Assembly (NCBI GenBank): GCA_021846945.1
Contig: JAJZVZ010000009.1
Coordinates: 1 to 60,291 of the forward strand
Origin: Acidobacteriota bacterium
GTDB lineage: Bacteria; Acidobacteriota; Terriglobia; Terriglobales; Acidobacteriaceae
Direction of reading: 5' to 3'
DNA length: 60,291 nucleotides
Below, piece after piece: positions 1-60,291 of this stretch (position 1 is the first letter of the stretch; each line of letters begins with the position of its first letter). A model generated the notes under the pieces. It worked only from the letters and a program-made list of their open reading frames with translations, did no database searches and was not told where the DNA came from. A program made the translations under genes and the position numbers.

Positions 1-36
1 GGGCCGGAGACGGCTTGGAGATTGATTCGACAGAGT

Positions 37-531
37 TTACCCGGCCGCGGCCTCTCCGGCTGCGGCTTCGGCCGGGGTTTCCTCGATCGCTTCGGACAGA
101 ACCTTCACCTGTACCCGCGCGGTGACTTCGCGATGCAGGCGGATGGGCACGGTGAAATCGCCCAGGCTTTTGAGCGGCTCGTCCAACTGGACCTTGCGCC
201 GGTCGACCTCAAAGCCCTGCGCCGCCAGTTCCGAGGCGATGTCGGCCGAGGTGACCGAGCCGAACAGATGGCCCTGCTCACCCGCCCGGCGGGTAAAGCT
301 GAGCACAACCGGCTCGAGTCTGGTGACCAACTGTTCCGCCTGGGCCTTTTCGGCGGCGGAGCGGCGCGCGGCAGAGGCCTTCATCTGCGCGATGACGGCC
401 TTGTTGGTTTCAGTGGCTTGCAGCGCCAGCTTGCGGGGCAGCAGGTAGTTGCGGCCGTAGCCGTCGGCAACCTTCACCACGTCTCCGCGGTGGCCCAGAT
501 TGGCTACGTCTTCCTTCAGAATGACTTCCAT
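37..531 (-). CDS. rplI: 50S ribosomal protein L9
   Basis: The 164-residue product is full length for bacterial L9, a two-domain protein of the large ribosomal subunit that binds 23S rRNA. The L9 signature is seen near residues 13-36 (GHRGDVVKVADGYGRNYLLP), followed by the long connecting helix and the C-terminal domain; an Ala/Glu-rich tail closes the protein. The ATG at 531 is preferred over an upstream in-frame start at 696 because GGAGAG lies at the right distance before it and L9 proteins begin with Met-(E/K)-V-I-L. It is the last gene of rpsF-rpsR-rplI; the spacer to rpsR is unusually long (about 190 nt). Confidence 0.96.
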   Translation of the reverse strand: MEVILKEDVANLGHRGDVVKVADGYGRNYLLPRKLALQATETNKAVIAQMKASAARRSAAEKAQAEQLVTRLEPVVLSFTRRAGEQGHLFGSVTSADIASELAAQGFEVDRRKVQLDEPLKSLGDFTVPIRLHREVTARVQVKVLSEAIEETPAEAAAGEAAAG

Positions 532-720
532 GTGAAACTCTCCAAATGTTCCGTGCGGCGCGTTACCCGCTCTGTCTCTCTTAGAGACGCAGGCCAAGTG
601 CGCACCGCGCAAGATTCTAGATCGGCAGCTGTAGGTTTGTCGCCTGCTTCGATCAGCCGGTGTCACACATTCACGCTTACTTGCACACCGGAGCAAAGAA
701 GCAACAGCCAGCGGCGGAGT

Positions 721-1071
721 TTAGTGCCGCGTGGCAAACGGCAGCAAAGCGATGTTTCGGGCCTGCTTGATGGCGCGGGTCAGGCGGCGCTGATGCGTGG
801 TGCAAACGCCGGTGAGCCTGCGGGGCACAATCTTGCCGCGCTCAGCTACAAAGCCTTGTAGCAGGCGAACATCACGGTATGGGATCATGTCGATCTTCTC
901 GGTACAGAACTTGCAGACTTTTTTGCGGCGGAAGAACTTGCCGCGGCCGCCCGGCCCGCCGGACTGCGGGCGGCTTCCTGCCGTACGGGGGCCCGCGCCC
1001 GGACCGGACGTGGCTTGGGAGGATGTAGTTGCGCCTGTTTCCGGCGCCTTTGCTTGGGACTCTTCAGACAT
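721..1071 (-). CDS. rpsR: 30S ribosomal protein S18 with long N-terminal extension
   Basis: Residues 45-116 match the S18 core (RRKKVCKFC, then the [13 protein letters not shown] and [21 protein letters not shown] motifs). S18 pairs with S6 on the small-subunit platform. The retained Cys pair plus a later Cys/His suggest the zinc-binding (C+) paralogue type. Usual S18 length is about 75-90 residues; here about 44 extra residues rich in Gly, Ser, Thr, Ala and Pro precede the core and are probably disordered. The ATG at 1071 has GAGGA six bases upstream, so the extension appears to be translated. No ssb or priB lies between it and rpsF. Confidence 0.95.
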
Positions 1072-1196
1072 AGTATTTCCTCAATTACTCTCTTTGATGC
1101 CGGCACGCGCTCGAAGCGCATCGCCGGGCACAGAATCAAGCCGCGCCGGCTGAGCCATTTGCGAATGACCGGCGGCGGCAATGGACGGCGAACTTA

Positions 1197-1613
1197 CTAG
1201 GCGCTGGCTTTGACGGCTTCAACTTCATCCGACGGAGCGGGGGCCGCTTCACTGGCCGCCGGCTCAGCGCTCACCTTGCGGCGCACGCCCCGCAACGCCT
1301 TGATCTTCGCCAGACGCTTCTCTTCCTCGTCGATGCGCACGGTGATGAACTTGATCACCTGCTCGGTGACGCGCAAGCGCCGCTCCAGTTCCAGCACGAC
1401 CGGTCCACCCGCTTCGATGGTCAGCAAAACGTAGTTGCCGTCGCTGAACTTGCGTACCAGATAGGCGAGCTTGCGGCGGCCCATCTTCTCGACGGACTTG
1501 ACCGCCCCGCCGCCATTCGTGACGGTGGCGGTAAAGCCGGCGATCAGCTTGTCGACATCCTCGTCAGCCACATCGGGCCGTACGATGAACATAACCTCAT
1601 ACACTCGGGACAT
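1197..1613 (-). CDS. rpsF: 30S ribosomal protein S6
   Basis: The 138-residue product has the S6 start YEVMFIVRPD, the KMGRRKLAYLV segment and a C-terminal Ala/Glu-rich tail. S6 binds S18 on the small ribosomal subunit. Two in-frame ATGs lie at 1619 and 1613; AAAGGA directly abuts the first and is six bases from the second, so 1613 (MSRVYEV) is chosen. It heads the rpsF-rpsR-rplI group, and the gap to rpsR is about 125 nt without another convincing gene. Direct evidence is sequence motif and operon order. Confidence 0.95.
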   Translation of the reverse strand: MSRVYEVMFIVRPDVADEDVDKLIAGFTATVTNGGGAVKSVEKMGRRKLAYLVRKFSDGNYVLLTIEAGGPVVLELERRLRVTEQVIKFITVRIDEEEKRLAKIKALRGVRRKVSAEPAASEAAPAPSDEVEAVKASA

Positions 1614-1664
1614 CAGCATTCCTTTTCTGCTGGAGCGGTTTGCTTCCGCTCCGAGCTGGCAGCC

Positions 1665-1772
1665 TCCGGCTCTCAGCCTTCAGCTTTCAGTTCACAGGTT
1701 CCAGTGCGCAGTTTATGGTTCCTGGGTTCCTATTTACTATTCCCCGGTTCCTGTTCCCTGTCCTTCCGGTTA
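1665..1772. repeat. Intergenic GGAACC/CTTTCAG-type repeat tract
   Basis: Read on the minus strand this tract is a string of similar short words (GGGAACAGG, GGAACC, CTGAAAGCTGAAGGCTGAGAGCC). It covers the pth-rpsF spacer and also runs into the last codons of pth. The word CAGCTTTCAG at 1681-1690 recurs at 3136-3145 and 3157-3166. This is direct observation; origin and function are unknown. Confidence 0.55.
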
Positions 1773-2389
1773 AACTCGTTCATTGCCGCTGCCGGTCCCA
1801 GTTCGAGAATGTGCCGAGTCGCTGTAGCCACCCGGTCCAACACCTCGTCCAAAACCGTCAGGTCCGCTTTGCGCATGGGCGAGAGCAGATAATCCTTGCC
1901 CGGACGCTTTCCGCCCGCGGCGGCAACAGCCTCCGGAGGCAGATTGGGTCCCACGCCGATGCGCAAGCGCAGCCATTCCTGGCTGCCCAGGGCGCCGATA
2001 ACGCTGCGGGCTCCGTTGTGCCCTGCCGGCGAACCGCGCTCCCTGATCTTGAAGGTTCCCAGCGCAAGATCGAGCTCGTCGTAAATCACGAGCAGATCGC
2101 GCGCCGGGTCTATCTCCAACTCTCTGACCAGAGCGGCAACAGCCAGTCCGCTCAGGTTCATATACGTCTCCGGCTTCGCCAGAACCACCTCGCGCCCCGC
2201 CATGCGGCACGTTGCGGTAGTCGCCCGGCAACGCCGGTTCTGGACCACAACCCCTTCCTGCTGGGCGATGCGGTCGATGGCCATGAACCCTGCGTTATGC
2301 GGGGTCCAAATATATTCGAGGCCAGGATTGCCGAGCCCGATCAGCAGAAACGGGCTACGCAGGCCGCGAGACTCATCCCCTTCGGACAA
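1730..2389 (-). CDS. pth: Peptidyl-tRNA hydrolase
   Basis: The enzyme releases peptides from prematurely dropped peptidyl-tRNA in the cytoplasm. The family hallmarks are present: LIGLGNPG near residues 16-23, the catalytic His in TPHNAGFMAID, KPETYMNLSG, the YDELDL aspartate and the GHNG(A)RS motif. At 219 residues it is slightly longer than usual (about 190). No ATG fits; the best start is TTG at 2389, only a few bases after the rplY stop, so translation is probably coupled. The last ~11 residues (KDREQEPGNSK) are encoded by the intergenic repeat tract and look like an acquired tail. Confidence 0.95.
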   Translation of the reverse strand: MSEGDESRGLRSPFLLIGLGNPGLEYIWTPHNAGFMAIDRIAQQEGVVVQNRRCRATTATCRMAGREVVLAKPETYMNLSGLAVAALVRELEIDPARDLLVIYDELDLALGTFKIRERGSPAGHNGARSVIGALGSQEWLRLRIGVGPNLPPEAVAAAGGKRPGKDYLLSPMRKADLTVLDEVLDRVATATRHILELGPAAAMNEFNRKDREQEPGNSK

Positions 2390-2392
2390 GGC

Positions 2393-3073
2393 TTACTTCT
2401 TCGCCTCGGACTTGCCGGCCTCGCCCTCGGTCTTGCCCTTCTTGGCCACTTCCGGCTCCGCCGGAGCACCCGCCTCAGCACCCGCAGCCTCACCCGCAGC
2501 CGGAGCCGCTTCTTCACGGATCGAAACCACGTGGGCCACGGTCGCATCCTCGGCGCTGATGAACTTGACCGTTTCCTTATGAGGCAGGTCGCTTACGCGC
2601 AGCGCGGCGTGCAAACCCAGTTCCGTGACATCCACATCGATGTGACTGGGGATGTTTGCGGGCAGGCACTCGACTTCAACTTCGCGCATTACCTGGTCGA
2701 GAATGCCGCCGTAAGTCTTGACGCCGACAGGAATTCCCAGCAGCCTGACGTGCACCTTGACCCTGAGCGGCTTGTCGAGAGCGATGCGCTTCATGTCGAT
2801 GTGGATCAGCTTGTCCTTGATCGGCTCCCGCTGCCAGTCAACGATCATTGCCTTGGCGCCCTGCTGGCCCGCGATTTCGACATCGAAGATGGTGTTGTGG
2901 CCGGTCTCGGAATAGAGAATCCGGGAAATCTGCTTGGGATCTACCTCGACGGCCACCGGGTCAAATCCGGGGCCATAAATCACGGCGGGAATCTGCCCCG
3001 CGGCACGCACGCGGCGCGCGGCATTCTTGTTGAACTTGCCCTGTCGGGGCGCGGCTACGACTACTTCTGACAT
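2393..3073 (-). CDS. rplY: 50S ribosomal protein L25 (CTC/TL5 form)
   Basis: The 226-residue product has an N-terminal 5S-rRNA-binding L25 domain (RRVRAAGQIPAVIYG near residue 20) followed by the beta-rich TL5 C-terminal domain (KTYGGILDQVMREVEVECLP; SDLPHKETVKF). It ends in an Ala/Glu/Lys-rich tail of about 35 residues. The ATG at 3073 (MSEVVV) is chosen over an in-frame GTG at 3103 because the L25 domain begins here. It lies between prs and pth on the same strand; the prs-rplY-pth order is a well-known conserved arrangement. Confidence 0.94.
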   Translation of the reverse strand: MSEVVVAAPRQGKFNKNAARRVRAAGQIPAVIYGPGFDPVAVEVDPKQISRILYSETGHNTIFDVEIAGQQGAKAMIVDWQREPIKDKLIHIDMKRIALDKPLRVKVHVRLLGIPVGVKTYGGILDQVMREVEVECLPANIPSHIDVDVTELGLHAALRVSDLPHKETVKFISAEDATVAHVVSIREEAAPAAGEAAGAEAGAPAEPEVAKKGKTEGEAGKSEAKK

Positions 3074-3135
3074 GCGATTTCTCGTTTCCTTGGCTTCGGG
3101 CACGGACGATTGAGGTCCGCTCCCTTTGTTAAAAG

Positions 3136-3268
3136 CAGCTTTCAGCTATCAGATCTCAGCTTTCAGTTGCTTGTTGCGGTTGTGCAATGTCTCGATTCCA
3201 ACTCATCGCAGGTTCCTTCGCTCAGTTGCGAGCGTCAATCTTCCAGTTGAATTAGCTGAAGGCTGAAA
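3136..3268. repeat. Short repeats between prs and rplY
   Basis: CAGCTTTCAG occurs at 3136-3145 and 3157-3166, and a reversed copy of the related word (GCTGAAGGCTGAAAGC) lies near 3253-3268. The same words occur around 1672-1692 in the pth-rpsF spacer. They are confined to intergenic DNA. No promoter or RNA structure could be assigned to them with confidence. Confidence 0.45.
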
Positions 3269-3283
3269 GCGGACAGCCAGCAA

Positions 3284-4387
3284 CTACGAAAACAGCGTGC
3301 TCACGCTGGTCTCCATGTGAATGCTCTCGATGGCGGCGCCCAGCAGGCCCGCAATGGAAAGCACCTTGATCTTGGGTAGCCTCTGCGCGGCCTCGCGCAG
3401 GGGAATGGTGTCAGTTACCACCAACTGCTCCAGCCGCGAGTTGGTGATGCGGTCAACGGCCGGGCCCGAAAGCACGGCATGCGTGGCGCAGGCAAAGACG
3501 GAAGACGCGCCCGCGGCATAGAGAGCGTCGACGGTTTTCACCAGCGTGCCGGCGGTGTCGATAATGTCGTCGATGATCAGGCAGGTCTTGCCGCTCACGT
3601 CGCCGACCACGTGCATCACCTCGGCCACGTTAATGTCGGTGCGCCGCTTGTCCACAATGGCCAGCGGAGCGCCGATCTTCTGCGCGAAGAAGCGCGCTCG
3701 CTCCACGCCGCCGGCGTCAGGCGAGACGACCGTCAGATTGGGCAGGTTCAGCTCGCGGAAGTAGCTCACCAGCACCGGTGAAGCAAAGAGGTGATCGACG
3801 GGAATATTGAAGAAGCCCTGAATCTGGGCGGCATGCAGATCGACGAACAGGGCGCGATTGGCACCGGCCGTCGTGAGCAGATCGGCGATGAGCTTGGCGC
3901 TGATGGCCACGCGCGGACGGTCCTTGCGATCCTGGCGGGCATAGCCGTAATAAGGCACGACCACCGTGATCCGGGCCGCCGAGGCGCGCTTGAGCGCATC
4001 CACCATGATCAGCAACTCGACCAGGTGCTGATCGACCGGGTAGCAGGTGGGCTGGACGACGAAGACATCCACGCCGCGTACGTTTTCGAGCAGTTGGAAG
4101 TAGACTTCGCCATCGGCAAAGCGCTGGATCTTGGCCTCGCCTACCGGCACGCCAATGTGTCTGCCGATGGCCTCGGCCAGCTTGGGATTGGCAGTGCCGC
4201 TGAAGAGTTTGAAGCGCTTGTCCTCGCTCAGATTGCGCGCACGTTTCCGCTCGGCGGCCGGCTTCGCCTCCTTTGCCCTGGCAATGGCTTGCGCCGCGCC
4301 CTGCGCGGATTCTCTTGCGGCTCCGTCGAGGGTGACGCTTTCCTGCTGCTTGTCTTCCAACACTACCGTCACTGATCCCACTTCCAT
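3284..4387 (-). CDS. prs: Ribose-phosphate pyrophosphokinase (PRPP synthetase)
   Basis: It makes PRPP from ribose 5-phosphate and ATP for nucleotide, His and Trp synthesis. Family motifs: FKLFSGTANPKLAEAI, the FADGE box, VVQPTC, the catalytic loop DRKDRPR, VVSPDAGGV and the PRPP-binding loop LIIDDIIDTAGT. The protein is 367 residues against a usual ~315; about 52 extra N-terminal residues rich in Ala, Glu, Lys and Arg precede the catalytic core. There is no alternative Met between them and the core, and GAGG stands nine bases before the ATG. It lies between tRNA-Gln and rplY on the same strand. Confidence 0.96.
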   Translation of the reverse strand: MEVGSVTVVLEDKQQESVTLDGAARESAQGAAQAIARAKEAKPAAERKRARNLSEDKRFKLFSGTANPKLAEAIGRHIGVPVGEAKIQRFADGEVYFQLLENVRGVDVFVVQPTCYPVDQHLVELLIMVDALKRASAARITVVVPYYGYARQDRKDRPRVAISAKLIADLLTTAGANRALFVDLHAAQIQGFFNIPVDHLFASPVLVSYFRELNLPNLTVVSPDAGGVERARFFAQKIGAPLAIVDKRRTDINVAEVMHVVGDVSGKTCLIIDDIIDTAGTLVKTVDALYAAGASSVFACATHAVLSGPAVDRITNSRLEQLVVTDTIPLREAAQRLPKIKVLSIAGLLGAAIESIHMETSVSTLFS

Positions 4388-4449
4388 CTCCGATTACCTC
4401 CAAGCTGGTTGGCTTTGGCTGTTATCCGGGGCTTCAATCGATCAAAGCT

Positions 4450-4523
4450 TGGCTGGGCGACCAGGATTCGAACCTGGACTGAGTGCTCCAAAGGCACTTG
4501 ACCTACCATTAGTCGATCGCCCA
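4450..4523 (-). tRNA. tRNA-Gln, anticodon TTG
   Basis: A full cloverleaf can be drawn on the minus strand. The acceptor stem pairs TGGGCGA (5' end at 4523) with TCGCCCA, the D-loop region contains GACTAATGGTAGGTC, the anticodon loop is CTTTGGA (anticodon TTG, reading CAA) and the T arm has GGTTCGAATCC. The discriminator base is G and CCA is encoded at 4452-4450. It sits between ispE and prs on the same strand. Confidence 0.96.
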
Positions 4524-4571
4524 GCGATTACGGCAGCCGTCCGCGAGTCTCTCTTGCCGGATGTCTGCCTG

Positions 4572-5624
4572 TCAACGCCTTTGCGGCAGAAGCATTTCGC
4601 GCCAATAGGCGGAGCGAGGCAGCGTACGTGTAAGGGTGGCCCGCACCCTCAAAATTTCAGCCTGCTGCTCCAACCGCGCCTGCGCGGCTTCCGCATCTCC
4701 GCGGGCCTGGTACAACCCGTAGAGCGCTGAACCGGACCCCGACAGCGAGGCGTGGAGAGCTGCCTCCGGCGTCCCCGGAGCCGCAAGATGACGCTTGATC
4801 TCGGCAAGGGAGGGATGCTGGTGGAAGACGACCTGCTCGAAGTCGTTCTCGATCCAGCTCTTGATCCCGGTGCGGACAAGCGCGGACTCTTGGGGTCCGG
4901 CGAGGTCCCCGCCACCATGGCTGAGGACACCGGAGGAGCTCGCTCCCGGCCTGCCCTGCGGAATCGCTCCCGCAAAGGCGCTGGCATAGGCGCGGCTCAA
5001 CTCATTTAGTTTACGGGCACTGGCCTCTGCGGTCAAACCCTCGGCGGCGCAAAGGGCATCCCAGTCGCGGAAGGCCTGCGGCGTGGAAACGCCCGTCTCC
5101 GGCAGGGCAAGGACACACCAGACAGGCTCAACATCGGGCAGCGGGTAGACCTCCTGCCCGCGATCCAGCCCCAGCACCGTGCCTCCGATCAGGAACAGAG
5201 GCACGTCGGAGCCGACCTCAGCCGCGATTGCAAGGCGCCGGGCCATCCATCCATCCATCGGAATCTCAAGCTCCCGCTCCAAACCCACCAGCGCGGCCAC
5301 GGCATTGGCGGAGCCGGCGCCCAGACCGCCCTGCACCGGCAAGCGCTTGTCGATGGCGATCTCCACCTCCGCGCAGATGCCCAGGGCATCGAGCGCCAGC
5401 GACACCATCTTCCATGCGGTGTTGCGATGGTCGGTCGGCACGCGGCTGTCATTTGAGGTCAGGCACAGTTCGGTGACCGCCGCTCGCCGAGCCGTGACGG
5501 TCACCAAGTCATGGACTTCAAGGGTCTGATAGACGGTCGCCAGCCCATGAAAGCCGTCAGAGCGCGGCGCGCCGACGTGGAGGCCGAGGTTGATCTTCGC
5601 GTGAGAGCGGACGGCGGTGGACAT
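4572..5624 (-). CDS. ispE: 4-diphosphocytidyl-2-C-methyl-D-erythritol kinase
   Basis: This GHMP-family kinase phosphorylates CDP-methylerythritol in the MEP isoprenoid pathway. Seen: the SHAKINLGLHVG N-terminus with the conserved Lys, and the ATP-binding loop LPVQGGLGAGSANAVAAL (GLGxGSxNAA type). At 350 residues it is about 50 longer than typical; the C-terminal part carries an extra Gly/Ser-rich stretch (PGASSSGVLSHGGGD). The ATG at 5624 has no Shine-Dalgarno, but TACAAT lies seven bases before it, so a leaderless transcript is likely. It heads the ispE/tRNA-Gln/prs run. Confidence 0.94.
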   Translation of the reverse strand: MSTAVRSHAKINLGLHVGAPRSDGFHGLATVYQTLEVHDLVTVTARRAAVTELCLTSNDSRVPTDHRNTAWKMVSLALDALGICAEVEIAIDKRLPVQGGLGAGSANAVAALVGLERELEIPMDGWMARRLAIAAEVGSDVPLFLIGGTVLGLDRGQEVYPLPDVEPVWCVLALPETGVSTPQAFRDWDALCAAEGLTAEASARKLNELSRAYASAFAGAIPQGRPGASSSGVLSHGGGDLAGPQESALVRTGIKSWIENDFEQVVFHQHPSLAEIKRHLAAPGTPEAALHASLSGSGSALYGLYQARGDAEAAQARLEQQAEILRVRATLTRTLPRSAYWREMLLPQRR

Positions 5625-5631
5625 TGTGCTT

Positions 5632-5637
5632 ATTGTA
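5632..5637 (-). promoter_or_regulatory. Candidate -10 element of a leaderless ispE transcript
   Basis: On the minus strand TACAAT ends seven bases before the ispE ATG, which would put transcription start at or next to the start codon. No clear -35 box was found. This is inference from spacing and from the lack of a ribosome-binding site. Confidence 0.4.
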
Positions 5638-5694
5638 GGGCCGGGGCGGCTGCAAGACTGCTGATCCTATCCCGGGCCCTGGACTTGCGCTTGG

Positions 5695-7023
5695 TCAGGG
5701 GCGGGTCCTCGCCTTGCCTGAACGGCGGAGATCCTGCCAGTCTTTCTCCGTCTGGTCGGCGTAGAGAGAACCGAATTTGGCCATCGCTTCAGCAAAGGCA
5801 TCGCCGTGACCCAGATAACCGGCTATGACCAGCGGATCGCCGGAGCGGGCGTGGCCGCGGGCCAGCAGTTCGCCGCAGACTTCGGCGTAGGCTGTGAGAC
5901 TGTCGCCGGCCAGGTCCTCAATATCGATGGCGCCTTTGTGATCGTTGAGCTGGCGCACGAGGAACTGGCGTCCGCCCATCTGCGTCCAGCCGAGAAAGGG
6001 ATCGGATTGCAGTTGCATGGCTCGCTGCCCCTCGGCAACGCGCTGACCGTTATGGTGAGCGGGGCGAGCATCGGGCAGCCAGGCCGCGTAGGCCGACGCC
6101 ACTTGTTCCTTGATCTGGAGAAAGAGCGGATCGCCGGGGCCGTTGCCCTCGAAATAGATGCAGTAGTCGCGCAGGCCAACCGACCCGATGCCCACCACTT
6201 TGAAGGCCACGTCCACCGGCCGGTAGAACGATAAAAGATGCCGGCGTTCGGGCTGCAGCGTCTCTGTGTAAGCGGTGAGCGCGCCCAGCACGGTGCGAGC
6301 CTGGGCAGCAGAGAGGCGTGATAGCAGCGGTTTGGACTCATTGAAGCGGCGTGGCGCATCGGTTCTGGCGGATGCCGGCTCGGTGATCTGATCGAGCGTA
6401 TGCTGCGGCGTGGCGCGCTCGGCCTTGAGCAGCGCCGCGTGTACCGGCTCAGCCACTCCCAGCCGGTGCACCTGGAAGCGGGCCACTTCCAGCCGGGGCA
6501 TCTGGGCAAATTCGCGCATCTGCGCTGCGTAGCCCGTGATGCACCGCACGGCAGCGTCTTGCGCCGACGATTCCTTGTGGCCGGCGGCGCGCCCGGCCAG
6601 CACCAGCGAAGCCGCCATCCGCTTCAGGTCCCACTCGAAAGGCCCGCGAATGGTTTCGTCGAAGTCGTTGATATCGAACACGAGCCGTCCATCGGGCGCG
6701 GCATAAGCGCCCAGGTTGCGCGCATGGGCATCGCCGCAGAGCTGAGTGACGATGCCGGTGGAGGGGAGCATGGCCAGATCCGCAGCCATCGCCGGCACTG
6801 CCCCGCGGAAATAAGCAAAGGGCGATTGTGCCATCGATTCGTACTTGAGCGTGACGAGCGGCGGCACGCGGCCGCGCATCGAACGCTCCAGCAGCGCCAG
6901 CGGAGAGGTCTGCCGAGCCTTGGGATTGAATGCGCCGTGCTCGTGGCGTCCCACCTGCTTGCGCCGGGCCTGGCCCAGCTTGCGGCGCTCCTCCGGAGTT
7001 GACCAGTGCATGCACCGGACCAT
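5695..7023 (-). CDS. DUF2252 domain-containing protein
   Basis: The protein (about 442 residues from the chosen start) has DUF2252 hallmarks: an N-terminal RMxxSPxxFxRG-like segment (YESMAQSPFAYFRGAV), the GDAHARNLG motif and FDINDFDE. These resemble the catalytic and metal-binding motifs of kinase-like folds, but no substrate is established for the family. Other in-frame ATGs lie at 7083 and 7011; 7023 is preferred for the purine stretch GGGGCGAAG upstream, with low certainty. It is divergent from the S9 peptidase gene with about 120 bp between them. Probably cytoplasmic, since no signal peptide is seen. Confidence 0.85.
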   Translation of the reverse strand: MVRCMHWSTPEERRKLGQARRKQVGRHEHGAFNPKARQTSPLALLERSMRGRVPPLVTLKYESMAQSPFAYFRGAVPAMAADLAMLPSTGIVTQLCGDAHARNLGAYAAPDGRLVFDINDFDETIRGPFEWDLKRMAASLVLAGRAAGHKESSAQDAAVRCITGYAAQMREFAQMPRLEVARFQVHRLGVAEPVHAALLKAERATPQHTLDQITEPASARTDAPRRFNESKPLLSRLSAAQARTVLGALTAYTETLQPERRHLLSFYRPVDVAFKVVGIGSVGLRDYCIYFEGNGPGDPLFLQIKEQVASAYAAWLPDARPAHHNGQRVAEGQRAMQLQSDPFLGWTQMGGRQFLVRQLNDHKGAIDIEDLAGDSLTAYAEVCGELLARGHARSGDPLVIAGYLGHGDAFAEAMAKFGSLYADQTEKDWQDLRRSGKARTRP

Positions 7024-7145
7024 ACACGCTTCGCCCCTGTCGCGCAAGCATACGCATGCGCTTGATTTACACTTTGCTTGCAAGCCTCATCCGATTGAGA
7101 TTGCAGCCTGAGGCTCACAGCGGGTCCTGTTCGAGGAGGAATGCT

Positions 7146-9371
7146 TTGACGCGCGCTGCTGCTCTTCTGCTTTCCACGGTTCTTTTACTGCCCCTCACCG
7201 TGGTTTCTTGCGGCGCACAGGCACAGCGGAAGCCGCTCACCGTGGAAGCGATCTACAGTCATGGGTCGCTGTTCGGCTACCCTCCTGATCAGGTTCAGTG
7301 GTCGCCCGACGGCAAGCATCTCACTTACATCGACAGCGGCGAGATGATGGAACTGGATCCCGCCACCGGCAGAACGCATGTGCTGATCAGCCGCGCCAAG
7401 CTGGCCCCGCTCATCCGCGAGGGTGGTACGGAGATGGACCGCGATCACCGGGCGCGCTACAGCATGCCCGGCTACCTGTGGGCCCCGGATTCAGAACACA
7501 TGCTCTTCGATGCCGATGGCCAGATCTGGATCTACGATTTGCGCAATGGCACGGGATTGCAGGTTGCATATACGGAGGCGGCCGCAGGGGACGATCCTAA
7601 GTTTTCACCTGACGGAACATGCATCTCCTTCATTCGCAATCACAGCCTGGTCGTCGAGCAGTTGCGTGTCGCCGGAACGCCTGGCACGGTCGTAGCTCCC
7701 TCGCCGGACCGCGCCACCCTGAACGGTGAAGTGGATTGGGTGTATGAAGAGGAGCTGGACACGCGCAGCAACTACTTCTGGTCCCCGGACTCGAAGAATC
7801 TGGCTTATCTGCAGACGAAAGAAACCCTCGTCCCCATGTATCCGATCACGGATTGGATCCCCACGCACCCAACTGTTTATCTCCAGCCATATCCGCAGCC
7901 GGGCGATTCGAACCCGGCTGTTCGCATCGGCGTGGTAAGCGCGCGAGGCGGCAGAACGGTGTGGGTCAAGCTACCGATTCAGGCAGGTGACGACTACATC
8001 CCGCGCTTCGGCTGGGTCAATCGCAATACCTTGTGGATCGAGACGCTGAGCCGCGACCAGAAACATCGCGACATCTACTTTGCCGATGCCGGTACCGGGG
8101 AGTTTCGCCCCGTACTGCAATTGAAAGATGACAAATTTTTCGACGACAACTACGACATTACGGTTGAGCCGGGATCGATCATACTGACCGACTGGAAAGA
8201 CGGCCACAACGATCTTTATCTTTACGGCTATAACCCCGCTCATCCGGAAAGGGCTACGGCCAAGCTGGAACGGCAATTGACCAGGGGCGACTTCGAGGTG
8301 GGCGCGGTCTACAAGGTGGACCACTCGAAGCGGGTTATCGATTACGCCTCAAGCGAGGGCAATCCGCTGGAGCAGCAGTTGTGGCAGGTGAGCTTCGACG
8401 GCAAGCGCACACAGTTGAGTTCAGGCGCCGGCTATCATGAGGGCAACTTTTCTCCCGTGGGCGGTGAGTTTCTCGACAACCAGTCAACGCGGATGAGTCC
8501 GCCGACGATGCGCTTCTGCCGGTCCGCGCAAGAGTGCAATGTGATTTGGGCAAGCAGAGCATTGGAGCCGTACGGGCTGCAGGCTCCGCAGCAGCTCGAG
8601 GTGAAAGCCCGCGACGGAACGACGCTCTACGCCACGCTGTTGCTGCCCGAAGGCGCAACAATGCCAGCCAGCGTGCCGCTGATCGTGAACCCCTACGGCG
8701 GTCCCGGCGCACAGTCGGTGCTGAACAAATGGACAGACAGCCTGCTCTTCGACGAGTTGCTGGCGGAGCACGGATTCGCCGTCCTGCACGCGGACAATCG
8801 CGGCATGAGCGGCCGCGGGCGCGCCTTCGCGCAGGCGGCCTACCACGACTTCGGATCCGTGCAGCTTGAGGACCAGTTGGCTGTGGTCAACGCGGCGCTG
8901 GCCAAGTATCCGCAATTGGACCCCAAACGGCTGGGATGGTGGGGCTGGAGCTGGGGCGGCAGCTTTACGCTCTATGCCATGACGCACTCGGATCGCTTCC
9001 GCGCCGGTGTCGCCGTGGCGCCGGTGACCGACTGGCGTAACTACGACTCAATTTATACCGAGCGCTATATGAGCCAGCCCTCGGAGTTCAAGTCAGGATA
9101 CGAGACTTTCTCGGTAGTCAACTCAGCAGAGCATCTGAAGGGACGACTGCTGCTGGTACACGGAACCGGCGACGACAATGTGCACTTTGAGAACACCGTG
9201 CAGTTTGTGCAGAAGCTGATCCAGGCCGGAATCCCCTACGATTTGCAAATCTATCCGCGCAAGACGCATTCAATCGCCGGGCCGATTGCGCGGACACATC
9301 TGTACAACAGCATTCTGGCGCACTTTGAACGGTATCTTAAGCCGCCGGCCACGGCAGGAAATGATCAGTGA
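7146..9371 (+). CDS. S9 family (DPP IV-like) prolyl peptidase, exported
   Basis: A 741-residue serine peptidase that should remove dipeptides from the N-terminus of peptides outside the cytoplasm. An N-terminal beta-propeller (SPDGKHLTY, WSPDSKNLAYL repeats) carries the DWVYEEEL motif near residue 202, which in DPP IV supplies the Glu pair that holds the substrate amino group. The C-terminal alpha/beta-hydrolase has NPYGGPGAQ, the nucleophile in GWSWGGS (near 600), Asp in GTGDDNVH (near 676) and His in KTHSI (near 708). The start is TTG at 7146 with GAGGAGGA six bases upstream. A signal peptide follows (LLLSTVLLLPLTVVSCGA), possibly with a lipobox ending in Cys. Confidence 0.92.
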   Translation: MTRAAALLLSTVLLLPLTVVSCGAQAQRKPLTVEAIYSHGSLFGYPPDQVQWSPDGKHLTYIDSGEMMELDPATGRTHVLISRAKLAPLIREGGTEMDRDHRARYSMPGYLWAPDSEHMLFDADGQIWIYDLRNGTGLQVAYTEAAAGDDPKFSPDGTCISFIRNHSLVVEQLRVAGTPGTVVAPSPDRATLNGEVDWVYEEELDTRSNYFWSPDSKNLAYLQTKETLVPMYPITDWIPTHPTVYLQPYPQPGDSNPAVRIGVVSARGGRTVWVKLPIQAGDDYIPRFGWVNRNTLWIETLSRDQKHRDIYFADAGTGEFRPVLQLKDDKFFDDNYDITVEPGSIILTDWKDGHNDLYLYGYNPAHPERATAKLERQLTRGDFEVGAVYKVDHSKRVIDYASSEGNPLEQQLWQVSFDGKRTQLSSGAGYHEGNFSPVGGEFLDNQSTRMSPPTMRFCRSAQECNVIWASRALEPYGLQAPQQLEVKARDGTTLYATLLLPEGATMPASVPLIVNPYGGPGAQSVLNKWTDSLLFDELLAEHGFAVLHADNRGMSGRGRAFAQAAYHDFGSVQLEDQLAVVNAALAKYPQLDPKRLGWWGWSWGGSFTLYAMTHSDRFRAGVAVAPVTDWRNYDSIYTERYMSQPSEFKSGYETFSVVNSAEHLKGRLLLVHGTGDDNVHFENTVQFVQKLIQAGIPYDLQIYPRKTHSIAGPIARTHLYNSILAHFERYLKPPATAGNDQ

Positions 9372-9544
9372 GCGAAGACAACGCTCCACCGCAAGGGCCG
9401 GGAACCACTCCAGCCAGACGAAGCTTACCTGTCGTCTGACAGGATGATTTTCCCTGCTCTCCCCTTGGCTATAACCTGGCGTTTGGGTGGCGTTCGCCAG
9501 AGAACGCTTCTATTTAAAGTGCAACGATGCGACCGGCCTTGAAG

Positions 9545-9703
9545 CTACACCTCGTGACGGTGAAAAATCTCATCCTTATCGCGGCAGGAGCAGTTGGAGC
9601 ACTCCAGACAGCAGATCAGGAAAACGGCGACCCCCACCGTAACCAGCACCGCTAGGACGCTCGCATTCACCACTAACCAATGAGCCAGCGTGTTCATACT
9701 CAT
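9545..9703 (-). CDS. Small Cys-rich single-span membrane protein (hypothetical)
   Basis: A 52-residue reading frame: a short N-terminus (MSMNTLAHW), one strongly hydrophobic helix (about residues 10-33, LVVNASVLAVLVTVGVAVF), then a cluster of five cysteines (CCLECSNCSC), a charged stretch RDKDE and a His-containing end (HRHEV). The composition is that of a real bitopic membrane peptide rather than a chance frame. The ribosome-binding site is weak (AGGG three bases before the first ATG; a second ATG is at 9697). I do not recognise a family. The cysteines and histidines could bind metal or form a disulfide, but that is inference. Confidence 0.42.
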   Translation of the reverse strand: MSMNTLAHWLVVNASVLAVLVTVGVAVFLICCLECSNCSCRDKDEIFHRHEV

Positions 9704-9812
9704 GACCCTATCCAGAACTCCCCCACGAAGAAACGCTAGTAGAAAAATCCGTGGACACTATATTTGACGTTTCAGTGCCACCCTAGGTTTTCCATCTGCA
9801 ATTTTCCCGGTA

Positions 9813-9828
9813 TTAGTATTTACACTAA
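9813..9828. promoter_or_regulatory. TTAGT-N6-ACTAA inverted repeat upstream of the polymerase gene
   Basis: A perfect 5-bp inverted repeat with a 6-nt AT-rich centre, 45 bp before the Y-polymerase start. It could be an operator half-site pair or part of the promoter; nothing in the sequence decides this. Confidence 0.3.
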
Positions 9829-9847
9829 CACCCACTTGTTGTCCGGA

Positions 9848-9862
9848 GAACAAAAGGCGAAC
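9848..9862 (+). promoter_or_regulatory. GAAC-N7-GAAC direct repeat, candidate SOS (LexA-type) operator
   Basis: GAACAAAAGGCGAAC lies 10 bp before the start codon of the Y-family polymerase. The reverse complement, GTTC-N7-GTTC, is the known LexA box layout of Alphaproteobacteria. A related GAA-N7-GAA element with shared flanks (AAAGGCGAAYATAT) lies before imuA at 21724-21744. The link to LexA in this organism is inference. Confidence 0.45.
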
Positions 9863-9872
9863 ATATCTCTCA

Positions 9873-11252
9873 ATGGCGAACGATTCGAATTCCGTCCCGT
9901 CGCCCATTTCTACGGAATGGCCGGAGGAGCTTGCCGACTTAAAGCTACCATCCGCACCCGCTCCGCAGGAAGCCCTGAGTGTGCCCTATGTGAACTGGCT
10001 TTTCGTCGATCTGAACTCCTACTTTGCCTCGGTCGAACAGGAGGTTCGGCCAGAGCTGCGCGGGCGGCCGGTGGGCGTGGTGCCCACGATGGCTGATACC
10101 ACCTGCTGCATCGCGGCAAGTTATGAAGCGAAGGCCTTCGGAGTGAGGACGGGAACGATCGTGGCCGACGCCCGACGGATGTGTCGCGATCTGGTTCTGG
10201 TCGAGGGGCGCCATGAGCTTTACACCGAATACCATCACCGGATTGTGGAGGCAGTTGAGAGCTGCCTGCCGGTGACGGCGGTATGCTCGATCGACGAGAT
10301 GGCCTGCCGTCTGATGGGCCGCGAGCGGCCGCTGCTGGCGGCGCTGGAACTGGGCCGGAAGGTGAAAGCGCGCATCCGGGAGCAGGTCGGTCCCATGCTG
10401 CGCAGCTCCGTCGGACTGGCCACGAATCGTTACCTGGCCAAGGTTGCCAGCGACATGGAGAAGCCGGACGGGTTGGTGGCGCTGCCGCTGGATATTCTGC
10501 CCGGCGCGCTGCGCCAGCTTACGCTGCGGGATTTGCCCGGCATCGGCGCGCGCACTGAGAAGCGCCTGAACGAGCGCGGCATCCGGACCATGGACGACCT
10601 GCTGGCCCTGGACTGCGAACATGCCGGCGAGATATGGGGCTCGGTGTGGGGCGAGCGGCTCTGGCACTGGCTGCGCGGCGAAGACTTTGAAATGGCGGAA
10701 ACGGAGCACCTGAAGTCGCTCAGCCACCAGCACGTGCTGGCTCCGGAGATGCGCACCGAAGAAAAGGCCTGGGCCGTAGCACACAAACTCCTCCACAAAG
10801 CGGCAATGCGCTTGCGCTCTCATGGATTGTGGGCGAGTGAAATTGGCCTGGCGATCGGATTCGCGGTGCCGCGCAGTGAGAATGCGCCCGTCTCCCGTTT
10901 TGGCGTGCCCACGCGCGGCTGGCACAGCGATCTGCGACTGGTCGAGTGCCAGGACAATCCAACGCTGATTGCGGCACTGAGCCGGCTGTGGGCCAGCCGG
11001 CCGGCGGGCAGGCAATACGAGCATCCGTACTTCATTGGCGTGCAGTTGAACGGCCTGGTCCCCGATCGGCTGCACACGTTGAACTTGTTTGAGGGGCAGG
11101 AAGAAGGACAGAGCCGCGCGCGGTTGCTCGAAACCATGGATGCGATTAATAACAAATACGGCCTGACCACGCTGGCGCCGGCCACCATGCTGGCGGCTTA
11201 CAAGGCAGCGCCCACCCGGATCGCATTTCATAGCATTCCGGAGCTGTTTTGA
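9873..11252 (+). CDS. Y-family (DinB/UmuC-like) translesion DNA polymerase
   Basis: The 459-residue protein carries the catalytic motifs of Y-family polymerases: FVDLNSYFASVEQ near residue 47 (first metal-binding Asp), AASYEAKAFGVRTG, and the CSIDEM pair near residue 143 (Asp-Glu). A helix-hairpin-helix follows (LPGIGARTEKRLNERGI near 220), then the little-finger domain. Catalytic acids are intact, so it should copy past DNA lesions. About 45 non-conserved residues precede the first motif. The sequence differs enough from classical Pol IV that I leave the symbol blank. The ATG has no good Shine-Dalgarno; a direct-repeat candidate operator lies just upstream. Confidence 0.9.
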   Translation: MANDSNSVPSPISTEWPEELADLKLPSAPAPQEALSVPYVNWLFVDLNSYFASVEQEVRPELRGRPVGVVPTMADTTCCIAASYEAKAFGVRTGTIVADARRMCRDLVLVEGRHELYTEYHHRIVEAVESCLPVTAVCSIDEMACRLMGRERPLLAALELGRKVKARIREQVGPMLRSSVGLATNRYLAKVASDMEKPDGLVALPLDILPGALRQLTLRDLPGIGARTEKRLNERGIRTMDDLLALDCEHAGEIWGSVWGERLWHWLRGEDFEMAETEHLKSLSHQHVLAPEMRTEEKAWAVAHKLLHKAAMRLRSHGLWASEIGLAIGFAVPRSENAPVSRFGVPTRGWHSDLRLVECQDNPTLIAALSRLWASRPAGRQYEHPYFIGVQLNGLVPDRLHTLNLFEGQEEGQSRARLLETMDAINNKYGLTTLAPATMLAAYKAAPTRIAFHSIPELF

Positions 11253-11285
11253 AACTGGGACTTCCCAATGTTTTGCCTGCTGCCT

Positions 11286-12860
11286 TTAGCTGATGACCTC
11301 AAATTTCTCGACGGCGGCGAAGCTTGCGCCGCGATTGGTGATGCGAAGGGCGTGCGACCCCTTGCCGAGGCCACTTATAGCAAAGGCTTGCACGTGGGAG
11401 ATTCGGGGAAATGTCGCGGTCAGCAGATTCAGGCTCGCGCTCTGGTGACCGTCGAGACTCACCTCCACGTGGCCGAATTCAGGGCCTTTTTCGGTATAGA
11501 AGGCGATGCCCGTTCCGTCAAACTTCAGCTCTGCCGAGCTTCCCTGGGTATTTGTATATCGCGTATGCCGGCTCAGGCTCGTCAACCGCTCATTTCCGCC
11601 ATGCCATTGGCCGTGGTAGGTGATGCGCGGGTCATCAGCGCGAATGGTTTGCGCGGGCGGCGCTGACTCCGTGCGCAGGATCAGCGGAATCTCCCACATT
11701 TTGTAGAGGCCCGAGGGAACATCCTCAAACGGACAGCCGGCGGTAAACATCGACATTCTGATCTCGGAGCCTTCCCGCTGCTGAAACCGGGCGCAGAGGC
11801 TGGGACCGTACATATGACCGCTTGAGATGAACCTGTCCTCGTGCGAGCCGATCAGCGTCCACGGGCCCCAGAGTTGCTCGGCCTGATAGAAGTCATACCG
11901 CATCCGGTTCGGCTCAAACCATTTGGTCAGCTTCGCAGTGTTATACCAGGCCACAAGCAGGTAGCGATTGAACGCGGGAATATAGCAGATAGGCCCCTGG
12001 CCGCAATGCGCGAGTGCGGCAAGGATCGGGTGAGCATCCGCGATGTGGCCGGACCAGTTCGTGTCGCGGCTGCCGTCGCCACCGGTGTAGTACGACCAAT
12101 CCGCGCTTTGCAGCGACGGAAGTTTGCTCCGTTCCACCCGGCCCAGGATGTACTTATCGCCATCGTTCCAGAAGCCGTTGGTGGAAGAGGCATAGACGTA
12201 CCGGTCGGCTCCATCGTGCGATACCGCTCCGCCGTTACGGCCGTAGTGGACGAAAAACGGAGCGCCGAAGGCCGGGCCGGGCCACATGGGCCGGCTGTAG
12301 TTTTCCTCCGCCGGCCGCGTCCACGTCTGCCCGCGATTCGTGGACTTGATGAGGCTGCTGTTGACGGCTGTCTGGCGCATCAGCGGATCGCCGCTGTCTT
12401 TACCATAGGTATTCCGGGAGACGAACGCGTAGAAGACGCCGTCGATGCACTCCTGGCCGCAGGCCTTCCAGGTGGCGCCATCGGGGCCTTTCTGCCCGCT
12501 TCTTCCATAGGCGTCCATGCTGTTGACTGACGAGCCCGCGAGCCCATCGCAGACGCTGCCTGCAAGCTTGTTGAAAGCCAGATTGCGCTTCTCGGTGCCG
12601 AAGCCGCGGCCATCGCAGTTGAAGGCGTAGAGATTGCCGTCGTCCGCCCAGAAAGGATCCCACGTGTCGCCGTTTGAGTGATCCCATTTGTGAATATTGT
12701 TCAGATCCAGAAAGACCTGACGAATGCGCTCAGGTTTCGTCGTTGCGGCCAAAGCAAGGGGGGCATGTTCCATGCAGGAAATTCCTGCCGCGGCAGCAGC
12801 GGTTTTGAGGAACATTCTGCGGCTATGGACAGAATCCGTGCGATTCTCTCGGAACATCAT
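11286..12860 (-). CDS. Exported DUF4185-type protein with C-terminal beta-sandwich
   Basis: The 524-residue protein starts with a Tat-like signal (SRRMFLKTAAAAAGISCM), so it is probably exported folded. The central part (FLDLNNIHKWDHSNGDTWDPFWADDGNLYAF onward; STNRGQTW, GYIPAFNRYLLVAWY-like blades) resembles five-bladed-propeller glycoside-related proteins of the DUF4185 class. The last ~130 residues (from about APPAQTIRADDPRITYHGQW) form a galactose-binding-like beta sandwich ending SHALRITNRGASFAAVEKFEVIS. Two adjacent ATGs (12860, 12857) follow GAGGA; a longer frame exists upstream but lacks a signal peptide. Substrate unknown; a role on polysaccharides is inferred. Confidence 0.75.
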   Translation of the reverse strand: MMFRENRTDSVHSRRMFLKTAAAAAGISCMEHAPLALAATTKPERIRQVFLDLNNIHKWDHSNGDTWDPFWADDGNLYAFNCDGRGFGTEKRNLAFNKLAGSVCDGLAGSSVNSMDAYGRSGQKGPDGATWKACGQECIDGVFYAFVSRNTYGKDSGDPLMRQTAVNSSLIKSTNRGQTWTRPAEENYSRPMWPGPAFGAPFFVHYGRNGGAVSHDGADRYVYASSTNGFWNDGDKYILGRVERSKLPSLQSADWSYYTGGDGSRDTNWSGHIADAHPILAALAHCGQGPICYIPAFNRYLLVAWYNTAKLTKWFEPNRMRYDFYQAEQLWGPWTLIGSHEDRFISSGHMYGPSLCARFQQREGSEIRMSMFTAGCPFEDVPSGLYKMWEIPLILRTESAPPAQTIRADDPRITYHGQWHGGNERLTSLSRHTRYTNTQGSSAELKFDGTGIAFYTEKGPEFGHVEVSLDGHQSASLNLLTATFPRISHVQAFAISGLGKGSHALRITNRGASFAAVEKFEVIS

Positions 12861-13115
12861 GCAATCCTCAGGCGCCAGTGTAGCGGCGGAGCAGGCTGCG
12901 TAAAAAATCCTTGTCGCCACGGCGGCTGGAGCGGCATACTCCCAAAACACGTCCGCGGAAGGGAGCCAGTTCGCTCTCCTGAAGGAACACCGGCAAAGTT
13001 CCGGATGGTGCAGTGGCGCGCCATCGGTATACATTGGATGGTCCGCTGATGATGGGGAGATGCCCGCCGCCAGGATGCTCCGACTGTGGGCAATTTGCGG
13101 AGAAGGAGAAGCCAG

Positions 13116-13664
13116 ATGAAACATCTGATCCTGATTGCATTGCTTGGCTCATGCCTCGCGCTTCCGGCCCAGGAAACGCGCCATGAAGTAATTCATTCCT
13201 CCGGCAATCCGGCCGTGGATGCCAAGCCCAACAGCCCCAGTGTCCCTGACGCAGTTGCTGTCACCGGGCATTTTCAGCGGATCGTCCTGCTCCGCTTCAA
13301 GTACAAAACCGATCTGCTGGCGGGCCTGCAGAGGATGATCCGTCAGGAGAAGATTCGCAACGCCGTGATTCTCTCCGGCTTTGGCTCGGTGCGGGGCTAC
13401 CAGGTTCATCAGGTCTCGAACCGGGACTTCCCCTCGCACGATCTGTTCGTCAAGAATCCAACCGCGCCGGCGGACATCATCGGCATGAGCGGCATTGTGA
13501 TGGACGGCAGGCTGCATCCTCACATTACGCTGGCTAACGAGGACAAGGCATTCGGTGGCCACCTGGAACCGGGCACCACGGTCTTTACCTTCGCGGTCGT
13601 GACGCTCGGTGTCCTCGAAGACAACCTCGACATGAAGCACTTTGACGACTCGACGTACCGGTAG
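13116..13664 (+). CDS. Secreted PPC/DUF296-domain protein
   Basis: The 182-residue product opens with a signal peptide (MKHLILIALLGSCLALPAQ). A single PPC (plant and prokaryote conserved, DUF296) domain follows: NAVILSGFGSVRGYQVHQV, the metal-site motif LHPHITLANEDKAFGGHLEPG and a final TFAVVTLGVLED strand. PPC domains trimerise and usually bind a metal through the His pair; in plants they occur in AT-hook proteins. Export of such a domain is unusual. The ATG at 13116 has AGAAGGAG seven bases upstream. The gene is divergent from the DUF4185 gene. Function is unknown. Confidence 0.8.
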   Translation: MKHLILIALLGSCLALPAQETRHEVIHSSGNPAVDAKPNSPSVPDAVAVTGHFQRIVLLRFKYKTDLLAGLQRMIRQEKIRNAVILSGFGSVRGYQVHQVSNRDFPSHDLFVKNPTAPADIIGMSGIVMDGRLHPHITLANEDKAFGGHLEPGTTVFTFAVVTLGVLEDNLDMKHFDDSTYR

Positions 13665-14069
13665 GTCAGGGAACAGGGATCAGGGGCCGTGATGCAGGAT
13701 CGGAAATGGTTGGCGCGGGGCCGAGGGCAGTTGCGGATTCCTCCCCTGTACTGGCTTTGATCTTTCGTGACTTACGAGGGGTGAAGCCTTGTCGAGGGGC
13801 GCTTGTGCGTCCGGGCGGAACTGCGGAAGCCGTTCAAATCGCCTGATTTCGCACAGCGATGACCTCATTTTGCACCGCTGTCCGGCCTTGTTCCCCGCTT
13901 CGACGGGGGCTAGGCTTGGGGAAGAGGCGTGCAACCGGAGCGCCAGGCCCTGGTGCTGGACGAATTCCGGCGGAAAACAGCCCGGAAATCCACGCTGTGA
14001 TGGGCTGTTTGGAGCTTTCCACAAGCAAATCCCGGCATTGAGAAGCAGGATGCGGCAGATGACAAAGAA
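13665..14069. other. Gene-free stretch before the nrdJ promoter
   Basis: About 400 bp with no reading frame that looks like a protein on either strand. The first 20 bases carry the GGGAACAGGGATCAGGGG-type words also seen in other spacers. I looked for a cobalamin riboswitch because a B12-dependent enzyme follows, but found no recognisable B12 box, and the stretch lies upstream of the best promoter. Confidence 0.5.
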
Positions 14070-14085
14070 ATACAAGATATTGTGG
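14070..14085 (+). promoter_or_regulatory. NrdR box candidate upstream of nrdJ
   Basis: ATACAAGATATTGTGG fits the NrdR box consensus (acaCwAtATaTwGwgt) at nearly all conserved positions: C4, A6, A8-T9, T11, G13. It lies 8 bp before the -35 box of the nrdJ promoter. A much weaker second copy (14100-14115) lies inside the promoter spacer, offset by 30 bp; NrdR usually binds two boxes about 31-32 bp apart. Confidence 0.6.
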
Positions 14086-14092
14086 CCGGGTG

Positions 14093-14121
14093 TTGACATC
14101 CACCATAGACAGCGGTATTTT
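14093..14121 (+). promoter_or_regulatory. Sigma-70-type promoter of nrdJ
   Basis: TTGACA (14093-14098), a 17-bp spacer and TATTTT (14116-14121) form a near-consensus housekeeping promoter. Transcription would start near 14128, giving a 5' leader of about 190 nt before the nrdJ ATG. Confidence 0.65.
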
Positions 14122-14321
14122 TTCATCTGCGGCTGTAAACGGACTGTTAAGAAGCCATGGCGCCAGAACCCGCCGAGAGGCCGCTGAGACATTCAACTCA
14201 CGGTATTTTCCGTTTTCCGCTTTTTGTTCTCCGCAAGATTCTTACGCGGTTTCCTTCCCGGCCGTTCTGCAGTGGGTGGAGGGGCGGGTCATCACCAAGT
14301 TTGCCCATGAGAGAGGATCCC

Positions 14322-17300
14322 ATGAACGAGACATATCTTCAGACCACAACCGGTTCCTTCCAGACTCCCTACACGCAACGGGGCCTGACCTTTTCGCGCC
14401 GCTTCTCCAGGGAAGGCGTTTCTCCTTACGATGAAATCCGCTGGGAACGGCGCACCGCATCCATCAGTGACACCAAGGGCAACACGATCTTCGAGCAGAA
14501 GGACGTGGAGGTGCCCATGGACTGGTCGATGACGGCGACCAATATTGTGGCCTCGAAGTACCTGCACGGGCAGCTCGGCACGCCGGAGCGGGAGACGGGC
14601 GTGCGGCAACTGGTAGGGCGCGTGGCGGAGACGATTCGTGACTGGGGTATGTCCGGCGGCTACTTTGCCACCGCGGCCGATGCGGCTATCTTCCACGACG
14701 AGCTGGTCCACATGCTGCTGACCCAGAAGGCGGCCTTCAACTCGCCGGTCTGGTTCAACGTGGGTTGCGACCGGCTGGAACCCGAGGCGGACGGACAGAA
14801 TTGGCACTGGGATCCGGTCACGGGCGGCGTCAAGTACTCAGCCACGGGATACAAGAATCCGCAGTGCTCGGCCTGCTTCATCAACGCGGTCGATGACTCG
14901 CTGGACTCGATTCTGACCCTGGCCAAGACCGAGGGGATGCTGTTCAAGTGGGGCTCGGGGACGGGCACAAACCTTTCATCGATCCGCGGATCGATGGAGC
15001 TGCTCTCGGGCGGCGGGCAGGCTTCCGGACCGCTCAGCTTTATGCGTGGGTTCGACGCTTTCGCGGGCGTCATCAAGTCCGGCGGCAAGACGCGCCGCGC
15101 CGCCAAGATGGTGATCCTGAATGTGGATCACCCCGACATCATGGAATTTATCGACTGCAAGGCCAAAGAGGAAGCCAAGGCCCACACGCTCATCAAAGCT
15201 GGATACGATGGCTCGGGTCCGGACTCTGAGGCATTCTCGTCGATCTTCTTCCAGAACGCCAACAACTCGGTGCGCGTGAGCGATCCGTTCATGCGAGCCT
15301 ACGAAGCGGACGGGGCCTTCACCACCTACACGGTGAAGGACCACCAGCCGGTGAGGACGTACAAAGCGCGCGAAATCATGCGCAAGATCTCTGAAGCGAC
15401 GTGGCTCTGCGGCGATCCCGGCATGCAGTTCGACGACACGATCAACCGCTGGCATACGAGCAAGAACACGGCGCGCATCAACGCCTCGAATCCCTGCTCG
15501 GAGTATATGTTCCTGGACAACTCGGCCTGCAACCTGGCCAGCTTCAATCTGTTGAAGTTTGTAACTCCGGCTGGCACGTTTGATATACCGGCCTACCGGC
15601 ATGCAATCTCGGTGATGATTACGGCCATGGAGATCCTGGTGGACAACTCGGGTTATCCGACCGAGTCAATCTCCCGGAACTCGCACGACTACCGGCCGCT
15701 GGGCCTGGGCTACGCCAACCTGGGCGCGCTGCTGATGTCCTTCGGCCTGCCCTACGATTCCGCGGCCGGCCGCGATCTTGCCGCCGCTCTCACGGCCATC
15801 ATGTGCGGCCAGGCCTACCTGCAGTCAGCGGTGATTGCCGCCAATTGCCCGCCGCTGGCCTCGGCCACGCCTCTGACAGCGAGCGTCGAGCGGCAGGGCG
15901 GCGCCTGCCCGGGCTTCTACGTCAACCGCGAGCCGTTTCTAGACGTGATCCGGATGCATCGCGCGGAAGTCAACAATATCGGCAAGTCGAAGACCAGCGG
16001 CGAGCCCTTCACCGTGCCGCAGCTCGACGCTCTGATTGATGCCAGCCGCGAGAGCTGGGACCTGGCGCTGGTTTACGGTGAGCGTCATGGCTACCGCAAC
16101 TCGCAGACCACGGTGCTGGCGCCTACCGGCACCATCGGCTTCATGATGGACTGCGACACCACAGGCATCGAGCCCGATCTGGCGCTGGTCAAGTACAAAA
16201 AGCTGGTTGGTGGTGGCATGATCAAGATCGTCAATAATACCGTGCCCGCCGCGCTCTTCAAGCTGGGCTACGACAACGACGAGGTCAACGCCATCGTCAG
16301 CTACATCGACGCGACCGGGACGATCGAGGGCGCGCCGGGCATTCGTCCCGAGCACCTCCCAGTCTTCGATTGCAGTTTCAAGCCGGCCAAGGGCACGCGG
16401 TCGATCCACTACATGGGGCACATCAAGATGATGGCGGCGGCGCAGCCGTTCCTCTCCGGCGCCATCTCGAAGACCGTGAATCTGCCGCACGAGGCCACCG
16501 TGGATGAGGTTGCCGAAGCCTATACCGCGAGCTGGCGCCTGGGCATCAAGGCCGTGGCGATTTACCGCGACGGATCCAAGGGCACGCAGCCGCTGAATAC
16601 CAGTCTCGAAACCAAGCGCGAGCCCTCGGCTCTGGATGCCGCCGGCAGTCGCGTGCTGGCAAAACTGGCCTCTGGCCAGACCGCTGCCGAAGCCGACCTG
16701 AAAGCTTTGGAAGCCAAGACTGCCGAGAAGCTCGAGGTGAGTGTCAAGGATGTGGTCGTTGCAGCCGGTGCCTTCCAGAAAGCCCTGGATGAGATCGCCG
16801 CGGCTGCCGAACTGCCGGTGCTTGAAACTGTAAGAGCCGTGGAAGCCGCGACAGAGGTGCAGGACCTGAATGCCCCGCCGCGCGCCGTGCGCCACCGGCT
16901 GCCGGAGGAGCGCGCATCGGTCACTCACAAGTTCTCCATCGCCGGCCATGAGGGCTACATCACCGTGGGCCTCTACCCCACCGGTCAGCCGGGCGAGATC
17001 TTCATCCGGATGGCCAAGGAGGGCTCGACCGTCTCCGGCCTGATGGACGCCTTTGCCACCGCTATTTCGCTCGCATTGCAGCATGGGGTGCCGCTCAAGG
17101 TGCTATGCGAAAAGTTTGCGCACACCCGCTTTGAGCCTTCGGGCTGGACCGGCAACGAGCAGATTGGCTATGCCAAGAGCCTGATGGACTACATCTTCCG
17201 CTGGCTCCATCTGCGCTTCCTCTCAGGCCAGCAGTTGGCTTTGTTTGCCGGTCTGGCTCCGCAGGCGCCGCAACTGCCCGCCTCGCCCAGCCTGCTTGAG

Positions 17301-17648
17301 GAGACTGAAGCCGCCGAGGAAGAGAATATCTCGCAGGATCAGCTGACCAAGCTTGCGGCGGAGGTGGCCAGGCGCCTGAACCAGGTGAGCGCTCATCCGG
17401 TTGCTCCGCCTGCGGGTGGCGCACCGGCACGGCGGACGCCCGAGGCGCAATCTGCACCCCAGCCGGCGGCGGGTCCAGAGCAAGTGCCCTCCCTGCAGGA
17501 TCGCGGCATCTACCACGCGGCCGACGCGATGCGCGATATGTACGACATGGGAGACGCGCCCAGTTGCGGCACCTGCGGCGCCATCATGGTCCGTAACGGC
17601 AGTTGCTATCGCTGCATGAGCTGCGGCTCAACCAGCGGTTGTAGTTAG
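14322..17648 (+). CDS. nrdJ: Vitamin B12-dependent (class II) ribonucleotide reductase
   Basis: The 1108-residue enzyme reduces ribonucleotides to deoxyribonucleotides using adenosylcobalamin. Seen: the N-terminal active-site Cys region (KNPQCSACFINAVDDS, near residue 180), the barrel motif NPCSEYMFLDNSACNLASF (near 390) with the radical-site Cys, APTGTIGFMMDCDTTG (near 600) and a C-terminal zinc-ribbon-like CGTCG...CYRCMSC motif in the last ~25 residues that should re-reduce the active site. A variable Ala/Glu-rich stretch lies around 770-850. The ATG at 14322 follows GAGAGGA; a longer frame from 14157 lacks a ribosome site. Regulation by NrdR is suggested by the upstream box. Confidence 0.96.
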   Translation: MNETYLQTTTGSFQTPYTQRGLTFSRRFSREGVSPYDEIRWERRTASISDTKGNTIFEQKDVEVPMDWSMTATNIVASKYLHGQLGTPERETGVRQLVGRVAETIRDWGMSGGYFATAADAAIFHDELVHMLLTQKAAFNSPVWFNVGCDRLEPEADGQNWHWDPVTGGVKYSATGYKNPQCSACFINAVDDSLDSILTLAKTEGMLFKWGSGTGTNLSSIRGSMELLSGGGQASGPLSFMRGFDAFAGVIKSGGKTRRAAKMVILNVDHPDIMEFIDCKAKEEAKAHTLIKAGYDGSGPDSEAFSSIFFQNANNSVRVSDPFMRAYEADGAFTTYTVKDHQPVRTYKAREIMRKISEATWLCGDPGMQFDDTINRWHTSKNTARINASNPCSEYMFLDNSACNLASFNLLKFVTPAGTFDIPAYRHAISVMITAMEILVDNSGYPTESISRNSHDYRPLGLGYANLGALLMSFGLPYDSAAGRDLAAALTAIMCGQAYLQSAVIAANCPPLASATPLTASVERQGGACPGFYVNREPFLDVIRMHRAEVNNIGKSKTSGEPFTVPQLDALIDASRESWDLALVYGERHGYRNSQTTVLAPTGTIGFMMDCDTTGIEPDLALVKYKKLVGGGMIKIVNNTVPAALFKLGYDNDEVNAIVSYIDATGTIEGAPGIRPEHLPVFDCSFKPAKGTRSIHYMGHIKMMAAAQPFLSGAISKTVNLPHEATVDEVAEAYTASWRLGIKAVAIYRDGSKGTQPLNTSLETKREPSALDAAGSRVLAKLASGQTAAEADLKALEAKTAEKLEVSVKDVVVAAGAFQKALDEIAAAAELPVLETVRAVEAATEVQDLNAPPRAVRHRLPEERASVTHKFSIAGHEGYITVGLYPTGQPGEIFIRMAKEGSTVSGLMDAFATAISLALQHGVPLKVLCEKFAHTRFEPSGWTGNEQIGYAKSLMDYIFRWLHLRFLSGQQLALFAGLAPQAPQLPASPSLLEETEAAEEENISQDQLTKLAAEVARRLNQVSAHPVAPPAGGAPARRTPEAQSAPQPAAGPEQVPSLQDRGIYHAADAMRDMYDMGDAPSCGTCGAIMVRNGSCYRCMSCGSTSGCS

Positions 17649-17664
17649 ATCCTTATTCATACTC

Positions 17665-17697
17665 ATAGTGGAGCAGCTGTCCACTATTTTTGTCTTT
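17665..17697 (+). terminator. Intrinsic terminator after nrdJ
   Basis: A perfect 8-bp stem (ATAGTGGA/TCCACTAT) with a 7-nt loop GCAGCTG, directly followed by TTTTTGTCTTTTT, 17 bases after the nrdJ stop codon. Confidence 0.85.
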
Positions 17698-17699
17698 TT

Positions 17700-18125
17700 G
17701 AATGAGGAAATAGAGAGGTACTTCTAACGCCTTATTTTCTCTCAACGACGTGCCGTTTGCTGATGCGAACTTTGCGCGAGCGGCGTTGGCCTCTACATCT
17801 TGACGAGCCAATCAGATCAATGCCGCTCAGATCACCGCCAGCCTAACAAGGAAGGACCGCGCACGAAGCTGTACGCAAGCGCCGCGAATTGACACTGAGT
17901 CGCGAGGGGCCCACTGATATAGGCTGGCAAGTTCATCGAAGTTACCGCGTACATTTGTTCAACAGCAGTTTCACCCGCGGCTCAGCCTTCACGAACTGGA
18001 GAAACACTGAAACAGCAGAGAACGGGCCGAATCGCATTCTTACAGACATGAACCGGCCGGCCAGTTTGGAACTTGGCGGCGATAGCGAATCCTGCCGGGT
18101 CCAGACAAGGGACGGCCACAGCCAA
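17700..18125. other. Gene-free stretch between nrdJ terminator and GH36-like gene
   Basis: About 425 bp between two convergent genes. A short frame around 17738-17801 reads LNDVPFADANFARAALAST, which is reminiscent of pentapeptide-repeat protein but has no start or ribosome site, so it could be a remnant. I see nothing else. Confidence 0.35.
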
Positions 18126-19814
18126 TCAAATCCCGAATGGCCATGCCCCGCTGTCTTGGTACCAGTCGTAGTTTTTCTCCGCGCCGGGCCGGAATTGCCA
18201 GTGGTCCGGGGTGGTGTTGTTCTGCCAGTCAGTCGCAACCGCCTCGGCGCCGTTCGTTGCCATCTGGAATGCTGCGCGCACGGCAGCCCGCTGCTCCGGA
18301 CCCATGGCTGCTGCCTGCGGTGAGACCAGGAGCACGGTCCCGCTCCTGGCCACCACGTCAAGCCACTGTCGATTACAAGACCACGGAATCTCGGTTGTGA
18401 TAGGTGCGCAGTCGGGATCGAGCGCGAAGAACGCTCGATGCTGGGGCAACCTGAAAGCTAGCGTGTTGACCCCCATGCGCCGCGTGCGTTCCCATATCCT
18501 GCCGCTCACGTCATCGCCGGTCCGCTGCGAATCGAAGATGCCCGCGCCGAGGTGACCGACGGTGTTGCAGCCCATGAGGAGCGTATGCTGCCCGGCAGCC
18601 TGGCGGATCGCCTCATACAAGCCGCGGATGATCTCGGCGTTGGTCTTGCTGCGATCATGAAGACTCCAGCCCGGAAGCGTGGGCTCAGCATGCATTTCAA
18701 ATCCCCACTGCCCGAGGAGGTCGTAGGTGGAGAAATCATGTTTGATGAGTTGGTAGCCCCAGCCGGTGGCCTGGGTCACTTTGGCCAGCACGCGCTCCAT
18801 GGCTTCCGGAACGGTTGGATCGAATGCGAGGTTGGCTTTGAGGTTGCTTTGGTTGCCGAAGCGCGCATTGGGCAGAAGCAGGTTGGAAGGAGTGCTGGAG
18901 TCGGCCTGCAACGGACGAATCCACAAACCGGGTCGCACACCGTGGCTTCGGATGTTGGCGGCCAATGCGGCCATATCGGGAAAGGCTTCTTTGTTTTTCC
19001 AACCGTCATCGATGACAGTGAAAGGCCGCGGCCCACGGGCCGGGGCGAGAGACGCCATCGATTCCGCATCCCGAACGATCTGGTCGGCCTTGTTCCGGCC
19101 ATAGGCGTAGTACCAGTCATTGCTGCCGTAGATCGTCGCCACGGGGCGGGGACGATCGCACATCCCGCGGCAGAAGGCACGCGCCGCGTCAAGGGCATTT
19201 TCACCCGGGCTGCCCTGCCGCGTAACTACGGTGGCGGCCGGCAGCTCCCGCTCACCCAGCACAACACCAGAGCCTCCGTTGCTCAGGTTGAGCCAGAGTG
19301 ATATGCCCTGCGGATCGATCTGCCAGAAGCAAAAAGCCCCAGCTCCGGTCTTTACGCCGTACCCGTGCAGCGACTCCCGGTCGGCAGTGAGAAAGTACCA
19401 GGGAAGGACGCGTTCCGGAACCAGTGTCTCCCAGTGCAGCTCTCCGTAGCTGCGCTCCCATGCGTCGCCCAAAACGAGGAGTCCGGGTTCAACAGAGAGA
19501 CTCCATCGTACCTGGACGTGTGTTGGAGAAGAGGATGTCGCTGCTACAGTGATCGGCAAATGATCCTGCTGCGGATTGGTTGTAACCAGCAATCCTCTTC
19601 CAGTCCATCGCGTGCCAGCGCGGCTGAGCTGCAATGGCTCATGGAGGCCGCTAAATGCGGTGACGAAATCCGGAGCGCGCAGGATGTCGAGGAAGCTTGC
19701 CGATTTGCTCTCTGATCCCGCTACCGGGGAGGGATGGAGGAATCTGGCTCCGGCCACGCCAAAACCGGAGCAGGCCAGGCCTTCAATGATCTGTCTGCGG
19801 GTGAGAGGTTGCAT
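18126..19814 (-). CDS. GH36/GH27-like alpha-galactosidase (melibiase) homologue, exported
   Basis: The 562-residue protein has an N-terminal beta-sandwich (to about residue 220) and a TIM barrel typical of clan GH-D. The candidate nucleophile is the Asp of LIKHDF (residue 360) and the acid/base lies in RTGDDVSG (residue 434 or 435). Other barrel motifs are IYGSNDWYYAYG, FTVIDDGW and RPGLWIRPL. The N-terminus (LTRRQIIEGLACSGFGVAGARF) looks like a Tat or Sec signal. Retaining hydrolysis of alpha-galactosides is the likely activity, but many acidobacterial members are uncharacterised. It is convergent with nrdJ. Confidence 0.82.
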   Translation of the reverse strand: MQPLTRRQIIEGLACSGFGVAGARFLHPSPVAGSESKSASFLDILRAPDFVTAFSGLHEPLQLSRAGTRWTGRGLLVTTNPQQDHLPITVAATSSSPTHVQVRWSLSVEPGLLVLGDAWERSYGELHWETLVPERVLPWYFLTADRESLHGYGVKTGAGAFCFWQIDPQGISLWLNLSNGGSGVVLGERELPAATVVTRQGSPGENALDAARAFCRGMCDRPRPVATIYGSNDWYYAYGRNKADQIVRDAESMASLAPARGPRPFTVIDDGWKNKEAFPDMAALAANIRSHGVRPGLWIRPLQADSSTPSNLLLPNARFGNQSNLKANLAFDPTVPEAMERVLAKVTQATGWGYQLIKHDFSTYDLLGQWGFEMHAEPTLPGWSLHDRSKTNAEIIRGLYEAIRQAAGQHTLLMGCNTVGHLGAGIFDSQRTGDDVSGRIWERTRRMGVNTLAFRLPQHRAFFALDPDCAPITTEIPWSCNRQWLDVVARSGTVLLVSPQAAAMGPEQRAAVRAAFQMATNGAEAVATDWQNNTTPDHWQFRPGAEKNYDWYQDSGAWPFGI

Positions 19815-20123
19815 TTACCCACAGAATACCTGATTCCGCGTCTCAACACGCCCACCACGATTGCCCGGGATCAACAGCGTTCACGTTCGGGCGTAAAATA
19901 ATGGTGAGAACTGAAACTCGCTGAGGACCAAGTCGCCGTTGAGAGGATTTGGTCCTTGTTCATTTGAACCAGTTTCGGACCTCGTTCTTCATGATGACCA
20001 TTCGTGGTCTCTCCTGGTCCTGAGGAGGAGCGGCTGTGGCCTGGCGGGCAGCGCTATTCCCGGCCAAGCACTTTCCCTTGCATGTCAAGAAGATTGGATG
20101 AAGCGAAGTTGCGAGGAGGAGTC
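19815..20123. other. Spacer with hairpin and GTTC-N4-GAAC palindrome
   Basis: A 309-bp spacer. TAAAAT occurs near 19896. An 8-bp inverted repeat AGGACCAA/TTGGTCCT spans 19924-19956, followed at once by the palindrome GTTCATTTGAAC (19958-19969). The arrangement could be a small RNA, a leader of the 64-aa gene or an operator; none of these is proven. Confidence 0.35.
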
Positions 20124-20318
20124 ATGGAGCTGACATTGAGCGATGAGGAGCTGGAGTTCCTGTTAAACATCCTGGAGCAACGTCATCAGGAAGTGTTGGA
20201 AGAAATTACGCACACAGATCGCCGCGAGTTCAAAGAGGCACTGCGCAGGAACGAGAAAGTCCTCGAATCCCTGGTTTGTCGCTTGCGGGGAATGGCCGTG
20301 CAAGAGTCGAAACCTTGA
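20124..20318 (+). CDS. 64-aa helical hypothetical protein
   Basis: A short acidic protein predicted to be almost entirely helical: ELTLSDEELEFLLNILEQR, a middle HQEVLEEITHTDRREFK and ALRRNEKVLESLVCRLR, with heptad-like Leu spacing that suggests a helical hairpin or coiled coil. Small proteins of this kind are common in acidobacterial genomes, without known function. The ATG has an excellent Shine-Dalgarno (GAGGAGGA, four bases away), which is the main reason to accept it over the longer frame that starts upstream. Soluble; no signal peptide. Confidence 0.75.
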   Translation: MELTLSDEELEFLLNILEQRHQEVLEEITHTDRREFKEALRRNEKVLESLVCRLRGMAVQESKP

Positions 20319-20984
20319 AGCTGGTCGAGCTGACACGCGCGAGCAATTCCATGCTCCGTTTTTTATTTCTACACCGCGGCAATTGCTCAAACTGCTAAAG
20401 GGCAATTCTGGCTCCGACAAATGCCTGCCCACGGTCGGTGAGGAAAACAACGAGAATCTGGTCAAACTTCCGAATTGTTCCGCGGGCAGGGATGGCAAAT
20501 TGGAGGATTTCACCACCGTTCCGTTTTCCAGCCTGCTTTCCACGGGAGTACGTCCTCGCTCCTCGTCGATCACCGGTTGCTGGCCGCGGTAGGTCCGGGG
20601 TTTGCCTGGCGTGGATGAGCCCGCGAGCAGCACGGCCAACTTGATCGAGGCCGCGCTCGGATCACGGCTTTCCACCGCAACCTGAATCTGGCGGCAGCAG
20701 GAAAAGGTCGGAGCATCGCCGTAGACACCAGAATGCGCGCGGTTCGCGGAATGGCGGGTGGTCCACATCTCATGACCCCATGCCACCACGAGAGCTGGGG
20801 CACCCAAAGGTAGCGGAACAATGGTCCCCCAAAACCGGGGTGCCTGTGGAAGGAAGATTTGTAACGAAATGCCGGCCGGGGTTCAGCGATTCAGGCCGGG
20901 GACATCAGATGTTGCAGACCAACTCACTCATCTAGCCCGATTTGCGCCGTGAATGAGGTAAAGGTCTTCGGAACCGGGCCTCAG
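20319..20984. other. Gene-free stretch with possible weak terminator
   Basis: About 665 bp. GAGCA/TGCTC with a following TTTTTT (20341-20366) may terminate the 64-aa gene. A long open frame exists on the minus strand (20163-20807), but it overlaps the better-supported 64-aa gene, has no ribosome site and an irregular composition, so I do not call it; it could be decayed coding DNA. Toward 20790-20850 the words GGGGCACCC and GGGGTGCC form a loose inverted repeat. Confidence 0.4.
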
Positions 20985-21626
20985 TCATTCTTCAGTCCCA
21001 AACAGCAATCCTTGTTCCGGCTTTTTCTCATCAAGCGCCTCTGCTTTCATCTCTTCGCCGGGCAAAATGCGAAGCAGATGCACCGGTGGCCGCGGCGACG
21101 GGGCGAGGTACTCGGCGTACTCCCGCGGAGCGAGGACCTCTGGCTGGCGATCGTGAATCGGCCGCATCACTTCGTTGGCTTCGCCGGTAAGGATGGAGAA
21201 GGTCTGTTCCCACTGGCCCGTGCGCGGGTTGTGCCACGGAGACCAGAGGCCTGCCATACCGAACAGTTCGCCGCCGTGTACGGTGAACTCGAACTTCTTC
21301 TTCGCGCGAGATGGAGCGTGAGTCCATTCAAAAAAGGCGTCAGCCGGCACGATGCAGCGCCGTTCCCGGAAGGCCTCCCGCCAGAACCGTGATCGCTCGA
21401 CACCCTCCGAACGCGTGTTAAACAGGAAGCGGTCCGGCAGCTTGAAACCCCAGCGCATCGGCGCGATCCGCCGTTCCCCTTCCGGTGTGAGATAGATAAC
21501 CGGCTGCACAGAGCCCGGCGCGATGTCGTCCTCGGACTCGATCTCGAGCTCCTCCAGGCCGCCCTCAACCTCGAACAGCTCGGCGATCTTCTCTTTGGTT
21601 GAACGGCGACGATAGCGGCCACACAT
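20985..21626 (-). CDS. SRAP-domain abasic-site processing protein (YedK/HMCES family)
   Basis: SRAP proteins trap abasic sites in single-stranded DNA through a thiazolidine link made by Cys2. From MCGRY the protein is 213 residues with Cys2, Asn70 (LFNTRSEG), Glu100 (DAFFEW) and His158 (MRPIHDRQP), the full active-site set. The start must be the ATG at 21626, because Cys2 needs exposure after Met removal; the longer frame is rejected. No Shine-Dalgarno is present, but TACACT lies six bases upstream, so the mRNA may be leaderless. It is divergent from imuA across 126 bp, linking it to the mutasome genes. Confidence 0.92.
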   Translation of the reverse strand: MCGRYRRRSTKEKIAELFEVEGGLEELEIESEDDIAPGSVQPVIYLTPEGERRIAPMRWGFKLPDRFLFNTRSEGVERSRFWREAFRERRCIVPADAFFEWTHAPSRAKKKFEFTVHGGELFGMAGLWSPWHNPRTGQWEQTFSILTGEANEVMRPIHDRQPEVLAPREYAEYLAPSPRPPVHLLRILPGEEMKAEALDEKKPEQGLLFGTEE

Positions 21627-21632
21627 AGGGCC

Positions 21633-21638
21633 AGTGTA
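21633..21638 (-). promoter_or_regulatory. Candidate -10 element of the SRAP gene
   Basis: TACACT on the minus strand, ending six bases before the ATG, in a gene without a ribosome-binding site. Inference from position only. Confidence 0.35.
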
Positions 21639-21723
21639 GCCCAACTATATTCCTCATCTTTTCAGCAAATTAGCGAAAGCTTGCAGCAAAACCAGTGCAA
21701 ACGGGCTTGCGTGCTCGCATGAG

Positions 21724-21744
21724 AAAGGCGAATATATAGCGAAG
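21724..21744 (+). promoter_or_regulatory. Direct-repeat candidate operator and -10 region of imuA
   Basis: AAAGGCGAATATAT (21724-21737) shares 13 of 14 bases with the sequence before the Y-polymerase gene (9853-9866). Within 21730-21744 two GAA triplets are separated so that GAAT-N7-GAAG has the same 11-bp period as the GAAC-N7-GAAC element there. TATATA (21733-21738) could be the -10 box, so a bound repressor would block it. Confidence 0.4.
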
Positions 21745-21752
21745 ATTCTCCC

Positions 21753-22784
21753 ATGGCGACCGCCGCCACAATCCGCCGCCAGATTGAGTCGGCCCTGGCC
21801 GATCGCATTCCTGCTGCGCTTACTCCGCAGCCAAGGACGGTACGGCCGCGTTGGCCCACTGGCGTGGTGGCCGTCGATGAGCTGCTCGGTGGCGGCCTGC
21901 CTGTTGGGGCCATCACGGAGATGGCCGGGCCGGAGTGCTCCGGGCGCACCTCACTTGCGCTTGCGTTCGTGGCCGCATGCACCAGCGCGGGCCGCGTCTG
22001 CGCATGGGTCGACGTCTCAGACTCGCTGAGCCCCGAAGCCGCTGCTGCGGCCGGCATCCGGCTTGATCGTCTGCTCTGGGTGCGCTGTGGCGTGATCCAG
22101 CAGGCGGCGCCAGCGCCGCGCCGGGCATTTCATCTGCCCGCGCAATACTTCGCGCCCACGGCTCCCATCAAAGGCTTGCATGGGGGTGGTTGCGGCGGCC
22201 ACCCACGCACGGAAGTGAAGGGACTTGCCGGAGCCGTTGGCGCGCTGCTCGACCCTGCGGCCATCGCTCCGCGCTGCGCGGAGCCGCAGCGCCGTGGGAA
22301 GCCCATGCGGGAAGAGGTGCCGCGCGTGGCCATTCCGCCGGCGGAAGCGCCCAGGCGCAGGTCGCAACCGCGCAAGCCCTGGCCGCGCATGGAGCAGGCG
22401 CTGCGAGCCACTGATCTTTTGTTGCAGACGGGCGGCTTTGCCGTGGTCGTGCTTGACATGGCAAGCCTTGCGCCTGAAGTCGCATTGCGCGTGCCTCTGG
22501 CCACGTGGTTTCGCTATCGCGCCGCGGCCGAGCGCACGCAGGCAAGTGTTCTGCTGCTTACCCAAGCCGCGTGTGCCAAAAGCAGCGCAGGCCTTGTGCT
22601 GCGCATGCGGCAGGCCGCAGAGATGAACGAGGAATCAACCGTTTTCACCGGCCTTTCCTGCCGCGTCGAGGCCATCCGCGAGCGCTTTCAGACGATCGCG
22701 AAGGTTGTTCCTCTGCGCAAGCCTCCGGCGCGCGAGAGCGGCGCAGACTGGCAGGCGCGCAGCGCATGGGCGGGTGTGCGATGA
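21753..22784 (+). CDS. imuA: ImuA (RecA-like mutasome accessory protein)
   Basis: ImuA proteins are RecA/SulA-like partners of ImuB and DnaE2 in damage-induced mutagenesis. The 343-residue product has the RecA-like start TGVVAVDELLGGGLPVGAITEMAG and a P-loop-like GPECSGRT (59-66) in which Arg65 replaces the usual Lys. A Pro/Arg/Ala-rich linker (about 105-210) contains GLHGGGCGGHPRTEVKGL, then the core resumes (FAVVVLDMASLAPE, ASVLLLTQ). The ATG has no clear Shine-Dalgarno. The stop overlaps the imuB start (ATGA), so the genes are translationally coupled. Co-occurrence with imuB and dnaE2 makes the call firm. Confidence 0.93.
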   Translation: MATAATIRRQIESALADRIPAALTPQPRTVRPRWPTGVVAVDELLGGGLPVGAITEMAGPECSGRTSLALAFVAACTSAGRVCAWVDVSDSLSPEAAAAAGIRLDRLLWVRCGVIQQAAPAPRRAFHLPAQYFAPTAPIKGLHGGGCGGHPRTEVKGLAGAVGALLDPAAIAPRCAEPQRRGKPMREEVPRVAIPPAEAPRRRSQPRKPWPRMEQALRATDLLLQTGGFAVVVLDMASLAPEVALRVPLATWFRYRAAAERTQASVLLLTQAACAKSSAGLVLRMRQAAEMNEESTVFTGLSCRVEAIRERFQTIAKVVPLRKPPARESGADWQARSAWAGVR

Positions 22785-24292
22785 AGCCGCGCGCTCTCTA
22801 TGCCTGCATCGCCGTGCGCGAGTTTCCCGCGCAGGCCATGCTGCGCCTGCGCCCGGAGTCAGGTGCGGAACCATGTGTGGTCCTCGATGGCACGCCGCCG
22901 CTTGAGACTGTCTGCTCGTTGAACACGCGCGCACATCGGCTCGGCGTGACCGCAGGCATGACGCGCGTTGAAGCGGAGATTTTTCCGGCAACGCTGCTGG
23001 CGCGCTCGCGCAGCGAAGAACAGAACGCGCGTTCCGCGCTGCTTGCCTGCGCGGCGCAGTTCACGCCGCGCGTTGAGGAGTGCGGACGCGGCTCGACGTA
23101 TCTCTGCGTGCTCGACATTGCCGGGACTGCGCAACTCTTCGGCCCACCGGCAAAACTTGCCGCGAGTCTTCTCGAACGACTGCGCTCCGTGGGCCTCGCG
23201 GCCGCTATCGCTGTCGCCGCCAGCTTCCACACCGCGCGCTGTCTTGCCCTTGCGCGCAACTCCGGCTTCTGCGTTATTGCCGCCGGGCAGGAGAGCGCCG
23301 CGCTCGCTGCGTTGCCGCTCTCTGTGCTCGATCTTACCGGGCAACAGGCTGACACCTTCGCCGCCTGGGGCATTCGCACGCTCGGTGAGCTTGCCGGCCT
23401 GCCCGAAGCTTCGCTTGTTGCGCGCATGGGGCAGGAGGCAAAGCGCCTGCGTCAGCTCGCACTCGGCGCATCGCCTCATCTGTTTGTTCCGCTCGAAGAG
23501 GATCTTGCCCTCGAAGAGAGAATTGAGCTCGATACACCAGTCGAGCTGCTCGACTCGCTGTTATTTGTTCTACGCGTGCTTCTCGAACAGTTGATTGCGC
23601 GCGCTACGAGCCACCTGGCCACTCTGGCCGCAGTCACGATCGTGCTCCGGCTGGATGGTGGCGCGGAACACAGACGCGCAGTTCGCCCAGCGCTCGCCGG
23701 AAACGATCTGCAGCTCTGGATGAAACTTGTGCAACTCGATCTTGCCGCGCATCCACCGCAGGCTGCGATCCTCGGCGTCACGCTGACGGCTGAAACCGGC
23801 AGCCGCGGCAAAGTCCAACTCGGCCTGTTTTCACCCCAATCGCCGGAGCCGGACAAACTTGATGTCACGCTGGCGCGGCTACGCTCGATCGTCGGCGACG
23901 ACTGTGTTGGTATGCCCGTGCTCAAGGATACCCACCGCACCGGCAGCTTTGAGATTGCAGCCTTTCGCGCTACTTCCGCAGGCAGAGAAACTTCGCGCAG
24001 CAGCGAGCCGCGGCCGACGCGCGGCGCTCTGCGCATGTTGCGCCCGGCTGAACCGCTGAGCATCACCCTGCGCGGCAGGACGCCCGAGGCCTTCGTCTTT
24101 CGCGCAACGCGCTATCATGTGGAGCGAGCCTACGGACCATGGATTGCGAGCGGCGAATGGTGGAGTCCGACGCTCTGGGCTGTGCAACAGTGGGACGTGA
24201 TCGCGCGCAACGCCGCCGGAGAATTGCTCTACTGCTGCCTCGCCTTCGCGCCTATCGAGAAGGCCTGGCAGATGGCCGGCCTCTATGATTGA
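22781..24292 (+). CDS. imuB: ImuB (catalytically inactive Y-family homologue)
   Basis: The 503-residue protein aligns with Y-family polymerases (LNTRAHRLGVTAGMTRVEAE; VLDIAGTAQLFG; the thumb LGELAGLPEASLVARMG), but the N-terminal motif reads YACIAVREFP, without the catalytic Asp. That is the ImuB pattern: an adaptor rather than a polymerase. A beta-clamp-binding motif QLGLF is present near residue 345. The C-terminal part (RYHVERAYGPWIASGEWW) matches ImuB tails. The start ATG lies in the ATGA overlap with imuA; a longer frame running back into imuA is not used. Confidence 0.93.
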   Translation: MKPRALYACIAVREFPAQAMLRLRPESGAEPCVVLDGTPPLETVCSLNTRAHRLGVTAGMTRVEAEIFPATLLARSRSEEQNARSALLACAAQFTPRVEECGRGSTYLCVLDIAGTAQLFGPPAKLAASLLERLRSVGLAAAIAVAASFHTARCLALARNSGFCVIAAGQESAALAALPLSVLDLTGQQADTFAAWGIRTLGELAGLPEASLVARMGQEAKRLRQLALGASPHLFVPLEEDLALEERIELDTPVELLDSLLFVLRVLLEQLIARATSHLATLAAVTIVLRLDGGAEHRRAVRPALAGNDLQLWMKLVQLDLAAHPPQAAILGVTLTAETGSRGKVQLGLFSPQSPEPDKLDVTLARLRSIVGDDCVGMPVLKDTHRTGSFEIAAFRATSAGRETSRSSEPRPTRGALRMLRPAEPLSITLRGRTPEAFVFRATRYHVERAYGPWIASGEWWSPTLWAVQQWDVIARNAAGELLYCCLAFAPIEKAWQMAGLYD

Positions 24293-27200
24293 CGATTACA
24301 TCGAGCTTCACGCCGCGAGCGCCTTCAGCTTTCTTGAGGGAGCTTCGCAGCCTGAAGACCTCATCGAACGCGCCGCCGAGTTGCAGATGCCGGCCGTTGC
24401 GTTGCTCGATCGCAACGGCGTCTACGGAGCAACGCGCTTTCACACCGCGGCTGTGCGCGCAGGCGTGGCCGCGCACGTCGGCGCGGAGATTGCAGTCACC
24501 GGCTTAGGTCCACGTCTGCTGGCCTCCGAGTGGCTTCCGATGCGGCGCATGCCTGAGCCCGCGCGCTTGCCGCTCTTGTGCACCTCGCGCATCGGCTATC
24601 AGAACCTCTGCCAACTCATCACCTCGTTCAAGCTGCGCGAGCCGAACAAGGGAGAAGGCGCGGCCACACTGGAGGAACTTGCTCAATATGCCGAAGGCCT
24701 TGTCTGCCTTACCGGTGGCGACGAAGGCCCGCTTGCCTCAGCACTTGTTCACGGTGGAGAAGCTGCCGGCCGCAAGCTCGTTGACCGGCTTATCGCGATC
24801 TACGGGTGCGAGAACGTCTGCATCGAACTGCAGCGCCATCATGAACGCGAAGAAGAGTGGCGCAACCACGCCGCGCTGCGCATCGCCCGGTCACTGAATC
24901 TTCCGGTGCTTGCAACCAACGGTGTGCGCTATGCCAGGGCTTACGACCGCGAGATCCTCGACGTCTTCACGTGCATTCGCCATCATGCGCAGCTCGATCG
25001 CGCAGGGCGTCTGCTGTCGCTGAACAGCCAGCGTTTTCTGCGCCCGGCGCGCGAGATGATGCGCCTCTTCGCCGACATACCTGACGCCATCGCCAACACG
25101 CGCGAACTCTCCACGCGCCTCACGTTCCGCCTCAACGACCTTGGCTACGAGTTCCCGCATTATGCCGTGCCCCCGGGCGAAACCATGGACAGCTACCTCG
25201 CCCAGCTTGTGGCAAAAGGTGTGGTGAATCGTTACGGACCGAAGAGCGATGCGGACCTGATGCGCCGCGCACGGGCCCAGGTCGAGCATGAGCTCAAGTT
25301 GATCGCGAAGCTGGGCTTTGCCGGTTACTTCCTCATCGTCTGGGACATCGTGCAGTTCGCCAAGCGCAATGCCATCCTCATTCAGGGCCGTGGCAGCGCA
25401 GCCAACTCCGCCGTCTGCTATGCGCTTGAGATCACTGCTGTCGATCCCGTTGGCATGGAATTGCTCTTTGAGCGCTTCTTGAGCGAGAACCGCTGCGAAT
25501 GGCCTGACATCGACCTCGATCTGCCTTCCGATCAAATGCGCGAGCAGGCGATTCAATACATTTATCAGCGCTATGGTGAACTCGGCGCGGCAATGACGGC
25601 CAACGTCATTACTTATCGCAGCCGCTCGGCAGCGCGCGAAGCAGGCAAGGCGATGGGGTTCGATGAAGAGACGCTCGGCCGTCTGTCCGGCCTCGTCGGG
25701 CGCTGGGAGTGGCGCGGTGCCGCCGACACCATGGCCAATTCATTCCGCCAGGCGGGGTTTGACATCCAACATCCGCGTATCGCGAAATACCTGGAACTCT
25801 CCATGCGCCTGCAGGGACTGCCGCGCCATCTTGGCCAGCACTCCGGCGGCATGGTCATTTGCAAAGGTCTGCTTAACCGCGTTGTACCGCTCGAGCGTGC
25901 ATCGATGCCCGGCCGCACCGTCATTCAGTGGGACAAGGAAGACTGCGCAGACATGGGAATCATCAAGGTCGATCTGCTTGGGCTGGGCATGATGGCTGTG
26001 CTCAAGGACTCCATCGAGCTTATCCCGCGCCACTATGGCGAGCGCATCGACCTTGCCCACCTGCCCGAGGATGCGGAGGTCTATCGCACACTGCAACGCG
26101 CCGACACGATCGGCATGTTCCAGGTGGAGAGCCGCGCACAGATGGCCGCGCTGCCGCAGAATCATCCTGAGCACTTCTACGATGTCGTCGTACAGGTCGC
26201 CATCATCCGGCCCGGCCCAATCGTCGGCAAAATGATGCATCCTTACATGCGGCGCCGCCAGGGATTGGAGCCGGTGACGTATCCTCATCCCTTGCTCGAG
26301 TCCGTGCTCCGGCGTACGCTCGGCGTGCCGCTCTTTCAGGAGCAGCTCCTGCGCATGGCGATGACCGTCGCCAACTTCTCCGGCGCGGAGGCTGAGGAGT
26401 TGCGCCGCACGGTTGGCATGCGCCGTTCCTGGGAACGCATGAAGAATCTAGAAGGCCGCCTGCGCACAGGCATGACGGCAAACGGCATCGACGAGGAGAC
26501 GCAGCAGCGCATTGTCGACAACATCAGCTCGTTTGCGCTGTATGGGTTTCCCGAGTCGCACGCCGCGAGTTTTGCGCTCATCGCCTATGCCTCGGCCTAT
26601 CTCAAGGTGAAATATCTCGCTGCCTTCACCTGCGCTCTGCTGAACAATCAGCCGATGGGCTTCTATGCGCCGGCGGTGTTGGTTACAGATGCGCGCCGGC
26701 ACGGATTGCGCGTGAAGCCCATCGACGTGCAGATCTCCGAATGGCCTTGCATCCTCGAACACGAGCCGGATGGATCACTGTCGCTACGGCTGGGCATGGG
26801 CTACGCACGTGGCCTGCGCCGCCAGGTTGCGGAAGCGCTTGTCACCGCGCGCGCGCAGGAAGGCGCCTTTACTTCTGCGGAAGACCTTGCTCTGCGCGTA
26901 CCGTTGCTGAATCGCAAGGAACTCGCGCTGCTGGCGCGCATTGGCGCACTCAACAGCGTTAGCGGCATCGAGCACCGCCGCGATGCGCTCTGGCAGGTGG
27001 AGCGCGCCGGGAAACTCGAAGGCCCGTTATTGCGCCAACAAAGCGAGTGGCTGTGCGATCAAACCGAGATACAGCCGCTCCAATCCATGACAGATACTGA
27101 ACGCCTCGTCGCCGATTACAGCGGAACCGGCCTCACCGTAGGCCGCCATCCCATGCAGTTCCGCCGCGAGGCTTTGCGCGCGCACGGCATCCTTGCCGCG

Positions 27201-27503
27201 GCCGAGCTGCAACAGAAGCCCAGCGGAGCATGGGTGCGCTCTGCGGGCTGCGTCATCGCGCGCCAGCGGCCTGGCACGGCGAAGGGCTTTCTCTTTATCT
27301 CGATGGAAGACGAGACAGGCATCACGAACGTGATCGTGTCACCGGGCCTTTTCGAACAGGAGCGCCTCGTAGTCACACGCGCACGCTTTTTGCTTGTTGA
27401 AGGGCCTCTTCAGAATCAGCATGGCGTCATTCATATTCGCGCCAGGCGGCTACAGCCTCTCTCCGATGAAGCTATCGATGTCCGCTCGCATGACTTTCAC
27501 TAA
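24285..27503 (+). CDS. dnaE2: Error-prone DNA polymerase DnaE2 (ImuC)
   Basis: A 1072-residue C-family polymerase alpha subunit. It has an N-terminal PHP domain (ELHAASAFSFLEGAS), the catalytic PDIDLD motif near residues 407-412, GRGSAANSAVCYAL, LGQHSGGMV, a palm/fingers region (QWDKEDCADMGIIKVDLLGL), the helix-hairpin-helix and OB region (GCVIARQRPGTAKGFLFISMEDETG), and it ends shortly after, as DnaE2 proteins do (replicative DnaE is longer). It should perform the mutagenic extension step with ImuA and ImuB. The start overlaps imuB by 8 bp, so the three genes form one operon. Confidence 0.96.
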   Translation: MIDDYIELHAASAFSFLEGASQPEDLIERAAELQMPAVALLDRNGVYGATRFHTAAVRAGVAAHVGAEIAVTGLGPRLLASEWLPMRRMPEPARLPLLCTSRIGYQNLCQLITSFKLREPNKGEGAATLEELAQYAEGLVCLTGGDEGPLASALVHGGEAAGRKLVDRLIAIYGCENVCIELQRHHEREEEWRNHAALRIARSLNLPVLATNGVRYARAYDREILDVFTCIRHHAQLDRAGRLLSLNSQRFLRPAREMMRLFADIPDAIANTRELSTRLTFRLNDLGYEFPHYAVPPGETMDSYLAQLVAKGVVNRYGPKSDADLMRRARAQVEHELKLIAKLGFAGYFLIVWDIVQFAKRNAILIQGRGSAANSAVCYALEITAVDPVGMELLFERFLSENRCEWPDIDLDLPSDQMREQAIQYIYQRYGELGAAMTANVITYRSRSAAREAGKAMGFDEETLGRLSGLVGRWEWRGAADTMANSFRQAGFDIQHPRIAKYLELSMRLQGLPRHLGQHSGGMVICKGLLNRVVPLERASMPGRTVIQWDKEDCADMGIIKVDLLGLGMMAVLKDSIELIPRHYGERIDLAHLPEDAEVYRTLQRADTIGMFQVESRAQMAALPQNHPEHFYDVVVQVAIIRPGPIVGKMMHPYMRRRQGLEPVTYPHPLLESVLRRTLGVPLFQEQLLRMAMTVANFSGAEAEELRRTVGMRRSWERMKNLEGRLRTGMTANGIDEETQQRIVDNISSFALYGFPESHAASFALIAYASAYLKVKYLAAFTCALLNNQPMGFYAPAVLVTDARRHGLRVKPIDVQISEWPCILEHEPDGSLSLRLGMGYARGLRRQVAEALVTARAQEGAFTSAEDLALRVPLLNRKELALLARIGALNSVSGIEHRRDALWQVERAGKLEGPLLRQQSEWLCDQTEIQPLQSMTDTERLVADYSGTGLTVGRHPMQFRREALRAHGILAAAELQQKPSGAWVRSAGCVIARQRPGTAKGFLFISMEDETGITNVIVSPGLFEQERLVVTRARFLLVEGPLQNQHGVIHIRARRLQPLSDEAIDVRSHDFH

Positions 27504-27906
27504 TGAAGAATAACTCTGCAAGAGCAATACCCCGCCGCAGTCCCATGGTAATCGAACTTAACCATGAATCTCCTGATTGGAAAAAAGTACTGAACTATTC
27601 ACCATAACTGTTCCGATCTGCTCTCTCGTCCAAGCTTAACTAAAATTGCCTGCTTCAAGAATGCTATCTGACAGATTACGATTCTTTTGCGCCTGCAGCT
27701 TTTGCAAAGCCTGCCGCGAGTTTAAAACTTATACGGAGTTTACTGATACTAAGGTAGTAACTGACAGTGAGTGCTCGATGAAAGTCTCAGAACTGAGTAC
27801 CCCGTCCATCTTTCCGCGCGGAATGTGTTCCTTTGCGCATCAGGTTCAGCAGACAGATCATGCGAGTCCGGCTGGCTGCCACCCTGCAAGAACTTCAACC
27901 GTACAA
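27504..27906. other. AT-richer spacer before the sensor lipoprotein gene
   Basis: About 400 bp without a credible gene. Base composition is clearly more AT-rich than in imuA-dnaE2. No terminator with a clean stem and T-run was found after dnaE2. Confidence 0.4.
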
Positions 27907-27912
27907 TATAAT
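27907..27912 (+). promoter_or_regulatory. TATAAT -10 box of a probably leaderless gene
   Basis: A perfect TATAAT ends seven bases before the ATG at 27920. Transcription would then start at the start codon. No Shine-Dalgarno is present, and the -35 match 17 bp upstream (CTGCAA) is poor. Confidence 0.5.
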
Positions 27913-27919
27913 CGTCGCT

Positions 27920-28894
27920 ATGAAAATAGGCCGCGAGAGTGGAATAGCGTGTTTGCTCGTCCTTTTGTGTTGCCTGGGCTGCCGCACCAACACCTCGCGC
28001 TCGACGATCGCCGTGATTCCCCGCGATAGTGCCGAAGAGATTTGGGTATCGGAGCATGGCGGGGCAGTGGATGCTGCTTTCCGGCATCACTTGAAAATTT
28101 ATTGGAACGGCCCCACCCGCGACGATGAGGTAGAGCAACAGATCGCTCTGTGCGAGAAAGTCATTGCCGGGCGGTATTATGGACTGATCCTCAGCCCCAA
28201 CAACTCCTTCGCTCTTAATACGACAATTGAGCGCGCGGTTGAGAGCGGAATTCCTGTTGTCATTGTAGGCGCGCCGATCCCTATCTCTGCCCGCCGCGGC
28301 CTGACGTTTGTGTTGAACGATGCGGAAGAAATGGGGACACTGGCAGCAGAGCGCGCCCGCACAATACTGGGCGGGAAGGGAAGAATCATCATTCTTGGCG
28401 CAGACGCTTTGTCCCCCGGCAGCGTCGAACGATCGAACGCCTTTGAGAAGGCTTTGCAGCGCGAGGCGCCTGGAATCACCATTGAAGAAAAGCTTGCTGG
28501 ATCGTTGAGCTTCGGCGAAGCTGAACTTGCGTCGGAGCAAGATATCCACGCCTTTTCCGGAAGAACGGTGATCTTTGCGCTCGGCCCCAATGAAACAGAG
28601 GGAGCCGCCGCCGCTGTGCGCAACACCGGAACATCAAACAGAATCAGCATCATCGGTTGTGACCAGACTCTAGATCTGCTCTTTCTTCTGCGTCACAGGA
28701 AGATTGACTCATTGCTTGTGGAGAATACCCGGGACATGGGTAATCTTGCAGTCAAGGAGATCATCGCGGAGAAACAAGGGAAGCTGGTTTCCCCACGGAC
28801 CCTGGTCGATCCCGTATTAGTTACGCGCGAAAACATTGACCAGGAGGCGATTCAGCGAATCCTCTCATTGCGGTGGAGGCCTCGTAATGAATAG
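27920..28894 (+). CDS. Periplasmic sugar-binding-like lipoprotein (Peripla_BP_4 type)
   Basis: The 324-residue product starts with a lipoprotein-type signal (IACLLVLLCCLGC). The mature part is a type I periplasmic-binding fold as in ribose and autoinducer-2 binding proteins: IAVIPRDSAEEIW, GLILSPNNSFALNTTIERAVESGIPVVIVG, GKGRIIILGADALSPGSVERSNAF and ISIIGCDQTLDLLFLLRHRKIDSLL. No ABC permease or ATPase follows. Instead the 3' end overlaps the histidine kinase gene by 8 bp, so it is more likely a ligand sensor for that kinase than a transport component. The ATG at 27920 fits the signal peptide; a longer frame upstream has none. Confidence 0.85.
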   Translation: MKIGRESGIACLLVLLCCLGCRTNTSRSTIAVIPRDSAEEIWVSEHGGAVDAAFRHHLKIYWNGPTRDDEVEQQIALCEKVIAGRYYGLILSPNNSFALNTTIERAVESGIPVVIVGAPIPISARRGLTFVLNDAEEMGTLAAERARTILGGKGRIIILGADALSPGSVERSNAFEKALQREAPGITIEEKLAGSLSFGEAELASEQDIHAFSGRTVIFALGPNETEGAAAAVRNTGTSNRISIIGCDQTLDLLFLLRHRKIDSLLVENTRDMGNLAVKEIIAEKQGKLVSPRTLVDPVLVTRENIDQEAIQRILSLRWRPRNE

Positions 28895-31103
28895 TCGCGT
28901 GTATGGATGGCGGAAATGGGTGATCCTCACCGCTGCCGCACTAATTTTTCTTGGAGCGTTGCTGTTATTCACCTTCATGCGCGGCAGGCGCACTGTGCTG
29001 CCTTACCGCGATTCATTTTCGTCAAACAGCGCAACTCAGTGGCAGGCCTTCGGAGGAGCTTGGCAGCTTAGTAACGGCACCATGTTCAACCGCTCTGACG
29101 AGCGTGGCGCAAAACTCATTGCCGGATCATCGGACTGGTCAGATTACAGGATGCAAGCGGACCTGCAGATGATCGGCAACGGTGGAGATATAGGCATCAT
29201 TGTCCGTGCGGGCCGGGCGGAACGCGGCATTGATTCCTACAACGGCTATTACATCGGCCTCAGAAGCCTCGACTCGTCACTCGTCATCGGCCGCGCCGAC
29301 TACGGCTGGCTGGAAGGTCATCCTGTTCCGATGCCCGGAGGGGTACAACCCTCCGTTTGGTATCGGCTGGTGGTCGTCGCCGTTGGCTGCCGCATCGCGG
29401 CTACTGCGACCAACATTGAGACCGGCCAAAAGGCATGGGCCGCATTCGAAGAAAACCCGTGCGTCAGGAAGGGCAAGATTGGCTTGCGGTCCATGGCAAC
29501 CGGTGGCGCCTGGCGGAACATTTCTGTTGCGCGCGCAACTTTGCAGGATTGGGAATCCATTCGTGCCCATGCGGCCTTCGTGCAGCGCCCAATCTACCCA
29601 ATCCGCGAGGCGGATTACAACAAGATGCGCGATGCCGATCTTGCCGAGAGCCATGGCCCGGAGCGAAACAACCATATCGGGATGATTCTTCTCTCCGGCA
29701 ATCATCTAAGATCGGCGAAATTACACGAGCCGGAACTTGCGCCGATCGAAAACTTAAAGGAAGCTATATGGCCAGGGCAGCAATTGAGAATTCGTGGTGT
29801 TGTAACGCTTATTGACCCGCTCTTCGTACAAGATTCTACCGGCGGCATTGCTGTAGAGGTCCGGAAGTCCGTGCTTCTGAATCTGGGCGACGAAGTAGAG
29901 ATTACAGGTACACAGGTGAATTCAGGTTACGCCCCGAGATTTGAAGCGTCTGCCATCCGCCTGCTTTGGGACCGAACTCTCGTGGTTCCCCTTTCTATTT
30001 CCAGCACGCAGGCAGCCAGCGGAGCGTTCAATTCATCGTTGGTGGAAGTTCGCGGCTATCTGCGTTCAAAAGCGATAGCTTCCAAAGGAACAATCATTCT
30101 AAATATCAGTGACGCATCTCAATCTTTCACTGTTATCAGCAAGAGCCCGCTTTCTCTGCGCGACTACAAGGGCTGGGAATCAGAAAGTTTGTTGCGAGTT
30201 GATGGAGTTTGCGTGCTCGGTGAGCCGTTTTCCACTGGCGGCTCCGCCTTTGCCATCCTTACCCGCTCTACGGATGATATTCAGGTAATATCCGGACCGC
30301 CGTGGTGGAGCGGAGAACGGCTCTTGCGCCTGATCCTCCCCCTCATCCTGCTGGTAATTTTAGGAATCGTTCTCTATATCCGGATCGAGCGCTGGAAGAT
30401 GCGCGGAATCTTAGAGGAGCGCGAACGGCTGGCTCACGAGATGCACGACACCCTGGCGCAGAGTTTTGCGGGAGTTGGTTTCCATCTTCAGGGAATACGA
30501 AATACCCTTCGCAGTGGCAACTCGTCCAGCGCAAACAACCTGATGGAAAAGCTCGATCTGGCCTGCGATCTCGTAACGCAGACCCACCGCGAGGCAAGCG
30601 CAAATATCGCCGCCCTCCATCCGGATGCGGACGAGGGCCGTGATCTGCTCGTTGCGCTTGAACACTATGCCATGCGAATGTTCAACGCGGTCGATCTTGC
30701 GGTCGTGGCGGCGCGGGAGGGTGCGCCGCGCGATCTCTCGCTCCCCGTCCGCGACGCGCTCTTTCAAATTGGCCGTGAAGCAATCACGAATGTTATCCGG
30801 CACAGCCGCGCCAGCCAGATTGCGCTGAGTTTGCGCTACGAATTCAAGTGGCTTGTACTTACGATTCGGGATAATGGGATCGGTTTCATCCCCAGCCAGC
30901 AGACCGGATTCGGTATGAGGACGATGCATAGCCGGTGTGAGGCAATCAGTGCTGAAATGAGTGTTACCAGCACCCCCGGGTCTGGCACTACGATCTCAGT
31001 GCGTTCTCCATACGGTTTGCGGCTTACCTTTCTGGACTGGATCAGGCACGTCTGGAAACGGCAGCAAGCCATGCTCGGCAGTGCTTCCGCATCCAGCGAT
31101 TAG
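28887..31103 (+). CDS. Sensor histidine kinase with ConA-like and OB-like periplasmic domains
   Basis: A 738-residue membrane kinase. TM1 is at about 7-30. The outer part has a concanavalin/DUF1080-like domain (about 40-210; WQAFGGAWQLSNGTMFNRS, YNGYYIGLRSLDSSLVIGR) and an OB-like domain (about 290-365; LRIRGVVTLIDPLFVQDSTG). TM2 lies at about 479-500. The cytoplasmic part is NarL-partner type: HisKA_3 with the phospho-acceptor His near 520 (HEMHDTLAQ) and HATPase_c (GREAITNVIRHS, DNGIGF, GFGMRTMHSR). The ATG follows GGAGG and overlaps the lipoprotein gene. Likely partner is the convergent response regulator. Confidence 0.9.
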   Translation: MNSRVYGWRKWVILTAAALIFLGALLLFTFMRGRRTVLPYRDSFSSNSATQWQAFGGAWQLSNGTMFNRSDERGAKLIAGSSDWSDYRMQADLQMIGNGGDIGIIVRAGRAERGIDSYNGYYIGLRSLDSSLVIGRADYGWLEGHPVPMPGGVQPSVWYRLVVVAVGCRIAATATNIETGQKAWAAFEENPCVRKGKIGLRSMATGGAWRNISVARATLQDWESIRAHAAFVQRPIYPIREADYNKMRDADLAESHGPERNNHIGMILLSGNHLRSAKLHEPELAPIENLKEAIWPGQQLRIRGVVTLIDPLFVQDSTGGIAVEVRKSVLLNLGDEVEITGTQVNSGYAPRFEASAIRLLWDRTLVVPLSISSTQAASGAFNSSLVEVRGYLRSKAIASKGTIILNISDASQSFTVISKSPLSLRDYKGWESESLLRVDGVCVLGEPFSTGGSAFAILTRSTDDIQVISGPPWWSGERLLRLILPLILLVILGIVLYIRIERWKMRGILEERERLAHEMHDTLAQSFAGVGFHLQGIRNTLRSGNSSSANNLMEKLDLACDLVTQTHREASANIAALHPDADEGRDLLVALEHYAMRMFNAVDLAVVAAREGAPRDLSLPVRDALFQIGREAITNVIRHSRASQIALSLRYEFKWLVLTIRDNGIGFIPSQQTGFGMRTMHSRCEAISAEMSVTSTPGSGTTISVRSPYGLRLTFLDWIRHVWKRQQAMLGSASASSD

Positions 31104-31143
31104 GCTGATGGAAGATAGATGGCAGCCACCATCGCGCCTGCCT

Positions 31144-31776
31144 CTATCCTTCCTCCATACGCACAAGCCCCTGCTGCAGAGCTACGGCAATCGCTTCGCT
31201 CCGGTCTCGTACGCCGAGCTTTTCCAGCACGCTCACAACATGGTTGCGAACTGTATTCTCACTAATGGAGAGTTCCTCTGCGATTTCATGATTCTTCATA
31301 CCGCGCGCCACCAATTGAAGAATCTCCAATTCGCGCGTACTCAACGGCGCGCGGCTGAGCCTCTGCGCAAGCTGTTGCGCGATATGTGCCGGAATCCAGC
31401 GCTCGCCCGCATAAACTTTGCGGATTGCCTCGGTTACCTGCTCCAGGGAGGAACTTTTCAAAATGTACGCCATCGCGCCTGCCTTCACGGCGCCAAAAAC
31501 ATCCTCATCGGAGTGGTACGTCGTCAGGACCACGGAGCGAACATTAGGGCAAAGGTGGCGCAGCTCAAGCAACATCGCCTCGCCGTTCATCTCCCTCATC
31601 CGCAAGTCAGCAAGAACAACGTCGGGCAAAACCAATGGTATTGCCTCCAATGCGTCCTTGCCACTTGCGGCCATTCCCACAACCTTCATATCCGGCTCGC
31701 TCTCAAGCATGGTCTTAAGGCCAAGCCGAACAACGGCATGGTCGTCAACGATGAAAATACGAATCGCTTTTCTCAC
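31144..31776 (-). CDS. NarL/FixJ-family response regulator
   Basis: The 210-residue protein has a receiver domain with the acidic pair Asp11-Asp12, phospho-acceptor Asp57 (VVLADLRM) and the conserved Lys in YILKSSS. A LuxR-type HTH follows (about 146-196; LSTRELEILQLVARGMKNHEIAEELSI, with ENTVRNHVVSVLEKLGV). The start is GTG at 31776 with AGGAG seven bases upstream. It lies tail to tail with the histidine kinase (40 bp apart), the natural partner since HisKA_3 kinases pair with NarL-type regulators. Targets probably include the receptor gene on the other side of the 650-bp spacer. Confidence 0.92.
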   Translation of the reverse strand: MRKAIRIFIVDDHAVVRLGLKTMLESEPDMKVVGMAASGKDALEAIPLVLPDVVLADLRMREMNGEAMLLELRHLCPNVRSVVLTTYHSDEDVFGAVKAGAMAYILKSSSLEQVTEAIRKVYAGERWIPAHIAQQLAQRLSRAPLSTRELEILQLVARGMKNHEIAEELSISENTVRNHVVSVLEKLGVRDRSEAIAVALQQGLVRMEEG

Positions 31777-32424
31777 TCTCGCTCCTGCAAGCGCAGAGCG
31801 AATTTTATCCCATTTGGCCTCTCATCGGGCCGTATTCATGCAGTAGTCCTCCAGCACTATCTGAAAATGCGCGTACTAGACCATTGACCTCCCTATCGCA
31901 TCTTCCATAGCATCAATCCGCGCGATCTTTCACTATGAAAGCGTATTCAGGATAATGCTTGGCTTTCCACGTGATCACGTCTTTGTTGTTGCCGGTGTGA
32001 TGGTCGTCCAGTGCCGGCGATGCCTTACGCTCACGCCTTCATACCCGCAACCCACTTGCTCCTGCGAGAAATCTTATGGCGCGTCAAAAGAAACCGAACT
32101 CTCGCTGGCAGGTATCAGTTGCCAGGATGCTGGCAGGCCGGCTCCGAAGCTGAGCGAGCACATATTTTTCGCTCTTCGCAGCACTCAGGCTCCTCGGAGG
32201 CGCTACATCCGCGGAGAGAACTCCTTGACAGCCAGACCAATGCCGGGATAGCCTTTCGACGCTGCTGGTAATGCATTACATTCCTGCGTCTGCATTCATC
32301 CGCGAAATCCCCGGCGCGGGCAACGTAAGAACTCGGATGTCAGTTCACTGCGACATTCCGCCGGTCAGGACACACAGAGCAACAACTGCACTTAACAATC
32401 GAAAATCTTATGGGAGGTCGAACT
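31777..32424. other. 650-bp divergent regulatory region
   Basis: The spacer separates the response-regulator gene (minus) from the receptor gene (plus). No protein-like frame is seen. It contains an inverted word set CTGGCA/TGCCAG/CTGGCA (about 32107-32141), TTGACA near 32225 without a good -10 at 17 bp, and AT-rich DNA before the receptor start. It is the obvious place for regulator binding sites, but none could be defined. Confidence 0.4.
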
Positions 32425-35400
32425 ATGCTGAAATCACAAAGAATTAGATTGCTTCTGGCAATCCTCGTTCCCCTTTGTCTGCTAACATACGGCCGCGCGC
32501 AACAACAAACGGGCGAACTGACGGGGCAGATCACGGATAGCAGCGGAGCTGTGATTCCAGGCGCAACGGTGACTATCACCAACCCCGCCCGGGGAATTGC
32601 GGTTACTGTGACGACCAACGCGCAGGGTACCTATATTGCGCCCTTGCTCCCACCGGCCGACGGCTATCAGATCTCGGCCTCTAAACCCGGATTTAAGGCC
32701 GTAATGCGCGAGGGCATCACCTTGCAGGTGGCGCAGGTAGCGCAGGTCAATCTCTCCCTGGTTGTCGGTTCCTCAACCGAATCCGTTGTAGTGAGCGGAG
32801 CTCCACCGCTGCTTGACACGCAGACCTCTTCCGCCGGACAGGTTATCGAGAAACGCACGATCGCAAGCCTCCCGCTCAACGGGCGCAGCACATTTCGACT
32901 TATTCAACTTACACCCGGGGTTACTTTCAACTCGTCAGCCTATGGCCAGTTCGGCGACGTGCCCGTTAATACGACCTGGGATACAAACTTTTCCATCAGT
33001 GGCGGCCAGGCTCAGAGCAATGAGATTCTCATAGACGGCGTGCCAAGCTCGGCTGGCTTTTTCGATCAGATTACGACGATTCCATCGGTAGATGACACCG
33101 AAGAGTTTAAAGTTGAAAGCAATAACCTTTCGGCAGAGTACGGCAGGTTCACCGGCGGCGTCATCAACGTCACCACGAAATCGGGCACGAATGCGGTACA
33201 TGGGGACGCGTTTGAATTTCTTCGCAACTCGGCTCTTGACGCCAACGATTATATCGATAACAGCAAAGGGGTGAAGGTCCCGCCTTTCAGAATGAATCAA
33301 TATGGCGGCACCCTTGGCGGCCCAGTTTTCCTTCCCAAGCTCTATGACGGCCGTAACAAGACCTTCTTCTTCGTTGACTACCAGGGGACGCGGAGAGCCC
33401 AGGGCACTACCTTCCTGGGAACTGTGCCGACCGCCTTACAGAGAACGGGTGACTTCAGCCAAACCTACAATGCGAAGGATCAATTAGTAGCGATCTATAA
33501 TCCCTTTTCAACGGAGCCCGATCCAAACCATCCGGGCCAATATATCAGGCAGGCATTTCCGAATAACAAGATTCCCGCTGCGATGCTCGATCCGGTCGCG
33601 AAAAATATTATGAGTTACTACCCGTTACCAAACACGCAGGGGTCACCATTCACAAATACAAATAACTTTTTGAGCAATGCCATGATGACGGTAACTCAGG
33701 ATGCGGGGAGCGCCCGCATCGACCAGAACGTCAATGAGCACTATCATTTCTTTGGGCGGTTCGGATGGCTGCTGACGAACCTGACTCAGCCCAATACCTT
33801 TGGAAATCTTGCGACTGGTGGCGCTGGCGCGGTAGGCACCACCCAATTTCATAACTGGTCATTTGCCTTCGACAATACCGTGACCATCAGCCCCACGTTG
33901 TTATTGACCGTAAACTACGGCTATGCGCGATGGTTTCAATCCCGTAAAACTCTGAGCTATGGATTTGATAATGCTAAGCTCGGGTTTCCATCGCAGTTTG
34001 TAAGCTCAATCAGGATTCCGATGTTCCCGACGATCAACATTACGACCTATAGCGGGATGAACGGCCAGAGCTATCTGCTGAATGGTAATGATTCGCATAG
34101 TCTGCTCACTTCATTGACTAAGATTCATGGACGGCATACGTTCATGGTCGGTACAGACGTACGCCTGCACCTCATTAACTTCTTTAATGTCGGTTCAAGC
34201 TCAGGCACGTTCAATTTCGCGCTTGCTCAGACACAGGGACCAAACCCGAATGTCGCAAGCGAGACTGCGGGCAATGCGTTAGCCAGCTTTCTTGTGGGAG
34301 CCGGCAGCGGGGGATCAATGCCCATCGGCTCCGGAAATGAGCTGAAAGACTGGTACGCAGCTATATATGCTCTGGATAACTTTCAGGTAACAAGCAAGCT
34401 AACCATCAACCTCGGCATTCGCTACGAGGAAGAGAGTCCTTACACTGACCGTCATAACCAGTTGGATTATTTCAACCCAACAGTCGCAAGCCCGGCCAAG
34501 AATCCTTCGTTCCCCAACTTGACAGGTGGCCTTGTTTACGCAGGTGTAAATGGGGGCCCTGCCAGTGTCTATAACTGGAACACGAATCAATTTACCCCGC
34601 GCGTGGGCTTTGCCTACACAATCTTCCCTGAAACCGTCATTCGCGGCGGCGCGGGCATAGTCTATGGACCTCTTGAGGTAAGTAATAACGCCGTTGGCTT
34701 CGTTCCGAACGCAGGCTTTAGTTCCACCACGAACTGGGAGACTTCGCTAAATGGTGGCCTCAATCCCTTCAATGTGTTGAGTAATCCGTATCCACAGGGG
34801 TTAGTTGCGCCTACCGGGAGTTCTCTTGGCGCCGGAACGTTATTAGGCCAGTCGTTGAGCGTGTGGGATGCTAATCCAAAGACCCCGGAAGCCTATCAGT
34901 GGAATTTCTCGATTCAGCGGCAGCTTCCCTCCGATATCCTGGCCGAAGTGGCCTATGTCGCCAGCCGCGGCCTGTATCTTGCCAATTCTTTCAACTTGAA
35001 CTTCCTGAACCCGGAATACCTCAGCATGGGGACCGCATTACAAGCCAAAGTTCCGAATCCGTTTAAGCCCTTTGTGACGATCGGAGCCCTTTCACAACCC
35101 ACGGTTACAAGACAGCAACTCCTCCGGCCCTTCCCTCAATTTACCGGCGTCGGGACGGAGAACACCACTTGGGGAAGCTCAGACTACCAGTCGATGCAGG
35201 TAAAGATTAATAAGCGGACGACGCATGGAGTCAGCATGCTGGCAGCGTATACGCTTAGTAAGTGGATCTCAAATATCGATCCGCAGGCTGCTCCTATCGG
35301 AACGTCGAATAACGCGTCCGTTCAGAACTGGTATGATCTTGCTGCCGAAAAATCGTTGTCGACAGACGACATTCCACAGTCTCTCATCCTTAACGTGGTC

Positions 35401-35925
35401 GCTGATCTGCCTTTTGGTCAGGGTCGCCGCTTTCTGGGCGGCATCCACGGCCCCCTCGAGAAACTGGTCGGAGGCTGGAATGCATCCGGGATTTTGACGG
35501 AGCAGGCAGGGTTCCCTCTCGCTATGCACGCTCCGATCGTCGACGGTGGCAACCGGCCGAACGTTGTTTCTGGTGTGAGCCCTAAACTCTCCTCATCGCG
35601 CCCGGTCGCTGCGAAAATCGGCGAATGGTTCAATACAGCGGCATTTTCGCTTCCGGCGCCGTTTACCTTTGGTAATGTATCGAGAACCGTTGATTCCGTG
35701 CGCGCGCCTGGAATTAGTAATTTGGATTTTGCCTTGGAGAAGAACACCCAGTTGATGGAGCGTCTGGCGATGCAATTCCGAGCCGAGGCGTTTAACCTTA
35801 CCAACACACCGCACTTCGGCTTGCCCGATACAAACATGGCCGATGCCCAGTTCGGGCAGATCAACACGGTGTTGCCTTCGCCGCCGCCCCGCGAGATACA
35901 GTTCGCGGTCAAGCTTATCTTCTAG
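32425..35925 (+). CDS. TonB-dependent receptor of the Acidobacteria CarboxypepD_reg type
   Basis: A 1166-residue outer-membrane beta-barrel protein. After a signal peptide (LLLAILVPLCLLTYGRAQQ) comes a CarboxypepD_reg/Cna_B-like domain (ELTGQITDSSGAVIPGATV), then a plug (RTIASLPLNGRSTFRLIQLTPGV; NEILIDGVP; FTGGVINVTTKSGTN) and a barrel of long strands ending with the outer-membrane signal-like INTVLPSPPPREIQFAVKLIF. Large receptors like this are amplified in Acidobacteria and thought to import oligosaccharides. No SusD partner is adjacent. The ATG at 32425 has GGGAGG seven bases upstream; another ATG lies at 32410. Confidence 0.92.
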   Translation: MLKSQRIRLLLAILVPLCLLTYGRAQQQTGELTGQITDSSGAVIPGATVTITNPARGIAVTVTTNAQGTYIAPLLPPADGYQISASKPGFKAVMREGITLQVAQVAQVNLSLVVGSSTESVVVSGAPPLLDTQTSSAGQVIEKRTIASLPLNGRSTFRLIQLTPGVTFNSSAYGQFGDVPVNTTWDTNFSISGGQAQSNEILIDGVPSSAGFFDQITTIPSVDDTEEFKVESNNLSAEYGRFTGGVINVTTKSGTNAVHGDAFEFLRNSALDANDYIDNSKGVKVPPFRMNQYGGTLGGPVFLPKLYDGRNKTFFFVDYQGTRRAQGTTFLGTVPTALQRTGDFSQTYNAKDQLVAIYNPFSTEPDPNHPGQYIRQAFPNNKIPAAMLDPVAKNIMSYYPLPNTQGSPFTNTNNFLSNAMMTVTQDAGSARIDQNVNEHYHFFGRFGWLLTNLTQPNTFGNLATGGAGAVGTTQFHNWSFAFDNTVTISPTLLLTVNYGYARWFQSRKTLSYGFDNAKLGFPSQFVSSIRIPMFPTINITTYSGMNGQSYLLNGNDSHSLLTSLTKIHGRHTFMVGTDVRLHLINFFNVGSSSGTFNFALAQTQGPNPNVASETAGNALASFLVGAGSGGSMPIGSGNELKDWYAAIYALDNFQVTSKLTINLGIRYEEESPYTDRHNQLDYFNPTVASPAKNPSFPNLTGGLVYAGVNGGPASVYNWNTNQFTPRVGFAYTIFPETVIRGGAGIVYGPLEVSNNAVGFVPNAGFSSTTNWETSLNGGLNPFNVLSNPYPQGLVAPTGSSLGAGTLLGQSLSVWDANPKTPEAYQWNFSIQRQLPSDILAEVAYVASRGLYLANSFNLNFLNPEYLSMGTALQAKVPNPFKPFVTIGALSQPTVTRQQLLRPFPQFTGVGTENTTWGSSDYQSMQVKINKRTTHGVSMLAAYTLSKWISNIDPQAAPIGTSNNASVQNWYDLAAEKSLSTDDIPQSLILNVVADLPFGQGRRFLGGIHGPLEKLVGGWNASGILTEQAGFPLAMHAPIVDGGNRPNVVSGVSPKLSSSRPVAAKIGEWFNTAAFSLPAPFTFGNVSRTVDSVRAPGISNLDFALEKNTQLMERLAMQFRAEAFNLTNTPHFGLPDTNMADAQFGQINTVLPSPPPREIQFAVKLIF

Positions 35926-36045
35926 GCGCCGCATAATGATGATTTGCGATGTGGGAACAGAAGAAGTATGGAATCTGATTGATCTCTGTTTCCTATTTAT
36001 CGCGGTTTAGCAAGCAAGCAAAACTATAGGACAGGAGTGACTGAC

Positions 36046-37605
36046 ATGAATCGCCGTGATCTGATTAAATCTTCGCTGCTCAGTGCGGGTGCTTTGGCAG
36101 CAGGTCCGATGGAGGCCCAACAAAGCACTTCCGGGGCCTATCCGGCCAATCATATGTGGCCGTATCCTCCGACCCAGCTCAACGGCGGCCGGATGCCCAA
36201 CATTCTCTGGATATGCCCGGACATGCAACGTTTCGATACGATCGAGGGGTTGAACAATGAACACATTCATACGCCCAACCTGCGCAAATTGATGTCCGAG
36301 TCAGTCACTCTGACGCATACTTATGTGCAGAACCCCGTATGCTCTCCGTCGCGAGCGAGCTTTCTAACCGGAAGGTACCCGCACACAACTGGCCTGAGAG
36401 CGCTGGGGCAGCGCATCCGTCCGGACGAGCACGTAGTGACGCGCATTCTTTCAGACTCAGGATATGCGTGTGGTCTATCCGGCAAACTTCATCTCTCACC
36501 AACCTTTGGAGGGCGTCTTGAAGACCGCATCGATGATGGCTACGCTGTCTTTGACTGGAGTCATGACATCAGCAACTTATGGCCGGGACATAATATGTGG
36601 CGCGTGTGGCTGAGGGAGAACGGTGTTAAGTGGCCCGAGCCTCCACCGGGGCTGGACGGACGAGCCTGGGGAGTGCCGATCGATCCCAAATATACGCAGA
36701 CGGCGTGGTGTTCCGACCGGGCGATTCAGTTCATACACGGACAAAGGCAGTTCAATCCATGGTTGATGTCAGTGAATATCTATCAACCGCACGCTCCATA
36801 TTGGCCCACCGAGGAATATCTTAGTCACTATAACCCTGCGGATATTCCCAGCCCGAACTATCACGAGGGAGAGTTAAAGAATAAGCCGATTTATCAACAG
36901 ATCGATCATCAGGGAGCGAGTGGAGGACATGGCGTGTCATTTACAAAGACCTCCGACTATGATCACCGCAAGATAAAGGCAGCGTATTACGCCATGATCG
37001 AGCAGGTAGATACGGAAGTTGGCCGGATGTTGCACGCGCTGGAGGAGAGTGGTCAGGCGGAGAACACAATTGTCATCTATATGAGCGACCACGGAGAGAT
37101 GCTCGGCGATCATGGAATTTTCCTTAAGGGCCCCTATTTTTACGAGGGCGCGATCCGGGTACCGATGATTATCCGCTGGCCCGGTAAGTATAAGGCCGGC
37201 CTGCGCAGCGACGCCCTGGTAGAGATGATTGACCTGGCGCCGACGCTGCTCGAGGCCGCGGGCATTGCCATACCCGAGCGCATGCAAGGGCGTTCATTGA
37301 CGCCGCTGTTAACGGGCCAGACCACCACACATCGCGATTCGATTTATTGCGAGTATTTCGATTCGCTGGCGCTCTATAACCCTCCGCCTATGGCTGTGTG
37401 CGTCAGGAATGAGCGTTATAAGATGGTGTACTACCAGAAGCTCAATGTTGGCGAACTGTACGACCTGGAAAAGGATCCCAATGAGACTTATAACCTTTGG
37501 GATTCATCAGGCGCCCAGTCTGCTCGCAATGCAATGATGCAGACCATGATGTCCCGAATGGTGGATACCGTAGATCCAATTCCTGAAAGGAAATGCATGT
37601 GGTAG
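36046..37605 (+). CDS. Sulfatase (formylglycine type), Tat-exported
   Basis: The 519-residue enzyme hydrolyses sulfate esters. A Tat signal is present (MNRRDLIKSSLLSAGALAAG). Catalytic features: NILWICPDMQR for the first metal-ligand strand, the formylglycine motif CSPSR within NPVCSPSRASFLTGR, the GKLH pair, NIYQPHAPY and the metal motif MSDHGEMLGDHG. A maturation enzyme (FGE) must convert the Cys; none lies in this window. The ATG at 36046 is preferred over GTG at 36037 because of GGAG eight bases upstream. Position after the receptor gene suggests action on a sulfated glycan. Confidence 0.92.
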   Translation: MNRRDLIKSSLLSAGALAAGPMEAQQSTSGAYPANHMWPYPPTQLNGGRMPNILWICPDMQRFDTIEGLNNEHIHTPNLRKLMSESVTLTHTYVQNPVCSPSRASFLTGRYPHTTGLRALGQRIRPDEHVVTRILSDSGYACGLSGKLHLSPTFGGRLEDRIDDGYAVFDWSHDISNLWPGHNMWRVWLRENGVKWPEPPPGLDGRAWGVPIDPKYTQTAWCSDRAIQFIHGQRQFNPWLMSVNIYQPHAPYWPTEEYLSHYNPADIPSPNYHEGELKNKPIYQQIDHQGASGGHGVSFTKTSDYDHRKIKAAYYAMIEQVDTEVGRMLHALEESGQAENTIVIYMSDHGEMLGDHGIFLKGPYFYEGAIRVPMIIRWPGKYKAGLRSDALVEMIDLAPTLLEAAGIAIPERMQGRSLTPLLTGQTTTHRDSIYCEYFDSLALYNPPPMAVCVRNERYKMVYYQKLNVGELYDLEKDPNETYNLWDSSGAQSARNAMMQTMMSRMVDTVDPIPERKCMW

Positions 37606-37652
37606 GTCATGCCTTTCGGTCTTAGTTCAGATAACAACCAAATAGTTCGATT

Positions 37653-39803
37653 ATGAGGCCGCTATTGAAGATGAGGAATCTTTATTCTGCAGGAATTGGT
37701 GTCTTTGCTTGTACTCTGTGTTTTTTGGTCAATGGGATAAGCTCCTTCGGACAGGTGCGGGACGGCGGAACGCCGTTCCGGCCGCCCGCTGTGCCTTTGA
37801 TTACCCATGATCCCTATTTCAGTATCTGGTCCATGGCGGACCATCTCACTGATGTACCTACAAAGCACTGGACAGGAATTCCGCAGGAGCTGTGCGGGAT
37901 TGTCCGTGTGGACGGCAAGGCCTATCGCTTTCTTGGATTGTGCGAACAGAGGAGGCCATCGCTTCCCGCTCTGCAAGAGACGCAGAGCGAAGTTACTCCG
38001 ACGCGAACGATAGCAGTCATGACCAGCCCGGAGATCGAACTTCGAGTCGAGTTCATGACTCCGGCATTTCCTGAAGACATGGCGCTGATGGCGCGTCCAG
38101 TCACATACCTTCGCTGGGAGGTGAAGGCTCGCGATGGCCGCCCACACGATGTGACGCTCTATCTGGATGCCGCCGGGACACTGGCCGTGAACGACCCTGG
38201 GGAAGAAGTTACCTGGTCGAGGAGCAGAATCAACGGTCTTGATCTATTGCAAGTCGGCAGCGAGGCACAGCCGGTCTTGCAGCGCTTTGGCGATAATGTG
38301 CGCATTAATTGGGGCTGGTTCTACATCGCCGTACCCCAAAATGAAACAAGTGAGACAGCGGCGGGTAATGTAAGTTACCGAAGGGCTTTCCTGGCAACCG
38401 GGCGTATTCCGGATGTCGATGATATTGAAGGCGCACGCACACCGCAGAGCCACTATCCGCCGGCGCCGGCGCTGAATGTCTGCCTGCCACTCGGGAAAGT
38501 TGGGCAATCGCCAGTGGAACGTCATGTCCTGCTGGCGTACAACGATCTCTATTCCGTCGAATACATGCAGCGCAAGCTGTTGCCTTACTGGCGGACGCAA
38601 TTTTCAACGTTTGCCGGCATGCTTGAAGCAGCGGAGAAGCAATATCCTGTACTTGAGAAGCGCTCAAAGATATTCGATAACAGGCTTCAGAGCGATCTTG
38701 TCCAGGCCGGCGGCGTTGAATACGCTCACCTCGCAACACTAGCTTACCGGCAGGCGATTGCCGCGCAGAAACTGGTGGAGGATACCGACGGCGTCCCCTT
38801 TTTCATGCCCAAGGAGAACTTCAGTAACGGTTCCATCTCGACTGTCGATGTGATCTATCCATCCGCGCCGATGTTTCTGCTGCTCAACCCCAAGCTCGTG
38901 GAAGCGCAACTCGAACCAGTGCTCCGGTATGCGGAGATGCCGCGCTGGAAGTTCCCCTTCGCGCCGCATGATCTGGGCGTGTATCCGCTGGCGAATGGTC
39001 AGCAGTATGGAGGCGGCGAACAAACCGAAGAGAATCAGATGCCGGTGGAGGAGTCAGGAGATCTTTTACTGCTGGTTGCGGCCACGGAACATGCGGAAGG
39101 CAATGTTACCTTTGCGCGCCGCTACTGGCCGCTGCTGACCAAGTGGGCCGAGTACCTTAAGGTGAAGGGGCTTGACCCTGCAAACCAGCTCTGCACCGAC
39201 GATTTTGCCGGGCACCTGGCTCATAATGCGAATCTCTCGCTCAAAGCGATTGAGGCGCTGGGCGCATATGGACAGCTTGCTCAAGAACTGAACCATCCAC
39301 AGATCGCGCAGCAGTATCTGTCTCTTGCGCATTCGATGGCCTTGCAATGGGTAAAGATGGCCGCGGATGGCGATCACTATCGGCTGGCCTTTGATAAGCC
39401 GGGCACATGGAGCCAAAAATATAATCTGGTTTGGGACGGGATCCTGGGATTGAATCTCTTTTCTCCTGACGTAAGCGCCCGCGAGATTGCCTTTTACAAA
39501 AAGCATCTCAATCGGTATGGCCTTCCTCTGGACGACCGCGCCACTTATACCAAGCTTGACTGGGAGTTATGGACGGCAACTCTGACAAGGAATGCCGGCG
39601 ATTTTCAGATGTTTGTGCATCCTGTCTATGAGTTCCTGAACGACACGCCGGACCGCGTACCCATGACCGATTGGTATGACACGATTACTGCGCGGCAGGT
39701 TCATTTCCAGGCTCGGTCGGTTGTTGGCGGAGTCTATATAAAGATGCTGGCCAATCCCGAGCTCTGGAAGAAGTGGGCTTCGTTGCCGGCGGATACTCCA
39801 TAG
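37653..39803 (+). CDS. Exported DUF4965/glutaminase A-like protein
   Basis: The 716-residue product has a signal peptide (IGVFACTLCFLVNGISSFGQ) and the domain order of the fungal glutaminase GtaA family: DUF4964 (PLITHDPYFSIWSMADHLTD), DUF5127 (central beta-rich part) and DUF4965/DUF1793 helical domain ((alpha/alpha)6 type, PRWKFPFAPHDLGVYPLANGQ; EESGDLLLLVAATEHAEGN). The fold is shared with several glycoside hydrolases, so the bacterial members in glycan loci may act on sugars rather than glutamine. The gene follows the sulfatase by 47 bp on the same strand, suggesting co-transcription. No strong Shine-Dalgarno; an in-frame ATG at 37671 is an alternative start. Confidence 0.85.
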   Translation: MRPLLKMRNLYSAGIGVFACTLCFLVNGISSFGQVRDGGTPFRPPAVPLITHDPYFSIWSMADHLTDVPTKHWTGIPQELCGIVRVDGKAYRFLGLCEQRRPSLPALQETQSEVTPTRTIAVMTSPEIELRVEFMTPAFPEDMALMARPVTYLRWEVKARDGRPHDVTLYLDAAGTLAVNDPGEEVTWSRSRINGLDLLQVGSEAQPVLQRFGDNVRINWGWFYIAVPQNETSETAAGNVSYRRAFLATGRIPDVDDIEGARTPQSHYPPAPALNVCLPLGKVGQSPVERHVLLAYNDLYSVEYMQRKLLPYWRTQFSTFAGMLEAAEKQYPVLEKRSKIFDNRLQSDLVQAGGVEYAHLATLAYRQAIAAQKLVEDTDGVPFFMPKENFSNGSISTVDVIYPSAPMFLLLNPKLVEAQLEPVLRYAEMPRWKFPFAPHDLGVYPLANGQQYGGGEQTEENQMPVEESGDLLLLVAATEHAEGNVTFARRYWPLLTKWAEYLKVKGLDPANQLCTDDFAGHLAHNANLSLKAIEALGAYGQLAQELNHPQIAQQYLSLAHSMALQWVKMAADGDHYRLAFDKPGTWSQKYNLVWDGILGLNLFSPDVSAREIAFYKKHLNRYGLPLDDRATYTKLDWELWTATLTRNAGDFQMFVHPVYEFLNDTPDRVPMTDWYDTITARQVHFQARSVVGGVYIKMLANPELWKKWASLPADTP

Positions 39804-39965
39804 CAGGATGGCGTGGATTCCGTGCTATCCGTCTTGGAATACAAGGGCGACGCGTTGCTTCACGCTGGCGAAGCCCTTGACCATCAATCTCACATCCTTA
39901 AGCTGTCACAGGCCGGCCCCTTGACCTGCGAGAGGCGGTCAGACTGATTTGCAGATTCGATCTAC

Positions 39966-40013
39966 GGCCTGTTAACACTACGAGGCCGCTCGCCCGGGTA
40001 GTGTTAGCAGGCC
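39966..40013. terminator. Strong 16-bp hairpin between convergent genes
   Basis: GGCCTGTTAACACTAC pairs with GTAGTGTTAGCAGGCC across a 16-nt loop, with one G-T wobble. It abuts the stop codon of the minus-strand glycosyltransferase and lies 160 bp after the plus-strand DUF4965 gene. No T-run follows on either side, so it may protect 3' ends or act as a bidirectional, factor-dependent terminator. Confidence 0.5.
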
Positions 40014-41276
40014 CTAAGTCGAATGGAGCTCGATCATCTGTTCGATGAGTTCTGCCGCGCGTCCTGGTCCATCAAACCGCTGGATGGCACTCTGCAGACC
40101 CCGGGCTGCTTCCCGGTATCGGCTTTCTTGAAGGACGAGCGTCACCGCTTTGCGAAGCCGGGCTGGGCTTAGGCGGTGCCGTGAAACCACCACTCCTGCT
40201 CCGCGCGCTTTGAGCCGGGCCGCCACTCCGGGCTGATCGTTGCCGAGAGGTATAGCTACGAGCGGAACTCCCGCCGAGAGCGACTCAAGCACCGTGTTGA
40301 TGCCGGCATGGGTGATTACCAGCGCGGCCCGCTTCAGAATTTCCAATTGGGGAGCAAAACGCACGACCAGCGGATCACCAGCCAGTTTGCCCAGTGATGC
40401 CGGATCAAGTCCACCACCCAACGAGATCAGCAATTGGGCGTCAAGCCCGGCACAGGCCTCCGCGATGGTGCGGAAGATGGCTTCTGAGCCGTTCTGAAAA
40501 GTGCCCAGCGATGCATAAATAAGCGGGTGCCCATCAAGGCGCTCCCAAGGAAACTCGACCGCCGGGCGTTGCAGAGCGTGTACGAACGGCCCCGTGTAGT
40601 AAAGGCCCGCAGGTCTTTCGCCCCGGACCTGGAACTCCAGCGCCTCGGGCAACTGAGTAATCTGTGCCAGAGGCGACAGCCAGTCCGCAGGAGTCATGTG
40701 GGGCTTCAGCCCCCATGCCCTGCGCTGTTCATTCACTTCCCTGAAGGTGGCGTATGCCATCCGCAAAAGCAATCGAATGGCAAGGCGGTTCCGCAAGCGG
40801 CTTAGCTGATCGTTTCCCGCCGCCCAACCGAGCCAAAAGGGCGGAAACCGGTCGTCATGAACCAACGGAGGCACCAATGCAATGGAGATCCATGGCAGAC
40901 CCAGATAGTCGGCCACGCTTCCAGCAAAGTCCGCTTCATCCACCAGCAGCGCATCTATGCCCGCAGCCTGCACTGCCCGCGGCCCATCGCGCAGGACCAT
41001 CCGCGCTGAATTCCTTACCCGCTGCAACGTGAATCGAAGAGCAGCGAGCCCCTTCAATCGGGACATACGCTCGTCCAGCCTCGTGAGAGTGCCAATCGGA
41101 AAATCTTCGGCGCCGATCTGATGAAACTCGATACCCGCGGCTCGCACGCGAGCCGCGGTGTCGGCAATCCCGAAGATGACTACGTCATGGCCCCTCGTTT
41201 GCAGGGAATGTGCCAAGGCGGTCATCGGATTGAGATGTCCGGTTGCCGGAAAACAAAATGCTCCAAATCTTGCCAT
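40014..41276 (-). CDS. GT1-family (MGT/UGT-like) glycosyltransferase
   Basis: The 420-residue protein has the GT-B fold of macrolide and zeaxanthin glycosyltransferases: the N-terminal acceptor half begins RFGAFCFPATGHLNP, and the C-terminal nucleotide-sugar half has the signature HAGINTVLESLSAGVPLVAIPLGNDQ. It should transfer a sugar from a UDP-type donor to a small hydrophobic acceptor; the acceptor cannot be told. The ATG at 41276 (MARFG) is chosen; the longer frame would use TTG at 41288. It follows the ABC permease gene on the same strand after 200 bp. Confidence 0.87.
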   Translation of the reverse strand: MARFGAFCFPATGHLNPMTALAHSLQTRGHDVVIFGIADTAARVRAAGIEFHQIGAEDFPIGTLTRLDERMSRLKGLAALRFTLQRVRNSARMVLRDGPRAVQAAGIDALLVDEADFAGSVADYLGLPWISIALVPPLVHDDRFPPFWLGWAAGNDQLSRLRNRLAIRLLLRMAYATFREVNEQRRAWGLKPHMTPADWLSPLAQITQLPEALEFQVRGERPAGLYYTGPFVHALQRPAVEFPWERLDGHPLIYASLGTFQNGSEAIFRTIAEACAGLDAQLLISLGGGLDPASLGKLAGDPLVVRFAPQLEILKRAALVITHAGINTVLESLSAGVPLVAIPLGNDQPGVAARLKARGAGVVVSRHRLSPARLRKAVTLVLQESRYREAARGLQSAIQRFDGPGRAAELIEQMIELHST

Positions 41277-41475
41277 TGCTCTCTTCAATCATGCGCTCAT
41301 CATGCGTTGATTTCAGGTGACTGTGGAATCGGCCCGCGTAGAAGGCGCGATTGAATTTCCTTTCTGAAGCTGATTTCCGACCTGCGGGCTACAACCGGGG
41401 CGGCAGCCGGCGAGACGGATTCCATGGAACGGCGCCGTCGAGGAGACTGCACAAATGGCTGTTGAGCAATCGGAC

Positions 41476-42609
41476 TTAATCGTGCCTCAGTGCATCCACA
41501 GGCGAGAGCCGCCCTGCGCGCCATGCCGGAAGCGCTCCGGCAATCACCCCGGCGAGCATTGCGATCCCCATTGCCTGGGCGAGCAGCGACCAATGGAGGG
41601 ACGCGGTAAAAAAGCTTGCTGTCTCCGGCATGGCCGCCAGCACGCGCAGGCCGCACCATCCTAAAGCAATACCGAGCAATCCTCCGCCCACACCGAGCGT
41701 GACAGCTTCAATTTCAACGTGCGCCAGGACCTGCCATCGCGTCCAACCCAGAGCGCGCAGAATGCCGATCTCCTGCGTGCGCTCGAAGACTGACATCGCC
41801 ATGGTGTTGGCGATGCCCAGTATTCCAATAAGAAGGGCCAGCAACGACGTACCCCACGCCGAAGCCTGGGCCAGCTTTACAAATTGATTGTCGCTGGCGC
41901 GCTCTGCCGCGGGAACGGCGCGCACTCCCGGCAGCGCGGCTTCGATCTCGGTCTGCGCGTGCTTCAAGTACTGTTCAGGCGATTCTCCGGCGGGCGCCGG
42001 GCGCAGCCGCACATCGATCGTCGACACTTTGCCATCCATGCCGCTTAGCTGCTGTAATTGGTCGAGGGGCATGATGATCGCAGCCGCCTCAAGTGTTGAA
42101 GCGCCGTGATAGATCGCCGTGACCTTGAATCGCGTGCCTTGCAGATCAAGGTTGTCGCCAGGGTTCTTCTTCAAATCCTGAGCGAGCTGATCGCCGAGCA
42201 TCACTTCAGGCTTGCCATCGCGAAACCGCCGTCCCGCCAGAATCTGCAGAGAATCAAATTGAAATGCATCACCCTTCCATCCATAGACCAGTGCATTGAT
42301 GTCCGGGGTTAAGTCCATCAGATTAAAGATCGTGGGCGAGGCCTGTGCCACAACAGGCACATTTCTCAGCTTTGCCGCCACCGACTCGCTCATTGAAGTG
42401 TTCAGGAATGTGCCCTGAATCACTGCCATGTCCGTCCCGCTGCCGGAGTAAATTCGCAACCACTGCTGCTCAAATGCGCTCGAAAATCCTACCAGACCGA
42501 CAAATGCGCCAACCGCCATGCCGATGCCGGAGAGCGTGAGCAGTGTCCTCAACCGCCGGCGACGGAGGTTCTTCAGCATATATCCGGTGAATGTCAATGA
42601 ATCGACCAT
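41476..42609 (-). CDS. MacB/FtsX-type ABC transporter permease
   Basis: The 377-residue protein has the MacB layout: TM1 near residues 20-45 (RTLLTLSGIGMAVGAFVGLVGF), a periplasmic MacB_PCD domain (about 50-250) and an FtsX domain with three TMs (SLLALLIGILGIANTMAMSVFERTQEIGILRALG; GVGGGLLGIALGWCGL; AMGIAMLAGVIAGALPAWRAGRLSPVDALR). Such permeases export or mechanically transmit signals with an ATPase and a membrane-fusion protein. Neither partner is adjacent: neighbours are a cytochrome c and a glycosyltransferase. Partners may be encoded elsewhere. Confidence 0.9.
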   Translation of the reverse strand: MVDSLTFTGYMLKNLRRRRLRTLLTLSGIGMAVGAFVGLVGFSSAFEQQWLRIYSGSGTDMAVIQGTFLNTSMSESVAAKLRNVPVVAQASPTIFNLMDLTPDINALVYGWKGDAFQFDSLQILAGRRFRDGKPEVMLGDQLAQDLKKNPGDNLDLQGTRFKVTAIYHGASTLEAAAIIMPLDQLQQLSGMDGKVSTIDVRLRPAPAGESPEQYLKHAQTEIEAALPGVRAVPAAERASDNQFVKLAQASAWGTSLLALLIGILGIANTMAMSVFERTQEIGILRALGWTRWQVLAHVEIEAVTLGVGGGLLGIALGWCGLRVLAAMPETASFFTASLHWSLLAQAMGIAMLAGVIAGALPAWRAGRLSPVDALRHD

Positions 42610-42776
42610 GAAGTGGGGGGCGTCCTTCTGTCTTGGCGTGGAAGAGATTCAGCAGTGAGTTTGCCAGGGCGGTATTTGGTGCACCCTTACAGGATAAGAG
42701 ATTTGGGGAGTTCTTTCCAAATCTCGACTGCCCCAGATCGACGCCGCGACCCTGAAGCGGGCGGGCGCGAGGCAAT

Positions 42777-43304
42777 TCAGAACATGGGACGGGATGCAGC
42801 CGCAGCCGCTTTCCACTGCTCCGTCACACTCGGAGGCAGCTTGGGCATTGCCGTCAGAAATGTGATGACCTGCCAAATCTGCTTCTCAGCCAGCTTGTGG
42901 TTCCAGGACGGCATCCCGCTCCATCGAATGCCATGCAGGATGATGTAGAAATCCTCGTTTTCCGGCAAATCCTCCCTGTCTTGCACAAACTGCTTCGGAT
43001 GGGGCTTGAGCGCCTCAGCAAAGGCCGATTCACGATGTGCCACGTCTCCGTGGCAGGTAGAGCAATGGGCCTGATAAATCTTCATCCCGGCTACAAGATT
43101 CGGCTCGTCGGGCTGAACGGGATCCCAAACGGGCGGTGCAAGACGTCTTACGGCTGCATCGAGAGATGGTGCGGCGACCCATGTGCTGACAGTATTGTTC
43201 GGCATATCCGCGCGCGGGTCGATGAATCCGAAGTACAGAAAGAGGAAGATACCGACGAAAATGAGAATCGCTCCCGCAACGAATCCATCGAAAAACTTGC
43301 CCAC
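42777..43304 (-). CDS. Membrane-anchored mono-haem cytochrome c
   Basis: The 175-residue protein has one N-terminal membrane helix (about 7-28, FVAGAILIFVGIFLFLYFGF). A class I cytochrome c domain follows, with the haem motif CSTCH (residues 81-85) and an axial Met in WSGMPSW (131). It should carry electrons on the periplasmic face of the inner membrane. The start is GTG at 43304 with AAAGGA about eight bases upstream. It stands alone between the small secreted protein and the permease gene; no oxidase subunit is nearby. Confidence 0.88.
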   Translation of the reverse strand: MGKFFDGFVAGAILIFVGIFLFLYFGFIDPRADMPNNTVSTWVAAPSLDAAVRRLAPPVWDPVQPDEPNLVAGMKIYQAHCSTCHGDVAHRESAFAEALKPHPKQFVQDREDLPENEDFYIILHGIRWSGMPSWNHKLAEKQIWQVITFLTAMPKLPPSVTEQWKAAAAASRPMF

Positions 43305-43455
43305 GGCAGGTTCCTTTCAGATTATGTCCGATCTGAGGCTGCGTATCAGAGTCGAGGGGAGGGAATTGAGCAGAAAGTGCGAACGAACTTACTGCTCCTT
43401 CCGATCAGGATGGCATCGGGAATAGGAAATCGTCCAGTGACAACAGAGGTACATC

Positions 43456-43493
43456 CCTGTCCTGGTGGGTGGGCGCCAACCCGCCAGGACAGG
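43456..43493. repeat. Long GC-rich hairpin, REP-like
   Basis: CCTGTCCTGG and CCAGGACAGG form a perfect 10-bp stem, continued by a T-G wobble and GGGT/ACCC around a GC-rich tip. It lies downstream of the minus-strand secreted-protein gene. No T-run follows. It may be an extragenic palindrome or a 3'-end structure. Confidence 0.5.
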
Positions 43494-43549
43494 CAACCGG
43501 CGGCAGATCCAGCGGCTTGGAAGCAGCCGCTACCGCCTGGACCCGGGAC

Positions 43550-43918
43550 CTACTTCGCCCGGTTCGCCGTGAACTCCGTGGCGGGGCGATCGCCGAACTG
43601 CCGGCTGAACTTGATGGAATCGGCGCCATCGGCTTTGCCCGTATACGTGATTTTGAACTCGTTACCGTTGAAATTCATCACTTGATCGAAGGAGATGTTA
43701 TCGCCATCGATCTTACCATCCGATAAATCGGTTTCCCCGCGCGGTGTGGTGATCTTGCCGGTTAATGCCGAACCATCGACGTGAAAGTCGAAGGTGAGAT
43801 TCTGCGTCCCTCTCGGAGTTTCGACTTGAGCGTTCCACTTACCGTTGAAGTCGGCGGCCAAAGCGGTCACCGCACCGAGCGCTACAAACAAAACAGCAAG
43901 CCCTAACTTCCTGAACAT
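43550..43918 (-). CDS. Small secreted lipocalin-like beta protein (hypothetical)
   Basis: A 122-residue product with a clear signal peptide (LGLAVLFVALGAVTALAADF). The mature part is a series of short beta strands with Gly/Asp turns: GKWNAQVETPRGTQNLTFDF, DGSALTGKITTP, GKIDGDNISFDQVMNFNG and FKITYTGKADG. This looks like a small antiparallel barrel common in Acidobacteria. Function is unknown. The ATG at 43918 has GGGGAGG seven bases upstream, which settles the start against a much longer frame reaching back into the GT2 gene. Confidence 0.82.
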   Translation of the reverse strand: MFRKLGLAVLFVALGAVTALAADFNGKWNAQVETPRGTQNLTFDFHVDGSALTGKITTPRGETDLSDGKIDGDNISFDQVMNFNGNEFKITYTGKADGADSIKFSRQFGDRPATEFTANRAK

Positions 43919-44183
43919 GTAACTGCCTCCCCGGTTCTCAATTGGTCGGGACATCAGGCGCCGCAGCAACTCCCCATGACCATTCCCCACCACGATGGCA
44001 GCCAAACGCTTCTTCCCTTCAGGAAATGCCATCGGCCGCGCGGACGCGGTGCCTGAAAGGGAATGGAAATTGTGGAGATGCTCTCTACCTGGTATCTGAC
44101 TAAACTGACGCGATGATCCCGCGATAAGACGCATCAGAAGGCAGGTAATTACGAACAGAGAAATGCCGCCGTGCCTGCGCGCG

Positions 44184-44954
44184 CTATTTGAGAACCCCGG
44201 CGCGGTGAATATGCTCAACTTGTCTGTTGTAGTGGCCGAAGAGGGCATTCCAGCGAATGATGGCGATATCTTCCAGCATCCTCACGCCGTCCTTGAGATA
44301 ACTGATACGGGTGCGTTCGTCGTGGGCCCAGCTTACCGGGACCTCCGTAACGCGTAAACCGCGCTTGAGCGCGATGAAGAGAATTTCGGGATCGAAGCCC
44401 CACCGTTCGATGGTCTGGAGCTGGCAGACCGTCTGTGCGGCATGGCGGGTAAAGGCCTTGAAGCCGCATTGCGTGTCTGCAAACGACAATCCCATCACGG
44501 CGCGGGTTACGGCGTTGAAGCACCGGCCGAAGAACTGGCGATAGAGCGGCTGCCGGATGGTTTGCCGGCTGCGCTCAAGCCAGCGGGAACCGATGGCGAT
44601 ATCCGCGCCGGCGGCGATGGCGGCGAACAGTCGCTCCGCCTCCTCGATGGGCGCCGAGAGGTCGGCATCACTGAACATGACAATCTCACCCAAGGCCTGC
44701 AGCAGACCGGAGCGGACGCTGTACCCCTTGCCGCGATTGCCGGGATTTTCAAGGAGCCGGACCTCGGGAGCCGATGCGGAAAAGGCGCGCACGATCTCCG
44801 CGGTGGCATCGCGGGAGCCGTCGTTGACCACAACGACCTCCGCCTCCCAGCCGTGTTCACGGATGCACGCAACCACCGCATCGAGCGTCGCGGAGATGCG
44901 CGCGCTCTCGTTATAGGCCGGGATTACGATGCTGTACTTGGGATACTGCGCCAT
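44184..44954 (-). CDS. GT2-family glycosyltransferase (polyprenyl-phosphate sugar type)
   Basis: The 256-residue protein has a GT-A domain: YSIVIPAYNES near the start, VVVNDGSRDAT, the DxD-type motif FSDADLSAP (Asp96/Asp98) and AIGSRW. It resembles dolichyl-phosphate glucosyl/mannosyltransferases (DPM1/ALG5) and has no C-terminal membrane helices. It should transfer a sugar from a nucleotide donor to a polyprenyl phosphate, which then serves in envelope glycan assembly; the exact sugar is unknown. It is upstream of the small secreted protein on the same strand. Confidence 0.88.
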   Translation of the reverse strand: MAQYPKYSIVIPAYNESARISATLDAVVACIREHGWEAEVVVVNDGSRDATAEIVRAFSASAPEVRLLENPGNRGKGYSVRSGLLQALGEIVMFSDADLSAPIEEAERLFAAIAAGADIAIGSRWLERSRQTIRQPLYRQFFGRCFNAVTRAVMGLSFADTQCGFKAFTRHAAQTVCQLQTIERWGFDPEILFIALKRGLRVTEVPVSWAHDERTRISYLKDGVRMLEDIAIIRWNALFGHYNRQVEHIHRAGVLK

Positions 44955-45094
44955 GCCAATCGCCGCTCGACTAAGTCCCGTAGAGTCCGGGGTCTGGATT
45001 CCATGGGCTGACTTTGGACATCATAACGCAGAACGCGGGTGGCGGCTCCGGATCACACCCCGCGATTTTCGGCAACTTGCTGATGCACAATGGT

Positions 45095-45100
45095 TATAAT
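45095..45100 (+). promoter_or_regulatory. TATAAT -10 box upstream of HU/IHF gene
   Basis: A perfect TATAAT lies 76 bp before the ATG. No convincing -35 was found at 17 bp. Predicted transcript leader about 70 nt. Confidence 0.4.
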
Positions 45101-45176
45101 CACGAAATGGAAGGTGCGGCTTGCGCACGTTCTGGAAGAAAAATCCGGCTATGCCGGGAACGGAGACCGAAACGAC

Positions 45177-45473
45177 ATGACGAAGGCAGACCTGGTGGAA
45201 AAGGTGACCGGCTTGGGTGATCTGACCCGCCGCGATGGCGAAATCATTGTTGAAACCATCTTTGGCTCCGTGATCGGAGCGTTGCAGAGCGGCGACAAAA
45301 TCGAGATTCGCGGCTTCGGGTCATTCCGCATCCGGCAGCGGAATCCGCGGATTGGCCGCAATCCCAAGACCGGAGAACGCGTTGAGGTACCGGCTAAACG
45401 GGTGCCCTACTTCAAGCCGTCCAAGGAGTTGCGTGATCTGGTGAATCCCGGTGAAGCGGTCAAGGCTTCCTGA
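45177..45473 (+). CDS. HU/IHF-family DNA-binding protein
   Basis: The 98-residue protein matches the HU/IHF fold: helical N-terminus (TKADLVEKVTGLGDLTRRDGEIIVETIFG), then GDKIEIRGFGSFRIRQR and the DNA-binding arm RNPRIGRNPKTGERVEVPAKRVPYFKPSKELRD. The arm with RxxRxGRNPKTGE and the wording near it are closer to IHF-beta than to plain HU, but IHF and HU cannot be split safely by eye. It bends DNA as a dimer and shapes the nucleoid. The ATG at 45177 is chosen since family members begin with MTK; GGAG lies about ten bases upstream. It is convergent with pgeF. Confidence 0.92.
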   Translation: MTKADLVEKVTGLGDLTRRDGEIIVETIFGSVIGALQSGDKIEIRGFGSFRIRQRNPRIGRNPKTGERVEVPAKRVPYFKPSKELRDLVNPGEAVKAS

Positions 45474-45596
45474 TCCGGGCTTGAACTGAGGACGGAGCGG
45501 AGTGGCCCCTGAAGGCATCGCTCCCTGGTGCCGGAATCGAAGTGCGCATCCGTTTCCTGGGAAGCCATTAAGCTATTCAGAATCTTTAAAGTAGAC

Positions 45597-46745
45597 TCAG
45601 CAACTGGCGGAAGAGCGCCGCCATTTGGCCAAGGGATGATGGATGCCGATAACGCTGAGCATCCGTCCCGCATGGCCCTTCGACGCGCGGTGCGAGAAGA
45701 AGAGTTCCGTCTGACAACTTGTGCAGCCGCCCACGACGTGGATGGATCTGGGCTTGAGTCCGGCCGCCAGCAACTGGCGTCGGTTAGCCTCTACCAGATC
45801 GAGATGCAGATTGGGGCCAATGGGCGAGTGGCCGGGCGCGCGCTGGGTGAGAAAGAGCATCGGATACTTGCGGCGCACCTCGTCGGCGTCGTAGACCTCG
45901 CGGAATAGCTCGCGGGCATAGACAAACTGCGATTCAAAGCCCGAAAGCACCTCTTCCCCGACCGCATAGCAACAGGCTCCAATGCCGGGTCCGATCGCCG
46001 CGGTCAGGTCTTCGGGATGAGAGCCAAACTCCAGCCGCATGCGGCCTATTCCGTTTTCCACGATGCGCTTGACCGTCCCGCGCCAACCGGCATGGAAGGC
46101 AGCGACCGCGCGGCGCTTGCGATCAGCCACCAGCACGGGAATACAGTCGGCGGTCTGGACGCCCAGCAGCAGGCCGGGCTCATCAGTCATCAGACCATCA
46201 GCTTTTCGCTCTGGCGATCCGCCGTCAGCAGCTACGGTATCGCAGCACTCTTTGCAGAGCGGATCGGCCGCCATGACGGGAATGACCATCGCCGAGTGAA
46301 TCTGGCGAACGGTGACGACGGCCGTGGCCGGATCCCCGGTCACGGCCTCGGCAAAAAGCTGCCGGTTGCGCAGCACGGAATCCCGGCTGTCGCTGGCTGT
46401 AAAGCCCAGATTCAGATCCCCCGGCGTACCCTCCGGGCAATAGGCCCGGCTGACGCCTCCTTTGCGCGTGCTGAAGCCGTGCCATAGCCAGGGAATATTT
46501 TCCCATTTCGGAACCGTCAGGTATTGGACGCCGTTGGGGGCGATCCGTGGCGCCGGTGCGGCCAGGGTCGGATCTTTCGATGTGCCGTGCTCGATCCGGA
46601 GCCGACGGGCTCTGCTCGCGATCTTCCCGCGAAGACTGCGTACCAGTCCTGCCTCGCGAAAAAGAGTGTCGATGGCATGAATGTCGTTTACGGAATCGGC
46701 GTCGGAGCTGGGGCGAGGACACATCTCACCTTTGATTTTATCCAT
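45597..46745 (-). CDS. pgeF: Peptidoglycan editing factor PgeF / laccase-domain protein
   Basis: The protein (about 382 residues) has the YfiH/DUF152 metal-site set: the VRQIHSA His, TADCIPVLV Cys, AFHAGWRGT His, and the later GPGIGACCYAVG. Family members remove mis-incorporated amino acids from peptidoglycan precursors, and some show purine nucleoside phosphorylase or polyphenol oxidase activity. About 70 extra N-terminal residues precede the conserved core. Start is uncertain: ATG at 46745 is given, ATG at 46724 (after AAAGG) is possible. It is convergent with the HU gene. Confidence 0.9.
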   Translation of the reverse strand: MDKIKGEMCPRPSSDADSVNDIHAIDTLFREAGLVRSLRGKIASRARRLRIEHGTSKDPTLAAPAPRIAPNGVQYLTVPKWENIPWLWHGFSTRKGGVSRAYCPEGTPGDLNLGFTASDSRDSVLRNRQLFAEAVTGDPATAVVTVRQIHSAMVIPVMAADPLCKECCDTVAADGGSPERKADGLMTDEPGLLLGVQTADCIPVLVADRKRRAVAAFHAGWRGTVKRIVENGIGRMRLEFGSHPEDLTAAIGPGIGACCYAVGEEVLSGFESQFVYARELFREVYDADEVRRKYPMLFLTQRAPGHSPIGPNLHLDLVEANRRQLLAAGLKPRSIHVVGGCTSCQTELFFSHRASKGHAGRMLSVIGIHHPLAKWRRSSASC

Positions 46746-47186
46746 CCACGGGAGCAATTTGCGGGCAGGGAATCAGTCCGGAAGCGGGTGAGCAGGTGGG
46801 CCTACCTTCCGGTAGGCCCGCTCGAGAGGCAAATAAGGTGGGAAGTCCAGGGGGGATAAAAGAGAAGAGATCCTTGCGGACCTTCAAGAAGGGATGAGTA
46901 CCTTGCTTGGAAGGGACATATCTGGGGAAGCCTCTGCTTGTTATTCATTAAGATGCAACATCGGACGAATGGTTGTCTACCGCGTCCCCCGAAGAAGCAT
47001 GCTCTGGCGGGTCCCCATGCCGCCGGAACACAATCCTGACCCACGCCCTGTCCTGCGAGCGGCTGCCGTGCCCAGGGCGAGCCAAGCTCTCCACCAAGCC
47101 ATTGTAAATCAGGAAATTAGCCAGAATTCCATCTGCCTGGGCAACTGGCTTTGAGGCAGAATGAGATACCGGGGCTGGGCAAATCG
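46746..47186. other. 440-bp spacer upstream of pgeF with strong hairpin
   Basis: It contains an 11-bp stem with the tetraloop TTCC (46796-46806 pairing with 46811-46821, two wobbles), which could end the FG-GAP transcript or sit in the pgeF leader. A short frame at 46894-47154 on the plus strand has its ribosome site touching the ATG and an irregular composition; I do not call it. Otherwise nothing is seen. Confidence 0.45.
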
Positions 47187-48491
47187 CTATTTCTTGGGTT
47201 CCTCTTCCTGTTTGACTTCCTGACCTTCGCCGGGGAACGGCCAGTGCGTATCGAGCAGGATCTCCTTCTCGCGCTCCGTCTTCGGCACCTTGTTTACCTT
47301 CAGATTCTCAAAGAAATGCACGCCCGTCTTTCCAGCGGTGGCGATGTCGATGTCGCCGTCCAAGTCCAAGTCCTGTGTAATGAACTGGGTACCCGCGCCG
47401 GCGGTGCCATTCACGCTGATGGCATAGCGGGTGAAGGTCGCGGTCTTGCGGTCGATTTTGTAATAGTAAACGACCAGCGGATCGTAGGAGCCGGGATCGT
47501 GGCCGGAGTGGCCGCGATAGCGTTTGCCGGCGAGCAGTTCAGGCTGTCCGTCGCCGTCCAGATCCACCAGTTTGAGAGCGTGAATCTGCGAGTAGGACTC
47601 GTCGATGGGATGCCGGATCCACTGGCGGCTGCCGCCGTTGTCCTTCTGTTCCAGCCAGTAAAGCCCGTAGCTGTGGCCCTGACCGTAGATCAGGTCCATC
47701 TTGCCGTCGTGGTTCACGTCGTAGCCGAGGATCGGAAAGCTGGCATCGCCCAGTTGCCAATCTCCATGCCACTCCCACTGATCCTTGTCCGCGTTTATCT
47801 GGCGGAACCAGCCGTAGGGGGTCAGAATGTCGGCCTTGCCATCGCCATCGATGTCGGCCACGCCGATGCCGTGGCCATCCTGCGCGCGCAAACCCACGTG
47901 ATGCACCCTCGGCGTGGGCCCGGAGAAGTCGATCCACAGGACGCCCATGTGCCCGTAGTGGGCAAAGATCAGGTCAGGCTTGCCGTCGCCGTTGATGTCG
48001 GCCTCCCACCCGCCCTCAGTGTCGTAGCTGTTGGTGATGAAGTGGCGCTTCCACATCACGTCCGGCTTGCCGGGATTCTCGTACCAGACAATGCCGTTGG
48101 TCTGCCATGCGGCGGTGACGACGTCGGGCCGGCCATCGTGGTTTACGTCAATCGTCCACTCGCCGCAGTCGGCCACGAACTCATCGACGATGCCGACCTC
48201 GCGGTACTGGTGGCGGGTCCAGACGCCGCCCTGCGGCCCGGGATTCTGGTACCAGTACGCGCCGCTGAGCAGGTCAGGCCACCCATCCCCGTTCATGTCC
48301 AGGGTCGTAATACCCTCGGCATGATCCGTGCCGAGCCGGTGGACGAAGAAGGTCGCCTGGGGAACGCCGTAAGGACCGGGGCCGGGGGCGGTCAGACGCT
48401 CGTAACGGTTTTGGGCCTGAAGGACACAGGCGCCCGCAAGGATGGCAAAAAGCGCCACTCCCGCCGCATTGCTCAGTTGGTGCAGTCTCAT
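47187..48491 (-). CDS. Secreted FG-GAP/VCBS repeat protein
   Basis: The 434-residue product has a signal peptide (AGVALFAILAGACVLQAQ) and at least seven FG-GAP-like repeats marked by Ca2+-binding loops: DMNGDGWPD, DVNHDGRPD, DINGDGKPD, DIDGDGKAD, DVNHDGKMD, DLDGDGQPE and DLDLDGDID. These form a seven-bladed beta-propeller as in integrin alpha chains. Periplasmic or extracellular binding to carbohydrate or protein is likely; no catalytic motif is recognised. The tail is Lys/Glu-rich. The gene follows the SDR gene by 59 bp on the same strand. Confidence 0.88.
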   Translation of the reverse strand: MRLHQLSNAAGVALFAILAGACVLQAQNRYERLTAPGPGPYGVPQATFFVHRLGTDHAEGITTLDMNGDGWPDLLSGAYWYQNPGPQGGVWTRHQYREVGIVDEFVADCGEWTIDVNHDGRPDVVTAAWQTNGIVWYENPGKPDVMWKRHFITNSYDTEGGWEADINGDGKPDLIFAHYGHMGVLWIDFSGPTPRVHHVGLRAQDGHGIGVADIDGDGKADILTPYGWFRQINADKDQWEWHGDWQLGDASFPILGYDVNHDGKMDLIYGQGHSYGLYWLEQKDNGGSRQWIRHPIDESYSQIHALKLVDLDGDGQPELLAGKRYRGHSGHDPGSYDPLVVYYYKIDRKTATFTRYAISVNGTAGAGTQFITQDLDLDGDIDIATAGKTGVHFFENLKVNKVPKTEREKEILLDTHWPFPGEGQEVKQEEEPKK

Positions 48492-48550
48492 GGGAGGATT
48501 TCCTTTCGCGGGCCATTGTCGTTGCTGGCGGCGGTTGCCTGCAAGCGCTT

Positions 48551-49348
48551 TTATGCGCCGTTCCTTTCCGGCCGTGCCGCCTTTTCGATCACGCCGGTGA
48601 TCAGTCCGGCCGGCAGGAAGCGGACGAGACCGGCCGTCAGCCTGCCGCGCAGATTGGGAATGATCGTGCGCTGCCCACGGGCAAGAGCGGTGACGGCGCG
48701 CCGCGCCACATCCGGAGTTGCCTGAACTCCGCGCATGAAGAAGCGGGCACGCGATACGTCGAAGAACTCGCTCTCGGTAGGCCCAGGGCAGAGAGCCGTC
48801 ACCTTCACTCCGAAACGCGCCACCTCAGCCGCCAGTCCCAGAGCGAAGTAGCGGTCGAAGACCTTGGTTGCGGCGTAGGTTGAGAAGTACGGAATGGGTT
48901 GAAAGCTGGCCGTGGAGGCAACCACCAGCACCCAGCCGCGCCGGCGCTCCACCATGCGCGGAACAAAGAGCCGCGAGAGCCGCACCACCGCCTCGCAGTT
49001 CACGCGCACCTGGCTCAGTTCCTGCTCCGCGGGAGTCTCGTGAAAAGCGCCATATTGCCCAAGGCCGGCATTGTTGATGAGGATGTCTACGGTCAGGCCC
49101 GCGCCCTCGGTGGCGTCGTAGATCTGCTGCGGAGCGGCGGGATCGTTCAGATCGGCGACAACGATGCGCGTCTCCGCTCCCTTGCCAGCCAACTCCGCGG
49201 CCAGCGCCTCCAGCCGCTTGTGGCGCCGCGAGGTGAGGATGAGTTTGACGCCGTGAGCGGCCAGTTCACGCGCCAGCGCCGCGCCAATGCCGGCGCTGGC
49301 CCCGGTGACCAGCGCCCATTTTCCGTGGAAGTCCCTGATGTTTGCCAT
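48551..49348 (-). CDS. Short-chain dehydrogenase/reductase (SDR)
   Basis: The 265-residue protein is a classical SDR: cofactor loop TGASAGIG (residues 15-22), NNAG motif in ILINNAGLGQYG, catalytic Ser in VVASTASFQ and Tyr-Lys in YAATK. The Arg pair after the second strand (TSRRHKR) points to NADP(H). It resembles the DltE/YqjQ group, with a C-terminal hydrophobic stretch (GLVRFLPAGLITGVI). Substrate is unknown. The ATG at 49348 (MANIRDFHG) is chosen because GGA lies seven bases upstream; the longer frame would use GTG. Confidence 0.88.
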   Translation of the reverse strand: MANIRDFHGKWALVTGASAGIGAALARELAAHGVKLILTSRRHKRLEALAAELAGKGAETRIVVADLNDPAAPQQIYDATEGAGLTVDILINNAGLGQYGAFHETPAEQELSQVRVNCEAVVRLSRLFVPRMVERRRGWVLVVASTASFQPIPYFSTYAATKVFDRYFALGLAAEVARFGVKVTALCPGPTESEFFDVSRARFFMRGVQATPDVARRAVTALARGQRTIIPNLRGRLTAGLVRFLPAGLITGVIEKAARPERNGA

Positions 49349-49491
49349 CGCCGGTCCATCATAGCGGATAGCCGCAGGCACAGAGCACGAACCGCCCGCG
49401 GCCAGGATCTGGATGCTGGGTGCCCTGGGCCTCGTCCGTCGCGGCGGAAGACCCGGGAAAGCGTGACCTCAACGCGCAAAATCACGTGGCC

Positions 49492-51498
49492 CTAGCAGCC
49501 AGCCGCTGGAATCGGCTCCTCAAACTCCTCGTTCAGCCACTTGCTGAACGAGGCAAACTCCTCGTCGCGGCCCAGGAAGGCGCGCACCATCTCGCGGCCC
49601 GGCTTTGAGCCGCCCTGTTCCAGCACTGTCTTACGGTAGCGTTCGCCGGCTTCGCAGCCCAGCAGGTCATCGGGATCGAACTGGGCGAAGAAGTCCAGCG
49701 CGATCACCTTGTCGAAGGCATAGGTGTAGTAGTTCGACGAGTAGCCGGTGAGGTGGCCGAAGCTGGCATACATGCGGTTGCCTTCGAGCCATATCCACGG
49801 TTGCAGCGATTCATAGAGCCTGCGCGTCAGGTCGTCGAGGTCGATTGTGGCGGGGTTCTGGTCGTGCAGATCAAGCGAGAGCGTGGTGTAGTAGAGCTGC
49901 GAGCGAACCCAGTCCGCTCTGCCGAAGGCGCTTGCGCCTTTCATCCTTTGGATGAGATTTGAAGGAAGAGTCTCGCCGGTCTGATAGTGCTTTGCGAAGG
50001 ACTGGAGCAGCTTTTCGTCGCGGAAAAACTCTTCAAGCATCTGCGAAGGCACCTCAATGAAGTCGCCCTCGGTGGCAAAGCCGGAGATGCCGGCCCACTC
50101 GGTGTGACCGCCGAGGATGGCGTGCATCAGGTGGCCAAACTCATGGAAGAAAGTGACCACGTCGCCGTATTGCAGCAGTCCGGAGTCGTCATCCGCGCCG
50201 CCCGGAAAGTTGCAGATCAGCGCAGCCTCGGGCAACGTGCGTCCGCGAACTCCGGTCGTGACCGGCGTGGCGGAGAACCACTTGTCCTTCCCGTCACGCG
50301 GGTGCATGTCGAGGTAGAAGCGGCCCGCAAGCTGTCCCTCCTCAAAGACCTCAAAGACGGAGACGGCCGGGTGCCAGGTCGGGGCGGAGCAGCGCCGGAA
50401 ATCGACCTTGAAGAGGCGCGCCGCAGTCTGCAGCACTCCTTCCTGGACTTTGGCATACGGGAAATAAGGCCGGACGGACTGAGAGTCGAAGTCATAAGCC
50501 GCGCGGCGGAACTGCTCGTACCAGTAGCCTCGGCTGGTGATGTCGATGGTGGCAAGCCCCGGTTGGCGCTTGCGGGCGAAGCCGAGGATCTCGGCGTGTT
50601 CACGGGCCGCACCCTCGCGGCTGGCCTCGTCGAGCCTGGCCAGAAACGCGCGCACATTGGCCGCCGAAGCCATCATCTGGTCGGCGGTGGCCAGATCCGC
50701 CCAACTGCGGAAGCCGAGAATCCCCGCGATCTCCTGGCGCGTGGCCAGCAGGTCGAGCAGGATCTGCTGGTTCGCGGGATAGGCGCGGGTGTTGTAGGCC
50801 AGGAACATGCGCTCGCGCAACGCCGCGCTGGCGGCGAAAGTCATCACCGGCTGCATATCGGGCGGATCGGTCGAGAGGATTACGCGCCCCTCCGCATCGG
50901 GCTGGTGGCGGGCCCGGTAGTCTTCCGGCAACCCCTCCAGCTCGGCCGTGGTGGCCTCGATGGTTTTGGCTCCCTCCTGGATGTTGCGGCTGAACTCGAG
51001 CGCGTACATCGTAGCCTTCTCGTGCAGGGCCTGCAGGCGGTCGCGGGTAGCCTGATCCTTGTCCACGCCGGCCAGGCGGTAACTGAGCAGCGTGCGCTCG
51101 ACGAAGTGTCGCGTGCCCGGGCTCGCGCCGTCGAGTCCGATGGCGGTGAGCGCATCGTAGACCTGGCGGTTCAGGCTCAGAGCGCTGGCGGCCATGGCCA
51201 CCCGCTGCGCCTCAAGCTGAGCCTGGTCGCGCACGGCCTTATCGGCGGCGACGGAGTTCAGAATGCCGGCCTGCGCTCCAGCCAGGCTGAGCTGCTCAAT
51301 GGCCTCGTCGTAGAGCCGCAGCGAGTTATCTGTCGTGCGCGGCCCCTCAACTGCGAGCAGACGGGCCAGCGCCGCCTCATGCGCCGACAGCCGCGCATTG
51401 ACCCAGGCCGTGAGGGCCTCAGGCGAATCGGCTCCGCCCGCCTCCCAGGCATGAAGAGTTTCAGTTTGAACAACGGCTGCGGGAAAATCGGTTGGCAT
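49492..51498 (-). CDS. M3-family zinc oligopeptidase (thimet/PrlC-like)
   Basis: The ~668-residue protein has the M3 metallopeptidase signature FFHEFGHLMHAI near residue 450 (two zinc His and the catalytic Glu), then the third ligand Glu in FIEVPSQMLEEFF. Upstream are the long helical N-terminal half and FYLDMHPRDGKDKW. It degrades short peptides, probably in the cytoplasm, as no certain signal peptide is seen. Start is uncertain: ATG at 51498 or 51510; GGAGG touches the latter and is 12 bases from the former. The gene is divergent from aroDE. Confidence 0.92.
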   Translation of the reverse strand: MPTDFPAAVVQTETLHAWEAGGADSPEALTAWVNARLSAHEAALARLLAVEGPRTTDNSLRLYDEAIEQLSLAGAQAGILNSVAADKAVRDQAQLEAQRVAMAASALSLNRQVYDALTAIGLDGASPGTRHFVERTLLSYRLAGVDKDQATRDRLQALHEKATMYALEFSRNIQEGAKTIEATTAELEGLPEDYRARHQPDAEGRVILSTDPPDMQPVMTFAASAALRERMFLAYNTRAYPANQQILLDLLATRQEIAGILGFRSWADLATADQMMASAANVRAFLARLDEASREGAAREHAEILGFARKRQPGLATIDITSRGYWYEQFRRAAYDFDSQSVRPYFPYAKVQEGVLQTAARLFKVDFRRCSAPTWHPAVSVFEVFEEGQLAGRFYLDMHPRDGKDKWFSATPVTTGVRGRTLPEAALICNFPGGADDDSGLLQYGDVVTFFHEFGHLMHAILGGHTEWAGISGFATEGDFIEVPSQMLEEFFRDEKLLQSFAKHYQTGETLPSNLIQRMKGASAFGRADWVRSQLYYTTLSLDLHDQNPATIDLDDLTRRLYESLQPWIWLEGNRMYASFGHLTGYSSNYYTYAFDKVIALDFFAQFDPDDLLGCEAGERYRKTVLEQGGSKPGREMVRAFLGRDEEFASFSKWLNEEFEEPIPAAGC

Positions 51499-51609
51499 CG
51501 CGGGCAACATCCTCCAAAGTCTAGGTTGCCACAGTACGCCGGTAAATATGTCTTTCCAGGGTTCTCTTTGCCGATTCCGGCCTTGCATCCTGGATGAAAG
51601 GCGCTTAAG

Positions 51610-53229
51610 ATGCCTCAATTGATAGGTATGAGTCGCACCGCCTCCATTGCGCCCCTTGCCGCCCCCGATCCGCCGCCGGTTTCGGCTCCGTTGGGGCTGC
51701 GGCTTCGCGTGGACAAGCTCTGCATCTCTCTCCAGGCAGGCTCGCCTGCTGAACTGGTCGAACGAGCCGAGTCTGCGCTCCATGACGCTAAGTTCTTTGA
51801 ATTCAGGCTTGATGCTCTACCAAAGCCGGCGGCAGCCATCGACCCTCTGCGCAAATTTTTGGCAGCGCACAAGGACGTGACCGCTCTCGCCACCTGCCGC
51901 CGCAAGCAGCTCGGCGGCAACTTTGCCGGGGCGCTGGCGGCCGAACTGGACGTGCTCACCAAAGCCGCCGAAGCGGGCTGCGCGATCGTCGATCTCGAAG
52001 TTGAGTCGGCTGAGCAGGCGAAAGCATCCCAGCTGGCGCATTTTCGCGGCGCCCTGCACGCGGCTGGCACGGCGCTGCTGATCAGCTTTCACGACTTTAC
52101 GCGCACCAAGGGGCTGGATCACGTGGCGCAGCGGATTGAAGCCTTCAGCCCCGATTTCATGAAGGTGGTGTCCACCGCGCGGTCGCTCTCCGATAATCTT
52201 GAGGTTCTGCGCCTCATCGAGAACCGGTCGCTTTCGGCGCAGGTGGTCGGCATTGCCATGGGCGAAGAGGGCTTGCTGAGCCGCCTTCTGGGGCCGCGAG
52301 CGGGAGCGGCCTTCACCTTTGCCGCCATGGGAGAGGGCGCTGAAGCGGCACTGGCGACGGCGCCGGGCCAGCTCACCATGCGTACCCTGCGCGACCTCTA
52401 CCGCGTCGAGCAACTCGATCAGGCAACGCGCATCTTCGGCGTGGCAGGCAACCCCATCAATCACTCGCTTTCGCCGCTCATGCACAACATGGCCTTCCGC
52501 CGTGAGAGCGTGAACGCGGTGATGTTGCCGCTTAAGGCTCGCTCGCTCGACGACCTGCTGAATATCATCCGCGAGCTGCCCCTGGCCGGAGTGGCCGTCA
52601 CTATGCCGTTCAAGCAGGAAGTGCTGCCGCACCTGGCCAACATGGATCCGCTCACCGCCCGCATCGGTGCCTGCAATACGCTGCGCACCGGCGCGGATGG
52701 CAAGCTCTACGGCTTTAATACCGACGTTGCCGGGGTGGTTCGCCCCTTGCAACGCCGCATGCGGCTCCCGGGAGCGCGCATCGCTGTGCTGGGCGCCGGC
52801 GGAGCGGCGCGCGCCGCCGTCTTCGGCCTCGTGGAGCAGGGCGCCGAGGTCTTCGTCATCAACCGCACCCATGAAACCGCCGTGGCGCTGGCGCGCAAAG
52901 CCAAGGCCAAGAGCCTCAAACACGAGCAGCTTGCCAGGAGCCGCTTCGACGCAATCATCAATACCACCCCCTGCGGCATGGCGGGGGTGAAGCCGGCGCT
53001 GCCCATCAAGGAGGATGAGCTGAACACCTCCCTCGTCTTCGACATGGTCTATAACCCGATGGAGACGCCGCTCATCAAGCTGGCGCAATCGCGCGGAATC
53101 GCTGTTATTACAGGTCTCGAGATGTTCGTCCAGCAAGGCGCCCGACAGTTTGAAATCTGGACCGGCAAGCCCGCGCCGGAAGCGGAGATGCAGCGCGTCG
53201 TCGAGTTGGAACTGCGCCGGCGGGGGTGA
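51610..53229 (+). CDS. aroDE: Bifunctional 3-dehydroquinate dehydratase/shikimate dehydrogenase
   Basis: A 539-residue fusion for two successive steps to chorismate. Residues ~30-260 are a type I dehydroquinase: catalytic His in SFHDF (near 159) and Schiff-base Lys in FMKVVSTA (near 184). Residues ~270-539 are shikimate dehydrogenase: NPINHSLSPLMHN, catalytic Lys in VTMPFKQE, Asp in GFNTDVAG, and the NADP-binding GAGGAARAA with NRT. The order AroD-AroE is the same as in plant DHD/SHD. The ATG at 51610 follows AAAGG at about eight bases; a second ATG lies at 51628. Confidence 0.95.
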   Translation: MPQLIGMSRTASIAPLAAPDPPPVSAPLGLRLRVDKLCISLQAGSPAELVERAESALHDAKFFEFRLDALPKPAAAIDPLRKFLAAHKDVTALATCRRKQLGGNFAGALAAELDVLTKAAEAGCAIVDLEVESAEQAKASQLAHFRGALHAAGTALLISFHDFTRTKGLDHVAQRIEAFSPDFMKVVSTARSLSDNLEVLRLIENRSLSAQVVGIAMGEEGLLSRLLGPRAGAAFTFAAMGEGAEAALATAPGQLTMRTLRDLYRVEQLDQATRIFGVAGNPINHSLSPLMHNMAFRRESVNAVMLPLKARSLDDLLNIIRELPLAGVAVTMPFKQEVLPHLANMDPLTARIGACNTLRTGADGKLYGFNTDVAGVVRPLQRRMRLPGARIAVLGAGGAARAAVFGLVEQGAEVFVINRTHETAVALARKAKAKSLKHEQLARSRFDAIINTTPCGMAGVKPALPIKEDELNTSLVFDMVYNPMETPLIKLAQSRGIAVITGLEMFVQQGARQFEIWTGKPAPEAEMQRVVELELRRRG

Positions 53230-53449
53230 GCCGCGGTTGAACCTGATCGCCCTCCACACCTGAAGAACTCTCTTCATCGTTCAGCAAACCCAGAATTCTT
53301 TTTTGCATGAGGGATGTCGCGCTTCCCGGTGGACAGCCTAGAATGGTCATGCTCTTTTCCTTGTGCTTCTCCTCGCGGCGAACAAGGATCTGAAATCACG
53401 CCAGATACAACTGCAATCTGCCTCTCAAGACAAATCCACGGAGGGATCG

Positions 53450-55075
53450 ATGGGGAATGAATCGTATTCACGGCGAAATTTTCTCAAGACTGCGGCTGCG
53501 GGCCTCGCGGCCGGCGCGGGCGCGCGCGATGCATGGGCGGACGGGAGTGCCGGCGCGCAGTCAACTCCGGCTCCGCGCGAAGAGTGCGGCTCAGTGTATG
53601 AGCCTCCGCCAAAGCAGCAGGGCAACAACCTGAACCTGATCGTGATTGTCAGCGACACCTTTCGCCACGACAACCTGGCTTGTTACGGGCCCAGGTGGCT
53701 GGAGAATCTTGAGACGCCCAATCTCGACCGTTTCGCCGAGAAAGCCGTTGTCTTCAAGGACGCCTATCCCGAGGGAATGCCCACCATTGTCATCCGGCGC
53801 ACGCTCTACACAGGCCGCCGCGTCATCCCCTGCTATTACTTTCCGCATCCGGGCAGCGTACAGCTTCCGGGGTGGCATGAGCTTTACCACGAAGACGTCA
53901 CGCTCAGTGAGACCCTCCTCAACGCCGGTTACGTGAATACGCTCATCAGCAGCTTGTACCACCAGTTCAAGCCGGGCCGCAATTTTCAACGCGGCTTCCA
54001 TACCTGGCGATGGATGCGCGGCCTGGAGTGGGACTTCTACGGCACCTCACCGCATCAGCTGCTGGATGTCAGCGACCTGGTCTCGGCGGATTACCTCGCC
54101 CGCTTCCCGGCGCTTCATCGCACCCTCAGTCAATACAAGGCCAACCGCAATCTATGGCAGCAACAGGGAGAATCGGTCACCCAGCTCACCATGCAGGAGG
54201 CCATCCGCTGGCTCAACGAAAATCATGACCAGCGTCCTTTTTATCTGCATGTGGAGTCATTCAATTCCCACGAGCCCTGGGATCCGCCGCGGCGCTTCCT
54301 TGAGAAGTACATGCCCAACGCCACGGGCCCCCGCTTTGTCGAGCCGCCCTACGATACGGTTCCGCTTCCCGACGAGATCAAGCAGCGTTTCCGCGCCAAC
54401 TACGCGGGAGCCGTGAACGACGTGGATTTCTGGGTGGGCAATCTGCTCGACACCATCGAACAGTTCGGGCTGTTTGAGAACACTGTTGTCGTCTTCATGT
54501 CGGACCACGGCGCCATGCTGGGCGAGCGCGGCCAGTTTGTGAAAGGGCCGGACAAATTACGCGGCCAGGTCACGCATATTCCCCTGTTGATCCGCACGCC
54601 GGACACTACCTATGCGGGCAAGAAAGTGGACGGGTTTGTCCAGGTTCCTGACGTGATGCCGACGCTGCTGCACCTGCTCGGCCTGAAGCCGCCGCCGCGC
54701 GTTACGGGAACCAACGTGTGGCCGATGGTGAACGGAGAAACCCGCAGCGTGCGTGACGACACCGTGCATACCTATGGATGGGTCGGCGCGGTGCGCACCA
54801 GGGAGTGGGCCTACAGCGAGATATGGCAGCCCAAAGCCCACCAGGATCAATTCCATCTCACTCCCGGCGCGCCTCTCAGTGAGTACAAACCGCAGCTCTA
54901 CAACCTCGAGAAGGATCCCAATGAGCTGACCGACGTGGTGGATCGCTACCCCGACATTGCGAAGCAGATGTCGGCCCGGATGAAGGACTACATTGCCTCA
55001 GGGGAGGGAATGACCTTCGGCAGCTTCAATGGAAAACCGAGCCTCGATACCCGCATGAGTCTTTACGCAAAGTGA
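53450..55075 (+). CDS. Sulfatase-fold protein lacking the formylglycine Cys
   Basis: The 541-residue protein has a Tat signal (YSRRNFLKTAAAGLAAGAG) and the alkaline phosphatase/sulfatase fold: LIVIVSDTFRHDNLACYG, the HVESFNSHEPW segment and the metal motif MSDHGAMLGERG. The motif that should read C/S-x-P-S-R is MPTIVIRRTLYTGR, with Thr112 at the nucleophile position and no Pro. It therefore cannot be a formylglycine sulfatase. Thr is the nucleophile in related phosphodiesterases and phosphoethanolamine transferases, so a phosphoester or other substrate is possible. GGAGGGA lies five bases before the ATG, which fixes the start. Confidence 0.85.
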   Translation: MGNESYSRRNFLKTAAAGLAAGAGARDAWADGSAGAQSTPAPREECGSVYEPPPKQQGNNLNLIVIVSDTFRHDNLACYGPRWLENLETPNLDRFAEKAVVFKDAYPEGMPTIVIRRTLYTGRRVIPCYYFPHPGSVQLPGWHELYHEDVTLSETLLNAGYVNTLISSLYHQFKPGRNFQRGFHTWRWMRGLEWDFYGTSPHQLLDVSDLVSADYLARFPALHRTLSQYKANRNLWQQQGESVTQLTMQEAIRWLNENHDQRPFYLHVESFNSHEPWDPPRRFLEKYMPNATGPRFVEPPYDTVPLPDEIKQRFRANYAGAVNDVDFWVGNLLDTIEQFGLFENTVVVFMSDHGAMLGERGQFVKGPDKLRGQVTHIPLLIRTPDTTYAGKKVDGFVQVPDVMPTLLHLLGLKPPPRVTGTNVWPMVNGETRSVRDDTVHTYGWVGAVRTREWAYSEIWQPKAHQDQFHLTPGAPLSEYKPQLYNLEKDPNELTDVVDRYPDIAKQMSARMKDYIASGEGMTFGSFNGKPSLDTRMSLYAK

Positions 55076-55112
55076 GGCCGAAGCGGCTTCATGATTGTCT
55101 GAACTTCACGGC

Positions 55113-56318
55113 TTACCTGCCCCGCTTGTGGGCGGTTTTCTCGGTCTTGGCTTTCTTTTCCTCCGCGCGGTTGAGGGGGATGGGAGCCAGATCGGGGCCG
55201 ATGCGTTTGACGGTCGTGTCGATCATCACGTAGCGGATTGTGCGCGGCGAAGCTGGCCGTGTGATGCCCGTGGATGGGTCGGTGGTCAGGTTTGCGCCAT
55301 TGGCGATGAGAAAGCTGAAGGCGGGAACCTGCCGCGTCTGCTGGTCGCGCGCCGGGCCGATTTTGATGGACTCCGTGGAGACGCGCATCGGCAGAAAGCC
55401 CTGGATGGGCCGAAGCCGGAAGGCTGTCTCGTAGCGGTGATGGCGCACGCTCCACGTGAAGACGCGGACCTCATCGAAGTCGTAGGGTAAGCCTGATTGC
55501 AGAGGGGCCAGGATGGTCACGTATTCCGGAACCTCATGGCCGGGCGTGCTGGCTTCGGGATCAGTGACATTGGTGAGCTCGTAAGCGCCTACGATTCGCT
55601 GGCCCTCGCAGTAGCCCTCAATGCTCTCGGGCGCGTCTACCCAAAGACGACTGCCCAGCACCCAGCCCGTATGCCCTTGCGAATCCCGCGCCAGCCACCA
55701 GTCCTCCATGACCGTCGGCGCGGGCTGCGGCTGAACTGCATATTGCTTTGAGCCCGGCGCTACTCCCGCATGCGTAGGCGGGGCTGCCTGAGGTATGGCC
55801 GGTGGCAACCCGCCCGCCGGCATTTCCTTGGGAACGGAGGCGCGGGCAAGAAGCTGAACCTTCGTATTGCCCGGCAATAGATAAAAGTGCTGCTGGTGCC
55901 GGCCGGGGAGAACGTGCATATACAGTTCGTCGTTGAGCGTAGCCGTGGCGACGACGGGAGCACCTTTATTCTCCTCGGCCAGCTGAACGAACTGCTTGTA
56001 GGTTGCTTCGTCTATGACGGCTCGCTCGACGATCCATCCCACCTGGTTCTTCTGCGTCTTCACCTTGAGAAAGCGGGGTTGGCGATCGAGCACCTGCAGG
56101 GGCTCGCCATTGACTACTTCGGCAACGCGTCTGGAAACCGGGGCCACGCGATCGCGCAGGTACATCTTTTGGGCCGTGACATAAACCGTTTCGATGTGCG
56201 CAGGCTTGAATCGCTCGCATCCGCACGTGAATGCAAGAACACACAGTACGAGCCAGGGCCCGAAAGAACGCCACTGCCGAAGAGGAAGCACGAATGGGAT
56301 GGAAAATCGCTTGAGCAA
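55113..56318 (-). CDS. Lipoprotein-like protein with bacterial SH3 domain
   Basis: The product (about 401 residues) has an N-terminal hydrophobic segment ending in FTCGC, a probable lipoprotein signal. A bacterial SH3 domain follows (YVTAQKMYLRDRVAPVSRRVAEV to GWIVERAV). The middle has a Pro/Ala-rich linker, then a second SH3-like stretch (WWLARDSQGHTGWVLGSRLW), and the C-terminal half is a beta-rich domain of unknown function with a basic tail. Periplasmic peptidoglycan or protein binding is likely. The start is uncertain: TTG at 56318 keeps the signal peptide near the N-terminus; a frame from 56537 exists but lacks one. Confidence 0.75.
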   Translation of the reverse strand: MLKRFSIPFVLPLRQWRSFGPWLVLCVLAFTCGCERFKPAHIETVYVTAQKMYLRDRVAPVSRRVAEVVNGEPLQVLDRQPRFLKVKTQKNQVGWIVERAVIDEATYKQFVQLAEENKGAPVVATATLNDELYMHVLPGRHQQHFYLLPGNTKVQLLARASVPKEMPAGGLPPAIPQAAPPTHAGVAPGSKQYAVQPQPAPTVMEDWWLARDSQGHTGWVLGSRLWVDAPESIEGYCEGQRIVGAYELTNVTDPEASTPGHEVPEYVTILAPLQSGLPYDFDEVRVFTWSVRHHRYETAFRLRPIQGFLPMRVSTESIKIGPARDQQTRQVPAFSFLIANGANLTTDPSTGITRPASPRTIRYVMIDTTVKRIGPDLAPIPLNRAEEKKAKTEKTAHKRGR

Positions 56319-56537
56319 AACCCGTTGTATCCCTTCTGAGGATAGCACCTGGTAGACAGCCGGAAAGCGCGAACAGTGAGCGGAACGCGTGGATACGAAG
56401 GAGGTACGCCGCGAAGCATCCGCGACAACAATACTTCTATCCACGCATTTGCTCGGCATCCCTCTTTTCCGCCGGTCGCGAAAGCTGCTATGCTGCCTGC
56501 GCAAGGAAAAGCGATTTAGGCGAAAGGGAATGCGCAT

Positions 56538-58013
56538 ATGTGGTTCCTGGGAATGGACGTAGGCACCGGCGGGACACGAGCTGTGATTGTGAACGATGCG
56601 GGGCGGCTGATTGCCGGAGCATCAAGCGAGCACGCGCCCTTTCGCGCCGAGCATCCCGGCTGGGCCGAGCAGGATCCCGAAGACTGGTGGCGCGCGGCGC
56701 AGGACGCGATTCGCAAGGCGCTCGCCGCCGCACCTGAGCCGCGCCAGCCGATCGCCGCGCTCGCGCTCACCGGCCAGATGCATGGCGCGGTGATGCTCGA
56801 TGAAAGCGGCGCGGTGCTGCGGCCGTCGCTCATCTGGTGCGACACCCGCACTCAGCCCGAATGCGACTGGCTCACGCAGAAGATCGGCTACGACCGCCTG
56901 ATCGACCTTACCTGTAACCCGGCGCTGCCCAACTTTACGCTGACCAAGCTTCTATGGGTGAAGAAGCACGAACCGGAGACCTTCACCAAAGTTCGCCACG
57001 TCATGTGCCCCAAGGACTACGTGCGCTACCGGCTGACAGGCGAGTTCGCCATCGACGTGCAGGAGGCTTCAGGCACGCTGCTGCTTGACGTAACCCACCG
57101 GCGCTGGTCGCGCGAGGTGGCCGAGGCGGCGGGGATCAAGGAAAGCTGGCTGCCGCGGGTCTTCGAGTCGCCGGAGATTTGCGCGCGCATCAGCGAAGAG
57201 GCCGCGGGTTTGACGGGGCTGAAGGCCGGAACGCCGGTCGCGGCAGGCGCGGGCGATCAGGGCGCCGGCGCCGTCGGCATGGGGATTCTGCAGCCGGGAT
57301 CGGTCTCGGCCACCATCGGCACCTCCGGCGTGGTCTTTGCCGCAACCGCGCAGCCAACCCGGGATCCCAAAGGCCGCCTGCATACCTTCTGCCACGCCGT
57401 GCCGGGGCTATGGCACGTGATGGGCGTAACGCAATCGGCGGGCCTGAGCCTGAGCTGGCTCAAGGAGACGTTCTTTGCCGGGCAGAGTTACGATGCGCTG
57501 AACGAGGCGGCGGCCAAGGTTCCGGCCGGCAGCGCGGGGCTGGAGTGGGCGCCCTATCTGCTGGGCGAGCGCACGCCGCACCTTGATCCGGAGGTGCGCG
57601 CGGCCTTCGCCGGAATAGACGCTCAGCATACGGCGGCGCACTTTGTGCGCGCGGTGCTGGAGGGTGTGGCGTACTCGCTTCAGGACACATTTACGCTGTT
57701 TACCGAACTGGGAATCCCGGTTAGTGGCATACGGCTGGGCGGCGGCGGCGCGCGCGGCGAGCTGTGGCGGCGCATTCAGGCGGGCATCTACGGGCACACG
57801 GTGGAGGTGCTCACGGCTGAAGAGGGCGGAGCCTTCGGCTGTGCGCTGATGGCCGGAGTAGGCGCGGGGCACTGGGCCAATCTCGACGAGGCTTGCGCAC
57901 AGGCCATCGAGGTGGCCCAGCGCATCGAGCCCGTCCCCGCGGACGCAGCGGCGTACAAGGTGGGTTATGCGCAGTGGAGAAAGCTCTATCCGGCGCTGCG
58001 AAGCCTGCGGTAA
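56538..58013 (+). CDS. xylB: Xylulokinase
   Basis: The 491-residue FGGY-family kinase phosphorylates D-xylulose with ATP for entry into the pentose phosphate pathway. Seen: the phosphate loop GMDVGTGGTRAVIV at the N-terminus, ALTGQMHGAVMLD, the substrate motif WCDTRTQPE, catalytic Asp in AGAGDQGAGAVG (near 239), TIGTSGVVFA and LGGGGARGELWRRIQAGI. The QMHG motif is typical of xylulokinases within FGGY kinases. AAAGGG lies about eight bases before the ATG. No xylose isomerase is in the window. It is divergent from the SH3 lipoprotein gene. Confidence 0.93.
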   Translation: MWFLGMDVGTGGTRAVIVNDAGRLIAGASSEHAPFRAEHPGWAEQDPEDWWRAAQDAIRKALAAAPEPRQPIAALALTGQMHGAVMLDESGAVLRPSLIWCDTRTQPECDWLTQKIGYDRLIDLTCNPALPNFTLTKLLWVKKHEPETFTKVRHVMCPKDYVRYRLTGEFAIDVQEASGTLLLDVTHRRWSREVAEAAGIKESWLPRVFESPEICARISEEAAGLTGLKAGTPVAAGAGDQGAGAVGMGILQPGSVSATIGTSGVVFAATAQPTRDPKGRLHTFCHAVPGLWHVMGVTQSAGLSLSWLKETFFAGQSYDALNEAAAKVPAGSAGLEWAPYLLGERTPHLDPEVRAAFAGIDAQHTAAHFVRAVLEGVAYSLQDTFTLFTELGIPVSGIRLGGGGARGELWRRIQAGIYGHTVEVLTAEEGGAFGCALMAGVGAGHWANLDEACAQAIEVAQRIEPVPADAAAYKVGYAQWRKLYPALRSLR

Positions 58014-58053
58014 GACAGGGAATGAGGGAACCGGACAGGTGAACGATGCTACT

Positions 58054-58077
58054 GAATGGATGAGCAGGCCACCTGCC
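58054..58077 (+). repeat. 24-bp repeat, copy 1 (upstream of third sulfatase)
   Basis: This element ends in TGAGCAGGCCACCTGCC. A direct copy with two changes lies at 59887-59910, and the 17-bp core occurs exactly in reverse orientation at 59734-59750. The copies flank the sulfatase gene. Confidence 0.7.
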
Positions 58078-58134
58078 ATAGGGCCATGCGGAGAATGGGT
58101 GGAATTCAGGTGATCGGCAGGAAGGATTTTCTTT

Positions 58135-59703
58135 ATGAATGAAATACCAAGGCGCGCTTTTCTGAAAATGTCAGGGGCGCTGGCGGTCGGTTCGGCGTCT
58201 ATCCTCAAGGCTGCCGGAATCCCGCCAGCGAAACCCAACGTCGTCTATATTCTGTGTGACGATCTGGGATTTGGCGATATCAATGCTCTCAATCCCCTGC
58301 GGGGCAAGATCGCTACGCCGAACATGGACGCATTGCGCGCCGAAGGCATGGCCTTCACCGACTGCCATTCCAGTTGCGCTGTCTGCACGCCGTCCCGCTA
58401 TAGCATTCTCACCGGTCGTTACTGCTGGCGGACGCGGCTGCAACACGGCGTGCTGGGCGGCGATTCCCCGCCGCTGATTTCCACCCGTCAGATGACCGTG
58501 GCGCAGTTGTTCCAGCAACAGGGCTACACAACGGCCGGAATGGGCAAGTGGCATCTGGGACTGGATTTCGACAAGCAGGACTTCACCAAGCCCATTACGG
58601 ACGGCCCGTTACAGCATGGATTCGATTATTTCTTCGGTATCAGCGCCTCGCTGGACATGCCGCCTTATGACTTTATCGAAAACGATCACTGGACGGAGGT
58701 TCCCAGTGCTCAAAAGGAATTCCCCTCCGACAGTTACGGACCGGTCTTTGTGAAAGGTCCCGCGCGGCTGGGGCCGGCTGCGCCCGATTTCGATGCCGTC
58801 AAGGTGCTGCCCTCGGTGACGGAGAAAGCCACGGCATACATCGATCAGCGAGGCAAGGATCATAAGCCATTCTTCCTGTATCTGGCGCTGCCCTCGCCGC
58901 ACACACCATTAGTGCCTGAGAAGCGCTGGCAAGGCAAGAGCGGGTTGGGGCCTTATGGCGATTATGTGATGGAAACAGACTGGGCGGTCGGACAGGTGAT
59001 GAGGGCCATTCAGGAGGCTGGTCTCAAGGAGAACACCATCGTCATGCTAACCAGTGACAACGGGTGCGCGCCGTATATCAACGCCAGCGGGATGGAGCAG
59101 GAGGGCCATTTCGCCAGCGCGTGGTTCCGGGGTTATAAGTCGGACATCTGGGACGGCGGCCACCGCATTCCTTACATCGTCCGCTGGCCCGGCGTGGTTC
59201 GGCCCGGCAGCACCTGTATGGAGACGGTGGAGTTGACGGATTTGACGGCTACCGTTGCGGACATCCTGGGGGTACATCTGCCGCCGAATGCCGGCGTGGA
59301 CAGCGTGAGCATTTTGCCTTTATTCAAGGGTGCCCACGAGCCGGTGCATCGATACAACGTATATCAATCCATCCAAGGGAACTTTGCCATTCAGGAGGGC
59401 AAATGGAAGCTGGAATTGTGCCCTGGGTCTGGTGGATGGGAAGAACCGAAGAACAACCAAGCGGTTGCCGAGGGTCTGCCTCCCGTGCAGCTTTATAACA
59501 TGGAGTCGGACATCAGCGAAAAGACAAACGTTGAGGCCGCTCACCCGGACATTGTGGTCAAGCTTATCAAGGATCTGGAGAGTTGCATCGCGAACGGCCG
59601 CAGCACCCCCGGCCCCAAGCAAGCAAACGATGTCACGGTCAATATGTGGAAACTGCAAACCACGCCCGCCGTTATCGAAAAGCTACTGGCAGTGGGCGAC
59701 TAA
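58135..59703 (+). CDS. Arylsulfatase (formylglycine type), exported
   Basis: The 522-residue enzyme carries a Tat-like signal (PRRAFLKMSGALAVGSASIL). Catalytic set: the metal pair in YILCDDLGFGDINA, the formylglycine motif CTPSR within SCAVCTPSRYSILTGR, GKWHLG, PSPHTPLVP, and LTSDNGC with Asp/Asn as metal ligands. Good match to family S1 arylsulfatases. It removes sulfate from extracellular substrates after Cys maturation by an FGE encoded outside the window. AAGGA lies about nine bases before the ATG. The gene is flanked by copies of a 17-24-bp repeat. Confidence 0.92.
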   Translation: MNEIPRRAFLKMSGALAVGSASILKAAGIPPAKPNVVYILCDDLGFGDINALNPLRGKIATPNMDALRAEGMAFTDCHSSCAVCTPSRYSILTGRYCWRTRLQHGVLGGDSPPLISTRQMTVAQLFQQQGYTTAGMGKWHLGLDFDKQDFTKPITDGPLQHGFDYFFGISASLDMPPYDFIENDHWTEVPSAQKEFPSDSYGPVFVKGPARLGPAAPDFDAVKVLPSVTEKATAYIDQRGKDHKPFFLYLALPSPHTPLVPEKRWQGKSGLGPYGDYVMETDWAVGQVMRAIQEAGLKENTIVMLTSDNGCAPYINASGMEQEGHFASAWFRGYKSDIWDGGHRIPYIVRWPGVVRPGSTCMETVELTDLTATVADILGVHLPPNAGVDSVSILPLFKGAHEPVHRYNVYQSIQGNFAIQEGKWKLELCPGSGGWEEPKNNQAVAEGLPPVQLYNMESDISEKTNVEAAHPDIVVKLIKDLESCIANGRSTPGPKQANDVTVNMWKLQTTPAVIEKLLAVGD

Positions 59704-59733
59704 CCGCCGTTTCTCGCGCGCTGTAAAAAAGGC

Positions 59734-59750
59734 GGCAGGTGGCCTGCTCA
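59734..59750 (-). repeat. 17-bp repeat, copy 2 (inverted)
   Basis: Reverse complement of the 17-bp core TGAGCAGGCCACCTGCC at 58061-58077, without mismatch, 31 bp after the sulfatase stop codon. Confidence 0.7.
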
Positions 59751-59886
59751 CCGACCCTGGAATGTGCTGTGGAATGGTTAGAGGTGTGCTCTATGTACGA
59801 CAGCGTCGGCTCTTGTCAAGTTCCATGACATGGACCCGCGATGAGTGGGGCGCAAGCCTCATCCTGCCGAAGGGTTGAAGGGGGCA

Positions 59887-59910
59887 GAATGGATAAGCGG
59901 GCCACCTGCC
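59887..59910 (+). repeat. 24-bp repeat, copy 3 (direct)
   Basis: Matches 58054-58077 with two base changes (GGATAAGCGGG against GGATGAGCAGG). With copy 2 it could form a large stem-loop in RNA reading through this spacer. Confidence 0.65.
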
Positions 59911-59980
59911 GAGTCCCTGCAAGTATCCCGGACAATCCGGCCGATTCCCCCGTCGCTGGAGGCGGAGCGGCAAAAATTTA

Positions 59981-60009
59981 TTGTCAGCAACTGAACTCCA
60001 CGGTAGACT
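59981..60009 (+). promoter_or_regulatory. Sigma-70-type promoter candidate
   Basis: TTGTCA (59981-59986), 17-bp spacer, TAGACT (60004-60009). Transcription would start near 60016, about 67 nt before the ATG at 60083. Confidence 0.45.
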
Positions 60010-60082
60010 AAGCGCGAATTCTTCTCTACTTCCTCTGTCATCTATCTAGCTTGGCGAATACAAGAGAAAAGGTCACTACCGG

Positions 60083-60291
60083 ATGCGGCTTCTCACCTGT
60101 GCATTGCTTCGTGTCTTGCGTTCCCAAGGCCCTCGCTTTGCCGGCGCGCTTTATATGGGCCTGTTGCTGAACTTCTTTGCACTCGGAGCCAGCGCGCAAC
60201 GGTTCTCGCTTCTGCAGCCCTCACGAGCGCAGATGCCCCAGCCCGAATCGAGTGAGGTCTTCTTCGAGGGGTATATCTCCAGCATGGTTAG
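60083..60291 (+). CDS. Exported protein, N-terminal fragment (cut by window end)
   Basis: An open frame of 69 codons runs to the window edge. It begins MRLLTCALLRVLRSQGPRF, followed by a hydrophobic stretch (AGALYMGLLLNFFALGASA) and a probable signal-peptidase site before QRFSLL. The mature start is Gln/Pro/Ser-rich and then reads EVFFEGYISSMV. A promoter candidate lies upstream; the ribosome site is weak (AAAGG 12 bases away). The family cannot be told from this fragment. Confidence 0.5.
   Translation, partial: MRLLTCALLRVLRSQGPRFAGALYMGLLLNFFALGASAQRFSLLQPSRAQMPQPESSEVFFEGYISSMV

Follow-up and report, generated by a model that had tools for sequence, protein, structure and literature searches.

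How could a bacterium sense a polysaccharide and take it up without SusC/SusD proteins? The question is raised by six genes in a 60,291-nucleotide stretch of DNA from an Acidobacteriota bacterium (hereafter the window). The first-pass annotation had recognized a lipoprotein gene overlapping that of a sensor kinase, and genes for a NarL regulator, a TonB-type receptor, a Tat-signal sulfatase and a GtaA/DUF4965 protein; all six are intact open reading frames at the positions it gave, and Pfam confirmed their identity (Table 1). Read from the sequence, the kinase ATG at 28887 produces an 8-bp overlap with the lipoprotein stop. The regulator gene, on the minus strand, is convergent with the kinase gene and divergent from the receptor gene, and the receptor (32425) and sulfatase (36046) starts each have a ribosome-binding site, read by eye.

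These genes probably constitute a locus for polysaccharide uptake under the control of its own three-component glycan sensor, which would activate a SusD-free uptake operon. In the periplasm, the lipoprotein would bind a small sugar or an oligosaccharide and dock on the kinase encoded by the overlapping gene; in the outer part of this kinase, tandem OB folds would be joined to a CBM66-like domain that binds glycan. A bound ligand would switch the kinase, leading to phosphorylation of the NarL-type regulator, which would then bind TAGTNCNNNNGNACTA and activate a promoter 24 bp downstream, from which the receptor, sulfatase and GtaA-family enzyme would be transcribed. The observations behind this reading are the gene content, the conserved linkage, the palindrome and its fixed promoter spacing in the window clade, to which predicted models add the domain folds.

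Table 1. Genes, domains and proposed control elements of the locus (positions in the window).
Feature	Position	Strand	Basis
LIP, lipoprotein of type I sugar-binding (CUT2 / Peripla_BP_4) family	27920..28894	+	PF13407 7.4e-34
Lipobox cysteine codon (Cys21) of lipoprotein	27980..27982	+	C in 68/75 aligned homologues
HK, membrane sensor histidine kinase, HisKA_3 type	28887..31103	+	Pfam; start read from sequence
HK domain 1, CBM66-like beta-sandwich (Pfam 3keto-disac_hyd)	28998..29543	+	predicted model, structure alignment
HK domain 2, tandem OB-like folds, then second transmembrane helix	29745..30296	+	profile matches, predicted model
HK kinase core, HisKA_3 + HATPase_c; His520 in HEMHDT	30417..31010	+	Pfam, sequence
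RR, NarL/LuxR-type response regulator	31144..31776	-	Response_reg PF00072 3.1e-22, GerE PF00196 1.9e-20
Proposed RR operator, palindrome TAGTCCTCCAGCACTA	31844..31859	no strand	exact match to TAGTNCNNNNGNACTA
Proposed -35 hexamer TTGACC, 24 bp past operator	31884..31889	+	distance kept in window clade
Proposed -10 hexamer TAGCAT, spacer 18	31908..31913	+	TAGNAT + spacer 18, 5/5 window-clade loci
TonB-dependent-receptor-like outer membrane protein, OMP_b-brl_4 PF25183 + CarboxypepD_reg	32425..35925	+	2.1e-230
Tat-signal type I sulfatase (CSPSR, C99)	36046..37605	+	PF00884 2.6e-47, SGSH_C PF16347 7.3e-36
GtaA/DUF4965-family secreted protein; last gene of proposed receptor operon	37653..39803	+	PF16335 6e-136, PF17168, PF16334

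As in SusC/SusD loci, the receptor gene is co-located with enzymes and with a sugar-sensing kinase, but here the receptor is a PF25183-type protein whose Plug match falls short of the cut-off, and the lack of SusD claimed by the first-pass annotation held up: PF07980, the SusD family searched, has no match in the 99%-complete genome. The same genome holds 76 PF25183 matches, some proteins giving two. The association of the TonB-type receptor with degradative enzymes is retained in three related loci, L072, L074 and L076, each with receptor, sulfatase and GtaA.

The first-pass annotation had also suggested a sulfated glycan as the target. The sulfatase has a Tat-like signal (RRDLIK) and is of type I, with the modified-cysteine motif CSPSR at C99 and candidate maturases in the genome (PF03781 FGE homologues, best 5.6e-84). 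The solved chains it matches best are named sulfatases, its best NCBIfam matches are arylsulfatase and choline-sulfatase models, and in L256 its orthologue lies amid six ORFs matching the sulfatase query and a receptor. Against this, every NCBIfam match is below cut-off, the PehA phosphonate/sulfate hydrolase model being among them, and the enzyme could instead cut another ester or a phosphonate, or serve a different compound to which the sensor was recruited. I regard such a non-sulfated target as possible, if somewhat doubtful. In its favour, the sulfatase and the GtaA-family protein (GtaA_6_Hairpin, DUF5127 and DUF4964 domains) are separable from the sensor, occurring as a pair without it in three of the six sampled genomes that have the pair (G065, G105, G108), and sister modules carry other cargo: among 81 module loci, GH127 is found in 31 and the window-cluster sulfatase in 5, and GH43 or arabinofuranosidase-like proteins are carried as well. 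With each BLAST cluster of cargo named after a single representative and the window row left out, GtaA required 5 changes on the kinase tree (50 shuffles: mean 7.7, lowest 7), GH127 16 (shuffle mean 23.5, lowest 17), TPR 15 (23.6, lowest 19) and GH5 7 (9.5, lowest 8), while AF51 (6 changes) and UnbV (10) equalled their lowest shuffles. A glycan locus made without SusC/SusD parts and with a lipoprotein-kinase pair is what stands of the original proposal; the sulfated glycan is unproven.

The two-domain sensor attributed to the kinase was recovered by Pfam, by profiles and in a predicted model, as a CBM66-like domain and an OB-like region. Besides HisKA_3 and HATPase_c, Pfam finds 3keto-disac_hyd (3.6e-6, 27.6 bits against a cut-off of 26.8); this family, PF06439 (3-keto-disaccharide hydrolase), is matched at E <= 0.01 by 70/70 homologues, and a sensor role is assumed for the region from its kinase context. 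Domain 1, as modelled (pLDDT 91), adopts the CBM66 fold, aligning with CBM66 structure 4azz at a VIA-align Z of 22.6 and an rmsd of 2.0 over 158 aligned residues, and it fills the PDB match list obtained for the kinase. It has the fold of the Bacillus subtilis CBM66 at 13-15% identity, but is part of a kinase and not of an enzyme. The OB-like region is unnamed by Pfam in the window kinase and named PF01336 in 23 of 70 homologues; it matches YgiW (1nnx, E 0.0035) and forms strands at 299-361 and 385-469 in the kinase model, the OB assignment depending on the profile matches together with OB proteins matched at low TM-score.

Neighbourhood conservation bore out the first-pass annotation: lipoprotein, kinase, regulator and receptor form a conserved module. 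In the best 80 of 113 related loci, the CBM66-like domain, OB region and kinase are combined in 73, which have the lipoprotein gene beside the kinase gene in 72 (the single miss is at a contig edge), the regulator in 67 and the receptor in 68; an adjacent regulator is absent from L075, L081, L083 and L084, each with more than 9 kb of downstream sequence. In a sample of 200 genomes, which overlaps these loci and is not independent of them (for example G046 = L074, G175 = L076), the lipoprotein gene lies within 1.5 kb in 70/70 CBM66-like plus OB loci and in 0/14 loci without OB, among the matches listed and leaving aside OB-half-only matches away from a CBM66-like match; the 14 include four non-kinases (G107:C19, G123:C9, G071:C3, G048:C22) and one split kinase (G116:C8). 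Conserved adjacency of a sugar-binding protein gene and a kinase gene, as expected of a three-component system, is thus found in both sets. Conversely, 70 of the 79 lipoprotein-family matches listed (E <= 1e-30, at most 11 candidates scored per genome) are within 3 kb of a CBM66-like plus OB kinase.

This constancy bears on whether the kinase needs the lipoprotein. The CBM66-like/OB kinase might sense the glycan directly, with the lipoprotein doing no more than raise its affinity or buffer the sugar, a role like that of CuaD towards CuaSR; according to PMC10384115, CuaD is a predicted lipoprotein that binds CuaS, and CuaSR alone still senses cellobiose. Kinases without OB are also without the lipoprotein, and the ten of them on the tree keep the regulator (10/10) and mostly the receptor (9), sometimes with the palindrome (exact in L152 and L154, one mismatch in L160), so that sensing without lipoprotein is evidently possible. 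However, the lipoprotein is present in every CBM66-like locus with OB whose contig is not cut, which argues that it matters where OB is present, and I consider direct sensing unlikely there. The joint loss of OB and lipoprotein is one event on the tree, which thus offers a single independent pair and no statistical test of dependence; the co-loss is not claimed as proof. Eight of the 99 rows were dropped from this tree: L139 (a copy of L153), L142, L146, L109 and L148 (contig-cut), L144 and L150 (partial domain) and L213 (a copy of L150). The split kinase L150/L213 has neither OB nor lipoprotein and might represent a second loss.

The regulator, whose phospho-acceptor would be Asp57, probably acts through the palindrome. 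The first-pass annotation would have been undermined by a regulator of unrelated genes; the proposed operator points the other way, TAGTNCNNNNGNACTA having one exact match in the 5.3-Mb genome, between the regulator and receptor genes. The motif was found by side-by-side reading of four orthologous promoters, 8-mer enrichment having given a hint only. In the 1.45 Mb of the 81 module loci, the motif-source loci included, it has 25 exact matches, 25/25 in module promoters, which make up 9.6% of the bases searched; the mean over 360 half-site permutations, which include the true one, is 1.4 matches. Allowing one mismatch, it is present upstream of the receptor in 43/69 loci, against a mean of 1.78 and a maximum of 13 for 150 permuted motifs, and absent from 26/69. 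Discrimination is lost at two mismatches (55/69 loci, best control 45), and the bare pattern occurs in 90/200 genomes, some without the module. A second palindrome, GTAATGCATTAC at 32268, was dropped, as it was not seen by eye upstream of the receptors in L072, L074 and L076.

Activation rather than repression is suggested by promoter geometry. In 5/5 window-clade loci the operator lies 24 bp upstream of the receptor-side -35, followed by a -35/-10 pair with an 18-bp spacer, and this is a usual position for an activator. In Edaphobacter modestus (L073), the receptor and GtaA genes are divergent transcripts flanking the module with an operator at each, the second, before GtaA, also being 24 bp ahead of TTGCAG-17-TAGCAT (spacing read by eye). 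Alternatively, the regulator could repress the receptor operon or act on its own gene alone, or the palindrome could be used by a different regulator. The palindrome starts 68 bp from the regulator start (31776) and could serve autoregulation, and the 24-bp geometry is missing outside the window clade as a rule: it occurs in 9/64 aligned loci, 5 of them of that clade, a promoter call being obtained for all but 21 of the 64, and is absent from L077, the next tree row. The fixed spacing in the window clade and the equally spaced second site of L073 nevertheless make these alternatives quite improbable.

By analogy, the best reading of the activating sensor is that it would work like the three-component systems XylFII-LytS-YesN of Clostridium beijerinckii and CuaD-CuaS-CuaR of Ruminiclostridium cellulolyticum, in which a sugar-binding protein of Peripla_BP_4 fold is likewise encoded next to a membrane kinase and a regulator of uptake genes, as proposed here. 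The XylFII-LytS-YesN subtype combines a LytS/YesM-type kinase with an AraC-type regulator; here a HisKA_3 kinase carries CBM66-like and OB domains, and the regulator has a GerE domain. The proposed target is a TonB-type receptor of the outer membrane, in contrast to the ABC importer of those systems. The lipoprotein (lipobox CLGC, model pLDDT 95.3) resembles 3g1w_B most among the Foldseek matches listed (TMt 0.90), which include the XylFII chain of the XylFII-LytSN complex (5xsj_X, TMt 0.82). Its profile is matched by the 'sensor protein' 2x7x (1.3e-21), which I take to be BT1754, a fructose sensor. Such hybrids are single polypeptides, whereas sensor protein, kinase and regulator are here three genes. 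In Bacteroides, according to PMC3404733, the periplasmic sugar sensor of a hybrid two-component system controls the adjacent polysaccharide utilisation locus; compared with those loci, the window genome has no PF07980 SusD.

The nearest relatives of the lipoprotein, by sequence and by fold, are CUT2 transport proteins, and the neighbours of five of its nine lone homologues were scanned, revealing ABC-transporter genes at three (L202, L206, L208) and GH88 and OmpA at the other two. A role as substrate-binding protein for an ABC importer, with a place beside the kinase for co-expression only, is nonetheless very improbable for the lipoprotein, as no ABC ATPase or permease gene adjoins it in the 81 module loci (phmmer, one ABC ATPase and one permease query; the two ATPase matches are both kilobases from the module) and it is paired with one kinase architecture, although a partner of ABC type might be encoded at a distance.

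More tentatively, the module may define a class of dual-input glycan sensor that has not been described before and belongs largely to Acidobacteriaceae, in which the CBM66-like domain would read the glycan and the OB-docked lipoprotein the released sugar, the single operator TAGTNCNNNNGNACTA switching SusD-free TonB-receptor operons with lineage-exchanged cargo (GH127, GH43, arabinofuranosidase-like, sulfatase-GtaA). I found no account in the open literature of the CBM66-like plus OB kinase architecture or of a link to PF25183 receptors. Acidobacteria are widely distributed in soils, according to PMC7074687. Since the sensor is conserved and its proposed operator recognisable, it provides a handle for assigning regulons, and hence substrates, to PF25183 receptor loci, and with this locus one could ask whether a single kinase is acted on jointly by a binding lipoprotein and a carbohydrate-binding domain.

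The six genes that the first-pass annotation had grouped at 27920-39803 are all present, with intact reading frames (see table), and the receptor, sulfatase and GtaA/DUF4965 genes are spaced as in an operon. No match to the SusD family (PF07980) was found in the window's 5.3-Mb genome, which is 99% complete, and by the features tested the locus is not a SusCD locus. The same genome contains 76 PF25183 matches, some proteins being counted twice, and homologues of the sulfatase-modifying enzyme FGE. A gene pair lies just upstream of the lipoprotein gene; its DNA polymerase III alpha-type member is DnaE2-like, and the pair is probably an SOS mutagenesis cassette with no relation to the six-gene locus.

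Features of the locus and its surroundings
Feature	Position	Strand	Arrangement
IMS-family (ImuB-like) and DNA polymerase III alpha-type genes	22775-27503		
Lipoprotein gene	stop 28894		8-bp overlap with kinase
Kinase gene	ATG start 28887		overlaps lipoprotein end by 8 bp
Regulator gene	31144-31776	minus	convergent with kinase, divergent from receptor
Proposed operator (exact match)	31844-31859		single exact site in the window's genome
TTGACA box (32232) and LacI-like palindrome GTAATGCATTAC (32268)	32225-32279		upstream of receptor
Receptor gene	32425-35925		divergent from regulator
Sulfatase gene	36046-37605		120 bp after receptor
GtaA/DUF4965 gene	37653-39803		47 bp after sulfatase

The outer part of the kinase, modelled from 70 aligned sequences (pLDDT 91), has a membrane helix ahead of a beta-sandwich, which a linker joins to a pair of OB-like folds; after these come a second membrane helix and the HisKA_3 kinase. 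The top structural match of the predicted beta-sandwich is CBM66 (Z 22.6, rmsd 2.0, 158 residues). As to the OB region, PF01336 matched 23 of the 70 homologues, YgiW matched weakly (E 0.0035), and OB proteins figure among the Foldseek rows for the model, with low TM-scores. C168 and C192 (first-row numbering) are invariant across the 70 sequences, a pattern that would fit an extracytoplasmic disulfide. The lipoprotein, modelled from 75 sequences (pLDDT 95), has the predicted fold of a type I sugar-binding protein, near 3g1w and the AraP, GanP and XylFII chains in the fold search; the Bacteroides sensor 2x7x is a remoter relative.

The kinase outer part, used as a query, gave a whole or partial match in 95 of 200 sampled genomes of the order. 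Related loci in the GTDB collection numbered 113, of which the best 80 were surveyed; their titles name Acidobacteriota, save for the metagenome bins L142 and L146, which are taken to be mis-binned. CBM66-like, OB and kinase parts occur together in 73 of these best 80 loci. Among the 73, the lipoprotein is present in 72, the exception being L148, whose contig stops 3 bases away from its CBM66-like gene. A regulator lies at most 3.5 kb away in 67 (of the six without one, two are contig-cut) and a receptor at most 9 kb away in 68. Likewise, the lipoprotein adjoins in 40/40 neighbourhoods of a set overlapping the 80 loci. The regulator is co-directional with the kinase in 56 of the 67 loci plus the window, and opposed in 12, the window among them. 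Some genomes encode the CBM66-like part as a separate gene (L147, L149), which lies on the opposite strand in L168-L171; these loci retain the lipoprotein, OB-kinase and regulator. Kinase-free proteins of about 700-1070 residues with two CBM66-like domains in tandem were also seen (L211, L212, L214 and L159, the last adjoining a CBM66-like kinase), as were large module neighbours, each recurring in 5-6 loci (L099 787-3396, L136 3-2318, L085 14954-17392), that gave no Pfam match at 1e-5.

In the 200-genome sample, the lipoprotein lies within 1.5 kb in 70/70 loci with CBM66-like and OB parts and in 0/14 loci without OB, these 14 including four non-kinases and one split kinase. The lipoprotein was also absent near seven OB-profile proteins lacking the CBM66-like part (L161-L167), of which only L166 matched the kinase profile. 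Each of the seven matches the OB profile in two stretches; L167 has three such ORFs consecutively, and L166 also has a regulator and a receptor. Since the 10 no-OB kinases form one nested group in the CBM66-like domain tree (SH-aLRT 92, not starred), OB and lipoprotein were probably lost jointly, once. Such a loss is suggestive of a common function; being one event, it is no test thereof. Lone lipoprotein homologues numbered nine among the matches listed for the sample, and ABC transporter genes stand beside three of the five whose neighbours were scanned, which suggests that the lipoprotein descends from a transport protein.

Exact matches to the palindrome TAGTNCNNNNGNACTA, the proposed operator, number 25 across 1,452,452 bases, made up of the 80 loci and 22 kb from the window; all 25 lie at most 700 bp upstream of lipoprotein, regulator or receptor domains, a mask covering 9.6% of bases; the loci are mutually related, and the motif was derived from some of those counted. 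With its half-sites set 0-3 or 5-8 bases apart, no match was found. Half-site permutations (n=360, the true one included) gave a mean of 1.4 matches; T.GTAC (9/9 matches in promoters) and TAGTC. (6/7) are variants of the operator motif, and the 19 matches of T.ATCG all fall outside promoters. In the 900 bp before the receptor, the exact operator occurs in 23/69 loci (150 permuted motifs: mean 0.11, maximum 4) and, with at most one mismatch, in 43/69 (controls: mean 1.78, maximum 13); at two mismatches (55/69; mean 19.7, maximum 45) discrimination is gone. Because 90 of the 200 genomes, module-free ones included, also have one or more copies of the pattern, the evidence for the operator is position, not presence. 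Imperfect palindrome-like sites near the regulator gene end (L099 12799, L101 12816, L087 12819, L098 12760, L120 11716) apparently precede downstream genes, TPR or GH127 in several loci.

In the window, L072, L073, L074 and L076, which form one tree group (support 87), the palindrome (one mismatch in L076) stands exactly 24 bp before a TTGA-type -35 box with an 18-bp spacer and TAGNAT. Such a placement is a usual one for an activator. This geometry was not found in L077, the next tree row. The top promoter call falls at 24 bp in 9 of 64 aligned loci, with no call in 21; by eye, a CTCATGCG-like box in that place is instead common to many of the others. The receptor and GtaA genes of L073 (Edaphobacter modestus DSM 18101) are divergently transcribed with an operator at each, the second likewise 24 bp (by eye) before TTGCAG-17-TAGCAT. 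Since this GtaA transcript has its own operator, GtaA is tied to the proposed regulon independently of operon structure. The TTGACA box and LacI-like palindrome upstream of the window's receptor are, by eye, not evident in the closest orthologous promoters.

At least one carbohydrate-type cluster gene occurs in 58 of the 81 loci: GH127 in 31, GH5-like in 10, GtaA in 9, alpha-L-arabinofuranosidase-C in 7, GH43 in 6, and sulfatase, GH35-like and MGH1-like in 5 each; 32 have TPR proteins and 14 have FG-GAP/UnbV proteins. The clusters are named by one representative each, and the counts are for module loci alone. In the window's group, GtaA is present in 5/5 and receptor-sulfatase-GtaA in 4/5. A close sulfatase orthologue occurs in 9/200 genomes; GtaA is adjacent in six of the nine (G170, a seventh, has its contig end at that point), a receptor is directly upstream of the sulfatase in six, and the sensor module is present in three. 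The sulfatase and GtaA enzymes are thus not bound to the CBM66-like/OB sensor. In L256 (1-15191), a candidate sulfated-glycan locus, a receptor is surrounded by six ORFs that match the sulfatase query, one of them being the orthologue; sulfated substrates are therefore likelier for that orthologue, which is not proof for the window's sulfatase.

No account of the kinase architecture, the operator or the link to Acidobacterial receptors was found in searches of open papers, subscription papers and preprints being outside this scope. By the features tested, the system falls outside the YesN and hybrid subtypes. In XylFII-LytS and CuaDSR a binding protein contacts the kinase (PMC10384115), and the window's sensor may work alike; BT1754 is a periplasmic fructose sensor controlling a nearby locus (PMC3404733), an arrangement that the proposed system would resemble. 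The sensor is read as a three-component system, in which the lipoprotein would bind the sugar, the kinase would combine the lipoprotein signal with direct glycan contact, and the regulator would activate the receptor operon via the palindrome.
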